DNA of 52,533 nucleotides from Pseudanabaena cinerea FACHB-1277 (lineage in GTDB: Bacteria; Cyanobacteriota; Cyanobacteriia; Pseudanabaenales; Pseudanabaenaceae): positions 1 to 52,533 of the forward strand of contig NZ_JACJPY010000025.1 in NCBI RefSeq assembly GCF_014696345.1, written 5' to 3'. Of the stretch, positions 1-52,533 are shown piece by piece (position 1 is the stretch's first letter; the number at the start of each line of letters is the position of its first letter). The notes beneath the pieces were generated by a model. That model worked only from the letters and a program-made list of their open reading frames with translations. It ran no database searches and had not been told where the DNA came from. The position numbers and the translations under genes are program-made.

Positions 1-272
1 ACTGCATTTTCTTGTTACTATTTTTATTCCTCTTTATTCTTCCTATTTCTTCCTTGCTTGTACATAAGTATATTTACTTACCGCAAACTTGGGATGCTCC
101 CCTTCATTTGCGTTTGACTCAACTTTATTTAGGATATCTTGTTAGAGAACATTGTGGTCTTGAAGGAATTCAAAAAAACAACGCTGAGGGCAAACAAGAA
201 TCAAAAAATCAATCTGATGCAAGCAATACACATTCAGTAAAACCTCAGTCAAAAAGCCCTAAATCTCGTTGA
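1..272 (+). CDS. C-terminal part of an unidentified protein (cut by window edge)
   Basis: The frame is open from the first base and stops at 270-272, so this is the 3' end of a gene beginning outside the window. The visible part has a strongly hydrophobic stretch rich in Leu, Phe and Ile (a likely membrane segment), a short mixed segment containing LTQLYLGYLVREH, and a polar Lys/Ser/Asn-rich tail. I do not recognise the family. It lies 43 bases upstream of the Uma2 gene on the same strand and so may be the end of the upstream type III locus, but nothing visible marks it as Cas10 or another Cas protein. Confidence 0.45.
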   Translation, partial: CIFLLLFLFLFILPISSLLVHKYIYLPQTWDAPLHLRLTQLYLGYLVREHCGLEGIQKNNAEGKQESKNQSDASNTHSVKPQSKSPKSR

Positions 273-315
273 TAAAGGCAAATAAGAAACAATCAAACAT
301 CTAGAGGTAATCTCT

Positions 316-888
316 ATGTCCACTCAAACTAAATCTCGATACTTCAGCCCCTCTGAGTATCTAGTACTAGAAGAATTAGCCACATTTAGGAGCGAATATC
401 ATGATGGAGAAATTGTTCCGATGACGGGCGGCACGGCCGAGCATAACCAGATTGCGATTAATTTGGTGACGTATTTGCGATCGCAGTTGCGGGGTCAAAA
501 CTATCGCGTATATATGAATGATATGCGTCTATGGATACCGCGCTATCGAGAATATACCTATCCTGATGTGCTGTTGATTGAGGGCAAACCGATATTTGAG
601 GGCGATAACCGCACTACAGTTATCAATCCGTCTCTAATCATTGAAGTTTTGTCAAATTCGACTAAAAACTATGACAAAGGAGAGAAGTTTGATTACTATA
701 GATCTATTCCTGAGTTCAAGGAATATATTCTCGTTGAGCAGTATCGCCCCTATGTTGCTCAGTACAAAAAGACTGGCGCGGGTTGGCTTTTGACTGAGTA
801 TGAGTCCTTAGATGCAGTTTTGAGTTTAGAGGCGATCGCCCTCCAAATCCCCCTCCCCGAAATCTACGATCTCATTGAGTTTATTTAG
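316..888 (+). CDS. Uma2 family (DUF820) putative endonuclease
   Basis: 190 aa, the usual length of the Uma2/DUF820 family, which is greatly expanded in cyanobacteria and has a PD-(D/E)XK nuclease fold. Visible family features are the N-terminal EYHDGEIVPMTGGT stretch followed by H43-N, the MNDMRLWIP strand, YPDVLLIEG carrying the candidate catalytic Asp, and LIIEVLSNST with the candidate Glu, followed by YDKGEKFDYYRSIPEFKEYILV. The target is unknown; members are often found as genomic singletons. It ends 8 bases before the csx1-like gene and is probably cotranscribed with it, so an association with the type III locus is possible but not proven. Confidence 0.9.
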   Translation: MSTQTKSRYFSPSEYLVLEELATFRSEYHDGEIVPMTGGTAEHNQIAINLVTYLRSQLRGQNYRVYMNDMRLWIPRYREYTYPDVLLIEGKPIFEGDNRTTVINPSLIIEVLSNSTKNYDKGEKFDYYRSIPEFKEYILVEQYRPYVAQYKKTGAGWLLTEYESLDAVLSLEAIALQIPLPEIYDLIEFI

Positions 889-896
889 GTAAAAAT

Positions 897-2156
897 ATGA
901 AAGTAATATCTTTTCTCGGATTTAATCAGTATGGTTATACAGAGACCACATATGTCAATCCTGATAAAACTAAAAAGTTTAAGACTGCTATTTTTCAAGA
1001 GGCTATAGTTGATTTCTACAAGCCTGATGCAGTTTATGTATTACTTACAAAAACTGCAAAAGAAGGTATATCGAACAATGCGACTGAATCAACATGGGAA
1101 ACCTTGAAAAAAAGTTTAGAAGGTAAGGTCGATCTTCATTCTATAGAAAATATTCCCGAAGGACACACTACTGAAGATATTTGGCAGCTTTTTGAAAAGT
1201 TGACAAGTTTTATTGAGCAAGATGATGAGGTTTTGTTTGACATAACTCATGGATTTCGTTCATTGCCTGTACTAGCTTTAATTGCAGTCAGCTATTTGCG
1301 TGTAGTTCGTAATGTCAAGATTGTTGGTTTAATCTACGGTGCATTTGATGCTAAAAACAAAGAAACTAATGAGACTCCAACTTTTGATTTACTCCCAATT
1401 GTAGGTTTATTGCAATGGACAACAGCTACAGATCAGTTTATCAAAACAGGAAATGGACAAGTTTTAGCAAGTTTGTTAAAAGGTGGTGAAACATCAACTC
1501 AAAATCTAGGCGATAGTATTAATGCTATCTCCAAAGGATTGCAACTGCTAAGACCAATGGATGTAATGCAGGAATCATCTTTACTGCCAGATAGAATTAA
1601 AGAAGCAACAAAAAGCATTTCTAAAACGATTCCACCTTTTGCTACTTTGTTAAAACGTGTACAAGATGACTATGGAAAATTCGGTTTAAATAATCCTAGT
1701 GATTATCAAACCAATTCTAAGTTGGCTTTGGCTAGGCAAGTGGAAATCATTGAATGGTATTCAAGTAAAGGACAAGTTGTCCAAGCCCTATCTCTTGCTA
1801 GAGAATGGTTGCCCTCTTTACTTTGTCATCATTTTGATCTTGATCCTTTGATTGAAAATCCAAATCGCTCAGAGATGGAATTCTTACTTTCATCTAGTGG
1901 TATGTTAAAAGATAGAGTAACTAATGAAATTATTAAGCAATCACCATATAGGGAACAGTGGCTTGCAGTTCCCAATGATAAACGTACTCCACTTACAAGG
2001 TTATGGGGAGGTGGCATCAATTTAGCTAACTTGCGAAATGACGTTCTTCATGCAGGATTTAGAAGAAATTCAAGGAATGCTGATGCTGTAATTCAGCAAC
2101 TGGAAATAGTCATTAGAGAGCTAAAGGTAATTGCTAAGTTATGGGAATTGAATTAG
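897..2156 (+). CDS. csx1: Csx1-like CARF-HEPN protein (DxTHG family, TIGR02221-like)
   Basis: 419 aa. The N-terminal half is a CARF-type Rossmann domain starting KVISFLGFNQYGY. It carries the DxTHG signature as DITHGFRSLP near residue 114, diagnostic of the Cas_DxTHG group. The C-terminal part is helical and contains RNDVLH near residue 380, fitting the HEPN R-x4-H ribonuclease motif. By family knowledge such proteins are non-specific RNases switched on by cyclic oligoadenylate made by Cas10 during type III interference. The ATG at 897 follows the Uma2 stop by 8 bases. It is one of two CARF-HEPN proteins in this operon (the other ends at 9013), which may respond to different cyclic oligoadenylates. 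Confidence 0.88.
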   Translation: MKVISFLGFNQYGYTETTYVNPDKTKKFKTAIFQEAIVDFYKPDAVYVLLTKTAKEGISNNATESTWETLKKSLEGKVDLHSIENIPEGHTTEDIWQLFEKLTSFIEQDDEVLFDITHGFRSLPVLALIAVSYLRVVRNVKIVGLIYGAFDAKNKETNETPTFDLLPIVGLLQWTTATDQFIKTGNGQVLASLLKGGETSTQNLGDSINAISKGLQLLRPMDVMQESSLLPDRIKEATKSISKTIPPFATLLKRVQDDYGKFGLNNPSDYQTNSKLALARQVEIIEWYSSKGQVVQALSLAREWLPSLLCHHFDLDPLIENPNRSEMEFLLSSSGMLKDRVTNEIIKQSPYREQWLAVPNDKRTPLTRLWGGGINLANLRNDVLHAGFRRNSRNADAVIQQLEIVIRELKVIAKLWELN

Positions 2157-2214
2157 TTGAAAATGCTTAACTAATCTCTGATCTTGTAGAAATAAGCTTT
2201 TATCTTATTAAATT

Positions 2215-2829
2215 ATGTTATACAGTAATTTTACACTTTCTAAAGTGAGAGCAACTTTTAATCTAGTATTAGAAGAAGAAAAAGACTTGTTTGCCAATAG
2301 CGATCGCATACAGCCTTCCGAACTATTGCAGATGATCTTGAAAGAATATTTGACCTTAGCGATCGCCATCAATAGCAAAAAATCACGCTCAGAATTTATC
2401 ATTGCCCCTGTACTTGCCGAAGTCAAAAAACTTTCTAATCATCAAATCTCATTATTTTCTGGCAAAGAATTTAATGTGGATAGTGGCAAAGGGCTGACAG
2501 GTTACTGTGACTTTCTGCTCAGTCAATCCAAAGAACAGCTATATATCAGCGCCCCTGTGACCACAATTGTGGAAGCAAAAAATGAAAATCTAATCGGTGG
2601 ATTTGGTCAATGTATTGCCGAAATGGTGGCAGCGCAAATTTTTAATCAACAGGCAGGAAACACGATCAGGACAATCTATGGAGTTGTTACTAGCGGAACC
2701 AACTGGCGATTTTTAACCCTTTATGAAAGTACTGTTTACATTGATGCAGTGGAGTATTACATCACGGAGCTAGACAAAATCTTAGGAATATTATTACAGC
2801 CAATTCAATCTGTTTTAAATAAATTTTAA
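2215..2829 (+). CDS. Putative PD-(D/E)XK-like nuclease, paralogue A
   Basis: 204 aa, not a named Cas family that I recognise. The centre reads LTGYCDFLLS, then VEAKNEN after about 20 residues, then GFGQCIAEMVAAQ and YGVVTSGTNWRFL. An Asp followed by E-x-K on the next strand is the layout of PD-(D/E)XK nucleases, and the downstream GxGQC(I/L)AEM helix and the G-(T/V)xW(R/E)F strand resemble HsdR-N-type nuclease domains. The protein aligns over most of its length with the product of 3734-4363. It lies between csx1 and the first Csm3-like RAMP gene on the same strand. The catalytic assignment is inferred from motif layout only. Confidence 0.7.
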   Translation: MLYSNFTLSKVRATFNLVLEEEKDLFANSDRIQPSELLQMILKEYLTLAIAINSKKSRSEFIIAPVLAEVKKLSNHQISLFSGKEFNVDSGKGLTGYCDFLLSQSKEQLYISAPVTTIVEAKNENLIGGFGQCIAEMVAAQIFNQQAGNTIRTIYGVVTSGTNWRFLTLYESTVYIDAVEYYITELDKILGILLQPIQSVLNKF

Positions 2830-2862
2830 ATATCTAGTTAAATTAATTAGGAGAACCACAAA

Positions 2863-3723
2863 ATGTTTGATGTATTTAAAAATCGCTTAGAAATCACTGG
2901 CACTCTCACCACAATTACCGCCTTACGCATCAGTGCAGGGCGATCAACTGAGCCAATTGGCACAGATTTACCAGTGATCAAAGATGCTTTTGGTCGACCT
3001 TTGATTCCAGGATCAAGTTTTAAAGGGGCATTGCGATCGCGCCTTGAGAGTTTCTTGCGTGGTGTGCTAGGCGATGATCGCAAGTTAGTTGCCAATCCTG
3101 CGATCGAAGAAGAATGGTCAATCAAGAAAGATGAAATTAAAAAGTTTAAACAAGACTACGCGGATGATCAAGAACTCACTAGAGTGATTTTAGAACATAC
3201 CGATCTACCTTCCCACCTTTTCGGCTCACCTTGGCTTGCCAGTAAATTTCAAGTGCGCGACCTAACAGTTTTGCCTGATACTTGGTTTGGACAGTACCAA
3301 GAACGTGATGGCGTAGCCATTGACCGCGATACAGAGACAGCCGCCGATGGTAAACTCTATGACTTTCAAGTTGTGCCTGCGGGAACTCCCTTTGAATTTA
3401 AAGCAGTAATTGAGAATGCCGAACAATGGGAATTAGGTTTACTGATGATTGGCTTGCATCAGTTTGAGACAGAACAAATTCCCCTTGGAGGTGGGCGATC
3501 GCGTGGTTTAGGCGTTGTGCGCTTAGATATCAATCAATTGCGCTGGTTTGATGTCGAAGATAATCCTCATCGCTTGATTGATTACCTCAAAAAACTCGTA
3601 GATGGAGACAGCACAGCCTATGTCAATGGTGAAAACCTGAAACCTCATTGGACAGCAGCTTTGATTGCACATTTGAGAGGCAAAGTAAGCGATCGCCCTC
3701 TAGCTTCCACATCAACAAATTAA
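2863..3723 (+). CDS. csm3: Csm3-like RAMP protein (Csx7/SSO1426-type backbone subunit)
   Basis: 286 aa RAMP (Cas7-group) protein. The N-terminus reads TEPIGTDLPVIKD followed by IPGSSFKGALRSR, the classic Csm3 layout: Asp35 is in the position of the catalytic Asp that cuts target RNA, and the GSSxKG loop is at about 50-55. The C-terminal glycine-rich loop LGGGRSRGLG is near 207-216. By family knowledge it polymerises along the crRNA and cleaves bound target RNA at 6-nt intervals. A strong Shine-Dalgarno AGGAG lies about 9 bases before the ATG. It is flanked by the two nuclease-like paralogues. Confidence 0.85.
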   Translation: MFDVFKNRLEITGTLTTITALRISAGRSTEPIGTDLPVIKDAFGRPLIPGSSFKGALRSRLESFLRGVLGDDRKLVANPAIEEEWSIKKDEIKKFKQDYADDQELTRVILEHTDLPSHLFGSPWLASKFQVRDLTVLPDTWFGQYQERDGVAIDRDTETAADGKLYDFQVVPAGTPFEFKAVIENAEQWELGLLMIGLHQFETEQIPLGGGRSRGLGVVRLDINQLRWFDVEDNPHRLIDYLKKLVDGDSTAYVNGENLKPHWTAALIAHLRGKVSDRPLASTSTN

Positions 3724-3733
3724 TGAGGTAACT

Positions 3734-4363
3734 ATGTCTTTCAGTAATTTCAAAAGTCTCGGATCAACAGTCAAGGAACTACAAGTTACTTACAAAGAAG
3801 CGCATTTCTTAGCAAACGCATCATTCCCAGTATCAAATTATTTTCGGCAAGACTTAGAATTTGTGATGCGCGAAGGTGTGGTCAATAATTCCGAATTTGC
3901 TATCTGCGAAAATATGATTTATCCCATTCTCAAAGAAATTTGGAAATTCTATAGCGATAAATTCACCCTCTGGAGTCACCAGTTATTGACCTGTGATGAC
4001 AACCTCACGGGCTTTCCTGAGTACATTCTGGCAAGGCGATCGCCCTTTGGCAAAATCGTATTCGACAAACCCTATTTACTTTTAGTGGAGGCAAAACAGG
4101 ACAACTTTGATTGGGGTTGGGGGCAGTGTCTCGCGGAGATGATTGCTGCTAATCGGTTACATGGATCGGCAGCGATCGCCATTTTCGGCATTGTCTCCAA
4201 TGGTGTGACTTGGGAATTTGGCAAACTAGAGGGGGCTTGCTTTACCCACAACCCAGAACCAATCAGCATCTTTGATCTAGAAAAACTATTTGGTGCTGTC
4301 AACTATATCTTTCAGCAATGCGAGATGCAATTGACAACCTATTTAGACAGAGCCGCCGCCTAA
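3734..4363 (+). CDS. Putative PD-(D/E)XK-like protein, paralogue B
   Basis: 209 aa, a diverged paralogue of the product of 2215-2829. Matching blocks are LTGFPEYIL, LLVEAKQDN, GWGQCLAEMIAAN and FGIVSNGVTWEFGKL. The E-A-K strand is kept, but the upstream Asp of paralogue A aligns with Glu (PEY). This copy may therefore use Glu, have altered metal binding, or be inactive. The gene starts 10 bases after the Csm3-like stop and ends 39 bases before the next RAMP gene. Its position inside the effector operon suggests a role with the type III complex, but none is established by sequence. Confidence 0.68.
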   Translation: MSFSNFKSLGSTVKELQVTYKEAHFLANASFPVSNYFRQDLEFVMREGVVNNSEFAICENMIYPILKEIWKFYSDKFTLWSHQLLTCDDNLTGFPEYILARRSPFGKIVFDKPYLLLVEAKQDNFDWGWGQCLAEMIAANRLHGSAAIAIFGIVSNGVTWEFGKLEGACFTHNPEPISIFDLEKLFGAVNYIFQQCEMQLTTYLDRAAA

Positions 4364-4402
4364 ATTTATCCTAAATTTATATATTAAGGAACTTAATCAA
4401 TC

Positions 4403-5359
4403 ATGCACAAACGACTAGTCAATCACTGCACCATCAATCTAAGCCTAATTCCTGATGGACCAATTTTGATTAAATCAGGCAAAGAAGGAGCCGATCCAAC
4501 TAAGCCAGATATGGAATTTGTTGAAACTTATCACGGCGGTAGTAAAACTATTTATTTACCAGGCAGTAGCCTCAAGGGTGCGATTCGCGCCCATGCAGAA
4601 AGAATTGTGAGGACAGTGGGCAGCGATCGCCCGCCTTCTAATCCATCGCAACTATGGGCAAATGACCCTTTAAACGATAAGTATGATTATCTAAAAAATA
4701 AATCTTCTACGGATATTTACAAACTTTCATCCTTTACCGATCGCCTATTTGGTAACACATCCCTAGCCAGTCGCTTACGAATCGAAGATGCTTATCCCGA
4801 TCCAGCCAAGCCTGTAAAAACTGAAGAACGCAATGGTGTTGCTATTGATCGTGTATTTGGCTCAGTTGCCGTGGGACCTTTTAACTATCAAGTCTGCACC
4901 GCAGGCGAATTTCAAACTAAGATTCATCTCAAGAATTTTAGCCTTGCTCAACTGGGTTTAATCGGTCTAGTTTTACGCGATCTCAATGATGGCTGGTTTG
5001 GTATTGGTTTTGCCAAATCTCGCGGGTTGGGAACAGTCAAGGTCAAGCTAAATGAGGCTGTGGTGCAGTATCCTAGCTGTGAGCTTAGGGATGGAAAAAT
5101 TTATTCCTTTGGACAACAAGCTGAACTTGGATCGCCTGATATTCTATTAGGTGCAGGCGAATTTTTAGAGGCTGATAATCCCTATGGTTTTACAAAGCCT
5201 GATCATCAAACAACGCGGATCACCGCAATACCGATGAACTTAGGCTTTGGTGTGCAGATGGTATGGCAAGGTGATGATGAAACGGGTGTTCCCAATTTAT
5301 TTCAATGTGCTGTGCGATCGTGGAGTGAAGTGCTAAAGGTAGGGAGGACAGCCGCATGA
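4403..5359 (+). CDS. RAMP protein, Csm3/Csx7 (SSO1426)-like
   Basis: 318 aa RAMP protein. The N-terminal block has GPILIKSGKEGADP, then PDMEFVET with candidate catalytic Asp36, then LPGSSLKGAIRAHAERI at about 52-68, which is typical of the SSO1426-type group. A central RLFGNTSLASRL segment and ERNGVAIDR match the first RAMP (ERDGVAIDR) closely, so the two are related. The glycine-rich loop FAKSRGLGTV is near 207-216. It probably forms part of the Cas7 backbone of the type III complex. Its TGA stop overlaps the next ATG (ATGA at 5356-5359), implying translational coupling to the Csx19-like gene. Confidence 0.83.
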   Translation: MHKRLVNHCTINLSLIPDGPILIKSGKEGADPTKPDMEFVETYHGGSKTIYLPGSSLKGAIRAHAERIVRTVGSDRPPSNPSQLWANDPLNDKYDYLKNKSSTDIYKLSSFTDRLFGNTSLASRLRIEDAYPDPAKPVKTEERNGVAIDRVFGSVAVGPFNYQVCTAGEFQTKIHLKNFSLAQLGLIGLVLRDLNDGWFGIGFAKSRGLGTVKVKLNEAVVQYPSCELRDGKIYSFGQQAELGSPDILLGAGEFLEADNPYGFTKPDHQTTRITAIPMNLGFGVQMVWQGDDETGVPNLFQCAVRSWSEVLKVGRTAA

Positions 5360-5835
5360 CTTTAGCTAAATCATTTGTTAAAAAGGCATTTGTGGGAACT
5401 AGAGAAAATCTTTCTGAATCTGAACTCAATCATCTTCTGCAACAATATCAAGGTAATCACAGCTATTATTTTTTGCGTTGGGCAGATAGGGTTAGTGGAG
5501 TGATTGAAAATTTGCCTGATTCACTGAGTCCTGAAGGTCAGATGTTTAATGCCGATCTAGAAATTAGGTGGAAGCGAAAGGGCGACAAGTATAATGTGCT
5601 GCTCTTGAGTGAATATGACAATGATTATCCAGAGTTTAATGGCTTTGATCGCTTTCCTCAAACATGGCAAGCCGAAACCCGTAATGCCAAATTCTATACT
5701 GCAACTGAAACTCGATTTCCTAAGGAATTTATTTATCCCGAAAAGCTAAACTTCGGTCAGCGCTATTTCAAAGACCAAGATACAGGTATCGTTCATTTTG
5801 TTGCTCTTACTATCTTAGATCCAAAGGAGGCTTAA
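5356..5835 (+). CDS. csx19: Csx19-like protein (TIGR03984-type)
   Basis: 159 aa. Size and layout fit Csx19: a short N-terminal part with YYFLRWADRVSG, then EGQMFNADLEIRWKRKG and YNVLLLSEYD, then ATETRFPKEF and a closing strand RYFKDQDTGIVHFVAL. Csx19 is characteristic of type III-D loci and its function is unknown. The start codon overlaps the stop of the preceding RAMP gene and the stop is 3 bases before the next ATG, so it sits within a tightly coupled translational unit. The name rests on remembered family features and context and should be verified by profile search. Confidence 0.6.
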   Translation: MTLAKSFVKKAFVGTRENLSESELNHLLQQYQGNHSYYFLRWADRVSGVIENLPDSLSPEGQMFNADLEIRWKRKGDKYNVLLLSEYDNDYPEFNGFDRFPQTWQAETRNAKFYTATETRFPKEFIYPEKLNFGQRYFKDQDTGIVHFVALTILDPKEA

Positions 5836-5838
5836 CCC

Positions 5839-6876
5839 ATGACTTACAAACCACCCGCAAGACCAACTCCTAACCATAGTAATAACAATGATGATGCTGC
5901 ACCAAAGCCCTATGCAATGGTCACTTTTCCGACAACGCCGCCGCCTAAAGCCAGACCTGCGGGACATCACAAATATTTAGACAAACACATTCACGGCACA
6001 TTATTCCTCACGCTCAACGTGCAGACTCCTCTCCATGTCTCAACAGGTGTAGTGGCACTAGGTGCAGATGTTAATGCGCGTGTACCTCTAATCAAAACGA
6101 TGACTGTTGATACTAACAAAAAGTTGGTGATTCAAGGCAGTTCGCTCAAAGGCTGCATTAGAGCCGTTTATGAAGCAATTACAAATAGTACTTTAGCTGT
6201 CAATTCACGCTCTGCGGACAAAGTGCCAAGAGAAAGACAACCCTGTCGTAACAAAGAAGAGCTATGTCCAGCTAGTCAAGTTTTCGGTGCTTTAGATTGG
6301 CAAGGATTGATCGAGTTTAGTGATGCTCGATGCACTAATAACAATCCTAGTACGGGGTTTATGCCTTCTCTCTATTCACCGCGCCCTGCCCGTAGAGACT
6401 ATTACAATCCTAGAGGTATGGCAAAGGGACGTAAGTTTTATTACAACTTTGCCAAATCTATTGACAAAGGACAAAATCAAGGAATCCCTGTCCAACAAGC
6501 ATCTAAGGACTTTACCTTTATAACAGAGATTCATTTTAAAAATCTCAAGCCTGAACAGTTGGGAGTGCTGTTAATCATTTTGGGACAAGATCCAAACTAT
6601 CCGATCGCTCTGAAAATCGGTGGCGGTAAGCCCATCGGCATGGGAACGATGACGGTCACGGTTGATAAGATTGAACAGTCTAGTAATTTGCGCGATCGCT
6701 ATTCCAGTTATGAAGCCACTGAGTCCGATCAACTTACTGGTACTAAGCTGCAAGAATTTATGCAAAAACAAATTAACATTGCCCAATCTAGCCTCATTCA
6801 AAAAGAACAACTAACCCAACTAGCGGCAATTCTTGCCTATCCATCCACCAAACAACCACCATCGGGAATGTACTAA
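5839..6876 (+). CDS. RAMP protein with CPASQ-type insertion, third RAMP of the operon
   Basis: 345 aa. After a Pro-rich N-terminus of about 50 residues, the RAMP core begins at LFLTLNVQTPLHVSTG and continues to IQGSSLKGCIRAVYEA. A central CPASQVFGALDWQGLIEFSDA segment resembles the Cys-containing insertion of type III RAMPs, and the glycine-rich loop IGGGKPIGMG is near 256-265. The position corresponding to the catalytic Asp of the two Csm3-like neighbours reads NARVPLIK with no obvious Asp, so it may be a structural or terminal subunit. A very strong AAAGGAGG precedes the ATG. TAATG joins its stop to the next gene. Confidence 0.82.
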   Translation: MTYKPPARPTPNHSNNNDDAAPKPYAMVTFPTTPPPKARPAGHHKYLDKHIHGTLFLTLNVQTPLHVSTGVVALGADVNARVPLIKTMTVDTNKKLVIQGSSLKGCIRAVYEAITNSTLAVNSRSADKVPRERQPCRNKEELCPASQVFGALDWQGLIEFSDARCTNNNPSTGFMPSLYSPRPARRDYYNPRGMAKGRKFYYNFAKSIDKGQNQGIPVQQASKDFTFITEIHFKNLKPEQLGVLLIILGQDPNYPIALKIGGGKPIGMGTMTVTVDKIEQSSNLRDRYSSYEATESDQLTGTKLQEFMQKQINIAQSSLIQKEQLTQLAAILAYPSTKQPPSGMY

Positions 6877-7514
6877 TGAACGATACTCTCACCGAATCTC
6901 AATGGCAATCTGCCCATAAAATTGCGATCGAGCTGATCAAAAGCGAAACCGATCCCAATGAAGTTAGTAAGGCTAATTCATACTTGCGATCAATGAGCGA
7001 TCGCCCTGATGCTATTTCTAGATTTTTTAAGTACATCAGCACTCTAGTTAGCAGTGGCAATCAAATCGGACATAGCAAAAAGACTGTCGAATATTATCGC
7101 AATATTGCTGCTGCCTATAAGGAATACCTCAGCGATCAAGACAATCCTCAAGTGATGTTGCAGATTTTAGGTTGGACTTCGCGGCTGATGCGCTATTACA
7201 AAACCGCACCGATCGCCGAACGAGATGCCAAGTTGCAAGAAAAAGCGGCGATCGCTGACAATCAAGCTCAACGCCTAGCAGAAATTAAGGCATCAGTAAA
7301 ATCTCAAGTCTTTGAATTGGGGAAAATCGTTGATGCAAAGGTTGTCAACAAAACTAGTGGCAATAAAGTTACCTATGAGATAGTGGGTACAAGCATCAGG
7401 AACACTATCAAAGAGCCAAAAATGTTTGACAAATTAGAGATTGATCAAATTGTCAAAGTTCAAATTAATGAGATTGATGATGGCATTCCCAAAAAGTTTA
7501 AGCGCGTGGATTAG
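6876..7514 (+). CDS. Possible Cas11/Csm2-type small subunit fused to an OB-like tail
   Basis: 212 aa. Residues 1-135 look almost wholly helical, with segments such as SRFFKYISTLVSSG, SKKTVEYYRNIAAAYKEYL and VMLQILGWTSRLMRYYK, as expected of type III small subunits (Csm2/Cmr5/Cas11). Residues 135-165 are a charged, Gln/Lys-rich helix. The last 65 residues are beta-rich, with FELGKIVDAKVVNKTSG and IDQIVKVQINEI, suggesting an S1/OB-like nucleic-acid-binding domain. Start and stop overlap the upstream RAMP gene (TAATG). I do not recognise a named family; the small-subunit call comes from helical content and operon position. Confidence 0.5.
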   Translation: MNDTLTESQWQSAHKIAIELIKSETDPNEVSKANSYLRSMSDRPDAISRFFKYISTLVSSGNQIGHSKKTVEYYRNIAAAYKEYLSDQDNPQVMLQILGWTSRLMRYYKTAPIAERDAKLQEKAAIADNQAQRLAEIKASVKSQVFELGKIVDAKVVNKTSGNKVTYEIVGTSIRNTIKEPKMFDKLEIDQIVKVQINEIDDGIPKKFKRVD

Positions 7515-7692
7515 GTTTAGAAAGTTCGCGAGTGGCGATCGCCTTAAAAACATTCCTGAACAAGAACAATGGCTTTGGGACAACCCTCAAACACTTGCTT
7601 CATTAGAAAGAGGACTTGAGCAAGCGGCATCTGGTGAAACCTATGATCTAGGCTCGTTTAGTCAATACGTTAACTTAGAAATTGAGGATTAG
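7515..7692 (+). pseudogene. Remnant of a small antitoxin-like gene
   Basis: The frame encodes NIPEQEQWLWDNPQTLAS, LERGLEQAASGE and a closing SFSQYVNLEIED. This resembles the C-terminal half of small cyanobacterial antitoxin-like proteins of type II toxin-antitoxin pairs. No ATG or GTG lies in frame; the only upstream start is TTG at 7441, inside the preceding gene. The N-terminal part seems lost, and no toxin gene follows, since the Csm6-like gene starts 4 bases after the stop. Most likely this is a decayed fragment, although read-through coupling from the upstream gene cannot be excluded. Confidence 0.45.
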
Positions 7693-7696
7693 AAAT

Positions 7697-9013
7697 ATGC
7701 CGAAAATTTTATTTATCACAGTTGGTGGATCGCATCAGCCGATCGCTACTTCTATCAAAAGCCAAAAGCCCGATCGCGTAGTCTTTATCTGCTCCGATGG
7801 TGCGAGGGGCAGCAAATCCCAGGTGATTGGTGATGGTAAGCCCTGCGAAGTTAGGAAGGGAACCGAGGTAATTGAATCTTTGCCAAATATTCCCACACAG
7901 TTAGAGCTAGGCGATCGCTTTGATGCTGAAAGAGATTTGGTACTGATTCAGGAGCCAGATAATCTGTCGGAATGCTATGACAAAATCAATCAAAAGATCC
8001 GTGAAATTAAGCAGGAAAGTCCCAGCGCGGAGATCGTAGCGGACTATACAGGTGGCACAAAAACGATGTCTGTGGCTCTAGCAACCGCATCGCTGGACAA
8101 CGAGATTTTGCTATTCATTACCACTAATACCACGCGGCAAAACTTGATCAAGGTGGAGTCGGGAGAGCGATCGCGTAAGGCGACAACAACAGGATTGCTG
8201 GTAACGCGCACTGTGGAAAAGGCTTTGCCTGTATACTTACAGAATTATAATTACACGGCAGCGATCGCGGATTTACAAAATCTGATCCAAAGCACAGAGC
8301 TAAGTGCTGCACAAACGCGGCAGATTGATGAACTGCTCGATCAATGTGAGGGGTTTGATGCATGGGATCGCTTTGATCATCGGGTGGCTTTGTCGCGCTT
8401 GCAGCCCTATATGAAACAGGCAAATATTCAGCCCTATGGACTGTTTCTCAAAAAGGCGATCGCTAGTCGAGGGTTATTAGACACGAAATTTGATACCAGT
8501 AACGGGATGATGGGTCATGGCTATGAAGTGGTGGAAGACTTGCTGCTGAATGCTGATCGCCGTGCTAGTCAAAGGCGATATGATGACGCAGTGGGGCGAC
8601 TCTATCGGGCGATCGAGTTATTGGAGCAGGTGCGCCTGTTTAAGCAATATGGCATTTTGACGGGCGATGTGGATGTGGCGAAGTTGCCTGAAAGTTTGCA
8701 GCCCGAATATGAAGCAAGAAAGGCTAGTCATGGCAAGAAGAAAGTCCAAATTGCCCTATTTCAGAGCTATGATTTGCTGTCTAAGTTTGATAACGATCCC
8801 CTTGGACAGTTGTTCTTGAAGTACAAGGATCGTATTTTTAATTCCTTGGAAATTCGCAATAATTCACTATTTGCCCATGGATTTCAACCAATTAGCGAAA
8901 GTGATTATCGGCATGTTAATCAGGTGATTGGAGAGTTTATTCGTGAAGGAATTGCGGCGGTGATTCCCGCTAAATTGAAGTCAGGAGCAAGGCAGTTTCC
9001 GCAGGTTTTATAA
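7697..9013 (+). CDS. Csm6-like CARF-HEPN protein (TIGR02710-like)
   Basis: 438 aa from the ATG at 7697; a TTG five codons earlier is a weaker alternative. The N-terminus KILFITVGGSHQPI is the first strand and nucleotide loop of a CARF domain, and DYTGGTKTMSVAL near residue 115 is the second ligand-binding loop typical of Csm6/TIGR02710 proteins. The helical C-terminal half contains RNNSLFAHGF near residue 385, an R-x6-H HEPN ribonuclease motif. By family knowledge it is a cyclic-oligoadenylate-activated RNase that would cause collateral RNA degradation. It is the last gene of the effector run and is followed by a hairpin with a T-rich tail. Confidence 0.87.
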   Translation: MPKILFITVGGSHQPIATSIKSQKPDRVVFICSDGARGSKSQVIGDGKPCEVRKGTEVIESLPNIPTQLELGDRFDAERDLVLIQEPDNLSECYDKINQKIREIKQESPSAEIVADYTGGTKTMSVALATASLDNEILLFITTNTTRQNLIKVESGERSRKATTTGLLVTRTVEKALPVYLQNYNYTAAIADLQNLIQSTELSAAQTRQIDELLDQCEGFDAWDRFDHRVALSRLQPYMKQANIQPYGLFLKKAIASRGLLDTKFDTSNGMMGHGYEVVEDLLLNADRRASQRRYDDAVGRLYRAIELLEQVRLFKQYGILTGDVDVAKLPESLQPEYEARKASHGKKKVQIALFQSYDLLSKFDNDPLGQLFLKYKDRIFNSLEIRNNSLFAHGFQPISESDYRHVNQVIGEFIREGIAAVIPAKLKSGARQFPQVL

Positions 9014-9025
9014 AACTTTATGAAA

Positions 9026-9064
9026 GCTATATCGCCATCAAAGAAGACGATATAGCCTTTATTT
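9026..9064 (+). terminator. Putative terminator after the type III effector operon
   Basis: GCTATATCG (9026-9034) pairs perfectly with CGATATAGC (9048-9056) across a 13-base loop, followed by CTTTATTT. The stem is A/U-rich and the T-tract is imperfect, so efficiency may be modest. It lies 12 bases after the Csm6-like stop and abuts the stop of the small minus-strand gene, so it may serve both strands. Confidence 0.5.
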
Positions 9065-9221
9065 AACTAATAGCAGGTAATACGGAGATGATAATCACGG
9101 CGATAAAGCCAAATAATACGCCTAAAATTGCCCAAAGCTCTTTATTTCTCTTTTTCGATTCAGCGATCGAGTAACAAGCCCAACCACAGAACCCCCAAAT
9201 CGCAACCATTAATAATTCCAT
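9063..9221 (-). CDS. 52-aa two-helix membrane protein
   Basis: A short gene reading MELLMVAIWGFCGWACYS, a charged turn IAESKKRNKE, then LWAILGVLFGFIAVIIIS and VLPAIS. It predicts two transmembrane helices with a positively charged loop. The ATG at 9221 has AAGGGA about 9 bases upstream on the minus strand, a good Shine-Dalgarno. The family is not recognised. Its position between the CARF-HEPN gene and the adaptation genes, near another small membrane protein, is notable because small membrane proteins recur next to type III systems. That it is a gene is supported by hydrophobic periodicity and the ribosome site. Confidence 0.6.
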   Translation of the reverse strand: MELLMVAIWGFCGWACYSIAESKKRNKELWAILGVLFGFIAVIIISVLPAIS

Positions 9222-9233
9222 CGAAGTTATTCC

Positions 9234-9524
9234 CTTTTTTTTAATTTCAACGTCTCAAATTATTGCATTAGATTGAAGATGCCTATTCAACTTAATGTTC
9301 AAAAATCACTCAAAAAAGTGCCTAGTTATAATCGATCCCAAACGTAGTTACAGATGCCATTTGGCATAGGCTTCGTTCCATTCTTTGGCAGTATTGCGAG
9401 GTTTTGCACCAATTTTAACGGCTTCAATGGCTAGGTGCGATCACAATGACGGCTAATAAGCTCCACAGAACAGTTTTAGGATTCATGGCATGGCAATGGA
9501 GAATAAATGAAGTTATTTGAGAAG
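9234..9524. other. Gene-poor stretch with decayed coding fragments
   Basis: No intact gene. On the minus strand, about 9353-9440 reads as a short open tail containing AIEAVKIGAKPRNTAKEWNE and AYAKWHL before a stop, which looks like the C-terminus of a lost protein. On the plus strand, 9270-9290 has the words GATTGAAGATG and CTATTCAA, which recur at 9872-9893 just before cas1. The stretch probably holds recombination debris between the effector and adaptation modules. Confidence 0.4.
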
Positions 9525-9833
9525 TTATTTAAGGAGTTTTTTGATTTGGTCTTGAAGTAAGGAGTTCTCAGGGTCACGATCGTTAGCAGTGATGGGCGCA
9601 GAGGCTTGAGAATTGAGGGTTTGCCGATCGCCACTGCCAACCAAAAAGAGCAAAGCCCGATCGCTGAGGTTGCCGATGACCACACTGCTGATGAAGACAC
9701 CCAAGGTGCAGGTAATCACGGCGAATAGTCCGAGGGGCGCGATAATCAGGATGATCCAAGTGACGGCGGCATTGGCGATCGCGGTGATGATCGTGCGATC
9801 GCGCACAATTTTTTTGAGAAAGGATGGGGACAT
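9525..9833 (-). CDS. Small membrane protein, Csx18-like
   Basis: 102 aa. After a basic N-terminus (FLKKIVRDR), two adjacent hydrophobic segments follow: AAVTWIILIIAPLGLFAVIT and CTLGVFISSVVIGNL. Then come SDRALLFLVGSG and a polar, coiled tail ending DQIKKLLK. The pattern of two helices joined by IAPLGL and followed by SDR resembles the small membrane protein Csx18 found beside cas1 in cyanobacterial type III loci; I make this match from memory. It is divergent from cas1 with 126 bases between start codons. The function is unknown; a membrane-linked role in type III immunity is inference. Confidence 0.6.
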   Translation of the reverse strand: MSPSFLKKIVRDRTIITAIANAAVTWIILIIAPLGLFAVITCTLGVFISSVVIGNLSDRALLFLVGSGDRQTLNSQASAPITANDRDPENSLLQDQIKKLLK

Positions 9834-9959
9834 GATTTTTAAGGCAAGTGAACTGCTTGATTATGTCACCCGATTGAAGATGGCTATTCAATTGACTAGT
9901 TATAGTGGATTTGATGGGACTAGTGCTTATTTTTTAGATACAAGTTTGATGAAGGGATC

Positions 9960-10970
9960 ATGACGGCAATTTATTTGACTGAGGCGGGAACGGTGGTGAA
10001 TTTTAAAAATGAATCACTAGTGATTAGTCGAAGGGGCGATCGCCAGTCTTTTCGATTGGCGGAGATCTCTTTGCTGGTGGTGCATACGGGTGTGCAGCTA
10101 ACCAGTGTGGTGATGGCGGAGTTGATGGATCGCGGCATTGAGACGATTTTTTTGCGGCAGGATGGACAGTTTCGCGGCAGGTTGCAGGGCAGTTTTCAGA
10201 CTAATCCTGCGCTGCGGTTGGCGCAATATCAAGCTGTAAATTCTACTTTCGGTACGGTGATCGCCCAAAGGTTAATTGAGGGCAAGATTCGCAATCAAAG
10301 GGCAATTTTGCAAAGGCGCAATCGGGCGACTAAGGGAGCGATCGCGGAGATGTCGGAGGCGATCGATTTGCTGTCGACCTATATTTTGCAGGTGCGTAAT
10401 CATGATGTGCCTTTTAGTCGCGATAGTTTGATGGGATTAGAGGGCATCTGTGCGCGGTATTACTATCAGGCTTTGCGCCATTATTTCCCCTCTGAATGGC
10501 AGTTTCAGGGGCGCAATCGTCAGCCACCGCTCGATCCGATTAATGCGTTGTTGAGTTGGGGTTATGGGGTCTTATTGGCAAGGATTTTTGCGGCGGCGGT
10601 TTTGGCGGGGCTAGATCCCTATTTGGGATTCTTTCATGTGACGCAGCCCTATCGCCCAAATCTGGCTTTGGATTTGATGGAGGAGTTTCGCCCTGTGGTG
10701 GTGGATGCGGCGGTGATTGCCATTGTTCAGTCAAGTTTGTTAACTCCTGAAGATTTTGAGCCTTCGCCCGATGGTGCTGGTATTTGGTTGGGGGCGATCG
10801 CCAAAAAACTTTTCCTTGCCCAGCTTGAACGTCAGTTTAATAGTTCTCTGCTCTATCCGCCCCAAAATCGCAAGTTGCGCCTTAGCCAAATTCTGTTGGA
10901 ACAGGCGCGATCGCTGGGACGTTGTTTGCTGGAGCGATCGCTGGATTATCAGCCCTATGTCATTAAATAG
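9960..10970 (+). CDS. cas1: Cas1 integrase
   Basis: 336 aa, a standard Cas1. Beta-rich N-terminal domain: AIYLTEAGTVVNFKNE, then LLVVHTGVQLTS and LMDRGIETIFL. The helical catalytic domain carries LMGLEG with the first metal-binding Glu (near 160), GFFHVTQPYRPNLALDL with the His (near 225), and MEEFRP with the second acidic residue (near 240). With Cas2 it integrates new spacers at the leader end of the array beginning at 11565. The ATG overlaps the stop of a 43-codon open stretch (ATGA at 9960-9963). The stop codon lies inside the hairpin separating it from cas2. Confidence 0.96.
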   Translation: MTAIYLTEAGTVVNFKNESLVISRRGDRQSFRLAEISLLVVHTGVQLTSVVMAELMDRGIETIFLRQDGQFRGRLQGSFQTNPALRLAQYQAVNSTFGTVIAQRLIEGKIRNQRAILQRRNRATKGAIAEMSEAIDLLSTYILQVRNHDVPFSRDSLMGLEGICARYYYQALRHYFPSEWQFQGRNRQPPLDPINALLSWGYGVLLARIFAAAVLAGLDPYLGFFHVTQPYRPNLALDLMEEFRPVVVDAAVIAIVQSSLLTPEDFEPSPDGAGIWLGAIAKKLFLAQLERQFNSSLLYPPQNRKLRLSQILLEQARSLGRCLLERSLDYQPYVIK

Positions 10971-10999
10971 AGAGAGTGGCGCATTGCGCCACTCTCTCT
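10969..10999 (+). other. Perfect 15-bp hairpin between cas1 and cas2
   Basis: AGAGAGAGTGGCGCA (10969 onward) is followed after one T by its exact reverse complement, ending at 10999. With realistic loop opening this leaves about a 13-bp GC-containing stem. It overlaps the last bases of cas1 and lies 11 bases before the cas2 ATG. The following bases TTCTCAATTT are only weakly T-rich, so an attenuator or mRNA-stability element is as likely as a terminator. Confidence 0.6.
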
Positions 11000-11010
11000 G
11001 TTCTCAATTT

Positions 11011-11301
11011 ATGGATCAAAATATGCTGTGGTTGGTTTGTTATGATGTGACGGACGATCGCCGCCGCCTAAAGTTGGCGAAGCGGCTGGAGCAGCGTTGT
11101 CAGAGGGTGCAGCGATCGGTTTTTGAGTGTCCTTTGAGTGAGGCGGTGTTGGATAAAAATTTACAAAAGTATTGGTTGCCTTTGTTGAAGCTGGATGAGG
11201 ATAATTTGCGGGTCTATCCTTTAGATGAAACGGCGAAGCGGCGATCGCGGGTGTTTGGTGGTGCGCGTCCCTATGAGCCGCCTGATTTTGTGATTTTATG
11301 A
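11011..11301 (+). CDS. cas2: Cas2
   Basis: 96 aa, the usual Cas2 length. It begins MDQNMLWLVCYDVTDDRRR, the characteristic first ferredoxin-like strand with the conserved Asp of Cas2, followed by LAKRLEQRCQRVQRSVFEC. It closes with a strand containing DNLRVYPLD. Cas2 dimerises and bridges two Cas1 dimers in spacer integration. The ATG at 11011 is chosen because the protein then starts directly at the conserved strand; the fifth codon is also ATG. It follows cas1 by 40 bases containing a hairpin and precedes the leader. Confidence 0.95.
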   Translation: MDQNMLWLVCYDVTDDRRRLKLAKRLEQRCQRVQRSVFECPLSEAVLDKNLQKYWLPLLKLDEDNLRVYPLDETAKRRSRVFGGARPYEPPDFVIL

Positions 11302-11564
11302 GTTTTAAGTTATGTAAAGTTGGTGTGCTTTTTGTCGCGGGTTGCTATGGTTAGTTTTTTGGTGTTTTCTGGTGTTTGTGGGATGTTTGGGCTGGTTTTT
11401 GGGTTGACTTGTTGGTGATTTTGAGTTATTTTGTGAATATTGCAGTTTTAAAAGCCTTTTTTAGTTTTTTCCTGTTTTTCTGGTTCGTTTGTAAACGATT
11501 GTTAAGCGGGCTGCATTTTACGAACCTTGAAAACCACATAGTGTATATGTTTCTGAGTGGCAGT
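11302..11564 (+). promoter_or_regulatory. CRISPR leader with candidate promoter
   Basis: 263 bases between cas2 and the first repeat, with no credible gene. The plus strand is strikingly rich in T and G and poor in C over 11302-11480. A candidate sigma70-type promoter is TTGACT at 11404-11409 and TATTTT at 11427-11432 with a 17-base spacer, placing transcription toward the array about 125 bases before the first repeat. The leader-proximal segment ACGAACCTTGAAAACC (about 11520-11535) looks like the conserved block seen upstream of cyanobacterial arrays; that comparison is from memory. Confidence 0.7.
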
Positions 11565-14500
11565 ATTAGCCACAACCTTTACCCCGCAAGGGGACGGAAA
11601 CCCAACAATAGAACCTATAGGCAATCCTTTAGATTCAGGATTAGCCACAACCTTTACCCCGCAAGGGGACGGAAACAGCAATACGGTTATTGCCAACCAA
11701 TTCAAAAGGTATTTGAGTATTAGCCACAACCTTTACCCCGCAAGGGGACGGAAACTTAGTAACACCTCCAACTTATATTGAAGAGTTTAAATCATTATTA
11801 GCCACAACCTTTACCCCGCAAGGGGACGGAAACTTTAGCAGTTGAAGATGCTAAAACAGAAAAAGAGCCTAGCATTAGCCACAACCTTTACCCCGCAAGG
11901 GGACGGAAACAATCATAGTTGTTGTCTTTATAACTATTATATATACTCTAATTAGCCACAACCTTTACCCCGCAAGGGGACGGAAACCAGAAGAAGAAGA
12001 GTAATAAGCCATTGCCATTTCAGGATTAGCCACAACCTTTACCCCGCAAGGGGACGGAAACCCTTCTATACCAACCAGGAGCGGAGGTAATCCTGGAAAA
12101 TTAGCCACAACCTTTACCCCGCAAGGGGACGGAAACGATGACTTAAGTTCCTTAACCATCCGACAGCTCAAGATTAGCCACAACCTTTACCCCGCAAGGG
12201 GACGGAAACGATAATAATTTCTCGTTCAGTCATTGCAGTATCCTAAATTAGCCACAACCTTTACCCCGCAAGGGGACGGAAACTTGAGACTAGCTTTGAA
12301 CTGAATAGCAGTCTCTTTGTCTAATTAGCCACAACCTTTACCCCGCAAGGGGACGGAAACTGACTACACAGGAATCTATGAGGAAAGCAGTTTATAGTAT
12401 TAGCCACAACCTTTACCCCGCAAGGGGACGGAAACTGAGGGTGGATACCCGTGCTGTGCTAACATCTCAGAATTAGCCACAACCTTTACCCCGCAAGGGG
12501 ACGGAAACCAGAAAGTTATGTTATCGTAAGCATAGATAGCATCGCTATTAGCCACAACCTTTACCCCGCAAGGGGACGGAAACTCATTTTAGTCAGTACA
12601 AAGTTAATTCCGTTTCATTTGAGGATTAGCCACAACCTTTACCCCGCAAGGGGACGGAAACTCATGGGTACAGAACAATCTAAAGGCTGTAGCAGTATTA
12701 GCCACAACCTTTACCCCGCAAGGGGACGGAAACTTAGGAATCCAAGTAAGGACGGTGTTCCTATCACCGTCAAATTAGCCACAACCTTTACCCCGCAAGG
12801 GGACGGAAACGTTCGCTAGTCCCTTCAATTTGGTTAAGAGTTTTATCTAATTAGCCACAACCTTTACCCCGCAAGGGGACGGAAACGAGGCTTCGCAACC
12901 TCGAGGACTCCCTTGCTCATTATTAGCCACAACCTTTACCCCGCAAGGGGACGGAAACAGTGCTTGGTTTAGTCTCATCTAACATTGATTATGTTGCTAA
13001 ATTAGCCACAACCTTTACCCCGCAAGGGGACGGAAACTCATATCACAAATTATGCTTACCACTATAGTTTTCACATTAGCCACAACCTTTACCCCGCAAG
13101 GGGACGGAAACGTCAATCAATTGGGCCTCAATTTGATCATAGGATTCCTATTAGCCACAACCTTTACCCCGCAAGGGGACGGAAACTAAGTCTATCTGCC
13201 TCATTTTTAATCTGTTCAGGAGTCATTAGCCACAACCTTTACCCCGCAAGGGGACGGAAACATCTCATGAGCGCCATCTAAGTCAATATATGGAATGATT
13301 AGCCACAACCTTTACCCCGCAAGGGGACGGAAACTATTTATACCAATCAGGGAATCTAGTAGTCCCTGTTCTCTATTAGCCACAACCTTTACCCCGCAAG
13401 GGGACGGAAACACCGTACATCTGCGCTTAAAGCCCTTATGGCTTACGGGTATTAGCCACAACCTTTACCCCGCAAGGGGACGGAAACCAACATTGATGCA
13501 GAGGTCTTAGCCCCACTGGTTGCTTGATTAGCCACAACCTTTACCCCGCAAGGGGACGGAAACGCGGTAAGTTATCAGAGTCTCCTGTAGCTTCTAGGTA
13601 TTCTATTAGCCACAACCTTTACCCCGCAAGGGGACGGAAACCTGCTAGAGAGGATGACTATGGCTTACTATTGCACACGATTAGCCACAACCTTTACCCC
13701 GCAAGGGGACGGAAACCAACACACTAAGAACCTTAGAGGAGATGGTAGCTAGACTTATTAGCCACAACCTTTACCCCGCAAGGGGACGGAAACCATGTCA
13801 TCATGAATTAAGAGAAATCCATCTTGATATGCAACAGATTAGCCACAACCTTTACCCCGCAAGGGGACGGAAACTACTTTACAGGGCCAAATGTATATAA
13901 TACTTATAGGTATTAGCCACAACCTTTACCCCGCAAGGGGACGGAAACAGCAGCAGAGGATCAGTTGTTAGAAGATTCAGGTCTTGCTGATTAGCCACAA
14001 CCTTTACCCCGCAAGGGGACGGAAACGAGCTATTACTAATACTCTAATCCTATGTATCGCTTCTCATTAGCCACAACCTTTACCCCGCAAGGGGACGGAA
14101 ACGCATCTTCCCATGTGGAGATAGTTTCATACACAGGATTAGCCACAACCTTTACCCCGCAAGGGGACGGAAACAAAAACTTTTTCACACATAGGGTAGG
14201 GGGGCCTATGCACATTAGCCACAACCTTTACCCCGCAAGGGGACGGAAACCAGGAGCTAAAACAAATGGAACGGTATATTCTTTCAAATTAGCCACAACC
14301 TTTACCCCGCAAGGGGACGGAAACAAGGGAGGTCACTACTCCTGTAGCTAAATAATGAAAGGATTAGCCACAACCTTTACCCCGCAAGGGGACGGAAACA
14401 TGCCTTTACATGTTGAGTGGCATCATGCACCACTCTATTAGCCACAACCTTTACCCCGCAAGGGGACGGAAACTGCAAGAGTTGGCTAAAAAGGCTGCAA

Positions 14501-17500
14501 TGATCAATAATTAGCCACAACCTTTACCCCGCAAGGGGACGGAAACCAGGAAACATCTCCAAAGTGCGTTTCTGTTCATGGAAGAATTAGCCACAACCTT
14601 TACCCCGCAAGGGGACGGAAACCAGACTGCATCGTTGTGTACGATGGATTTTGATGGCGACCATTAGCCACAACCTTTACCCCGCAAGGGGACGGAAACG
14701 CATTAATAAAAACCTCCTCTTCCTCATCTACAAAATCAATTAGCCACAACCTTTACCCCGCAAGGGGACGGAAACCCTGATGTCGCTTGAAGTAACGAGT
14801 AATGGACACCATCATTAGCCACAACCTTTACCCCGCAAGGGGACGGAAACACTGTATACCCATTGATGGTTACTTCTTGGCCATACTTAGAAGAATTAGC
14901 CACAACCTTTACCCCGCAAGGGGACGGAAACTGTTTATGCAGTACTCCTAATAAAAAGGGCCAAATTATTAGCCACAACCTTTACCCCGCAAGGGGACGG
15001 AAACATAAGTTTGATTTTAAAGGTGTATTAATACAAAAGCATTAGCCACAACCTTTACCCCGCAAGGGGACGGAAACAGGACTAGCAATTGTTATAAAAG
15101 GCAATGTATACATAAATTAGCCACAACCTTTACCCCGCAAGGGGACGGAAACACTTAAGTTGTTTAAGAGCATCTATTAAAGCATACTTTCATTAGCCAC
15201 AACCTTTACCCCGCAAGGGGACGGAAACTACCTGTAATAGTATGAGTATGAGTTGCACTACCACCATTAGCCACAACCTTTACCCCGCAAGGGGACGGAA
15301 ACAATGATAAAACTATATATTTGTTAGTCAATAAAGTTATTAGCCACAACCTTTACCCCGCAAGGGGACGGAAACTTCTTGTGTTATCAGGCAATTCAAT
15401 AGCAATTGAACCATATTAGCCACAACCTTTACCCCGCAAGGGGACGGAAACAAAGCCTAGGCAAGTAAGGACTCACCTAGGCTAAGAGCTATTAGCCACA
15501 ACCTTTACCCCGCAAGGGGACGGAAACTGCCATTGTCCATGCTTCCAAAACAACTTAGGAGAATATTAGCCACAACCTTTACCCCGCAAGGGGACGGAAA
15601 CCTCCACTTAGGAAGATAGTTACATAGGTTTTGCCCTTAGAAATTAGCCACAACCTTTACCCCGCAAGGGGACGGAAACAGTTTGTTAATGAGAAATTCC
15701 AGCGTACAATGGAAGATTAGCCACAACCTTTACCCCGCAAGGGGACGGAAACTTAGCTCCACTAGTTGCTTGAAGTAACGAGTAATGGAATTAGCCACAA
15801 CCTTTACCCCGCAAGGGGACGGAAACATACCCCATTTGAAGCTGCTCGTAACTCTTGCTAGGGTGATTAGCCACAACCTTTACCCCGCAAGGGGACGGAA
15901 ACATATACATATTTATAAACTTAGGGAGCCTCTTAACTAATATTAGCCACAACCTTTACCCCGCAAGGGGACGGAAACTAGGTCAAGATGGATTAATGTT
16001 CTCTTCTTGGTTTAACAGCATTAGCCACAACCTTTACCCCGCAAGGGGACGGAAACATAGGCTTCAACATCAGCCCATGAGATAGGACCCCAAATTAGCC
16101 ACAACCTTTACCCCGCAAGGGGACGGAAACCAACAGATATATTGCGTGTGGGTTCCTTGCCTAAAGGCATTAGCCACAACCTTTACCCCGCAAGGGGACG
16201 GAAACACCATCACGCTGAGAGTGGAGTTGTTGAAGGATGTTGTATTAGCCACAACCTTTACCCCGCAAGGGGACGGAAACGGTATTGTATCTGTTGTACA
16301 GCATAATGGATATGTGAATTAGCCACAACCTTTACCCCGCAAGGGGACGGAAACCCTAAACCGAAAGAGGACATCCATCACTACAGGGATGGTCATTAGC
16401 CACAACCTTTACCCCGCAAGGGGACGGAAACCTAATACATCAATTGTTAAGCCTTTCTCTTTCTCAAGCCAAACAAGATTAGCCACAACCTTTACCCCGC
16501 AAGGGGACGGAAACAGTTGATTCTCTGTTAGAGGGCTGGTTAACATTGTAGATAATTAGCCACAACCTTTACCCCGCAAGGGGACGGAAACTTTACAAGT
16601 GGCTTTTCTTAACCACTTGACTTCCTTTATTAGCCACAACCTTTACCCCGCAAGGGGACGGAAACGATACTGTCATTGTCTTTTACCTGGCCTTGTAAAG
16701 ATGTTTATTAGCCACAACCTTTACCCCGCAAGGGGACGGAAACCTGAACAATTTAACATTGAATGGTCTTCTAAGTATGGATTAGCCACAACCTTTACCC
16801 CGCAAGGGGACGGAAACTGAAGATTATTCATATGAGGATAGTGATGATGATTATTACTATTAGCCACAACCTTTACCCCGCAAGGGGACGGAAACCCTTG
16901 AGGTCAGCGCTAACTGACTTGAAGAACACGCGCATTAGCCACAACCTTTACCCCGCAAGGGGACGGAAACCCAACTCAGCCTTGCCAGACTCGCCTTCCT
17001 TCCTAAGATTAGCCACAACCTTTACCCCGCAAGGGGACGGAAACTGGACTGGTAATAGTTTAAGTCAAGCTATTCAAACTATTAGCCACAACCTTTACCC
17101 CGCAAGGGGACGGAAACTAAATAAAAGGGTCTTAATTGACCCCTTTATTTATTAGAGAATTAGCCACAACCTTTACCCCGCAAGGGGACGGAAACTAACT
17201 ATTCCTACATTACTACTAATGAAGAGTTACAAGAGATTAGCCACAACCTTTACCCCGCAAGGGGACGGAAACACTTGTAACCTTTGATGTTGGTGTTACG
17301 GGTATTCACTTATTAGCCACAACCTTTACCCCGCAAGGGGACGGAAACCAGGTTTGGGGTATTAGAATGTCTTTAGGATCTTACAAATTAGCCACAACCT
17401 TTACCCCGCAAGGGGACGGAAACCAAATTACTCCTAATTGGTATCCACCTTCTGAACCTAAAAATTAGCCACAACCTTTACCCCGCAAGGGGACGGAAAC

Positions 17501-20500
17501 GATACAAACTCATTTATATAGTCCTGTATTAATATTATTAGCCACAACCTTTACCCCGCAAGGGGACGGAAACATTAGTTATTGTTAAATAATATATGGG
17601 TTTATTACTATATTAGCCACAACCTTTACCCCGCAAGGGGACGGAAACTTGGGAAGGAGTTCGAGTCTCCTGTTTGCTATTTTTAATTAGCCACAACCTT
17701 TACCCCGCAAGGGGACGGAAACCAAAACAATGTTAGACATTGCTAAGAACTGTAATTGTATTAGCCACAACCTTTACCCCGCAAGGGGACGGAAACTCCT
17801 GATTGGTCAGAAGATCATGAGGATTATTGGCAATTAGCCACAACCTTTACCCCGCAAGGGGACGGAAACTTATAGACATACTTAATAACCAAATAACTAA
17901 ATAAATTAGCCACAACCTTTACCCCGCAAGGGGACGGAAACAATAAGCCCCTTTTATTTATGTCTTAATAGTATATAAAATTAGCCACAACCTTTACCCC
18001 GCAAGGGGACGGAAACCCAATAGTGTTAGACACAACAGCAGCAGAGTTTAGTTATTAGCCACAACCTTTACCCCGCAAGGGGACGGAAACAAGGCTAAGG
18101 CTGATGCTGAAGTGTTTGTAGTTGAAAGCAATTAGCCACAACCTTTACCCCGCAAGGGGACGGAAACATAACTATAGAGTAACAATGTTGTTACTTGATG
18201 TTACATTATTAGCCACAACCTTTACCCCGCAAGGGGACGGAAACAAGGTATTACCCTGCTCCTAAATAAAAGGGCTAAGTTAATAATTAGCCACAACCTT
18301 TACCCCGCAAGGGGACGGAAACTACTTGGAAAACAATAGATAATGTAGTTGGTAATAATGTATTAGCCACAACCTTTACCCCGCAAGGGGACGGAAACCG
18401 AATTGTAGAAACCAACCAAGGTTTTTGGCACTTTGATATTAGCCACAACCTTTACCCCGCAAGGGGACGGAAACCTACAGCACCTGGTAGATCAATTGGT
18501 AGCTACTCAGAAGATTAGCCACAACCTTTACCCCGCAAGGGGACGGAAACTTCATGTTACCTATAAGACTAACAACAAGACCTGCAATTAGCCACAACCT
18601 TTACCCCGCAAGGGGACGGAAACTATAATTAAAGCAGCAATTGATTGGATGATTGAGGACAAAGATTAGCCACAACCTTTACCCCGCAAGGGGACGGAAA
18701 CTAATAGAATTACTATTTAAGGCGCTCCCTAAATTTAATTAGCCACAACCTTTACCCCGCAAGGGGACGGAAACAGTATTGGTCATAAGCTGAATAGCTG
18801 CTGGTGCAGAATTAGCCACAACCTTTACCCCGCAAGGGGACGGAAACTACAACAGTAGAAGTATGTATAAAAACATCACCATTATTAGCCACAACCTTTA
18901 CCCCGCAAGGGGACGGAAACGAAGGTTGACATGGATGATGTCAAGGCAGCTTTGGATGAAATTAGCCACAACCTTTACCCCGCAAGGGGACGGAAACCTA
19001 AATCATTAAATTCTTTTGAAAAACCATTAGTAGGATGATTAACTACATTAGCCACAACCTTTACCCCGCAAGGGGACGGAAACCAGGACTAATTACATTC
19101 CACATAACAATCTCCAAATAATTAGCCACAACCTTTACCCCGCAAGGGGACGGAAACTCTCCTCGGACTGTGATCAGTTAGTAGTATATTGTCTCATTAG
19201 CCACAACCTTTACCCCGCAAGGGGACGGAAACACTACTAGGGAGTTTACTGTATTGGCCCATTTCATATTAGCCACAACCTTTACCCCGCAAGGGGACGG
19301 AAACTTTCTTGAACCTTTTCAAGTTCAAGCTGTTCTGCTGCTAGAGATTAGCCACAACCTTTACCCCGCAAGGGGACGGAAACTGTATTAGGTAAGTCAA
19401 CGCCCCAAGACTTAGCAACTTGTATTAGCCACAACCTTTACCCCGCAAGGGGACGGAAACTTACCAGCAAAGAACTTTAATAAATACTTGTCACCAGTAT
19501 TAGCCACAACCTTTACCCCGCAAGGGGACGGAAACTATATTGAGGTTGTTGTGATTGTGTATTAGTATTGTTATTAGCCACAACCTTTACCCCGCAAGGG
19601 GACGGAAACGATATACTTAGTTATAAGTATAAGAGGTGATAACATTTATATTAGCCACAACCTTTACCCCGCAAGGGGACGGAAACTCACCAACTATAAT
19701 ATTACTACTACTAGACATCCTACCTGATTAGCCACAACCTTTACCCCGCAAGGGGACGGAAACCGGCGAACTCAGTGGCGAACGCGGTGAGGGTGTTAAT
19801 CATTAGCCACAACCTTTACCCCGCAAGGGGACGGAAACTCCAGCTATGGAATGGTGGTGCTTCACCACTTTGATTCCAATAATGATTAGCCACAACCTTT
19901 ACCCCGCAAGGGGACGGAAACAAGAAGAGCAGCAGGTGTTAGTGTAGACATGATTTTATTAGCCACAACCTTTACCCCGCAAGGGGACGGAAACCAAGAA
20001 GCTAAGGTTGCTGCTGTAAAAGCTGAGGCTGATGCTAATTAGCCACAACCTTTACCCCGCAAGGGGACGGAAACGAAGCAGCAGAATGGGCTGCTTTATA
20101 CTCCACACAATCTACATTAGCCACAACCTTTACCCCGCAAGGGGACGGAAACACTTACAAGCATTCAAACTGTAAGTAGTGAGGGGTAACTCCCAATTAG
20201 CCACAACCTTTACCCCGCAAGGGGACGGAAACGTCATGTAAGTTAGTATTATTATCTTTAACAACTCTAAGATTAGCCACAACCTTTACCCCGCAAGGGG
20301 ACGGAAACGTCAATAAGTTCAATGTAGTGTGTAATATGATCTCTGTTATTAGCCACAACCTTTACCCCGCAAGGGGACGGAAACGTAGTTACATCTTCTT
20401 GTATTATTGGAATCATATTATGTATTAGCCACAACCTTTACCCCGCAAGGGGACGGAAACTTGTTTGTGGTAGCTAAACCAACTAGCGTTAGCAAAAGAT

Positions 20501-22820
20501 TAGCCACAACCTTTACCCCGCAAGGGGACGGAAACGCAGTTGAAGAGATTGAATGTTGGCAGTTTATTGATGATATTAGCCACAACCTTTACCCCGCAAG
20601 GGGACGGAAACTCATCCATCCAATGTAGATTGAAGAAAAACTACTTATTAGCCACAACCTTTACCCCGCAAGGGGACGGAAACTCTTGTTGTAGCTCTAA
20701 TAACTTTAATACTTACTAAATTAGCCACAACCTTTACCCCGCAAGGGGACGGAAACCATGGAAGTATCTAGCTTCCACGCATCCTCTTTGCATTAGCCAC
20801 AACCTTTACCCCGCAAGGGGACGGAAACATGCATCAGAGTAGGCCTCCTGAATGATACCACAGTGAATTAGCCACAACCTTTACCCCGCAAGGGGACGGA
20901 AACGCATCAGACAATTTCTTGTCTTCAGCAGCTTTAGCATCATTAGCCACAACCTTTACCCCGCAAGGGGACGGAAACAGAATAGGCCCAATTAAATATT
21001 AATAGCTCTCTAGTAAATTAGCCACAACCTTTACCCCGCAAGGGGACGGAAACAGCTTGGCCCTTGGTGGTGGTAACAGTAGTAGTCATGATTAGCCACA
21101 ACCTTTACCCCGCAAGGGGACGGAAACACTAAGGCACAGGTAGTACAACTAGCTCTTACTAATATTAGCCACAACCTTTACCCCGCAAGGGGACGGAAAC
21201 CAGGTATTGCCAGATTCAGAGCCAATCACTCCTTTACCATTAGCCACAACCTTTACCCCGCAAGGGGACGGAAACAAATGTGCCACGTTGCCATCAATGG
21301 CAACGCACTGGATTAGCCACAACCTTTACCCCGCAAGGGGACGGAAACTGTTTAAGCGAGGCGCGGACAGCACGTAATAAAATACCTATTAGCCACAACC
21401 TTTACCCCGCAAGGGGACGGAAACACTGTTGATGAGCCTTTGTCAGCGCGTGAAACACAACATTAGCCACAACCTTTACCCCGCAAGGGGACGGAAACAG
21501 TTGACGTGTGATGTCATCAAGTCCAGAACCACACCAAAAATTAGCCACAACCTTTACCCCGCAAGGGGACGGAAACCACCTCACTGTCCCATCCATAACG
21601 GGTAGGTTCAGAGAGATTAGCCACAACCTTTACCCCGCAAGGGGACGGAAACCCAACCAATTTTGGGCTGTGGTCAAGCACAATAAACATGTATTAGCCA
21701 CAACCTTTACCCCGCAAGGGGACGGAAACAAAGCACCCCTGCACCCTGATAATCAGCGCCTAACGCAGCATTAGCCACAACCTTTACCCCGCAAGGGGAC
21801 GGAAACATCTAGATGCTTGCATCCATTCTTCTAGTTTTTCCCAAGATTAGCCACAACCTTTACCCCGCAAGGGGACGGAAACAGTATCACCCGCCCCGTT
21901 TGCGGATCGAACTCATTCTGATTAGCCACAACCTTTACCCCGCAAGGGGACGGAAACATTATTGGCGGCTGATTTTATTGCTAGTGGTTGGGTATTAGCC
22001 ACAACCTTTACCCCGCAAGGGGACGGAAACCTACTATAGGTAGTCTTGTTATGTACTGGGATGAGGTAATTAGCCACAACCTTTACCCCGCAAGGGGACG
22101 GAAACTGGACTTTGCAGCCACTTTCTGAAGAGGAGTTTCAATATTAGCCACAACCTTTACCCCGCAAGGGGACGGAAACATATTAGTTACAACTACAGTA
22201 GATGATCCTCTAGTACTAATTAGCCACAACCTTTACCCCGCAAGGGGACGGAAACGATTAGCAGCGATCGCCATCTTCTTAGCCCTTGGATATTAGCCAC
22301 AACCTTTACCCCGCAAGGGGACGGAAACGCATTGGTTTGGTGCAAGTCCTCACCAGCGCGAACTATTAGCCACAACCTTTACCCCGCAAGGGGACGGAAA
22401 CAAAAAGCACCTTGGGCTTTAAGTGTATATGTTGTTAAATTAGCCACAACCTTTACCCCGCAAGGGGACGGAAACCCCAACGCAAGTGGTAGAAGGTCAA
22501 TAATGTGGCTTTATTAGCCACAACCTTTACCCCGCAAGGGGACGGAAACCAAAAGACTTACTATTGTCCAGCCATTGTTGCCATTCTTGTTCATTAGCCA
22601 CAACCTTTACCCCGCAAGGGGACGGAAACTTGCAGCATCAAGTGTGTAGAACACATCTTCAAAATCTTGATTAGCCACAACCTTTACCCCGCAAGGGGAC
22701 GGAAACCTTAGGTAATAGCCAATGTAAAACATTGTGAACCCAATCATTAGCCACAACCTTTACCCCGCAAGGGGACGGAAACTCCTGTTGTGAGTAAAGC
22801 TTATGATGCGGTTTATGTTT

Positions 22821-23089
22821 ATTTGCCACAACCTTTACCCCGCAAGGGGACGGAAACACCGATACGGACGCTCAAAAAGCGCTTGCGAGTATTGTCATTT
22901 GCCACAACCTTTACCCCGCAAGGGGACGGAAACTGCCACTAATGGCATTGGGATGCAAGCGTACTCTGCAATTAGCCACAACCTTTACCCCGCAAGGGGA
23001 CGGAAACAAGTCAATCGCCATGAGCAAATCTTTGATATCTTCGATTTTGCGAATTAGCCACAACCTTTACCCCGCAAGGGGATGGAAAC
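22821..23089 (+). repeat. Variant repeats near the trailer end of the array
   Basis: Repeats at 22821-22857 and 22897-22933 read ATTTGCC in place of ATTAGCC (one A-to-T change at repeat position 4). The repeat at 23053-23089 reads GGGGATGGAAAC in place of GGGGACGGAAAC, a change inside the 8-base crRNA tag. The two copies with the same change are adjacent. Older, leader-distal repeats accumulating changes supports the assigned polarity. Confidence 0.95.
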
Positions 23090-23258
23090 ACAAAGCGAAA
23101 ATAATCAAGGTTTGCCCCTGGGCGGATTAGCCACAACCTTTACCCCGCAAGGGGACGGAAACTTGATGATCTCTGCGATGTCGTCAATCTCTGCGGCGAA
23201 TTAGCCACAACCTTTACCCCGCAAGGGGACGGAAACTAGCAGTTGAGCGCCCGCGAGG

Positions 23259-23291
23259 GTTAGCTGTTTAATTCCGTAGGGGGACGAAAAC
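23259..23291 (+). repeat. Decayed terminal CRISPR repeat
   Basis: After the last standard repeat (23200-23236) and a 22-base interval comes GTTAGC, then a shortened middle and CCGTAGGGGGACGAAAAC. It matches the repeat's start and 3' end with several substitutions and a small deletion. Terminal repeats commonly decay like this at the leader-distal end. It lies 19 bases before the start codon of the lipoprotein gene. Confidence 0.8.
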
Positions 23292-23310
23292 TTTACAAGG
23301 AATACTTTTT

Positions 23311-23715
23311 ATGAAACTTACACCAATTATCGTAAGCACTGGCATTTTGTTGTTTTGTACCAGTTGCTTTGCTCCATCTCCTGAAATAAATAGAAGTTCT
23401 AACCTATCTCAACAGTCTGCGATCGCCCAAAGCAACTCGATTAACTACACCGATGCGCCTAATCACATCGGTGAGCAAGTTATTATTTCAGGTAAGGTCA
23501 ATCATATTTTTGTCTCCAAAACAAACACGACCTTCATCAATTTTTGCAAGGATTATCGCTCATGCCCTTTTTCAGCAGTGATATTTGCAGACGATCGCAG
23601 TCAGTTTGGTGATTTAGAAAAACTGATAGGGGAGACTGTTCAAATCTCTGGAATTGTCAATGAGTACAAAGGTAATCCACAGATTATTCTCCAAGATCCG
23701 AGTCAACTTAAATAA
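23311..23715 (+). CDS. Small lipoprotein with OB-fold-like domain
   Basis: 134 aa. The N-terminus MKLTPIIVSTGILLFCTSC is a signal peptide with a candidate lipobox (CTSC, the Cys at about residue 19), suggesting membrane anchoring. After a Ser/Asn/Gln-rich linker comes a beta-rich domain: HIGEQVIISGKVNHIF, TTFINFCKDY, FSAVIFADD and GETVQISGIVNEYKGNPQIIL. This layout resembles nucleic-acid-binding-like OB folds of the tRNA_anti type that occur in exported bacterial proteins. It lies immediately after the decayed terminal repeat and shows no link to CRISPR function. Confidence 0.7.
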   Translation: MKLTPIIVSTGILLFCTSCFAPSPEINRSSNLSQQSAIAQSNSINYTDAPNHIGEQVIISGKVNHIFVSKTNTTFINFCKDYRSCPFSAVIFADDRSQFGDLEKLIGETVQISGIVNEYKGNPQIILQDPSQLK

Positions 23716-23777
23716 CTAGTCATCATAAAATTTATGAGATGCCTTGTAAAATAGTTCTAAATTCACACAACTTAACC

Positions 23778-24149
23778 ATGAAAAAATTACTGCTAATGCT
23801 TGGCTTAATTGCGATCGCCTATCCCCTAGAAGTATCTGCTAGAGATTTAGTTGAAGTAGCGGAGAGTTCCCGCACTGGAGCAAAAGTTTATGTTTGGAGA
23901 GACTCAATCCGTAAAAATAGAAATATTGTTTGGTGGAGAGAGGAAATGGTTCTCTACGGTACGGATGGTCGTCTCGAAGAGCATTATATTGTAGATCAAT
24001 CGGGAGATTGCGTAAATATTGCATCCCGATGGCAGAGGTTTTACGACCAAATTTCTGGAGAACAAGATCTTAAACCACGAAATTTAATTTCTTATCCCCC
24101 AGGATCCATAGGTTATGACGTACTTAAATATGTCTGCTCTCAAAAATAA
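23778..24149 (+). CDS. Secreted hypothetical protein
   Basis: 123 aa from the ATG at 23778; an in-frame ATG at 23739 is less likely because the later start begins a clean signal peptide (MKKLLLMLGLIAIAYPLEVSA, cleavage probably after VSA). The mature part contains GAKVYVWRDSIRK, IVWWREEMVLYG and a Cys pair (GDCVN near residue 74 and YVCSQ at the end) that could form a disulfide. This is like many small cyanobacterial periplasmic proteins of unknown function. No specific family is recognised. Confidence 0.65.
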   Translation: MKKLLLMLGLIAIAYPLEVSARDLVEVAESSRTGAKVYVWRDSIRKNRNIVWWREEMVLYGTDGRLEEHYIVDQSGDCVNIASRWQRFYDQISGEQDLKPRNLISYPPGSIGYDVLKYVCSQK

Positions 24150-24456
24150 ACAGTCTCAAGTATCGAAAGACCGCTCAAACACCGCTATAGGCTCATAAAC
24201 GATCAACACTACGCGATTTTTTTATAGGCGATCGCTTTACATGACTGGCGAGTATAGCACTTGATGTAAAGCCGTGATTTCAAAGGATGCTAACGCAATT
24301 TATTCTGGGCTTGACATCGTGCTTTTAGAAAGTAGTCTATTACGCGATCGCCCATTGTGTACTGTGGTGCAATGAGTATGCATGTATATTTAACAAAAGG
24401 CATACCATCTAGCTTTTTTAAATTTCTCTAAGACAAATATTAAATTAAAAATACTT
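24150..24456. other. Intergenic stretch, no gene seen
   Basis: About 300 bases without a credible reading frame. It holds two HIP1 sites and one copy of a 22-base sequence starting CGATTTTTTTATAGG and ending in HIP1 (24214-24235); the identical 22-mer recurs at 25085-25106. A promoter for the following gene would lie near its right end, which is A/T-rich. Confidence 0.5.
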
Positions 24457-24834
24457 ATGACAATTATTTGGTTTTGGATAATTTTAGTATTAATCGTTTT
24501 AGCATTTTTACAATCATATTTAGCTGCTAAGAAAATAGATAGTTATCGTGCAGAAAACATACTAGATCCTTTGTACAAAAATCCTAGTGACAGTGAATAT
24601 GCACGAATTATTCCATCGTTATTAATGGCAGGAAAGTCTTATCACAGGTACGACTATGCTCAAATTTATAACATTGCACTAGAACTTTTGGAATCAAACT
24701 CCTATCACATACACCTTAAAACCTTATGCCTTAATTTAGGAAGGTTATATTACGGTAGTTTGAGAAACGATCAAAAGACAACTATTCACGATGAGCAAGC
24801 TATTCAAAATGATATTCAAATGCGTTTAAAGTAA
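24457..24834 (+). CDS. Membrane-anchored hypothetical protein
   Basis: 125 aa. A single N-terminal hydrophobic helix (IIWFWIILVLIVLAFLQSY) is followed by a soluble helical domain containing SEYARIIPSLLMAGKSYHR, DYAQIYNIALELLESNSYH and LCLNLGRLYYGSLRN. The helix pairs look tetratricopeptide-like, but no family is recognised. It lies between two identical 22-base repeats (24214-24235 and 25085-25106) and just upstream of the solitary CRISPR repeat. Lower GC than its neighbours is visible. Confidence 0.6.
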   Translation: MTIIWFWIILVLIVLAFLQSYLAAKKIDSYRAENILDPLYKNPSDSEYARIIPSLLMAGKSYHRYDYAQIYNIALELLESNSYHIHLKTLCLNLGRLYYGSLRNDQKTTIHDEQAIQNDIQMRLK

Positions 24835-24894
24835 GAAATAGATTAAACCAAATTGGAAAGGACATTGTTAACTTTAGCCTGTGTATGATTCCGA

Positions 24895-24931
24895 GTTCAT
24901 CCCAACCTTTACCCCGCAAGGGGACGGAAAC
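24895..24931 (+). repeat. Solitary, partly decayed CRISPR repeat
   Basis: The last 29 bases (24903-24931, from CAACC to GGAAAC) match the array repeat perfectly, while the first eight positions are largely changed (GTTCATCC versus ATTAGCCA). It has the same orientation as the array and lies about 1.6 kb beyond it, with three genes in between and no neighbouring repeat. It is either a relic of a longer ancestral array or of an ectopic insertion. Confidence 0.93.
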
Positions 24932-25186
24932 GCATAGGGTTGTTTTTTGACGACATACCATACACATACTGACGAATGCCTGAGCAGTACTGAAAACGCG
25001 ATCGCTGTGGGCAAAGTGCAGATAGACCTTGACCGTTTCAAGCTTAAACATTGCATAGCTGAGCATTTGAAGTGATTTTTGTGACGATTTTTTTATAGGC
25101 GATCGCCTTTACTATGTTTCCTGTAATCAATCATCAGGAAGCAAAAAACAAAAAGTATAGTAGGATAAATTAAATAAAAACAAACA

Positions 25187-25399
25187 ATGGCAAAGCCACG
25201 GTACGACAAGGATAAGGATGAATCACGCCACGCAGCAGCAGACCGTAAAGACTGCGAAAAAATGGCAAATCGCCAGAAATGGCGATTGAAAGATGTAGAA
25301 ATAATTGGCAGTGATCCCGCAATTCTCAAGGTTGACTGCGTATTTGAAGGCAAGACAGAATTTCCAGAAAACTTTTACGATGGTGACAACGATGAGTAA
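25187..25399 (+). CDS. Small hypothetical protein
   Basis: 70 aa, highly charged: an N-terminal Lys/Asp/Arg-rich stretch (KPRYDKDKDESRHAAADRK), then RQKWRLKDVEIIGSDP, KVDCVFEGKTEF and an acidic tail. No family recognised. Its TAA stop (25397-25399) overlaps the first codons of the next gene, whose ATG is at 25392, so the two are probably translationally coupled. It starts after a low-complexity A-rich leader. Confidence 0.55.
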   Translation: MAKPRYDKDKDESRHAAADRKDCEKMANRQKWRLKDVEIIGSDPAILKVDCVFEGKTEFPENFYDGDNDE

Positions 25400-25844
25400 T
25401 AAACGATTAGTAATGTTTTTGGCAGCAGGTGATGAGCATGGATGGGAAGAGCGCAAATTTTCTCACACCAACTCATTAACTAATATTCTTTGCACACATT
25501 ACGATTGCACAGGCTCAGAGCCGCCCGAAGTTGGTTATCGACCATCAGAATATAAATCTGAAGATGGTAAAGGCTCGACACATTACCGTGACGGTGATTG
25601 GGTAGTCACCAAAGTTGACGTATTTGTACCAGACATCCCCGTTGGCAACATCTACGATGAAATCGTGGTTTGTTCTTGTGAATATGATCCCATTACCCCA
25701 GAATGGAAAGCCTTTGGTAAACGGATTGTTTCCCTTGATTCGTTTGGCGGCGATCGCGAAGCATATAACAAATTCATCGCCAGTGATGAAGCCAAGGATT
25801 GTCATATTCAGCCCATACCAAAGCAAGAATTATTGACAGTGTAA
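25392..25844 (+). CDS. Hypothetical protein coupled to the preceding small gene
   Basis: 150 aa from the ATG at 25392. In-frame ATGs further upstream lie inside the preceding gene and add a low-quality extension, so they are rejected. The protein has GDEHGWEERKFSHTNSL, YRDGDWVVTKVDVFVPDIPVG and NIYDEIVVCSCEYDPI, with a mixed alpha/beta appearance and several Cys residues. No family recognised. It lies in a group of three small genes between the solitary repeat and cas6, all on the plus strand. Confidence 0.6.
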   Translation: MSNKRLVMFLAAGDEHGWEERKFSHTNSLTNILCTHYDCTGSEPPEVGYRPSEYKSEDGKGSTHYRDGDWVVTKVDVFVPDIPVGNIYDEIVVCSCEYDPITPEWKAFGKRIVSLDSFGGDREAYNKFIASDEAKDCHIQPIPKQELLTV

Positions 25845-25902
25845 GCGTGAATTAAAATCAACATAAAGTGTCGCCAATCCCATTACTGCCAAAAACAAAA
25901 TC

Positions 25903-26118
25903 ATGACTAAACAAGAAAAAGACCCCATCAGAGAAAAGAGAATTGACTATGAAATAGTAGTCGATGCTTACGATGCAGAAGAAAGAGCAATTGGCTGGTA
26001 CTACTACCTCGCAGACAAAATCAGCTTCCCATTTCTTGCTAAATGGAAAAAAACAAACAAAAAAACAGGCGCGATCGCCGACTGGAAATATTGGGTAGAC
26101 AAGGGTTATGAATTTTAG
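25903..26118 (+). CDS. Short, internally shortened Calcium_bind-like protein
   Basis: 71 aa. The first half (YEIVVDAYDAEERAIGWYYY, LADKISFPF) and the last 15 residues (IADWKYWVDKGYEF) match the two ends of a cyanobacterial family usually about 110-120 aa long and often annotated as calcium-binding (PF11535, from memory). The middle is replaced by a short Lys/Thr-rich stretch, KWKKTNKKTGA, encoded by A-rich DNA, so the central beta domain seems deleted. The frame is intact. It ends 32 bases before cas6. Confidence 0.6.
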   Translation: MTKQEKDPIREKRIDYEIVVDAYDAEERAIGWYYYLADKISFPFLAKWKKTNKKTGAIADWKYWVDKGYEF

Positions 26119-26150
26119 GTCTAGCCATCCATCGGCAAAGTAAACAAAGA

Positions 26151-27308
26151 ATGTCACCCCAAAACACAACACCTTGGACAGCCAACACCGAACTAATCGG
26201 CATCACCCTGACCTTAAAACCACTCACAGACATCACCCTGCAACCCAACTACACCACAGGACTGCACGCATGGTTCTTACATCAAGTTAGAGACAGCAAC
26301 CCCGCACTCTCCAAACACCTCCATGACGAACAAACCGAAAAAGCCTTTACCATCTCCCCCCTCAACGGCAAACTCGAACCCCAAAATCAAAACCTCATCG
26401 CCAAAGCCAACCACGAATACACATGGACAATCACCGCCCTCTCCAAACCATTATGTAACTGGCTAAAAACATGGTGCGCTCGCCCACCTGCCACCCTCGA
26501 TCTTTACTCAGGTAAACTAGCGATCGCCCAGATAGCCATCACCATTCCCGCCACCAACTACAACGCCCTTTGGTCAGCCTCGCCTTTGCCCACAGCCAAC
26601 TTTAGCCTCATCTTTCTCACACCCACCTCATTTCGCCAACAACAGCATCATCTACCCCTACCAATCCCCAAAAACATCTTCCATAGTTATCTGCGCCGAT
26701 GGAATAACTTTGCCCCCGAAGCATTTCCTCTAGATGAATTTCTAGAATGGATTGAAAAAATTGTCTATGTCACAGACTACCAACTTAGCTGCACCAAAGT
26801 AGCAGTTGCCAAACAGGGATATGTTACTGGCTTCATCGGTAAAGTTGAATTTGGAATCGATCGCCAATCCCGCCACAATGCAGACTTTGAAAGACTATTA
26901 CAAGCTCTCGTCCAACTCGCTCCCTATTGCAGCACAGGACATAAAACCACCTTTGGCTTAGGACAAACAAGACTGATTAGCGAAAATGAAGTGAGAAATA
27001 GGAAGAATGAAGAGCCGATAATTCCCACAACCCCAATTCAAGAACACCTAATTAAGAGAATTGCGGAACTAACGGCTCTATTTCTGCAAACCAAAAAGCG
27101 ACAAGGCGGCGATCGCGCTCAAAACACCGCCACCCTCTGGGCAACCATCTTAGCGCGGTACGAACTAGGCGAAAGCTTAAAGGCGATCGCGATCGATCTG
27201 GATATGCCCTATGAAACGGTCAGGAAATATGCCCAAACTGCGCGAAAGTTTGCAAGACCCTCACCCCTAGCCCCTCTCCCAAAAGGGGCGAGGGGAACAA
27301 GAAATTAG
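26151..27308 (+). CDS. cas6: Cas6 pre-crRNA endoribonuclease with C-terminal HTH-like extension
   Basis: 385 aa. The first 270 residues are a RAMP-type Cas6: ELIGITLTLKPLTDI at the start, LHAWFLHQVRDSNP in the position of the first helix (with a candidate catalytic His), a central FHSYLRRWNNFAP, and the diagnostic C-terminal glycine-rich loop GHKTTFGLGQTRL at about 263-275. It would cut the array transcript within each repeat, leaving the ACGGAAAC tag. An extra 110 residues follow, including IAIDLDMPYETVRKYAQTAR, which reads as a helix-turn-helix. The last 15 residues are encoded by an interspersed palindrome. The gene is convergent with tex. Confidence 0.92.
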   Translation: MSPQNTTPWTANTELIGITLTLKPLTDITLQPNYTTGLHAWFLHQVRDSNPALSKHLHDEQTEKAFTISPLNGKLEPQNQNLIAKANHEYTWTITALSKPLCNWLKTWCARPPATLDLYSGKLAIAQIAITIPATNYNALWSASPLPTANFSLIFLTPTSFRQQQHHLPLPIPKNIFHSYLRRWNNFAPEAFPLDEFLEWIEKIVYVTDYQLSCTKVAVAKQGYVTGFIGKVEFGIDRQSRHNADFERLLQALVQLAPYCSTGHKTTFGLGQTRLISENEVRNRKNEEPIIPTTPIQEHLIKRIAELTALFLQTKKRQGGDRAQNTATLWATILARYELGESLKAIAIDLDMPYETVRKYAQTARKFARPSPLAPLPKGARGTRN

Positions 27309-27360
27309 TCTTACTCCCCCTCGCCCTTAATGGGAGAGGGGGCTGGGGGGTGAGGGTTCC
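27258..27360. repeat. Inverted pair of interspersed palindromic elements
   Basis: Two copies of the element with core CTCACCCCTAGCCCCTCTCCC lie head to head (27258-27301 and 27310-27360, the second inverted), so the region can fold into a long GC-rich hairpin. The first copy supplies the final codons of cas6 (SPLAPLPKGARG). The pair sits exactly between convergent cas6 and tex, where it could act as a bidirectional terminator. Related single copies lie at about 39130, 44686 and 47591. Confidence 0.85.
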
Positions 27361-27364
27361 ACGT

Positions 27365-29509
27365 TCATCGTCGCATCGATAAACTAATCCGTTTTAGAGA
27401 TGCATTTACTTCCAAAACACGCACCTTTACCACCTGCCCAACCTTAACAATTTGCTTCGGATCACTGACAAAGCGATCGGCTAATTGGGAAATATGGATT
27501 AACCCATCTTGATGCACACCAATATCGACAAATGCCCCAAAATTAGCCACATTGGTAATAATTCCTTCTATCTCCATACCCACTTCTAGATCGGATATCT
27601 TCTGAATCGCATCGCTAAAGGTAGCATATTTGAATTCTGCACGAGGATCGCGTCCTGCTTTTTCCAGTTCCCGCAGGATGTCACGCAGGGTTGGCTCACC
27701 GATCGCACTGGTCACATATTGCTTGAGATTGACTGTTTTCAGCTTATCCGCCGCTTGCGAAATTTCTGATAGTGGCACATCTAAATCACGGGCGATCGCT
27801 TCGACCACTTTATAGCTTTCAGGATGCACGGCAGTATTGTCTAAGGGATGATCGCCACCCCGAATCCGTAAAAATCCTGCGGCTTGCTCAAAGGCTTTAG
27901 CCCCTAATTTAGGTACTTTTAGCAAATGGCGGCGATCGCGAAAAGCACCATTTTGATTGCGATAGGTAATGATATTATTGGCGACAGTGGCACTCAGCCC
28001 TGACACAAAAGTTAGCAGTTCTTTGGAAGCCGTGTTCAAATCAACACCGACGAAATTAACGCAACTTTCCACGGTTTCTTCGAGCTTCTTCTTCAGCAAT
28101 TTCTGATCGACATCATGCTGATACTGTCCCACACCAATGGACTTAGGATCGATTTTGACTAGTTCCGCTAGGGGATCTTGCAGTCGTCTCCCAATGCTGA
28201 TTGCACCACGCACCGTCAAGTCCAATTCGGGAAACTCGCTGATAGCAACTTCACTAGCCGAATACACCGAAGCGCCCGACTCATTGACCATGACTTTGAT
28301 CGGTGGTTTGTCTAGCCCTTGGATTACTTCCATCACAAAAGCATCGGTTTCCCTTCCTGCCGTGCCATTGCCGATCGCAATTAATTGAATCTGATACTTT
28401 TTGATCAAATGTCTCACCGTAACCGCAGCCTGTTCTCTTTGGGCGATCGCCTGATGCGGAAAGATGGTTTGATATTCTAGAAACTTGCCCGTCTCACTAA
28501 TTACCGCCGTTTTACAACCTGTCCGAAAACCAGGGTCGATCGCAAGGGTGGGCTTCATGCCTGCGGGAGCCGATAGCAATAGGTCGCGTAGGTTAGTTTC
28601 AAAGGTTTTGATCGACTCCGCATCTGCCCAAGCTTTCTTATCTGCAATTACCGAGGCGATCGCTGAAGCTTTGATCAAACGGCTAAAGGCATCTTTGAGC
28701 ATATTTTGGTAAAATTGCTTAATAGTTAAGTCTTTTGCTCGAATTTGCTGCGATTCCAAGTAACTTAACACAAGGGTTTCATCAAAATGGAGAGTTAAAA
28801 CGAGAACATCATCGGCTTCACCCCGCAACAGAGCCAACAGATTGTGAGGGGCGATCGCCTTCACTTTGGCTTGATAGTCGCGATACATCTCAAACTTAGT
28901 TGTACCAATGGCATGGGTCGCTTTAATTTGTGAGCCAAAGGCTCCCGAATGCATCAAATAATCGCGAATATAGGCGCGATATTCGGCATTTTCACCAACT
29001 TCTTCCGCGAGAATATCTGACGCGCCCTTGATCGCTTCTTCAACTGTTTTTACCTGTTCCGATAAATATTTGCTGGCTGCCTCGGTCAATGATGCGGTAT
29101 GAATATGTGGTTGATTAAAAGATTTTATGGCTTCAGCAAGTGGCTCTAGCCCTTTCTCTCTAGCGATCGCCGCTCTCGTTCTCCGCTTAGGACGATAGGG
29201 CAGATATAGATCTTCTAATTCTGTTTTTTGAGTGCTGGCTTCAATTTTAGCTTTGAGAACATCGGTTAGTTTGCCTTGATCCGCGATCGCTTGCAAGATG
29301 ACAGCTTGGCGATCGCGCAGTTCTGTGAGATAGGCATAACGATCTTGCAAATCCCTTAATTGAATCTCGTTCATTTCACCCGTGCGTTCTTTGCGATAGC
29401 GAGCGACAAAAGGTATAGTTGCACCTTCGGCAAATAGCTCTAGGGCATTTTTGATCTGCTCAGGGCGTAGCGAAAGTTCTTGGGCGATTAGTTGTTCAAG
29501 GTTTTGCAT
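27365..29509 (-). CDS. tex: Tex family transcription accessory / RNA-binding protein
   Basis: 714 aa from the ATG at 29509; an in-frame TTG four codons upstream is unlikely. Layout follows Tex: N-terminal helical region (QNLEQLIAQEL, IPFVARYRKERTGEMNE), a YqgF/RNase H-like domain (LAIDPGFRTGCKTAVI near 325), helix-hairpin-helix motifs (NFVGVDLNTASKELL, FVSGLSATVANNII) and a C-terminal S1 domain (GITNVANFGAFVDIG, HQDGLIHISQLAD). Tex is a conserved nucleic-acid-binding protein connected with transcription and RNA metabolism. It is a housekeeping gene between the CRISPR region and the metabolic genes. Confidence 0.97.
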   Translation of the reverse strand: MQNLEQLIAQELSLRPEQIKNALELFAEGATIPFVARYRKERTGEMNEIQLRDLQDRYAYLTELRDRQAVILQAIADQGKLTDVLKAKIEASTQKTELEDLYLPYRPKRRTRAAIAREKGLEPLAEAIKSFNQPHIHTASLTEAASKYLSEQVKTVEEAIKGASDILAEEVGENAEYRAYIRDYLMHSGAFGSQIKATHAIGTTKFEMYRDYQAKVKAIAPHNLLALLRGEADDVLVLTLHFDETLVLSYLESQQIRAKDLTIKQFYQNMLKDAFSRLIKASAIASVIADKKAWADAESIKTFETNLRDLLLSAPAGMKPTLAIDPGFRTGCKTAVISETGKFLEYQTIFPHQAIAQREQAAVTVRHLIKKYQIQLIAIGNGTAGRETDAFVMEVIQGLDKPPIKVMVNESGASVYSASEVAISEFPELDLTVRGAISIGRRLQDPLAELVKIDPKSIGVGQYQHDVDQKLLKKKLEETVESCVNFVGVDLNTASKELLTFVSGLSATVANNIITYRNQNGAFRDRRHLLKVPKLGAKAFEQAAGFLRIRGGDHPLDNTAVHPESYKVVEAIARDLDVPLSEISQAADKLKTVNLKQYVTSAIGEPTLRDILRELEKAGRDPRAEFKYATFSDAIQKISDLEVGMEIEGIITNVANFGAFVDIGVHQDGLIHISQLADRFVSDPKQIVKVGQVVKVRVLEVNASLKRISLSMRR

Positions 29510-29661
29510 TAGTCGGATCAAATTTCACAGGGCTAACTGGTTTATACCATAGAAGCAAAATCTTACTCTAAAACTCAGCAGTGCGGCGTTTTGGGTAGGA
29601 AGGTTGTACACAATCGCAATCGGGTATAGCTATAATGGACAAAAAAGATTTAGTAAAAAAA

Positions 29662-30600
29662 ATGCAAACCACTAAACTAGGTTCCAATGGACCAACTGTA
29701 ACAGCGCTGGGCGTGGGAACATGGGCATGGGGAGATACCCTCTTTTGGGCTTATGGCAAAGACTTTGGCGCAAAGGATGTAGAGGAGGCTTTTCAAGCTT
29801 CAATAGATGCAGGAGTCACTTTTTTTGATACTGCTGAAGTTTATGGCTTAGGGGAATCAGAACGTTTGATCGGCAAGTTTAGTAAGCAAACTTCACAACC
29901 GCTCCAAATCGCGACTAAATATTTCCCCCTGCCTTGGCGCTGGAGTAGGTCTTCAATAGTTGACGCTCTGACCTCTAGCCTAGAGCGCTTACAGACTTCA
30001 CAAATTAGTCTTTATCAAATCCACTGGCCCTTAGAATTTATCCTCAAGACCAAAGACTTTATGGAAGTCTTAGCTGATGAAGTTAAAAAAGGACGCATCC
30101 AATCAGTAGGTGTAAGTAATTACTCCGCAGCACAGATGACTCTTGCCCATCAATATCTCTCTGAAAAGGGAATTCCTCTCGCGGTAAATCAAGTTCCCTA
30201 TTCTCTCCTAAACAAACAAATTGAACAAAATGGAGTTCTCCAAAAATCGCAACAATTGGGTATAACGATTCTCGCCTATAGTCCCCTTGCTCAAGGTTTA
30301 CTCACTGGTAAATATACGCCAGAGAACTTGAAGACCTTGCAAGGTGCGCGGCGTATTGATCCCCGATTTAGTCCCCAAGGTTTACAAAAGCTTGAGCCTC
30401 TATTCTCAACCTTAAAAGAGCTTTCGGAAAAATACGACAAAACCCCTGCCCAAATTTCTTTGAATTGGTTAATATCTCAAGGAAACGTGATTCCGATCCC
30501 TGGGGCAAAGAATGCAAATCAAGCGAAACAAAACGCTGGAGCGTTGGGTTGGTCATTAACCAAAGAGGAAATCGAACTACTTCGTCAAAAAAGTAACTAG
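29662..30600 (+). CDS. Aldo/keto reductase
   Basis: 312 aa TIM-barrel NAD(P)H-dependent oxidoreductase. Visible elements: TALGVGTWAWGD at the N-terminus, FFDTAEVYGLGESERLIG with the catalytic Asp and Tyr, IATKYFPLPWR with the Lys, YQIHWPLEF with the His, GVSNYSAAQM, and IPIPGAKNANQA for the cofactor phosphate. Families of this type start at MQTTKLG, so the ATG at 29662 is preferred. An in-frame ATG at 29635 overlaps a possible TATAAT box at 29631-29636. Substrate unknown. It is divergent from tex and upstream of the flavoprotein gene. Confidence 0.93.
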   Translation: MQTTKLGSNGPTVTALGVGTWAWGDTLFWAYGKDFGAKDVEEAFQASIDAGVTFFDTAEVYGLGESERLIGKFSKQTSQPLQIATKYFPLPWRWSRSSIVDALTSSLERLQTSQISLYQIHWPLEFILKTKDFMEVLADEVKKGRIQSVGVSNYSAAQMTLAHQYLSEKGIPLAVNQVPYSLLNKQIEQNGVLQKSQQLGITILAYSPLAQGLLTGKYTPENLKTLQGARRIDPRFSPQGLQKLEPLFSTLKELSEKYDKTPAQISLNWLISQGNVIPIPGAKNANQAKQNAGALGWSLTKEEIELLRQKSN

Positions 30601-30710
30601 GGGCTTTCTCCGTATGCTTCAACATTTCGTGCCATTGTTTTACTCGTATCCTGATTACATAGGCCTCCAGATAGCCCAAGCAATAAAGCCTTGATTAACC
30701 AATCGCAACC

Positions 30711-32261
30711 ATGAATCAAGAAACAGACATAGTAGTAATAGGCAGTGGTATCGGTGGGCTATGCTGTGCGGGGCTATTGGCGAAATATGGACACAAAGTC
30801 ATCATTTGTGAAAGCCATAGCATCGCAGGAGGAGCCGCCCATAGCTTTAGTCGCCAAGGTTATACCTTCGATTCAGGTCCATCACTGTTTTCAGGAATGT
30901 CCACCCGTCCTTCCACTAATCCCCTAACCCATGTACTTGATGCTTTAGAAGAGAAAGTTGATTGGTTAACCTACGATGGCTGGGGCTGTGCCATGCCCGA
31001 AGGTCAATTTTTTGCCGCCGTTGGTAACGACTCATTTAGCGAAATCTTGACCAACCTGAGAAGCAAACAGGCAGTTCAAGAATGGCAAAGATTACAAAAA
31101 GTCATGTTGCCACTGGGGAAAGCCGCTACCGCTTTACCGCCGATCGCTCTGCGTAATGACTGGCAGGTAGCCCTATCAGCAGGTAAATACCTCTGGAAAA
31201 TGCTGAGAGAATTACCACAACTCCCAAAGCTGACCCAGCCCTTTTCCAAGATCCTAGAAGCAGAAGTGAGCGACCCATTTATCTGGAACTGGATGAACTT
31301 ACTTTGCTTCATGCTGTCTGGACTACCCGCCAATGGTACTCTCACCGCCGAAATTGCCTTTATGTTTGCCGATTGGTATCGCCCTGATGTCCAACTTGAC
31401 TATCCCAAAGGTGGCGTCGGAACCGTAGTCGATGCATTGGTAAGGGGATTCCAAAAGCATGGAGGATCATTACGGCTCAATACCCATGTACAGGAAATTA
31501 TCCTCAATGGAGAAAAAGCGGTTGGAGTGAGGTTAACCAACGGGGAGACAATCCAAGCGCGAGCCGTAGTCTCAGGAGCATCGATTTGGGACACCTTAAA
31601 ATTATTACCCCTAACCGAGCGATCGCCTAAAAAACTGCATCAATTACATAAAGAGCGGCAGGACATCGCCGCCTGTCCCAGCTTTATGCATTTACACCTA
31701 GGCATAGAAGCATCGGATTTACCCAAAGATTTACCCTGTCACTGGCTAGTTGTAAATGACTGGGAAATCGGAGTGGCAGCCCCACAAAATGTAGTTGCCG
31801 TATCCATGCCTTCCGTCTTAGATCCATCTCTCTCGCCAGCAGGCAAGCATACAATTCATGCCTATACACCTGCAACGGAACCCTTTGAGCTATGGTCAGG
31901 CTTAGACCGTAAGTCTGAAGCTTATCACCAATTGAAACTAGAACGAGCCGAAGTCCTATGGCAAGGCATAGAGCGTTATATTCCCGATGTGAGAACTCGT
32001 TGCGAAGTTACCCTAATTGGCACGCCCCTAACCCATGCCAGATTCCTGAGAAGAGATCGCGGCAGTTATGGTCCAGCGATCGCCGCAGGACAGGGGATAT
32101 TTCCAAATGCAAATACTCCCTTATCAAGTTTGTATTGTTGTGGTGATTCCACTTTTCCTGGTATCGGCTTACCTGCGGTTGCCGCCAGTGGCGAGATTTT
32201 GGCTAATTCTCTGGCTTCGTTGAAGCAGCAGCAAAATATGTTAAAACAGCTCTACATATAG
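30711..32261 (+). CDS. FAD-dependent oxidoreductase of the phytoene desaturase / CrtISO family
   Basis: 516 aa. The N-terminus has the dinucleotide-binding motif VVIGSGIGGLCCAGLLAKYG with the acidic ICES at the end of the second strand, then GGAAHSFSRQGYTFDSGPSL, typical of the carotenoid isomerase / desaturase / retinol-saturase group. YPKGGVGTVVDALVRGFQ is near 233 and the C-terminus has LYCCGDSTFPGIGLPAVAASG, the FAD-binding motif. The exact substrate cannot be read; CrtISO-like or CrtD-like carotenoid steps are options, as are non-carotenoid members. It follows the aldo/keto reductase by 110 bases on the same strand. Confidence 0.88.
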   Translation: MNQETDIVVIGSGIGGLCCAGLLAKYGHKVIICESHSIAGGAAHSFSRQGYTFDSGPSLFSGMSTRPSTNPLTHVLDALEEKVDWLTYDGWGCAMPEGQFFAAVGNDSFSEILTNLRSKQAVQEWQRLQKVMLPLGKAATALPPIALRNDWQVALSAGKYLWKMLRELPQLPKLTQPFSKILEAEVSDPFIWNWMNLLCFMLSGLPANGTLTAEIAFMFADWYRPDVQLDYPKGGVGTVVDALVRGFQKHGGSLRLNTHVQEIILNGEKAVGVRLTNGETIQARAVVSGASIWDTLKLLPLTERSPKKLHQLHKERQDIAACPSFMHLHLGIEASDLPKDLPCHWLVVNDWEIGVAAPQNVVAVSMPSVLDPSLSPAGKHTIHAYTPATEPFELWSGLDRKSEAYHQLKLERAEVLWQGIERYIPDVRTRCEVTLIGTPLTHARFLRRDRGSYGPAIAAGQGIFPNANTPLSSLYCCGDSTFPGIGLPAVAASGEILANSLASLKQQQNMLKQLYI

Positions 32262-32549
32262 CTTTAGCGGCTGTCTTACAGTTTTTTACGAGTATCCCGT
32301 TTACATAACGACAACTAACTAACAGGCAGATACCCCTTCAATATAACGCAACGCGCGGAGCAAAGCCCTAAAACCTTGAAAACACGTTAGCTGTACTAAG
32401 CATAAATACTTATTCGTTTAAATCTAATGGCATATAAATGATCATTATTTGTCCTAAGATGTTTCTATGACAAGTTAGTTAATTGCGCTAGTTTTACTGG
32501 TGTCGTTTATGAAATTTTACTAATGCATGATCACTGTGGCAGTTCAAGG
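32262..32549. other. Intergenic stretch, no gene seen
   Basis: About 290 bases between two convergent genes. No open reading frame with a ribosome site is visible, and no clear terminator hairpin. The DNA is A/T-rich on the right half. Nothing specific can be assigned. Confidence 0.45.
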
Positions 32550-33170
32550 CTATTGAGCCTCTACCTCGAAAATGATGGATAGGTTGTTGGCTGGCATGGA
32601 TTTAATTTCTTTGAGTATTAGATTTTGAGCAGTGGCGATCGCAATCACATCCTCCAAATCTCTTACTCCCCACTCAGGGTTTTGATAGCGCAAATTTGCA
32701 TCAAATTCGGCGTTGCTTTCGCTGGTGTGTTTGCCGTTGCGCTTGAATGGTCCATACAAATATAAGATTCCTTGGGCTGGTAATAGTTTTCTGGCTCCTG
32801 TCATTAGACCTAAGCAAGCTTGCCATGGGGCAATATGAATCATGTTGATGTTGACGATCGCCTGTATATCTTGGTTAACTAAGTGCTGATGCCAATCTGC
32901 TGCGGTTACGTCAATCTGTAGGGGAGCGGCTAGGTTGTTTGATGGATGATACTTTTGCCAGTCGGTAATGCTGGCGATCGCGCTTGGGTTTGGATCTGAT
33001 GGTATCCACTGGCGCGGTTGGAGGTGTGGGGCGAAATATACTGAGTGTTCGCCTGTGCCACTGGCGATCTCTAATACTGTGCCTTGGGGTGGCAATATTT
33101 GCAGAAGTGTTTCTAGGATTACTTCTCGGTTACGCTGGGTAGCGGGGGCATATTGGCGATTGTCGGTCAT
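32550..33170 (-). CDS. DUF938 family SAM-dependent methyltransferase-like protein
   Basis: 206 aa. The SAM-binding motif I is VLEIASGTGEHSVYFAPHL near residues 32-50, followed by WIPSDPNPSAIASI, and the family-typical QAIVNINMIHIAPW and GILYLYGPFKRNGKHTSESN. These blocks identify DUF938, a widespread family of unknown substrate. The start MTDNRQYAPATQRNRE matches the family N-terminus. It lies alone between the flavoprotein gene (convergent) and the transglutaminase-like gene. Confidence 0.92.
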   Translation of the reverse strand: MTDNRQYAPATQRNREVILETLLQILPPQGTVLEIASGTGEHSVYFAPHLQPRQWIPSDPNPSAIASITDWQKYHPSNNLAAPLQIDVTAADWHQHLVNQDIQAIVNINMIHIAPWQACLGLMTGARKLLPAQGILYLYGPFKRNGKHTSESNAEFDANLRYQNPEWGVRDLEDVIAIATAQNLILKEIKSMPANNLSIIFEVEAQ

Positions 33171-33268
33171 TTGGTTTTACAGGTAAGTCTATATGCTTAT
33201 CATTGTTCTACTAGCGCGAGCGTCAGTTAGATTGAGTAGATTAAGGTTGAGAAATATTTTTGCTATTT

Positions 33269-34807
33269 CTAAGTTTTATTGAACTCTAATCTCCCAACGT
33301 AATCAAAATTTCCTTGACCTTCAGATGAGGTAAATAAACTTACTTCATAACTTCCAGAGCTAGGAAGTGGGCAAGAAATTTGGCTATCTTGCACAGGCTG
33401 ACCGCAGTTCTGAGAACTATTGCTACCTTTAGGACTGTAACTAGCCAAGATCCACTGTTTCTGAGGGTTAGCAAGGTTAATCACCGCGTTGTTACTAGTA
33501 TCAACTTGCGATCGCTGCGGACTAATCAATGACAGTCCATCAGCAAAGAATTTAGGTCGCATCATCGGCTGACGTAGAAACTCACCTTGATCAATTGGAT
33601 TAGAGCGTAATTGCCACGCTGGATCTTTTGGAAAATGAGAGATGCCAATTACTTCTGGTGGAGGCATTAGATATTCAGTACTATATCTTTTAACAAACCC
33701 AGATTGCGGATCGTTAACATAGCCACTATCCCAAGTCGGATCGATTAAGTGCCATTGACCATTAACCTTGACTCCATTCCAAGCATGACCTCGACCACTT
33801 AACTCACTGACCTGAGAGCGAGATTTACCTGACACATAAACAATCTCTATTTCTGCTTCTTTGCCTAATGCCTCTAGTAACTTGGCATAACCCGCACAAA
33901 CTGCTTTACGAGTGCGAAACACTGTCTCGGCATCCTGTGGTGGATATGCACCAGCAAAGTATGACTCGGCATCATAGGCAATGCGATCAGCAACGTAGTC
34001 ATGTAAGGCTTTCACTCGCAAAACAGGATTAGATTCTTTACTGACAATGTATTTGGCGACAGACTCAATGCTTGTTTCGACATTGGCTGGCATATTGGCG
34101 ATCGCTGGGTGTAATCCCTGTCCTTCCCATGCCCATGCATTTTTGATTGGCTTTGATTCGGCTGGTTTTGGTTTCTCAGTAGTGGGCTTGGGCTTTGCAG
34201 TATTTGCTTGAGGTTTTGCCGAGGGTTGAGGTTTTGTAGTGCTAGAACTATTAGTTGGCTTAGGTAGTTCTTCAAAAGGATTTCTGGCAATTCTTTCAGG
34301 TTGTGGATCTGGTCTAATTTTGGAACTGCCATCGTCATACTGTTCAAAAGGATTTTTGTTGAAGGCGTTGTAAAGCCCTTCTAATCCCCCTGCGATTTTG
34401 AAGAGGCTTTGGCGGGTGACTTCTGCGGCTTCTCCCTGCATTCCTTCTAGCATCCAATCCCCTCTTGTGGAAAGGGCTATGAAGCTATTACTTGGTTGCC
34501 ATGCCAATAGTCCTATGATTGCGATTAGGTTGATGAGCAGAGTCCGTAGAGTTAGGCGATCGCCCCAAGTTAATGTTTCTTCTCCTAACTTACCCAATTT
34601 GCGCCGTTTGTAGCTTGACCATAGCTCCCATAGTAGAGGCAAGACTGGAAACAGAAACACTCCTGCGATGACTGATAGCAAGGTGGAACGGTTAGAGAAT
34701 GCGGCAAGGGACGATGCAAGCCAGACTCCTAGAACGGGTGTGGCATAAATACAAGCATAGATTCCCAGCTTCAAGATTGTGCCAATCAAATTAAACAGTA
34801 ATTTCAT
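33269..34807 (-). CDS. Membrane-anchored transglutaminase-like protein
   Basis: 512 aa from the ATG at 34807, preferred because it begins a clean hydrophobic N-terminus (KLLFNLIGTILKLGIYACIY) and avoids overlap with the upstream gene. Three predicted membrane segments lie in the first 110 residues, followed by a Pro/Lys/Thr-rich linker (about 165-225). The transglutaminase-like domain has RKAVCAGYAKLLEAL (Cys), GRGHAWNGVKVNGQWHL (His) and IDPTWDSG (Asp), giving a complete triad. The C-terminal 90 residues are beta-rich. Such proteins are thought to act in the periplasm as proteases or cross-linking enzymes; the substrate is unknown. Confidence 0.9.
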   Translation of the reverse strand: MKLLFNLIGTILKLGIYACIYATPVLGVWLASSLAAFSNRSTLLSVIAGVFLFPVLPLLWELWSSYKRRKLGKLGEETLTWGDRLTLRTLLINLIAIIGLLAWQPSNSFIALSTRGDWMLEGMQGEAAEVTRQSLFKIAGGLEGLYNAFNKNPFEQYDDGSSKIRPDPQPERIARNPFEELPKPTNSSSTTKPQPSAKPQANTAKPKPTTEKPKPAESKPIKNAWAWEGQGLHPAIANMPANVETSIESVAKYIVSKESNPVLRVKALHDYVADRIAYDAESYFAGAYPPQDAETVFRTRKAVCAGYAKLLEALGKEAEIEIVYVSGKSRSQVSELSGRGHAWNGVKVNGQWHLIDPTWDSGYVNDPQSGFVKRYSTEYLMPPPEVIGISHFPKDPAWQLRSNPIDQGEFLRQPMMRPKFFADGLSLISPQRSQVDTSNNAVINLANPQKQWILASYSPKGSNSSQNCGQPVQDSQISCPLPSSGSYEVSLFTSSEGQGNFDYVGRLEFNKT

Positions 34808-34809
34808 TT

Positions 34810-35139
34810 TTAGTCCTCCAAGCACTCTGCCACGGCATTCAACTCGTCCATTGCCTTCAATAAGCGATCGCGCTGGGCATCATCAAGCTTGGGATTTTGC
34901 AAGGCGACCTCTTGAATGGCGGCTAACCATTGGGACATTGGCACATGGCTAACGGCGGCGCGTAGCCCCATATTGGTTAATACTGCAAGGTGAAAGCCTG
35001 TCATGTCTTGATCGCCATAGTTATAGAACCCGTCCCATAGTTCTAGTTTTTGGGGCGTAAATTCGTCGTACTGCTCGAAGTTGATGCCAGTCGGCTCTAG
35101 TTGGGGTTTGGGGAAGGGTGGTTGAGTTATGTTCATCAT
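34810..35139 (-). CDS. Hypothetical protein
   Basis: 109 aa from ATG 35139 (or 35136); the longer version overlaps the drmC stop and is less likely. The N-terminal 25 residues are Pro-rich, then LELWDGFYNYGDQDMTGFHL, AVLTNMGLRAAVSHVPMSQW and a helical acidic C-terminus. No recognised family. It stops 2 bases before the transglutaminase gene start and begins 16 bases after the drmC stop, so it may be cotranscribed with either. Whether it belongs to the DISARM operon is unknown. Confidence 0.6.
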   Translation of the reverse strand: MMNITQPPFPKPQLEPTGINFEQYDEFTPQKLELWDGFYNYGDQDMTGFHLAVLTNMGLRAAVSHVPMSQWLAAIQEVALQNPKLDDAQRDRLLKAMDELNAVAECLED

Positions 35140-35155
35140 ATTGATTGATGGGAGA

Positions 35156-35956
35156 TTATAAAGCAATTTGGCACAAAATACCGCGTTTGGTTAATGTATG
35201 AAATTGATTAATAATTGCATGGGCGATCGCCGTGTCTGTTACGAAAATGCCTGCCTCAATATTTCGCTCATGGGCAGCTTCGGTGAAGTTGGCGGAAGTG
35301 ACTAATACTTTTTCTTGATCAACAACAACACATTTGGCATGGAGACAAGCTTTCTTATTTATTTCCATAGATAGCGATCGCGGATCGTGAAATAACTCAG
35401 GCATTTTTTTGCCAGTCCAAATCTCTTTGCGGAATGACTCAGCAAGTTGCCGCAATAGAACACTATCTGGGGTTTTGTCTTGATACAATCGATGAACATT
35501 GACAAAGATCTGCACTTGCAAGTCTGGAAAAGTTGACATTTGCTGGGCGAGAGTTTGAAACAAAGCACGAGTGGAAGGTGATTTATCTAGGGCATAACTG
35601 GATATCAGCACACTATGTTTAGCGGCGGCAAATAGCTCTTGGACGACAATATGCGTATCACGGCTAGTTGAGCCGACAAACTCTTGTCCAGTCCACACCA
35701 GATCGACGCGATCGCGTAATTTTTGAGATTCAGCGCGTTCTTCGGCAAGGAGTCTTAAAGTATAAGCAATTTGCGAAGAGGTAAATCCACTCATCAGTAG
35801 TTGATTTACTTCTGAATTGATGGCATTGGCTAGGGTGTCAGGTACATGACCAATTAGAGCCATATTCGTCAGAGGTAACGCAAATCTACTATCAGCGATC
35901 GCATTGGCTAAGCTAATCAAATTGGGCAAACTCAATTGTCTAAGGACTGAGGTCAT
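35156..35956 (-). CDS. drmC: DrmC, phospholipase D-like protein of DISARM
   Basis: 266 aa. A single phospholipase D HxK(x)4D motif is visible as HAKCVVVDQEKV near residue 204, followed by TSANFTEAAHERNIEAGIFV. The N-terminal 90 residues are helical. In class 1 DISARM, DrmC is the PLD-like component; it was reported as dispensable for protection in the first Bacillus system studied. Its ATG overlaps the drmB stop by 4 bases (35953-35956), and order and strand match the rest of the DISARM operon. Confidence 0.9.
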   Translation of the reverse strand: MTSVLRQLSLPNLISLANAIADSRFALPLTNMALIGHVPDTLANAINSEVNQLLMSGFTSSQIAYTLRLLAEERAESQKLRDRVDLVWTGQEFVGSTSRDTHIVVQELFAAAKHSVLISSYALDKSPSTRALFQTLAQQMSTFPDLQVQIFVNVHRLYQDKTPDSVLLRQLAESFRKEIWTGKKMPELFHDPRSLSMEINKKACLHAKCVVVDQEKVLVTSANFTEAAHERNIEAGIFVTDTAIAHAIINQFHTLTKRGILCQIAL

Positions 35957-37839
35957 AGGGTTGTGAGATCAAGGAAAAATTCTGCACCGATCGCATCTAC
36001 AGTTCTAACAACTAATGCCCGATCGAGAAGTTCATTTCTGCGTTCACAGGAAGTCTCAGCAATCAGAAGGCATCCGTGACAAGCCGCACCATGCAGATAG
36101 CGATCTTCTTGACTATCGGCGGGCTTGTGTTGAGAACAAACAGGATCATTAGAGCATAGGTGTCCCATTTCTAAGGCAGTTTTAAGATAGCGCTCAATCT
36201 GTTTGCCAACTTCGATTAGTCCACCTAAGGTTCCTTCTGAGCCAGATGAGCCAGTATGAAGAAGGATGCCATAACCTGCTTCGCTGGCATAAATACGTTC
36301 GCGAATTGCACTAGCGGAATAGCCGCATTCTAGGGAGATGGCGGTAATTAATAGATGGGAGAGGGAATGCAGCATGATGTAAGGTAAAGATGGGAGCCAG
36401 TCACTCTTGATGCCTTTATGCTTTTTCCATTTGTCATAGCCAAGTAGAAGTTCTTGACCTCTTTTTTTGACGGTAGTTTTTTGCAGCCATGTTGCGATCG
36501 CTTCAGGTTTAAAAGAGATAAATACGCCTTCACCTCGATTTTCGTAGGCGGGAACCCAATCAGTTTCTAGACCGAGAGGCGCAAGATTAACCCCTAAGTC
36601 GAGTTCACCGTCAGTGGTAATTAGGGTTGGCTCAAAGCGCGTAAATCCAACTTGGGCAACTACTTCGCGGAGGCGATGGACTAGGACAATCCGATCAATG
36701 CAATCACCGAAAATTTCTTGATAAATTGGGGCAAGCTGATCAAGATTCCGCGCACGAGCATAGAAATCTGAATCAGGCAGATCGCCGTCAATATCGCCTT
36801 CGGGTTGTGCTAACAGAGTTTCGATTTCAAGTTGCTTGAGACTTTTATCTGCAACAGATTGATCACTTTTGCGGCGTTGAACTTCTTGCCAAACTATTTC
36901 ATCGTTAAACCCTTCAAGGGCATTGGCAACTTTTTGTTTGCGCCGATCGCGTTTGATATCATCGACATCTTCGGCATATTGCAAGAAGTCCTCATAGATT
37001 TCATCGACGGCAGTACGCAACTTCTCATCACTATCAGGAATGGAGATAGCACTAACAACTTGGGCGAAGTAAGCATTACTTGCCGATCGCACTAAGAGGC
37101 GATTAGCTTCAGGGTTCCCTTGAGAATGCTCTTTTAGCGATACACATTGCTCTTGGGTAATTGCATCTAAACCGAGCCAAGGACGATGACCTTCGCAATA
37201 TCCAAGATTTCTCGCGTTGGGGATCGTGGCATCTTTGAGTTGGCGGCGAGCGTAGCAGCGATCACATCGCACGTATATTTCTGAGAAGTCATTACTTGCC
37301 GTACCTTCATCAAACCAGAGTCTTCCTGTTTTGTTAGTGCAGCTTAGTTCGTGCCTTACAAAGCCATGCCAGTTTATGTCGCTGATATGACCATTGGGAC
37401 AGGCTTGGACAAAGCGCACAGGCACAACAGCGATAGATTTGCGATCTTCGTTGAGATATTTACCTTTAACGAGTTGTCCCCAAGGTATAAGCGGACGGGT
37501 GCGATATTTTTTGCCATGAATTTCGATGGTTTGATCGACCTGCGCGAGAAACCAATGGGGAAAGGTGAAAGCTGTGATACCGATGCGGCGATCGCCTATT
37601 TCTTCTTCGTCAATGGGTGGAGTTTTGAGTTGAATGGAGGCAACGCCGAGGACTTTTTGGACATATTGGGCGAGTCTTTCTTCCTTAATAGTTTTGCAGT
37701 CTTTTTCTGTCCAATGATTGAGTCCGCCGATGATGACGGATTTATTGGGTAGATCGACCATTGAGCCTGCACCAAAGGTGGTGATGATTTGGCTTTGACG
37801 AATTTCGCCTGCGGGTGGAATTTTTTTCTTAGGGTTCAT
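35953..37839 (-). CDS. drmB: DrmB, DUF1998 protein of DISARM
   Basis: 628 aa. The N-terminus (GEIRQSQIITTFGAGSMVDLP) is the DrmB start with a glycine-rich loop. A CPNGHISDINWHGFVRH block and several Cys pairs (CDRCYARRQL, GYCEGHRPW) suggest zinc sites in the middle. The C-terminal DUF1998 region includes YIMLHSLSHLLITAISLECGY, GYGILLHTGSSGSEGTLGGL and the Cys cluster with AACHGCLLIAETSCERRNELLDRALV. By family knowledge DrmA and DrmB form the core complex that acts on incoming DNA. It lies 2 bases downstream of drmA. Confidence 0.95.
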   Translation of the reverse strand: MNPKKKIPPAGEIRQSQIITTFGAGSMVDLPNKSVIIGGLNHWTEKDCKTIKEERLAQYVQKVLGVASIQLKTPPIDEEEIGDRRIGITAFTFPHWFLAQVDQTIEIHGKKYRTRPLIPWGQLVKGKYLNEDRKSIAVVPVRFVQACPNGHISDINWHGFVRHELSCTNKTGRLWFDEGTASNDFSEIYVRCDRCYARRQLKDATIPNARNLGYCEGHRPWLGLDAITQEQCVSLKEHSQGNPEANRLLVRSASNAYFAQVVSAISIPDSDEKLRTAVDEIYEDFLQYAEDVDDIKRDRRKQKVANALEGFNDEIVWQEVQRRKSDQSVADKSLKQLEIETLLAQPEGDIDGDLPDSDFYARARNLDQLAPIYQEIFGDCIDRIVLVHRLREVVAQVGFTRFEPTLITTDGELDLGVNLAPLGLETDWVPAYENRGEGVFISFKPEAIATWLQKTTVKKRGQELLLGYDKWKKHKGIKSDWLPSLPYIMLHSLSHLLITAISLECGYSASAIRERIYASEAGYGILLHTGSSGSEGTLGGLIEVGKQIERYLKTALEMGHLCSNDPVCSQHKPADSQEDRYLHGAACHGCLLIAETSCERRNELLDRALVVRTVDAIGAEFFLDLTTL

Positions 37840-37841
37840 AA

Positions 37842-40800
37842 TTATTCATCCTCTACATCAATACCATCAGGATTACGAATCCACAGATTCACCGACTTCT
37901 CCACATCGCGTAAGCTGCGCTGTGCTTTGAACTTACGGTAATTAGGCTTTTGGCGCATCAAATCAGGATCGAGTGGATCGTAAAGCAACCTTGGCGCTAC
38001 TCCCTCTTCCTTTTGATATTGCAAATTACCGCGTTCATTAGCTATTACTTTCCATGTATCGAGTAAATCCACTATGCGATCGCGCAACTTTTTACGCATT
38101 GCCTCCGCTTCATCACTAGGGAAATTGCCATGACACTCAGCTCGTTGAGAAATCGTATCAATCACAAAATCCAAATCATCATGATTGTGATTAAGAATCT
38201 TGAAAGCTCCTAAAGGTGTTGTCAGATCTTTATAGTGATGTCTGGCTAAGGCGACGGTAATGCCAGCGAGTCCGCGATCAACGGCGCGGGGTGAAAAAGG
38301 TGTAACACTGGTGGCTTCAACTGCCCGATAGAAGATGGTATGCCAATGCTTGAAGCGTTCGTAATGGGAACGATCGCGAGGTCGATGCACATTGAGCAAA
38401 GTAATTACCAACCCAGGGCGCTTGTCATCACGACCAACACGGCTAGTAGCTTGGATATATTCGGCGGCGGTTTTGGGCTGACCGAGGACAACCATCAAAC
38501 CGAGGCGGGTGATGTCTAAACCAACGGAAATCATATTCGTAGCAAGGGCAACATCGACGCTATCCTTACTGTCTTTTTCAGCAAAGCCTAACTCTAAGCG
38601 GCGCTTAGTATCGGCAACCTCACTGGTACTCACCCGCGAAGTTAGTTCTAAAGGGGCGCGGATTGTGCGATCGCTAAAGTCTTGATTGCGAGACTTATCG
38701 CTGTCACTAATGCGGCGGCGATCGCTAAATTTCTGTAACTTGGTGCTAACTTCATCTTCAACAATGCGCCGACTGCCGCCCAGTTCGCGTAATGAGTTGA
38801 AATAGCCCAGCAGAGTCATATAGGGGTCAGCAGGATTTTTGGGATTATCCTTGCCGCCATTGGCTTTCCATTCCCTTTGAGCGGCTGATAATAGGGCTAG
38901 ATAAGTTCTTAACAACACAACTTTTAAACTTCTCCCTTGCGCGGCAATGCCCAGATAGGTTCGCCCATTGGCTTCGCTGGTGGTGACGGTCTTTGCAAAA
39001 AAAGAATCACGGCGATCGGGACTTGGCGGCGGGAAGATATGGACATTTTCACGGGCAAATAGGGCTTTAATTTGCTGTGTGGCGCGGCGCACAGTTGCAG
39101 TAGATGCGACAATTTTGGGTCTAACTATCTTGCTCCCCTCGCCCTCAATGGGAGAGGGGCTGGGGGTGAGGGTTCTACTACAAAGGGCAGCGATCGCTGT
39201 TTCATATAGCCCGACCATCGTACCGAGAGGACCCGAAATTAAGTGCAGTTCATCTTGAATGATTAAATCAGGTGGTGGTAAATAGTTCTGAAGTGCTTTA
39301 CCTGCCTTATGTTGGTCAGCTTCGCTATAAAAGTTTCCAGTTTTGTCGTCATAGTGAGACACTTTGCCGAAGAGTTTGCCTGTCTCTCCCACCCAAGGCA
39401 GGTTGGCAAATTTATCAACGGTTGCAATCATGAAGGCGGGTAACTTGCGATAGATCTGGTCATCTACTGCAATAATTGGTAAAGGATTAGCTCCTTTAAA
39501 AGTACAAACGGGCTTGCGATCGCTATAGGTTTTACGGTTATTGCAAGTGATGACTAAATCGGTGGGATTATCCGCACTAGGGTAAAGACTGAAGGAATTT
39601 TTATCAAATCTTTCCCCGCACCAAGGACAGTTTTCGAGGGGAATTGGCGAAGGGAAGCGATTACTGTCTGTTTTAAAATTAATCGTTCTTTGACGGGCTG
39701 AGTCAGGATTTTTATCACCCTTCGCTCCCATACGGTTTGGTGTGGCAGTTTGTCCGACCCATAAACCGATCTCAAAGCGATGTTTGCCTAGAATATTGAC
39801 ATTCTCTTGACGGATAGTTTCGAGGGCGCAGATGAGTGTGGCGGCGCGTCCGAGTTGGTCAAGGGTGAGTAGGCGCAAGGTATAGCGCATCAATACCGAT
39901 AGCCCTGCACTGCCTTCGGCTTTGGGGTCACGCAGACGGCGCAAAATTAATGTAAAAGCGGCTAAGCCTAAATATGCCTCAGTTTTACCGCCACCTGTGG
40001 GGAAGAAGAGCAGATCGACGATTTCGCGATCGCCGTCTAATGGGTTAGCAATACCCGCAATATTGTTCAAAATAAAGGCAAGCTGGAAAGGTCGCCATTT
40101 GGGAGCTTCAACTTCTTGGGGTGTTTTCTCGCTATTGTGGGAATTTCTTTGACGGATGGAAATGGCGATCGCTTGATTGGCAAGTTTAAAAGCTTGAAAT
40201 ACTTGTGGATCATCCATCGCATTGATACCTTTGCGAATGCGTTCATTAGTCTTATCCGCATTATGTAATAAGGTATTAGCGGTATCATTACGTTGACTGC
40301 CTTCACCTCCTAGAGAGAGGGTAGTAAGAGCAGTTTTTTGTTGCAAAATCCAATTTTGATAAGCATCGACCATCGGATCGAGCATTGATTTTAAACTGCT
40401 GACATCAGAGGCTTGAGCTAATGTCTCGATCGCATATTCCCCTGCCACTTGACTGGCAATCACTTTCTCAACATCGGTTTTGGGTATCCATGTGGTGAAT
40501 AGCCTTTTACATTGTCCCGATTCATCGAGTTCATAATCTGCTGAGACGTTATGCCCTGTGGCATATTCAAAATCATGGCGATATTGCAAGTCTGCAAGTC
40601 TTTCGTCTGGGTCATTGTTACTGATTCGCGGATCTGGACGAGGAACAAATGGAATTTCAGATTGAATCTCTAAATTGGCTTGGAAGATGAAGGCGCGATC
40701 GCGTTCGGAGTCAGCAGCAGGGGCGCGATCGTTGACTAAGAAGATTGATATAGCTCTTGTGCCGATGGGTAATATCGCTTTTAGTTGTGAGTCGGTAATG

Positions 40801-41324
40801 TTGCGAAGGGAAATCGATAGAAATAGTCCGTTGCTATGGGGTATGGGGATTTGTTGAGAAGATTTGGTAATTTCGGCAAGGTTGATTTCTAGGGTTTGCT
40901 GTTGGGGTAGGCGTTGCCATTTACATTGACTGGCGCTCTTTTGTTTGGTTTTACCTTCAGCATTAGTTTCTTCTTCGGGAATGATTTCGTAGTCGCCCCA
41001 TGAGGCGATCGCCTTTAATTTGGTCACTCCATCGGCAATCAGGAAACTTACGCCCATTGAAGATGGGAAAAATGCTTTACGGGCTGCCGCAGCTTCAGGG
41101 GCTTTCTCATCATCACCTGCACCCGTGCGACTGGCTTCATCTATTTCATCATCGCCAAAGTCATCGGAGCGATCGCTTTGTGGCACACCATAGGGCGCGA
41201 GAAATCCTGACAAATACCATTTTGTCGGCGCTTCGGGCAGGATTTCATCAGGCTTTGCACCGATGAGATCCATTTCTAGGGCTTTGATGAGTTGCGATCG
41301 CACTTCGGCGGAGGTTGATGTCAT
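37842..41324 (-). CDS. drmA: DrmA, helicase of DISARM
   Basis: 1160 aa. Superfamily 2 helicase motifs: Walker A FFPTGGGKTEAYLG near 440, a CPWCGERF zinc-like knuckle near 560, motif II IIQDELHLISGPLG near 690, SATVRRATQQI (motif III), and the C-terminal lobe ATNMISVGLDITRLGLMVV with QATSRVGRD near 930-960. This is the DrmA layout. The protein carries an extra stretch LTPSPSPIEGEG near 720 encoded by an interspersed palindrome (39130-39175). The PIN-domain pair lies just upstream and shares its strand. Confidence 0.96.
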   Translation of the reverse strand: MTSTSAEVRSQLIKALEMDLIGAKPDEILPEAPTKWYLSGFLAPYGVPQSDRSDDFGDDEIDEASRTGAGDDEKAPEAAAARKAFFPSSMGVSFLIADGVTKLKAIASWGDYEIIPEEETNAEGKTKQKSASQCKWQRLPQQQTLEINLAEITKSSQQIPIPHSNGLFLSISLRNITDSQLKAILPIGTRAISIFLVNDRAPAADSERDRAFIFQANLEIQSEIPFVPRPDPRISNNDPDERLADLQYRHDFEYATGHNVSADYELDESGQCKRLFTTWIPKTDVEKVIASQVAGEYAIETLAQASDVSSLKSMLDPMVDAYQNWILQQKTALTTLSLGGEGSQRNDTANTLLHNADKTNERIRKGINAMDDPQVFQAFKLANQAIAISIRQRNSHNSEKTPQEVEAPKWRPFQLAFILNNIAGIANPLDGDREIVDLLFFPTGGGKTEAYLGLAAFTLILRRLRDPKAEGSAGLSVLMRYTLRLLTLDQLGRAATLICALETIRQENVNILGKHRFEIGLWVGQTATPNRMGAKGDKNPDSARQRTINFKTDSNRFPSPIPLENCPWCGERFDKNSFSLYPSADNPTDLVITCNNRKTYSDRKPVCTFKGANPLPIIAVDDQIYRKLPAFMIATVDKFANLPWVGETGKLFGKVSHYDDKTGNFYSEADQHKAGKALQNYLPPPDLIIQDELHLISGPLGTMVGLYETAIAALCSRTLTPSPSPIEGEGSKIVRPKIVASTATVRRATQQIKALFARENVHIFPPPSPDRRDSFFAKTVTTSEANGRTYLGIAAQGRSLKVVLLRTYLALLSAAQREWKANGGKDNPKNPADPYMTLLGYFNSLRELGGSRRIVEDEVSTKLQKFSDRRRISDSDKSRNQDFSDRTIRAPLELTSRVSTSEVADTKRRLELGFAEKDSKDSVDVALATNMISVGLDITRLGLMVVLGQPKTAAEYIQATSRVGRDDKRPGLVITLLNVHRPRDRSHYERFKHWHTIFYRAVEATSVTPFSPRAVDRGLAGITVALARHHYKDLTTPLGAFKILNHNHDDLDFVIDTISQRAECHGNFPSDEAEAMRKKLRDRIVDLLDTWKVIANERGNLQYQKEEGVAPRLLYDPLDPDLMRQKPNYRKFKAQRSLRDVEKSVNLWIRNPDGIDVEDE
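39130..39175 (-). repeat. Interspersed palindromic element inside drmA
   Basis: On the minus strand this reads CCCTCACCCCCAGCCCCTCT followed by CCC, ATTGAGGGCGAGGGGAG; the CCCCTC...GAGGGG arms pair. It encodes TLTPSPSPIEGEGS in frame within drmA, downstream of the DELH motif. It is homologous to copies at 27258-27360, 44686 and 47591. Confidence 0.85.
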
Positions 41325-41363
41325 AGTATTTCCTTGTTTTTTACAGGGTTTTTAACAACTTGC

Positions 41364-41945
41364 TTACATGATGTTTTGAGCGTTTTGGAGTTCTTTTAGC
41401 ATTGACACCGAAAGCGGTAGCCCCTGCTTTAACAAAATTTCTAGGTATTCATCAAAATTTTTGGGCGGATATAACAGGCGTTTTCTGACTGTTTCTACTT
41501 GGTAAAGCATTGTGATCGGCTTTAGCTCGATCAGGCTGGCAATAAATTCATCAGGATGCAAAGCTACAATTTTGTAACTATCAAGAATAGTTTTAGGGAA
41601 GTCTCTAAGATTAAACGTAATGATTTGACTAGCTTCGCAAGCGATCGCGGCTGCGAGAATATGGCGATCGTCCAAATCGGGAAGTTCGAGAGAGGGTACT
41701 AACCATTCAAAATCGGTAACTAAGCAGCCTCTAACATGACTATTCATCTTATCTCTGGTTCTTGTAAGTTGTTCCAGAGTCAAATCAGGACGATTTTTAA
41801 GGACATTGCGTATCCATTCATCGTGAATTAAATTAGTCCATCGTGCTTTGCAAATATCAGAAGTTGCAATCTGAACTAATAAATCTCGCAGTGGAGCAGG
41901 ATAAAGAACGCAAGCGTCATACAAAATAGTTGGTTGACTAGCCAT
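41364..41945 (-). CDS. PIN-domain toxin-like RNase
   Basis: 193 aa. The N-terminal strand ILYDACVLYPAPLRDLL carries the first conserved Asp of PIN domains; WTNLIHDEWIRNVL holds the acidic helix, and LPDLDDRHILAAAIACEASQII with TFNLRDFP gives the remaining acidic residues. PIN toxins cleave RNA and are neutralised by an adjacent antitoxin. The ATG (41945) overlaps the stop of the upstream HTH gene by one base, the classic antitoxin-toxin arrangement. The C-terminal 60 residues are an extension seen in larger PIN proteins of this type. Confidence 0.88.
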   Translation of the reverse strand: MASQPTILYDACVLYPAPLRDLLVQIATSDICKARWTNLIHDEWIRNVLKNRPDLTLEQLTRTRDKMNSHVRGCLVTDFEWLVPSLELPDLDDRHILAAAIACEASQIITFNLRDFPKTILDSYKIVALHPDEFIASLIELKPITMLYQVETVRKRLLYPPKNFDEYLEILLKQGLPLSVSMLKELQNAQNIM

Positions 41946-42400
41946 TAATCATAAAACCCTAATTTTTGTGACTCTTCAACCAATTCATCCAAAACTTTGC
42001 TTCTGGCGGCATCAATGTTAGTTTTATATTCCATTAAGTCGGTAAAGCGGATGCGGCGATGCTTACCAACTTTGTAATAGGGAATTATGCCTTCTTCTAA
42101 TTGTTTGATTAGGAAGGGACGCGAGACGTTGATTAAGTCTGCGGCTTCTTGGGTGGTGAGTTCGGCATGGATGGGGATGATCGTTACGGCGTTGCCTTGG
42201 GACATCTGGGTTAAAATGTCTATAAATAGGCGATAGGCGGCGGCAGGGATTGCGGCTATCTCTTCACTGCCATCGGCTTCTACGATTTTGAGATGACGGA
42301 CACCTTCGCTAATATGCGAGGCGAAAATACGGCTGCTTTCTTTAGAAATTTCGGTTTCTTCTTCGGTGGGAATATGTAGAGACTGGGTTAGGGCAATCAT
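41945..42400 (-). CDS. HTH (excisionase/MerR-like) antitoxin
   Basis: 151 aa. The C-terminal half has LTTQEAADLINVSRPFLIKQ followed by GIIPYYKVGKHRRIRFTDLMEY, an excisionase-type winged helix-turn-helix that binds DNA. The N-terminal half is a helical/beta region with GVRHLKIVEADGSEEIAAIP. Paired with a PIN-domain gene it would be the antitoxin and autorepressor. A candidate operator, a perfect inverted repeat GTTTAACATATTAAAC, lies 60 bases upstream at 42461-42476. Confidence 0.85.
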   Translation of the reverse strand: MIALTQSLHIPTEEETEISKESSRIFASHISEGVRHLKIVEADGSEEIAAIPAAAYRLFIDILTQMSQGNAVTIIPIHAELTTQEAADLINVSRPFLIKQLEEGIIPYYKVGKHRRIRFTDLMEYKTNIDAARSKVLDELVEESQKLGFYD

Positions 42401-42460
42401 TGGGCAACCTCAGATAGTTTTGTGTTTAGATTGCTTGATATTGTTTGAATTTTGCTCAAA

Positions 42461-42476
42461 GTTTAACATATTAAAC
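42461..42476. promoter_or_regulatory. Candidate operator between the divergent antitoxin and HipA-like genes
   Basis: GTTTAA and TTAAAC form a perfect 6-bp inverted repeat with a 4-base centre, in the 206-base region between the antitoxin start (42400) and the HipA-like start (42607). The flanks are A/T-rich, as expected for promoters. It could bind the HTH antitoxin; this is inferred from position and symmetry. Confidence 0.4.
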
Positions 42477-42606
42477 GCAATAAACGAAATAGTGATTACT
42501 GCGTAAGGCGATCGCGGAGTCAACTTCTCAATAGATTGATCTCTTTGCATTACTCTGTTAAAAGTATATAGTCTATGATCAATTACCGAAATTCTACCAT
42601 TGCTGT

Positions 42607-43413
42607 GTGAATAATCTAGGGTTCGATGATGTTACTAAAACAAGATGGCGAGAATCTCTCGAAGCATTATTAGCTGAACCGATTGAACCAACACTAATTT
42701 TGACTTTAAGACCGAAAATATGGCCTTCGGCATCTCGTCCTTTTATAGCTAGAGGGGCTGATCAGTGCGAGTATGTTGTGAAAGCTCGACAGGCAGATCG
42801 GAATATTGAGCGGCAAATGGTCAACGATCAGGTTGTTGCTAGGCTTGGGGTCATGATGAATGCTCCAGTAGCCAAGCCATCTCTGGTTGAAATATCAACT
42901 GACTTAATTGAGCTATCACCACTGCACTCATACATTTTTGCTGGGACTGCCCATGCTACTGAATTTATTAAAGACTGCTCTGACGATCGCGAGTTGTTTT
43001 TACATACCAAGGAACCTGCTAATCGCGATCGCTTTGCGCTTCTCTGTGTTTTATATGGTTGGGTTTACGCGAGAGATCACCAGTTTATTTACAGGAAGTT
43101 GAAGCCGAATCTAGTCCATTCTGTGGATCATGGTCATTTTTTTATAGGTGGACCCGACTGGAATATCGAGCGTCTGACTAGGACAACTGATGTACAACTT
43201 GATCGCTTATTGCTTGAGACTTGTAAGCTGACGTGCCAAGAACTTGAGTCTGCTGTCAATGCTTGTCTTGCTGTGACAGAAGCGCAAATTTTAGAGGCAG
43301 TGGCTGCACCACCGACTGATTGGGGGCTGACTATTGACGATCGCCTCGCTCTGGTTGAATACTTGATGAGTAGGCAAAAACAAATAATGGCAGTTTTTAC
43401 AAATTTGTGTTAA
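42607..43413 (+). CDS. HipA-like kinase-domain protein (HipA_2 type)
   Basis: 268 aa starting at a GTG (no in-frame ATG near the start). CEYVVKARQADRNIERQMVNDQVVARLG looks like the nucleotide-binding N-lobe of a HipA-like protein, followed by a helical C-lobe with LLCVLYGWVYARDHQFIY and NLVHSVDHGHFFIGGPDW. It resembles the HipA-like proteins often encoded next to DUF3037 proteins, exactly the arrangement here: the next gene starts 12 bases later. The role of that pair is not established; kinase activity is not shown by sequence. It runs opposite to the surrounding DISARM genes. Confidence 0.8.
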   Translation: MNNLGFDDVTKTRWRESLEALLAEPIEPTLILTLRPKIWPSASRPFIARGADQCEYVVKARQADRNIERQMVNDQVVARLGVMMNAPVAKPSLVEISTDLIELSPLHSYIFAGTAHATEFIKDCSDDRELFLHTKEPANRDRFALLCVLYGWVYARDHQFIYRKLKPNLVHSVDHGHFFIGGPDWNIERLTRTTDVQLDRLLLETCKLTCQELESAVNACLAVTEAQILEAVAAPPTDWGLTIDDRLALVEYLMSRQKQIMAVFTNLC

Positions 43414-43424
43414 AAGCATTGTCT

Positions 43425-44255
43425 ATGGCTAGCCAATACAGCGTAATTCAGTATGTCCCAAATCCGATCGCAGACGAACGGATAAATATTGGTGTGCTTG
43501 CTTTTAACGATCAGGTTGTGCGTGTACATTTTTTACAGAACTGGAAGCGTGTAAAGCAGTTTGGCAATGAAGATGTTAGCTTTTTACGTGAGTTTGCCGA
43601 TCGCATGGAAGAAAGTGCTGCGAGGGGTAGTTTCTTTTTAGAGGATGTCTCGAAGGATATTCCTAAACATCAGCAAATCATTAAGGTTGCGCGAGGCTGG
43701 ATGAATAGTATCCAGTTCACAGAACCTTGTGGCTCTTTATTAGATGTGGATAGCCTTTTGGAAGATGCTGCTGAGACTTATCTTATAGAGATTGAGAATA
43801 TTGAAGATAATTTGCCTAAAAAAATATTCCCGCGAGATCGAAAGGTTGCATCGAAAATAGCAAACAAAACAGTTAAACAGGTCTTAAAAGAACTGAAAGG
43901 TGAACAGGCACAAGAATATTTTAAAACTTCTCTAGCAGGCAAACATGAAGGTCATAAATTAGATGCAGTCGTAGCTAACGGTAAACCTTATCTTGCGGTT
44001 CATGGATTATCATTTGAAGTGCATTCTCCTAAGAGTGTTCTGGATGCTTTGTCGTGGGCAATTGTTGATGTTAAAAATTCCTATCAAGGCTTGCCTTTTG
44101 GTGTACTGCTATTACCCCCTAAAAGAGAGTTAAGAGAATTAACAAAAGCTTATGAAACTGCTATTGAAAAGTATGAAGACTTAGGAGCAATAGTCCTTAA
44201 AGAAAATGATCTTGAGGATTGGACAAATCAAACTCTTGCACAGCTAAATTTGTAG
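43425..44255 (+). CDS. DUF3037 family protein
   Basis: 276 aa from the ATG at 43425; an upstream in-frame GTG overlaps the previous gene. The N-terminus ASQYSVIQYVPNPIADERIN followed by IGVLAF is the signature of DUF3037. RDRKVASKIANKTVKQVL and LDAVVANGKPYLAVHGLSFEV follow, the latter resembling a nuclease-like or DUF3037-associated beta region, ending LKENDLEDWTNQTLAQ. It forms a two-gene unit with the HipA-like gene. The function is unknown; a defence or toxin-antitoxin role is suggested only by context. Confidence 0.85.
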   Translation: MASQYSVIQYVPNPIADERINIGVLAFNDQVVRVHFLQNWKRVKQFGNEDVSFLREFADRMEESAARGSFFLEDVSKDIPKHQQIIKVARGWMNSIQFTEPCGSLLDVDSLLEDAAETYLIEIENIEDNLPKKIFPRDRKVASKIANKTVKQVLKELKGEQAQEYFKTSLAGKHEGHKLDAVVANGKPYLAVHGLSFEVHSPKSVLDALSWAIVDVKNSYQGLPFGVLLLPPKRELRELTKAYETAIEKYEDLGAIVLKENDLEDWTNQTLAQLNL

Positions 44256-44306
44256 ACTGAGAATAGTTATCAGTTACAGTCCATATTGATTTTGTAGATT
44301 TTGTAG

Positions 44307-44373
44307 GGGTTTAGCATTTGCGCGATCGCCGATCGCCTCCTCAACAAAATTTCTATTGGCAAATGCTGAACCC
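44307..44373. repeat. Foldback (MITE-like) element between DUF3037 and drmMI
   Basis: GGGTTTAGCATTTGC (44307-44321) pairs with GCAAATGCTGAACCC (44359-44373) with one G-T wobble, enclosing 37 bases with two HIP1-like sites. This resembles a short foldback repeat common in cyanobacterial genomes. It sits between two convergent genes; the rest of 44256-44480 shows no gene. Confidence 0.75.
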
Positions 44374-44480
44374 TTGCCTCGGTTGGCAGAAAATCATTGA
44401 TCGCTTTTAGTGTCTGGGCAAAGCATTACCATTTTGAGCGCGTCTTAGAATTTAGAGATTGGGGCGGGAATGCTATGCCC

Positions 44481-47400
44481 CTACGCAAAGGGCAATTCTG
44501 GATTATTCGCCGCAGATTGCTTACCCTTGGTTTTTCCTTTTGCCTTTTTACTTTTTCCTTCCGACCTGTCGCCCCGCAGCACTTCTTCTTGATAACGCTC
44601 TTCATTGAGGGCAAGGAGTCGCGCTAGGACTTCATCGCGGATCTCGTCTGCCCAACGATAACGATAGGGCTTTTTCTTTTGCCTTTTCTCCCCTCGCCCT
44701 GTGGGAGAGGGGTCGGGGGTGAGGGTTTCTTCTTCGTCTTCATAATCGAGCAGAAACTCACAAGTGGGCTGAAGGTCTGTCCAGCCGTAAGCATCGAGGA
44801 CGGCTCTATCCATTTGATTATGGAGGTCGCGCAGTTTGAGAATGTCTTGATCGTATTCGTCGGGATCGTGGAAGCGGTTGTAGGTGGCGGTGAGTCCTTG
44901 ATTGTTGGAAATCATTAACTGAGCGCGGTATTCGTAATATTCTTTTCCTATGGCTTCTAGTTGTGGGTTGTTTTCCCAGTTTGTTGGGAAGGGGAAGGTT
45001 TCAAAACAATCTGAGGGAGTGTATTGCAAATCATCTTTTAGTGTGGAGCTAAAGAATCTTGTCCATATCTCATGAATGCGGGATTGCAAAACTAAAAATG
45101 CTGAATATTTATCAAAGGTAAAAACTACTATTTTCTCGTTATATACCATTCCTTTAGGGAGAAAAGTAAATGCACATGATTTGCTTATACGCGAGATAAC
45201 CAATACTCGCTCTAGGGGGGCGATCGCTTTTGTCCCCTCTTGATTTCGTCTACCAAAAAGCCACCATTGTCTGCTATAACTGCCTGGCTTATCTTTTCGG
45301 TCAGGATATACTTTATCTCTAACTATTTTGTATAAATCAGGATAATCTTTAGCCTCTTGTTCAGTCATTTCCCCAAAGTTAATCACATAACGATGATGGG
45401 AATGGGTTGGGCTAGTATTTACTTCTTCGCCGCCAATATAGGGAAAGATTCTCTCAGAATTTTTAGGATCTTTTTCGATCAAGCGGTGCATCTCTTCGAT
45501 ACTTGTCGCATCAGGATTAGAATCATCAAATGTAAACCCCATACCTAATACAATGCTGCCCTGAAAACTTTTTCCTGAGTTTGCCAGTAGGCGCTTTGGG
45601 TCTTGATTTCCACCTTTATAAAAGAGGAATGCTGAAATAAGTGGAACGTCTTTTCCATCTAGTTTTTTTATTCCTGTATAAACACCTTTAATTACATTTA
45701 AAACACTGACAATAACTGCCGCATCACCTGCCCACTTCACCCGTTTTTGAGCATTGTAAATCGTGCCGCCGTTTTCACAAATAAAGCGTAATCCTGTTGT
45801 ACGAGTATCACCTTGAGCAATGCTATTTGTCGCAATAAGTCCAAAAGTTCCATTCTTTCTCAATAAATTAAAAGCACGTCTAAAGAAATGAGCAACCAAA
45901 TCGCCATTGCTATGAGTTTCAGGATGAATCTCTGGCAACCAATACCGATACTCATCACCCAAAACAGTACTAATTCGTTTACCACCCAAAAATGGAGGAT
46001 TACCAACGATCGCATCAAAGCCGCTATTCTGGCGAGTAAAGACTTCGGGAAATTCGATTTCCCAGTTAAAGGGAATGATGCCGCGATCGCCACTGCGTAA
46101 ATTTTGGGATAACTTCTCTAATTCTTCCTTAGTCCCTTGGGCTAATAGTTGCTTATATTCCTGCTCCCGATTAGTCCGATCCTTCGCATTTTTACCATCA
46201 AAAAACGCCGCAATCTTAGCATCCGCCGACCGCCGACTCGGTGACAAATCCGCATCGATCGCCATTAACTTATCATGCTTCACATCCGCATCGCGATCGC
46301 TCAGGGTATCCTGTGACTGAATCTCTAAACGCTTACTAACAACATCCTTAACGAGATCGGCGATCGGGCGAAATAGTGATAATTGCGTATTGCTCTCAAA
46401 CGCCCCAATCTCACGACTAGTCAAACCCACTAAAGAATCACCACATTTCAAAGCATGGTCAATAAACGTAAAAGGGTAATTTTTCGCTAAAGTTGCCAAC
46501 CACAGCGACAACTTTGCCAAATTCACCGCAAAGGGATTCTTATCCACACCATAAATGCAACGCTGCGCCACCAACCGCCGCGCAATCAAAATCGGCTCCT
46601 CCGACTTCGGTAAATCATCAGGCATCCCGTCCCGTTCCCATGCAGCCACCACCGCATCCGCCAACTGCCGACAAGCCTCCACCAAAAACGCCCCCGAACC
46701 CATTGCCAGATCGCACACCTTTAAGCTCAAAACTTGCGCCGCAGTCGGTGCTGACCCCAAACCCGCAAAAATTGGCTCCAAAGTCTTCCGCACAATCGGT
46801 TCCGTCAACTTGCGCGGCGTATAGTGCGACCCACTGCGCCGCCGTTCCTCCGTCGGTTGCAAAAACAAAGCCCCCACCGCCAAAAGATTTTGCGTCCGAT
46901 GCGACACCTTACGCCCCAAAGCCGCCGCAATTCCCTCTAAAGTCTTCGCCTCCTTCAGTTCCTTTAAAGCATTTCCCGTCACCTCACAATTCGCCCAAGT
47001 CTTTAACAAACCAGCGCGATCGCTCCCCTTCGCCACCAACAAAGCCTGCATATCAACCACCACCGTAGTCGAAATCTTAGAGCCTTTCGGCTTGCTAGTC
47101 ACACCGAGGGACACACTCTCAGCCCGTTCCACCCGATAGCCCATGATGCCCTCATAGACCGAGCCAATATTTTCCACATCTAGCGATCGATAGGACAGGC
47201 GATCGCCCTCCAAAATCAATAATTTATCTAAAACCCGAAAAATCGTCCCATCAGACACACGGGGAACGCCCTCACCATACCCCTCTAGAAATGGATATTC
47301 ATCAGGTTTGAATAACTGCCCTTTTCTAGCGGGTAAATAGTCCTCAGTCGCCCCACCGCCATCATAGACAAGGCGAAACAAACTCAACAACCAAGCCCAA

Positions 47401-48473
47401 GCCCCAAAACGCTGCTCCATCGTGTCGGGATAGTTACTCGCATCATCCCGCAACCTGTCATAAAGCCCCGTTACTGCATAGTTACCCTGATACATCGCAT
47501 CATCAGGCATCACGTCCCGTTCTTCGGCATAAAGCAGAAACACCAACCGCATTAGAACCGTTACCAATCCGCCATAAATATGCTGCATAAGACCCTCACC
47601 CCCAGCCCCTCTCCCAGTGGGGGAGAGGGGAGTAAGAATCTTGCCATTGACGGCAGCATCCGCCGCTTGAAATCCTGCTAACAATTCCCAGAGAGCATCC
47701 AAAACCTGATCGGCTAAACGCTCAGACACCTCATTTTGTGACAGACGGCTATTCTCAAGGATTTTACACAGGCGGCGATCGTCCCCCATCACATTTGCCT
47801 GAAAGACGCGATAACTAGACAGCAACATATAAAAAGCACTCAGTAGCGATCGCCCCGCCACCTCCGCCATCGCCGCAAAAGAAAAAGTCAAATATCCCGA
47901 AGACTCACCCTCTGGCGCATAGACTAGCCGTAATTCCTTACCATTGGTCAGCAATCCCATCGGGATTTTTAGCCCGCGCAATAATCGCTCAAACTTTTGC
48001 TGCGGTGTCACCTCCCACCCCTGCGAACTAGCCTTATCATCTAGCCCCGTTCCTGCCTCGACTTCCTGCACCAACATCATAATTACGAATTGCGAATTAC
48101 GAATTGGCGATCCTGACTCGTAATTCGTAATTCCTAATTCGTAATTTTCCACCCCTAATTCATCTCTGTTTATCACAACATAGCTAGGCTTCAAAGTCTC
48201 GCCATAGTTCTCTAAATAATACTCAACCCCTTCAGGCGCAGCTACTAAATCTTGAGCATCCCACTCCAAAATCTGCTCCATCAAAGCCCGCAAGTCCGAC
48301 AGCAATCCATCTTTATCCAATAACTCCCGCAAAATCGGCTGCAACCTTGTGCCATCCGCCCGATCTGGTGTCGCCTCTGCCCTAGCCAGCGATCGCGCCG
48401 TCACCACCAACCCCACAGGCTGAATCAGCCCCAACCATTCCCTATGTACAAATAATTCGAGATCGTCTGTCAT
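44481..48473 (-). CDS. drmMI: DrmMI, N6-adenine DNA methyltransferase of DISARM
   Basis: 1330 aa. The methylase core has motif I VCDLAMGSGAFLVEACRQL near 586 and the catalytic motif FDAIVGNPPFLGGKR near 822 (NPPF class), separated by the variable region as in large type IIG-like adenine methylases. The C-terminal part, with ETFPFPTNW and ELRD-like helices, is the recognition region. In class 1 DISARM it modifies host DNA so that self is spared. The gene carries in-frame repeat insertions at about 44686, 47591 and 48080. The last 25 residues are Lys-rich. Confidence 0.95.
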   Translation of the reverse strand: MTDDLELFVHREWLGLIQPVGLVVTARSLARAEATPDRADGTRLQPILRELLDKDGLLSDLRALMEQILEWDAQDLVAAPEGVEYYLENYGETLKPSYVVINRDELGVENYELGITNYESGSPIRNSQFVIMMLVQEVEAGTGLDDKASSQGWEVTPQQKFERLLRGLKIPMGLLTNGKELRLVYAPEGESSGYLTFSFAAMAEVAGRSLLSAFYMLLSSYRVFQANVMGDDRRLCKILENSRLSQNEVSERLADQVLDALWELLAGFQAADAAVNGKILTPLSPTGRGAGGEGLMQHIYGGLVTVLMRLVFLLYAEERDVMPDDAMYQGNYAVTGLYDRLRDDASNYPDTMEQRFGAWAWLLSLFRLVYDGGGATEDYLPARKGQLFKPDEYPFLEGYGEGVPRVSDGTIFRVLDKLLILEGDRLSYRSLDVENIGSVYEGIMGYRVERAESVSLGVTSKPKGSKISTTVVVDMQALLVAKGSDRAGLLKTWANCEVTGNALKELKEAKTLEGIAAALGRKVSHRTQNLLAVGALFLQPTEERRRSGSHYTPRKLTEPIVRKTLEPIFAGLGSAPTAAQVLSLKVCDLAMGSGAFLVEACRQLADAVVAAWERDGMPDDLPKSEEPILIARRLVAQRCIYGVDKNPFAVNLAKLSLWLATLAKNYPFTFIDHALKCGDSLVGLTSREIGAFESNTQLSLFRPIADLVKDVVSKRLEIQSQDTLSDRDADVKHDKLMAIDADLSPSRRSADAKIAAFFDGKNAKDRTNREQEYKQLLAQGTKEELEKLSQNLRSGDRGIIPFNWEIEFPEVFTRQNSGFDAIVGNPPFLGGKRISTVLGDEYRYWLPEIHPETHSNGDLVAHFFRRAFNLLRKNGTFGLIATNSIAQGDTRTTGLRFICENGGTIYNAQKRVKWAGDAAVIVSVLNVIKGVYTGIKKLDGKDVPLISAFLFYKGGNQDPKRLLANSGKSFQGSIVLGMGFTFDDSNPDATSIEEMHRLIEKDPKNSERIFPYIGGEEVNTSPTHSHHRYVINFGEMTEQEAKDYPDLYKIVRDKVYPDRKDKPGSYSRQWWLFGRRNQEGTKAIAPLERVLVISRISKSCAFTFLPKGMVYNEKIVVFTFDKYSAFLVLQSRIHEIWTRFFSSTLKDDLQYTPSDCFETFPFPTNWENNPQLEAIGKEYYEYRAQLMISNNQGLTATYNRFHDPDEYDQDILKLRDLHNQMDRAVLDAYGWTDLQPTCEFLLDYEDEEETLTPDPSPTGRGEKRQKKKPYRYRWADEIRDEVLARLLALNEERYQEEVLRGDRSEGKSKKAKGKTKGKQSAANNPELPFA
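44686..44728 (-). repeat. Interspersed palindromic element in the 3' part of drmMI
   Basis: On the minus strand this reads ACCCTCACCCCCGACCCCTC then TCCCACAGGGCGAGGGGAG; it encodes TLTPDPSPTGRGEK in frame near the C-terminus of DrmMI. Same family as the element in drmA, in the same orientation relative to the coding strand. Confidence 0.85.
47591..47636 (+). repeat. Inverted copy of the palindromic element in the 5' half of drmMI
   Basis: On the plus strand this reads GACCCTCACCCCCAGCCCCT then CTCCCAGTGGGGGAGAGGGG. Because it is inverted relative to the copy at 44686, the coding strand reads ILTPLSPTGRGAGGEGL. Both orientations of the palindrome therefore stay open in this gene. Confidence 0.85.
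48080..48147. repeat. Tandem/inverted AATTACGAATT repeat inside drmMI
   Basis: The words AATTACGAATT and TAATTCGTAATT recur in both directions across 68 bases. On the coding strand they give ENYELGITNYESGS and IRNSQFVIMML. This is another interspersed repeat type common in filamentous cyanobacteria, inserted in frame between the N-terminal domain and the downstream region of DrmMI. Confidence 0.8.
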
Positions 48474-48485
48474 GTTTTTACGGTT

Positions 48486-48695
48486 TTATACTGCCACTGG
48501 TTGATCAATCAAAAATTCTAAGGAAAAGGGATTATCAGTACGTTTAGAGGCATCTAAAATCTCAATACCAACAACCTTTCCTGCCACATCAAAATCTAAA
48601 ATTACACCCTCACTCTGTTCATCACTCTCTTCAATCGGAACTTCTGACAATAAGATTCGCAGAACATCAACCACAGGATCGTAAATTACTTTCAT
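48486..48695 (-). CDS. DUF2283 protein, possible antitoxin
   Basis: 69 aa. MKVIYDPVVDVLRILLSEVP, then GVILDFDVAGKVVGIEILDASKR, is a typical DUF2283 sequence. Its ATG overlaps the stop of the DUF4258 gene by 4 bases. DUF4258-DUF2283 pairs are frequent in cyanobacteria and look like toxin-antitoxin modules, with DUF2283 the presumed antitoxin. The gene ends 12 bases before drmMI and is on the same strand, so it is likely cotranscribed with DISARM. Confidence 0.9.
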   Translation of the reverse strand: MKVIYDPVVDVLRILLSEVPIEESDEQSEGVILDFDVAGKVVGIEILDASKRTDNPFSLEFLIDQPVAV

Positions 48696-48952
48696 TGTTC
48701 ACTCCAATATTTTTTGACTTTACTAGTTTTGTATATTGTAACCACAGTCAGCAAATCACCTCGAATATCTCCAACTACCCTCAATAAATATTGTTTCTGG
48801 TTAAGCTCAAACCGAGATTGATAAATATTCCGTTCCTCATTTACAGATATTATTTGCTCAGGACTTTGCAAAACCTCCTCAATTTGTAACTGGGTAATAT
48901 TTCTTCTCAGCATTTCCTTTCGAGCATGATCTGAGAAAACAACATTATTCAT
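48692..48952 (-). CDS. DUF4258 protein, possible toxin
   Basis: 86 aa. FSDHARKEMLRRNITQLQIE, then EVLQSPEQIISVNEERNIYQ and LLRVVGDIRGDLLTVVTIYK, matches DUF4258, a small RelE/ParE-like-sized family commonly placed upstream of DUF2283. By analogy it may be an RNase-type toxin, though the biochemical activity of the family is not something I can establish here. It lies between drmD and drmMI on the DISARM strand. Confidence 0.9.
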   Translation of the reverse strand: MNNVVFSDHARKEMLRRNITQLQIEEVLQSPEQIISVNEERNIYQSRFELNQKQYLLRVVGDIRGDLLTVVTIYKTSKVKKYWSEQ

Positions 48953-48986
48953 AAATCCTCTTAATCAAAAATCATACAACTCAAAA

Positions 48987-51900
48987 TTAACTTGTTATTG
49001 GATACAAATAAACCAAGCCCACAGGCTCAATGCGACTCGCTTTCACCTCATAGACTTTTTGAATCCGTTGCGGTTCAGCAATGATTTCCTGCTCTAATTG
49101 CAGCAATCGCTTTTGCCAATGCTTCAAATCAGCATCCAGTTGTCTCTGTTCCTCCGCACTAAATAGCGAAAGCTGCTGAGTTTTGTATTGAGACTGTTGC
49201 ATGAGGATGCGATCGCGTTGTTCTTCTAACAATTTCTGCATATCCGCCGCCTCATCGTCACCACGTTTCGTTAAGAGCCGCTTTGCCCTATCCGTCAAAG
49301 TCTCAGCACGATTTTCTAGATGAGGAATTAACTCTTCCACATCTCTCGCCGCATAAGCCTTGAATTGATCTTGATGAGACTGCGAAACATTACATAACGA
49401 AGGTGTGGCTAAAACATCCTCAAGTTCTCGCAAAACATCCTTTTTATCGCTTTCTCCAAGCGGGCGCAACTTTGCCCGACCGCGCAGAGCAGGATCATTC
49501 CATTCCGCCGCCACTGCCACAATTTCATCATGGAGCCTCGTGGCGCGATCGCCATAAAGCGACAACCGACCAAGCGCAATCACTTTGGGAATTGTCTCTC
49601 TGGTATGGCAAACACAAGCGCGAGTTAACTCATCATGCAAAAATCCTTGGGATAGGAATCGCCCTAGCAAACGCTGTACCAGTCGATGCTCTAGATGCAA
49701 ATGCACCACCTCACCATCAAGGGATTGCGGATCGCGGAACACAATCGGGCGGATTGGTGACTCATTGCGCCATTCCCAGAGTTTTTGTCCTTTTTGACGT
49801 GGCGATCGCAAACTATCTAAAGCTGCTAACCATGTAGGGTCAGCATTGGCAGCATCTTCAGGAAAATACCAACGGGCAGTATCAGGCGACTTGAGCGCAT
49901 CTTCGGCATTAACTGCGCCTAGCGGCTGTGCGCCCAATATTTCTAAAGATGCGGATAGGGTTTCGCGAAAATGGCGATCATCGAGAGTCAGCCATTCTCG
50001 CGCTTTTTTGAGCATATTTTCTAAATCTTCCTTTTGCTGGCGTAGTTGTTGCAACTCAGGACGACTAATTTCTAACTCTTCAATAATGGCAGCTTTTTTA
50101 GTTTGACTCTGCTCATCACTACTATCTGCCTTAGCGATCGCCTCTTTAATCGAGGTTTCAGCTTTAGCATCCTTTGTCCAAATCCCACCTTCTAAGAGCT
50201 TAGAAATATTTTTTTCAATCACAGGCGATAGGCTACCCAATTCAGCTTGGATTGTCTCCGTTTTTTGGACTAGCACCGCTAAAACCCGATCTTCAGGACG
50301 TTGGGGCAGTACAAAATAATGACAACGCACCTCAGCTTCCCGTTGCAATTTGCGATCGATCCGCCCATTGCGCTGCTCCATCCGACTCGGATTCCAAGGA
50401 ATATCAAAATGGAATAAATCTGCACAGTAGTTCTGTAAATTAATCCCTTCTCTAGCCGCATCAGTGGCAATCAAAATTCGCAAAGGAGCATCGGCAGGAT
50501 CATGATTGAAAGCTGCTTTTATCGCTTCGCGGCGATCGTCACCCATACCGCCATGAAAAGTATCAACTCTTTTATGAGCAAGATCGGAGCCATCGATCGC
50601 CGACCTAATCTGTTCCTCTAAATAGCGCTTTGTATCCGTATATTCCGTAAAGATTAAAACGCGGCAATTGTTCCACTTTGCCCCTGCTTGTCCCAGATCA
50701 GGACAGAGATTATCGCGTATCCAAGCAATTAATTTTTTAATTCTGCCATCAGGCTCATAGCGCTCTCGCTCGGCAATAGCAGTCATGCGATCGAGTAATT
50801 CTAATTCTCGTGCCGAAATATTATCTGCAATGGCGATCGCGGTCGCCGCCAACATTTGAGCATCTTCTTCCGCCATCACTTCTGTTTCTGATAGTTCAGC
50901 GCGATCATCATCATAATTCAGCGAATCACCAAGCAACGAAAAATCATCATTCAATGAACTTTTCTTAGATGCCCTTTTCTCAATACTTTTCTCAATGCCT
51001 TGCCGATGTACTTTGAGCGTCCGCGCAAAAGCCTCAATCGAAGACAGTAACCGCTTTTGCAACGAGATCATCACCAGCATTGCCGATCGCTGTTCTGACT
51101 TCTTGGCATCCTTGAGCCTTTGTTCGCGACAAGTCCGATATTCCTGCAACAAACGCGATAGCTCTAATTCTGGCGCATTCTCTGGCAAATTATCCACAGC
51201 GATCGGCAGTACATGACGCTTTGGGAAATCAGTTTCGCCAATTTCACGCAGATCTTTTTTTAGCCGCCGTACCATCACTGCATCCAGTAACTTTTTGCCG
51301 CTTTTACCACTAACCGACACACCTCGACAAAAACGCTGTGGATCGAGCATTTCTAAAAGTGCCGCAAAACTATTGGAGTGACCATTATGGGGCGTTGCTG
51401 ATAAAAACAACTTATGCTCAAAACGGGGAGCAATATCACGCAATACTTTTGTAAGTTGTGAGTCGATCGCATAGCGAGAGCTACTAGCAGGAGCCACATT
51501 ATGCGCTTCATCCAAAATCAACATGCTCGCTGGGTTAAAATCCCCCAACCACTCCCGCAAGCCCATCGTATAGTTTTCATCCCGCAGCAAAGAATGGGAA
51601 ATAATAAACCGATTATGCAATTGCCAAGGATTAATCCCATAGCCGCGTTCCCGCCGCTTCGTTGCCACAAAATCGCGATCGTAAACCGTAAAGATTAGAC
51701 CAAAGCGCTTTTCCATTTCTTCTTGCCACTGCAACACCACCGAAGGCGGACAAGCAATCACGACTCGGCGTACCTTCTGACGCATCAGCATCTCACGCAA
51801 AATCAAACCTGCTTCAATGGTTTTGCCCAAGCCGACATCATCGGCAATAAAAAGAGACACGCGGGGCATTAACAGAGCCTTGCGTAGTGGCTCAAGCTGA

Positions 51901-52247
51901 TAGGACTTCACCTCTATACCCGCACGATAGGGCGCTTGAAATAATTTCGGGTCAGTCGATGTCACACAATTCCAACGCAATGTATGCAGATATGCCGAGA
52001 ATTTTTTCGCTTCATCAAAACCCCGACGCGCCACAATATCCCATGTCGATGCTCCTATGACCTCAGCATCAATCTCCCTATCCCAAAATACCTGTAATTC
52101 TTGCCCCTGAGCATCATCATCTAAGCAAGCGAGTCTAACTGTGGTATCTCCCTGCGGATGAGCAGGATCAGGCGCAGTCACTTCTTCGACTAAATATTGG
52201 CGCGATCGCACTCTAACAATTTGTCCTGCTTCTAAAATATCAGCCAT
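48987..52247 (-). CDS. drmD: DrmD, SNF2-type helicase of class 1 DISARM
   Basis: 1086 aa from the ATG at 52247 (MADILEAGQIVRVRSRQYLV); an upstream in-frame ATG at 52274 adds nine residues and is less likely. SNF2 motifs: ADDVGLGKTIEAGLILREML near 134, LILDEAHNVAP near 244, LSATPHNGHSNSF, and the C-terminal lobe ATDAAREGINLQNYCADLFH with NPSRMEQRNGRIDR near 617-625. Long helical segments follow. DrmD defines class 1 DISARM and is the first gene of this operon, followed by the DUF4258/DUF2283 pair and drmMI. Confidence 0.95.
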   Translation of the reverse strand: MADILEAGQIVRVRSRQYLVEEVTAPDPAHPQGDTTVRLACLDDDAQGQELQVFWDREIDAEVIGASTWDIVARRGFDEAKKFSAYLHTLRWNCVTSTDPKLFQAPYRAGIEVKSYQLEPLRKALLMPRVSLFIADDVGLGKTIEAGLILREMLMRQKVRRVVIACPPSVVLQWQEEMEKRFGLIFTVYDRDFVATKRRERGYGINPWQLHNRFIISHSLLRDENYTMGLREWLGDFNPASMLILDEAHNVAPASSSRYAIDSQLTKVLRDIAPRFEHKLFLSATPHNGHSNSFAALLEMLDPQRFCRGVSVSGKSGKKLLDAVMVRRLKKDLREIGETDFPKRHVLPIAVDNLPENAPELELSRLLQEYRTCREQRLKDAKKSEQRSAMLVMISLQKRLLSSIEAFARTLKVHRQGIEKSIEKRASKKSSLNDDFSLLGDSLNYDDDRAELSETEVMAEEDAQMLAATAIAIADNISARELELLDRMTAIAERERYEPDGRIKKLIAWIRDNLCPDLGQAGAKWNNCRVLIFTEYTDTKRYLEEQIRSAIDGSDLAHKRVDTFHGGMGDDRREAIKAAFNHDPADAPLRILIATDAAREGINLQNYCADLFHFDIPWNPSRMEQRNGRIDRKLQREAEVRCHYFVLPQRPEDRVLAVLVQKTETIQAELGSLSPVIEKNISKLLEGGIWTKDAKAETSIKEAIAKADSSDEQSQTKKAAIIEELEISRPELQQLRQQKEDLENMLKKAREWLTLDDRHFRETLSASLEILGAQPLGAVNAEDALKSPDTARWYFPEDAANADPTWLAALDSLRSPRQKGQKLWEWRNESPIRPIVFRDPQSLDGEVVHLHLEHRLVQRLLGRFLSQGFLHDELTRACVCHTRETIPKVIALGRLSLYGDRATRLHDEIVAVAAEWNDPALRGRAKLRPLGESDKKDVLRELEDVLATPSLCNVSQSHQDQFKAYAARDVEELIPHLENRAETLTDRAKRLLTKRGDDEAADMQKLLEEQRDRILMQQSQYKTQQLSLFSAEEQRQLDADLKHWQKRLLQLEQEIIAEPQRIQKVYEVKASRIEPVGLVYLYPITS

Positions 52248-52305
52248 GAAGAACCCATTACAAGGTAAATTCACTATATCAGAGTTTTTTTAGCCTTTAG
52301 ATTAC

Positions 52306-52336
52306 AAAAAAGCAATATTTACGATATTGCTTTTTT
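52306..52336. terminator. Bidirectional rho-independent terminator
   Basis: AAAAAAGCAATAT (52306-52318) pairs perfectly with ATATTGCTTTTTT (52324-52336) around a five-base loop. Runs of A and T on both sides make it functional on either strand. It lies 8 bases beyond the stop of the partial minus-strand gene and upstream of drmD, separating the two transcripts. Confidence 0.85.
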
Positions 52337-52344
52337 CACAATGA

Positions 52345-52533
52345 CTACTCCACAGGTTTAGCTTCTTTGGGCTTTTTCTCAAATACTTGAATATTTGGCT
52401 CAAGCAAAACAAATCCTGTCGCAGTAGCTTCACCCATCTTGCCAGCGATCGCCGCTACCCACTGCGGATAATTAGCCTGTGCATCTTCCAACTTCTTAAA
52501 TACCTTGGGCTTCACCGTAACGCTAAAGATTTG
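52345..52533 (-). CDS. C-terminal part of a FinO-like protein (cut by window edge)
   Basis: 62 codons are open from the window edge to a TAG at 52345-52347. The translation has SVTVKPKVFKKLEDAQANYP, QWVAAIAGKMGEATATGFVL, LEPNIQVFEKKPKEAKPVE. This matches, from memory, the C-terminus of small cyanobacterial proteins annotated as fertility-inhibition FinO-like, which may bind RNA. The gene starts beyond the right edge. It is followed by the strong bidirectional terminator. Confidence 0.7.
   Translation of the reverse strand, partial: QIFSVTVKPKVFKKLEDAQANYPQWVAAIAGKMGEATATGFVLLEPNIQVFEKKPKEAKPVE

Follow-up and report, generated by a model that had tools for sequence, protein, structure and literature searches.

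Why would a CRISPR array that lies beside RNA-targeting genes hold guides that cannot pair with mRNA? The question comes from a preliminary description of the window (the whole stretch of DNA that we analyzed, 52,533 nt). According to that description, three non-adjacent spacers overlap and, when joined, they read, on their own strand, as a junction where one gene stops and another begins. The crRNAs would then have the sense of the mRNA and would pair with antisense RNA.

We began with the direction in which the array is read. The array (11565..23236, + strand) has a 37-nt repeat, ATTAGCCACAACCTTTACCCCGCAAGGGGACGGAAAC, and we counted 154 spacers, with composite gaps split and with pieces outside of 26-59 nt left out. 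(The final gap, of 1,658 nt, contributed no spacer.) To the left of the array are Cas1 and Cas2 (9960..11301, +). The interval from Cas2 to the first repeat is the leader (11302..11564, +), and it resembles, by alignment, the leader of an array from the same genus (in genome G013). The right, or distal, end has variant repeats, and the hairpin of the repeat is followed by ACGGAAAC. This anatomy bears out the earlier proposal that the array is transcribed from left to right. The sole promoter-like site that we found in scanning the leader (11404-11432) is at the level of chance, the energy of the repeat hairpin is ordinary compared to shuffled sequences in both orientations, and the exact repeat is absent from the named genomes that we searched.

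Spacers 26 (13488..13526), 56 (15753..15789), and 43 (14776..14813), all given on the + strand, do form a chain of overlaps, as the preliminary description stated; the chain spans 63 nt. To judge the overlaps, we compared all 154 spacers to each other, on both strands, and did the same for ten simulated arrays. Spacers 43 and 56 have an exact core of 22 nt in common and agree at 26 of 31 positions across their full overlap. Their score of 22 is far above chance (the best score in the ten simulated arrays was 14). Spacers 26 and 56 agree at 18 of 20 positions, and spacers 26 and 43 at 9 of 14. The pairing of 26 with 56 is not convincing by itself because its score of 14 was also reached by two unrelated pairs and in one simulated array out of ten. 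Homology confirms it, as each of the three spacers separately encodes part of one 21-residue phage peptide (see below). Each of the three spacers represents a different haplotype, and the joined sequence is a composite of genomes. This fits with the earlier view that one target region was sampled from phages that were related but different.

The strand opposite to the spacers is open across all 63 nt (DGVHYSLLQATSGAKTSASML). The three pairs of spacers differ at 2, 3, and 3 codons (at four codon positions), and all of these differences are synonymous on the minus strand, including a serine that is encoded by either AGT or TCA. Also, the minus-strand peptide occurs, without any change, within a phage ORF of 951 aa. 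The gene junction that was proposed previously (EVLAPLVA and a stop codon, followed by ATG GAC ACC ATC) does have some basis: one frame of the + strand gives EVLAPLVA and a stop, ATGGA is present in two of the three spacers, and among the phage homologs, the stop is TGA in contig G040 and the ATG is present in contig G038. However, this frame needs a change from Leu to Asp between spacers, G038 has TGG in place of the supposed stop, and G040 lacks the ATG. The model is refuted by the homologs, which encode the exact peptide on the opposite strand, within the 951-aa ORF, and we give it practically no credence. As the minus strand is coding and the array is read from the leader, the crRNAs would pair with mRNA and not, as had been thought, with its complement. 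Guides that are complementary to mRNA are ordinary for type III systems, and there is no anomaly to explain.

Finding the target took some searching. Both the joined sequence, as the preliminary description had suggested, and the whole array were compared by BLAST to 50,697 phage records, with only chance-level matches. Among 38 genomes from the order, the joined sequence had a match above chance only to the window itself. A degenerate pattern for the proposed + frame had no match. One viral contig (L009) has an exact match to a 20-nt core, TTGAAGTAACGAGTAATGGA, but its flanks disagree, and spacer 56 is 62% identical to it, which is no better than for unrelated spacers. We consider this match to be due to chance. 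A degenerate search for HYSLLQATSGA across 2.9 million viral contigs gave two matches, both with the exact 21-aa peptide within the 951-aa ORF. These two IMG/VR phage contigs are G038 and G040. Their terminases are 96% identical, they have virion genes in common, and in both of them the 951-aa protein has the motif DFDGD. A third viral contig encodes a 77% homolog of this protein, and a contig from a genome of the same genus encodes a 46% homolog. Searching the viral contigs with a profile led to the same three contigs. The copy on contig C528 has the degenerate sequence SFDEG and has lost the motif. These phages represent an uncultured and undescribed family that this cyanobacterium has probably met many times.

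What does the target protein do? The 951-aa protein had no match in the phage records or in PHROGs, one match in Pfam that was below the cut-off, and none in PDB by sequence. In 84,980 named species, scanned with two short peptides, 0 of 590 candidate stretches were related. A plasmid of Anabaena sp. WA102 encodes a distant homolog (24% identity, E = 8e-4), which has DTDGD, and no known family was reached. The predicted structure, which was built from two sequences, has a mean pLDDT of 29.7, too low to be of use. The motif suggests a guess: the protein is possibly an RNA polymerase, as DFDGD fits the DxDxD metal motif of two-barrel RNA polymerases, and gp64 and gp96 of phage P23-45, which are of this kind, also have DFDGD (PMC10770324). 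In contrast to this likeness of motif, sequence similarity to these polymerases is not detectable (with hhalign, the probability for P23-45 gp64 was 0.3%, versus 0.2% for an unrelated control).

The three overlapping spacers are not the only ones that match this gene. We represented the gene by three references, and 15 of the 154 spacers matched it with a score of at least 36 (0.2 expected). Of 770 control sequences, one reached 36 and none was higher, and no spacer scored between 30 and 36. Spacer 26 is antisense to codons 96-108 and matches G040 at 36 of 39 positions and G038 at 35 of 39; spacers 56 (31/37 to G038) and 43 (DGVHYSLLQATS; 28/38 to G038) are antisense as well. (These matches are imperfect, at 28-36 of 37-39 nt, and the phages that were truly met are absent from the collections that we searched.) The 951-aa gene is also matched in antisense by spacers 57 (15827..15865; HPSKSYEQLQMGY), 40 (14547..14585), 10 (12284..12323), 34 (14103..14137), and 18 (12887..12921), and by spacer 16 (12734..12773), at DGDRN. 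The site of spacer 16 overlaps, on the other strand, that of spacer 41 (14623..14662), which matches the DFDGD motif in sense. Spacer 133 (21577..21615; score 42) and, more weakly, spacer 53 (15528..15564; score 39) are antisense to the C528 homolog. Spacers 72 (16971..17007; score 38) and 71 (16896..16933; score 37) are weaker antisense matches to the gene family. Finally, spacer 55 (15680..15715) matches the N-terminus of the 951-aa gene in sense, but this match is borderline, as its score of 36 equals the maximum for the null. (All of the spacers that we discuss are given on the + strand.) As the gene is a hotspot, some overlap among its spacers is expected and is no evidence for a special site: in simulations that placed 15 spacers on a gene of this length (about 2.85 kb), 9.6% of runs had three starts within 25 nt.

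Other parts of these phages are matched by few spacers. For the virion region, none of the 154 spacers scored at least 36 (0.6 expected) or was above chance, and some of the virion genes are better conserved than the hotspot gene. In the set of all others, which included virion genes of six contigs, one spacer, 27 (13564..13604), scored at least 42. It is antisense to a gene of G040 for a 958-aa protein (13 of 13 residues), which is not a virion gene. Spacer 33 (14027..14065) matches the start codon of this 958-aa gene, in sense. Spacer 11 (12361..12398) matches G040 at 34 of 38 positions, ends 72 nt upstream of the 951-aa gene, and is complementary to that gene's strand. Spacer 12 (12436..12471) matches DNA of G038 that is outside of the called genes (28 of 36 positions, with a score of 25 versus a null maximum of 18). 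We rejected a weak match of spacer 115, in sense, to the terminase (nucleotide score 19, versus a null maximum of 18), as the translated spacer disagrees with the terminase.

The focus on one gene could instead be an artefact of the references, if the phages that were met have different virion genes and only this gene in common with the IMG/VR contigs, so that their virion spacers go unrecognized. About 135 of the 154 spacers have no above-chance match to anything, and the 46% homolog lies on a contig from a genome of the same genus. On the other hand, spacer 26 is nearly as similar to G038 as to G040, and these two have virion genes in common; spacers 11, 12, 27, and 33 match further non-virion DNA of these contigs; and the virion genes of six contigs were compared, versus three references for the gene. 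We regard an artefact as possible but doubtful.

The spacers on this gene are biased in strand as well. Thirteen of the 15 are antisense (P = 0.007, or P = 0.02 if the overlapping three are counted once) and, given transcription from left to right, these would yield crRNAs that are complementary to the mRNA. The sense exceptions are spacers 41 and 55, along with spacer 33 on the 958-aa gene. For type III systems on average, 65% of spacers are able to pair with mRNA, in the figures given by Vink et al., 2021 (PMC8482600), and 13 of 15 is not clearly higher than this (one-sided P = 0.06). The antisense share for the array in its entirety is 64% (95% confidence interval 51-77%), a modest excess that is similar to the type III average; what differs here is 13 of 15 on one gene. 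A simple count of open frames over the array found no bias (12 vs. 12).

The genes beside the array are those of a type III-D system, in agreement with the earlier suggestion that the system targets RNA. The effector genes (2863..7514, +) encode three Csm3/Csx7-like RAMPs (E = 2e-71, 9.4e-58, and 7e-44), Csx19 (E = 2e-54), Csx21, and a PD-(D/E)xK protein; a second PD-(D/E)xK gene is at 2215-2829. They are flanked by ancillary CARF-HEPN genes, one Csx1-like (897..2156, +) and one Csm6/Csx1-like (7682..9013, +). The window has its own cas1-cas2 and also Cas6, with a C-terminal HTH region (26151..27308, +). Candidate Cas10 and Csx10 (Cas5_IIId) partners for these genes are encoded in the same genome but on a separate contig (C170). 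This Cas10 has GGDD, and the HD motif was not found in it. Two further Cas10-like genes are on contigs C112 and C104. The gene content is like that of known type III-D systems (Csx10, Csx19, and Csm3-like subunits), except that in this assembly it is split over two contigs; the Csm3-like ORFs in the window have 286, 318, and 345 aa, versus 505 and 833 aa in the sister genome G013. Could a type I complex, which targets DNA, be the one that uses these crRNAs, making strand irrelevant? Arrays that serve both type I and type III are described in Vink et al. (PMC8482600), and three of the spacers are sense. But PADLOC found no type I effector among the 27 window proteins that were scanned, the array adjoins the III-D genes and its own cas1-cas2, and the 15 flanks, which were taken from relatives of the true targets, have no common motif. 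This seems very improbable, and we expect that the III-D effector uses this array.

We propose, with good confidence in the explanation as a whole, that three related phages, one gene motif, mRNA-complementary III-D guides, and a hotspot made by selection account for these observations. Spacers 26, 56, and 43 would stem from three independent encounters, each with a different but related phage of a single uncultured family, and all would derive from the conserved motif LLQATSGAKTSASML in the gene for the DFDGD protein of about 950 aa. The orientation in which they are stored would make each crRNA complementary to the gene's mRNA. The III-D complex (Cas10, Csx10, the Csm3-like subunits, and Csx19) would bind the phage transcript, and Cas10, via GGDD, would make cyclic oligoadenylate, which would switch on the CARF-HEPN RNases. 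If protection needs a guide against a timely transcript, then survivors would retain antisense guides and the gene would become a hotspot. That is, 15 of 154 spacers may lie on this gene because only guides against timely transcripts protect, and the target transcript is presumably early.

Alternatively, the hotspot could arise during uptake, if Cas1-Cas2 samples one region of DNA (such as the end that is injected first) or if a reverse transcriptase copies RNA. A bias in position does arise at uptake for phage T5 with type I-E, as reported in Artamonova et al., 2020 (PMC7515739), and the confidently matched spacers are outside of the virion region. However, uptake of DNA is not expected to put 13 of 15 spacers on one strand, and the Thermus results in the same paper (PMC7515739) include uptake without selection that drew on both strands. 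Also, the Cas1 models cover residues 4-326 of the 336-aa Cas1, which has no reverse transcriptase fused to it. We consider this alternative unlikely, and selection remains our preferred explanation for the hotspot.

Artamonova et al. describe a precedent in Thermus (PMC7515739). Type III spacers against phage phiFa cluster in one region and are complementary to transcripts; this hot region includes gene 44, the phage RNA polymerase, and the focus is explained by selection, which enriched guides against early transcripts. For phage phiKo, protective spacers came from genes of every temporal class, with a strand bias but no focus on one region, so, on that account, a one-region focus is no general rule. 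The phiFa case and this array are alike in their focus on one region, in their transcript-complementary guides, and in having no RT-Cas1. They differ in that phiFa was a laboratory infection, whereas this is a natural array, with many encounters with diverged relatives, whose target would be early and may be a polymerase.

mRNA-directed guides are ordinary in principle, and what is notable here is that one gene is the focus and that the phage family is undescribed. What looked like an anomaly, with guides unable to pair with mRNA, becomes a clear example, from nature, of type III guides that are directed at mRNA. Overlapping spacers alone can also reveal the coding strand of an unknown target, and its protein, through synonymous differences. 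If the focus on one gene is true, then the question from the Thermus cultures, which phage transcripts merit guarding, could be tested in the wild. A bolder reading, which we hold only tentatively, is that type III immunity in this lineage converged repeatedly on one early phage gene, from a new family of RNA polymerases. It would add that about a tenth of the 154-spacer array guards this gene against a swarm of phages, in which the most closely sampled sites vary silently.

We also considered the arrays of sister genomes as an incomplete replicate: 173 spacers from nine arrays, in eight genomes of the same genus and one of the same family. These include 57 spacers from G013, where the repeat has 141 matches, and 44 spacers from G012, where it has 96; spacers outside of 25-59 nt were left out, and the repeats of G025 and G033 are poorly delimited. 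None of these spacers had a convincing match to the gene (the best score was 35, versus 35 for the 99% point of the controls and 47 for their maximum). One spacer from G012 does match another gene of the phage family, in antisense and at 13 of 13 residues.

The CRISPR array (11565-23236) has a 37-nt repeat and 154 spacers, numbered from the left and counted after composite gaps were divided. Three of these spacers were proposed to overlap on one target, and they do: spacers 43 (14776-14813) and 56 (15753-15789) have 22 identical bases in common, and 18 of 20 positions are the same in spacers 26 (13488-13526) and 56. Across all pairs of spacers on both strands, the score for 43/56 was far beyond the null (simulated arrays) and that for 26/56 was just at its edge. 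The three were captured independently, from different haplotypes, and lie 17 (26 to 43) and 13 (43 to 56) array positions apart, so the target gene was encountered on separate occasions, as had been suggested (related phages met at different times).

The preliminary description also read the joined spacers as a gene's end and the next gene's start, with crRNAs that match the coding strand. We found the reverse. That frame needs a leucine-to-aspartate change between spacers. The opposite strand is open over all 63 nt, and all of its changed codons are synonymous (four codon positions, including serine AGT to TCA). A degenerate DNA pattern encoding HYSLLQATSGA, run against 2.9 million viral contigs, matched two IMG/VR contigs, and both contain the exact peptide DGVHYSLLQATSGAKTSASML within a 951-aa open reading frame. 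(These two are identical where they overlap; a third viral contig encodes a 77% homolog.) Also, the supposed stop codon reads TGG in the phage contig G038, and the supposed ATG is absent from the phage contig G040. Thus, spacers 26, 43, and 56 give crRNAs complementary to the target mRNA.

The anatomy of the array points to transcription from left to right. Cas1 and Cas2 end immediately to its left, the leader lies between Cas2 and the array (and can be aligned to the leader of a same-genus array, in G013), and the array's right end has variant repeats. In the repeat, a CCCC-GCAA-GGGG hairpin precedes eight bases, ACGGAAAC, which we take to have the usual position and length of a crRNA handle. 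(The repeat's folding energy was nothing unusual relative to shuffles.)

When six-frame translations of each spacer were scored against the three homologs of this gene family, 15 of the 154 spacers scored at least 36, versus 1 of 770 reversed or shuffled spacers at 36 and none above; no real spacer fell between 30 and 36. Thirteen of the 15 are antisense. The two in the sense orientation are spacer 41, which is over the DFDGD motif (spacers 16 and 41 overlap at these codons, on opposite strands), and spacer 55, whose score is borderline. The antisense excess has P = 0.007 relative to even odds, P = 0.02 if the three overlapping spacers count as one, and P = 0.06 (one-sided) relative to the type III average of 65%. 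Elsewhere on these contigs, spacer 11 matches directly upstream of the 951-aa gene, spacers 27 and 33 match a 958-aa gene of G040, and spacer 12 matches G038 DNA outside the called genes. No spacer scored at least 36 against the virion-region proteins of G038 and G040 (7,253 aa; 0.6 expected). Against all other contig proteins (43,970 aa), nine did (8.0 expected), of which one, spacer 27, reached at least 42 and was the sole standout.

Yet of the bases conserved at the nucleotide level between G038 and G040, 62% lie to the right of 9.3 kb, on the virion side, and 24% in the target gene. Given even sampling and equal detectability, the probability of zero virion matches among the 15 is 4 × 10−7. 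These assumptions would fail if the true phages carry other virion genes, which we consider less likely. Apart from this hotspot on the 951-aa gene, G038 has a region of repeated short segments (self-matches) at about 5900-6750, with the unit of the target gene on one side and the rightward genes on the other; spacer 12 and, weakly, spacer 61 match there. This is perhaps a replication or control region.

Across the whole array, a codon model from phage genes, calibrated with held-out genes, gave an antisense share of coding spacers of 64% (bootstrap 51-77%), with 56% (39-70%) for spacers 1-98 and 76% (59-91%) for spacers 99-154. When open frames were simply counted, the strands came out equal (12 vs. 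12). So, the antisense bias is strong for the hotspot gene; array-wide, it is modest or uncertain.

Both patterns have precedents. In a study of Thermus (PMC7515739), type III spacers were acquired from both strands of phage phiFa, but the guides of the survivors were directed at transcripts from a narrow early region including gene 44 (a phage RNA polymerase), a bias that the authors ascribed to selection. A second phage, phiKo, again gave the strand bias, but its spacers were more evenly spread. Our array is consistent with this, and with the 65% of spacers that pair with mRNA in type III arrays overall (PMC8482600). Selection may likewise favour guides against the transcript of the 951-aa gene, which would be expressed early, with the effector perhaps signalling through cyclic oligoadenylate.

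The contigs that carry the target gene are phage: of ten of their proteins scanned, six had no match, and the others included a terminase (phrog_38), a virion structural protein (phrog_20475), and a major head protein (phrog_1357). The 951-aa protein itself had nothing over the cut-off in Pfam, no matches in PHROGs, 50,697 phage records, or the PDB, and no detectable sequence similarity to P23-45 gp64. We hypothesize that it is an RNA polymerase. It bears DFDGD, and motifs of the DFDGD or DTDGD kind are carried by RNA polymerases (PMC10770324). A plasmid of Anabaena sp. WA102 (NZ_CP011457.1 71637-74291) encodes a distant homolog with DTDGD, which hhalign aligned across about 500 residues at 62% probability. 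Another genome of the genus has, on a 4.4-kb contig (G028:C528, 1723-4401), a 46% homolog with the degenerate SFDEG, and this homolog adjoins two small genes that by eye resemble a toxin-antitoxin pair. The exact phages met were not found in the collections searched, and the literature searches, which were not aimed at the family as such, found no name for the gene or the family. Sister-genome arrays, partly read, were negative as a replicate. Among 44 spacers read in a sister species (G012:C27), one has a match (13/13 residues, antisense) in a 243-aa gene of this phage family, which may therefore extend beyond a single species of the genus.

Other spacers may also be related. Spacers 74 (17118-17158), 85 (17942-17979; opposite orientation), and 89 (18245-18285) share TAAATAAAAGGG, and spacer 45 (14932-14967) has a similar stretch. 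The pair scores (11-14) are inside the null; the shared stretch resembles a terminator-like element that recurs in some phage. Spacers 58 (15903-15941) and 95 (18702-18737) are an antiparallel near-match (18/21, score inside the null), possibly a second pair from homologous sites on opposite strands. Spacer 81 (17649-17685) contains GAGTTCGAGTCTCC, which to us resembles a tRNA T-arm; its target is perhaps a phage tRNA.

The effector genes are type III-D, given Csm3-like and Csx19 proteins left of the array. Cas10 (with GGDD; an HD motif was sought and none found) and Csx10 are on another contig of the genome, C170, which may be the leftward continuation of this operon; two further Cas10-like genes are elsewhere in the genome. 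HIP1 is a marker of cyanobacteria, and the 89 HIP1-type GCGATCGC octamers in the window (0.7 in shuffles) and a match to the cas_cyan_RAMP model suggest a cyanobacterial host. Right of the array are a DISARM-type cluster (33269-48473; DrmC, DrmB, DrmA, and the DrmMI methyltransferase) and Cas6 (26151-27308). The C-terminal HTH region of this Cas6 fits a PADLOC model for the HTH domains that are often fused to Cas6; it is possible that this Cas6 regulates its own locus.
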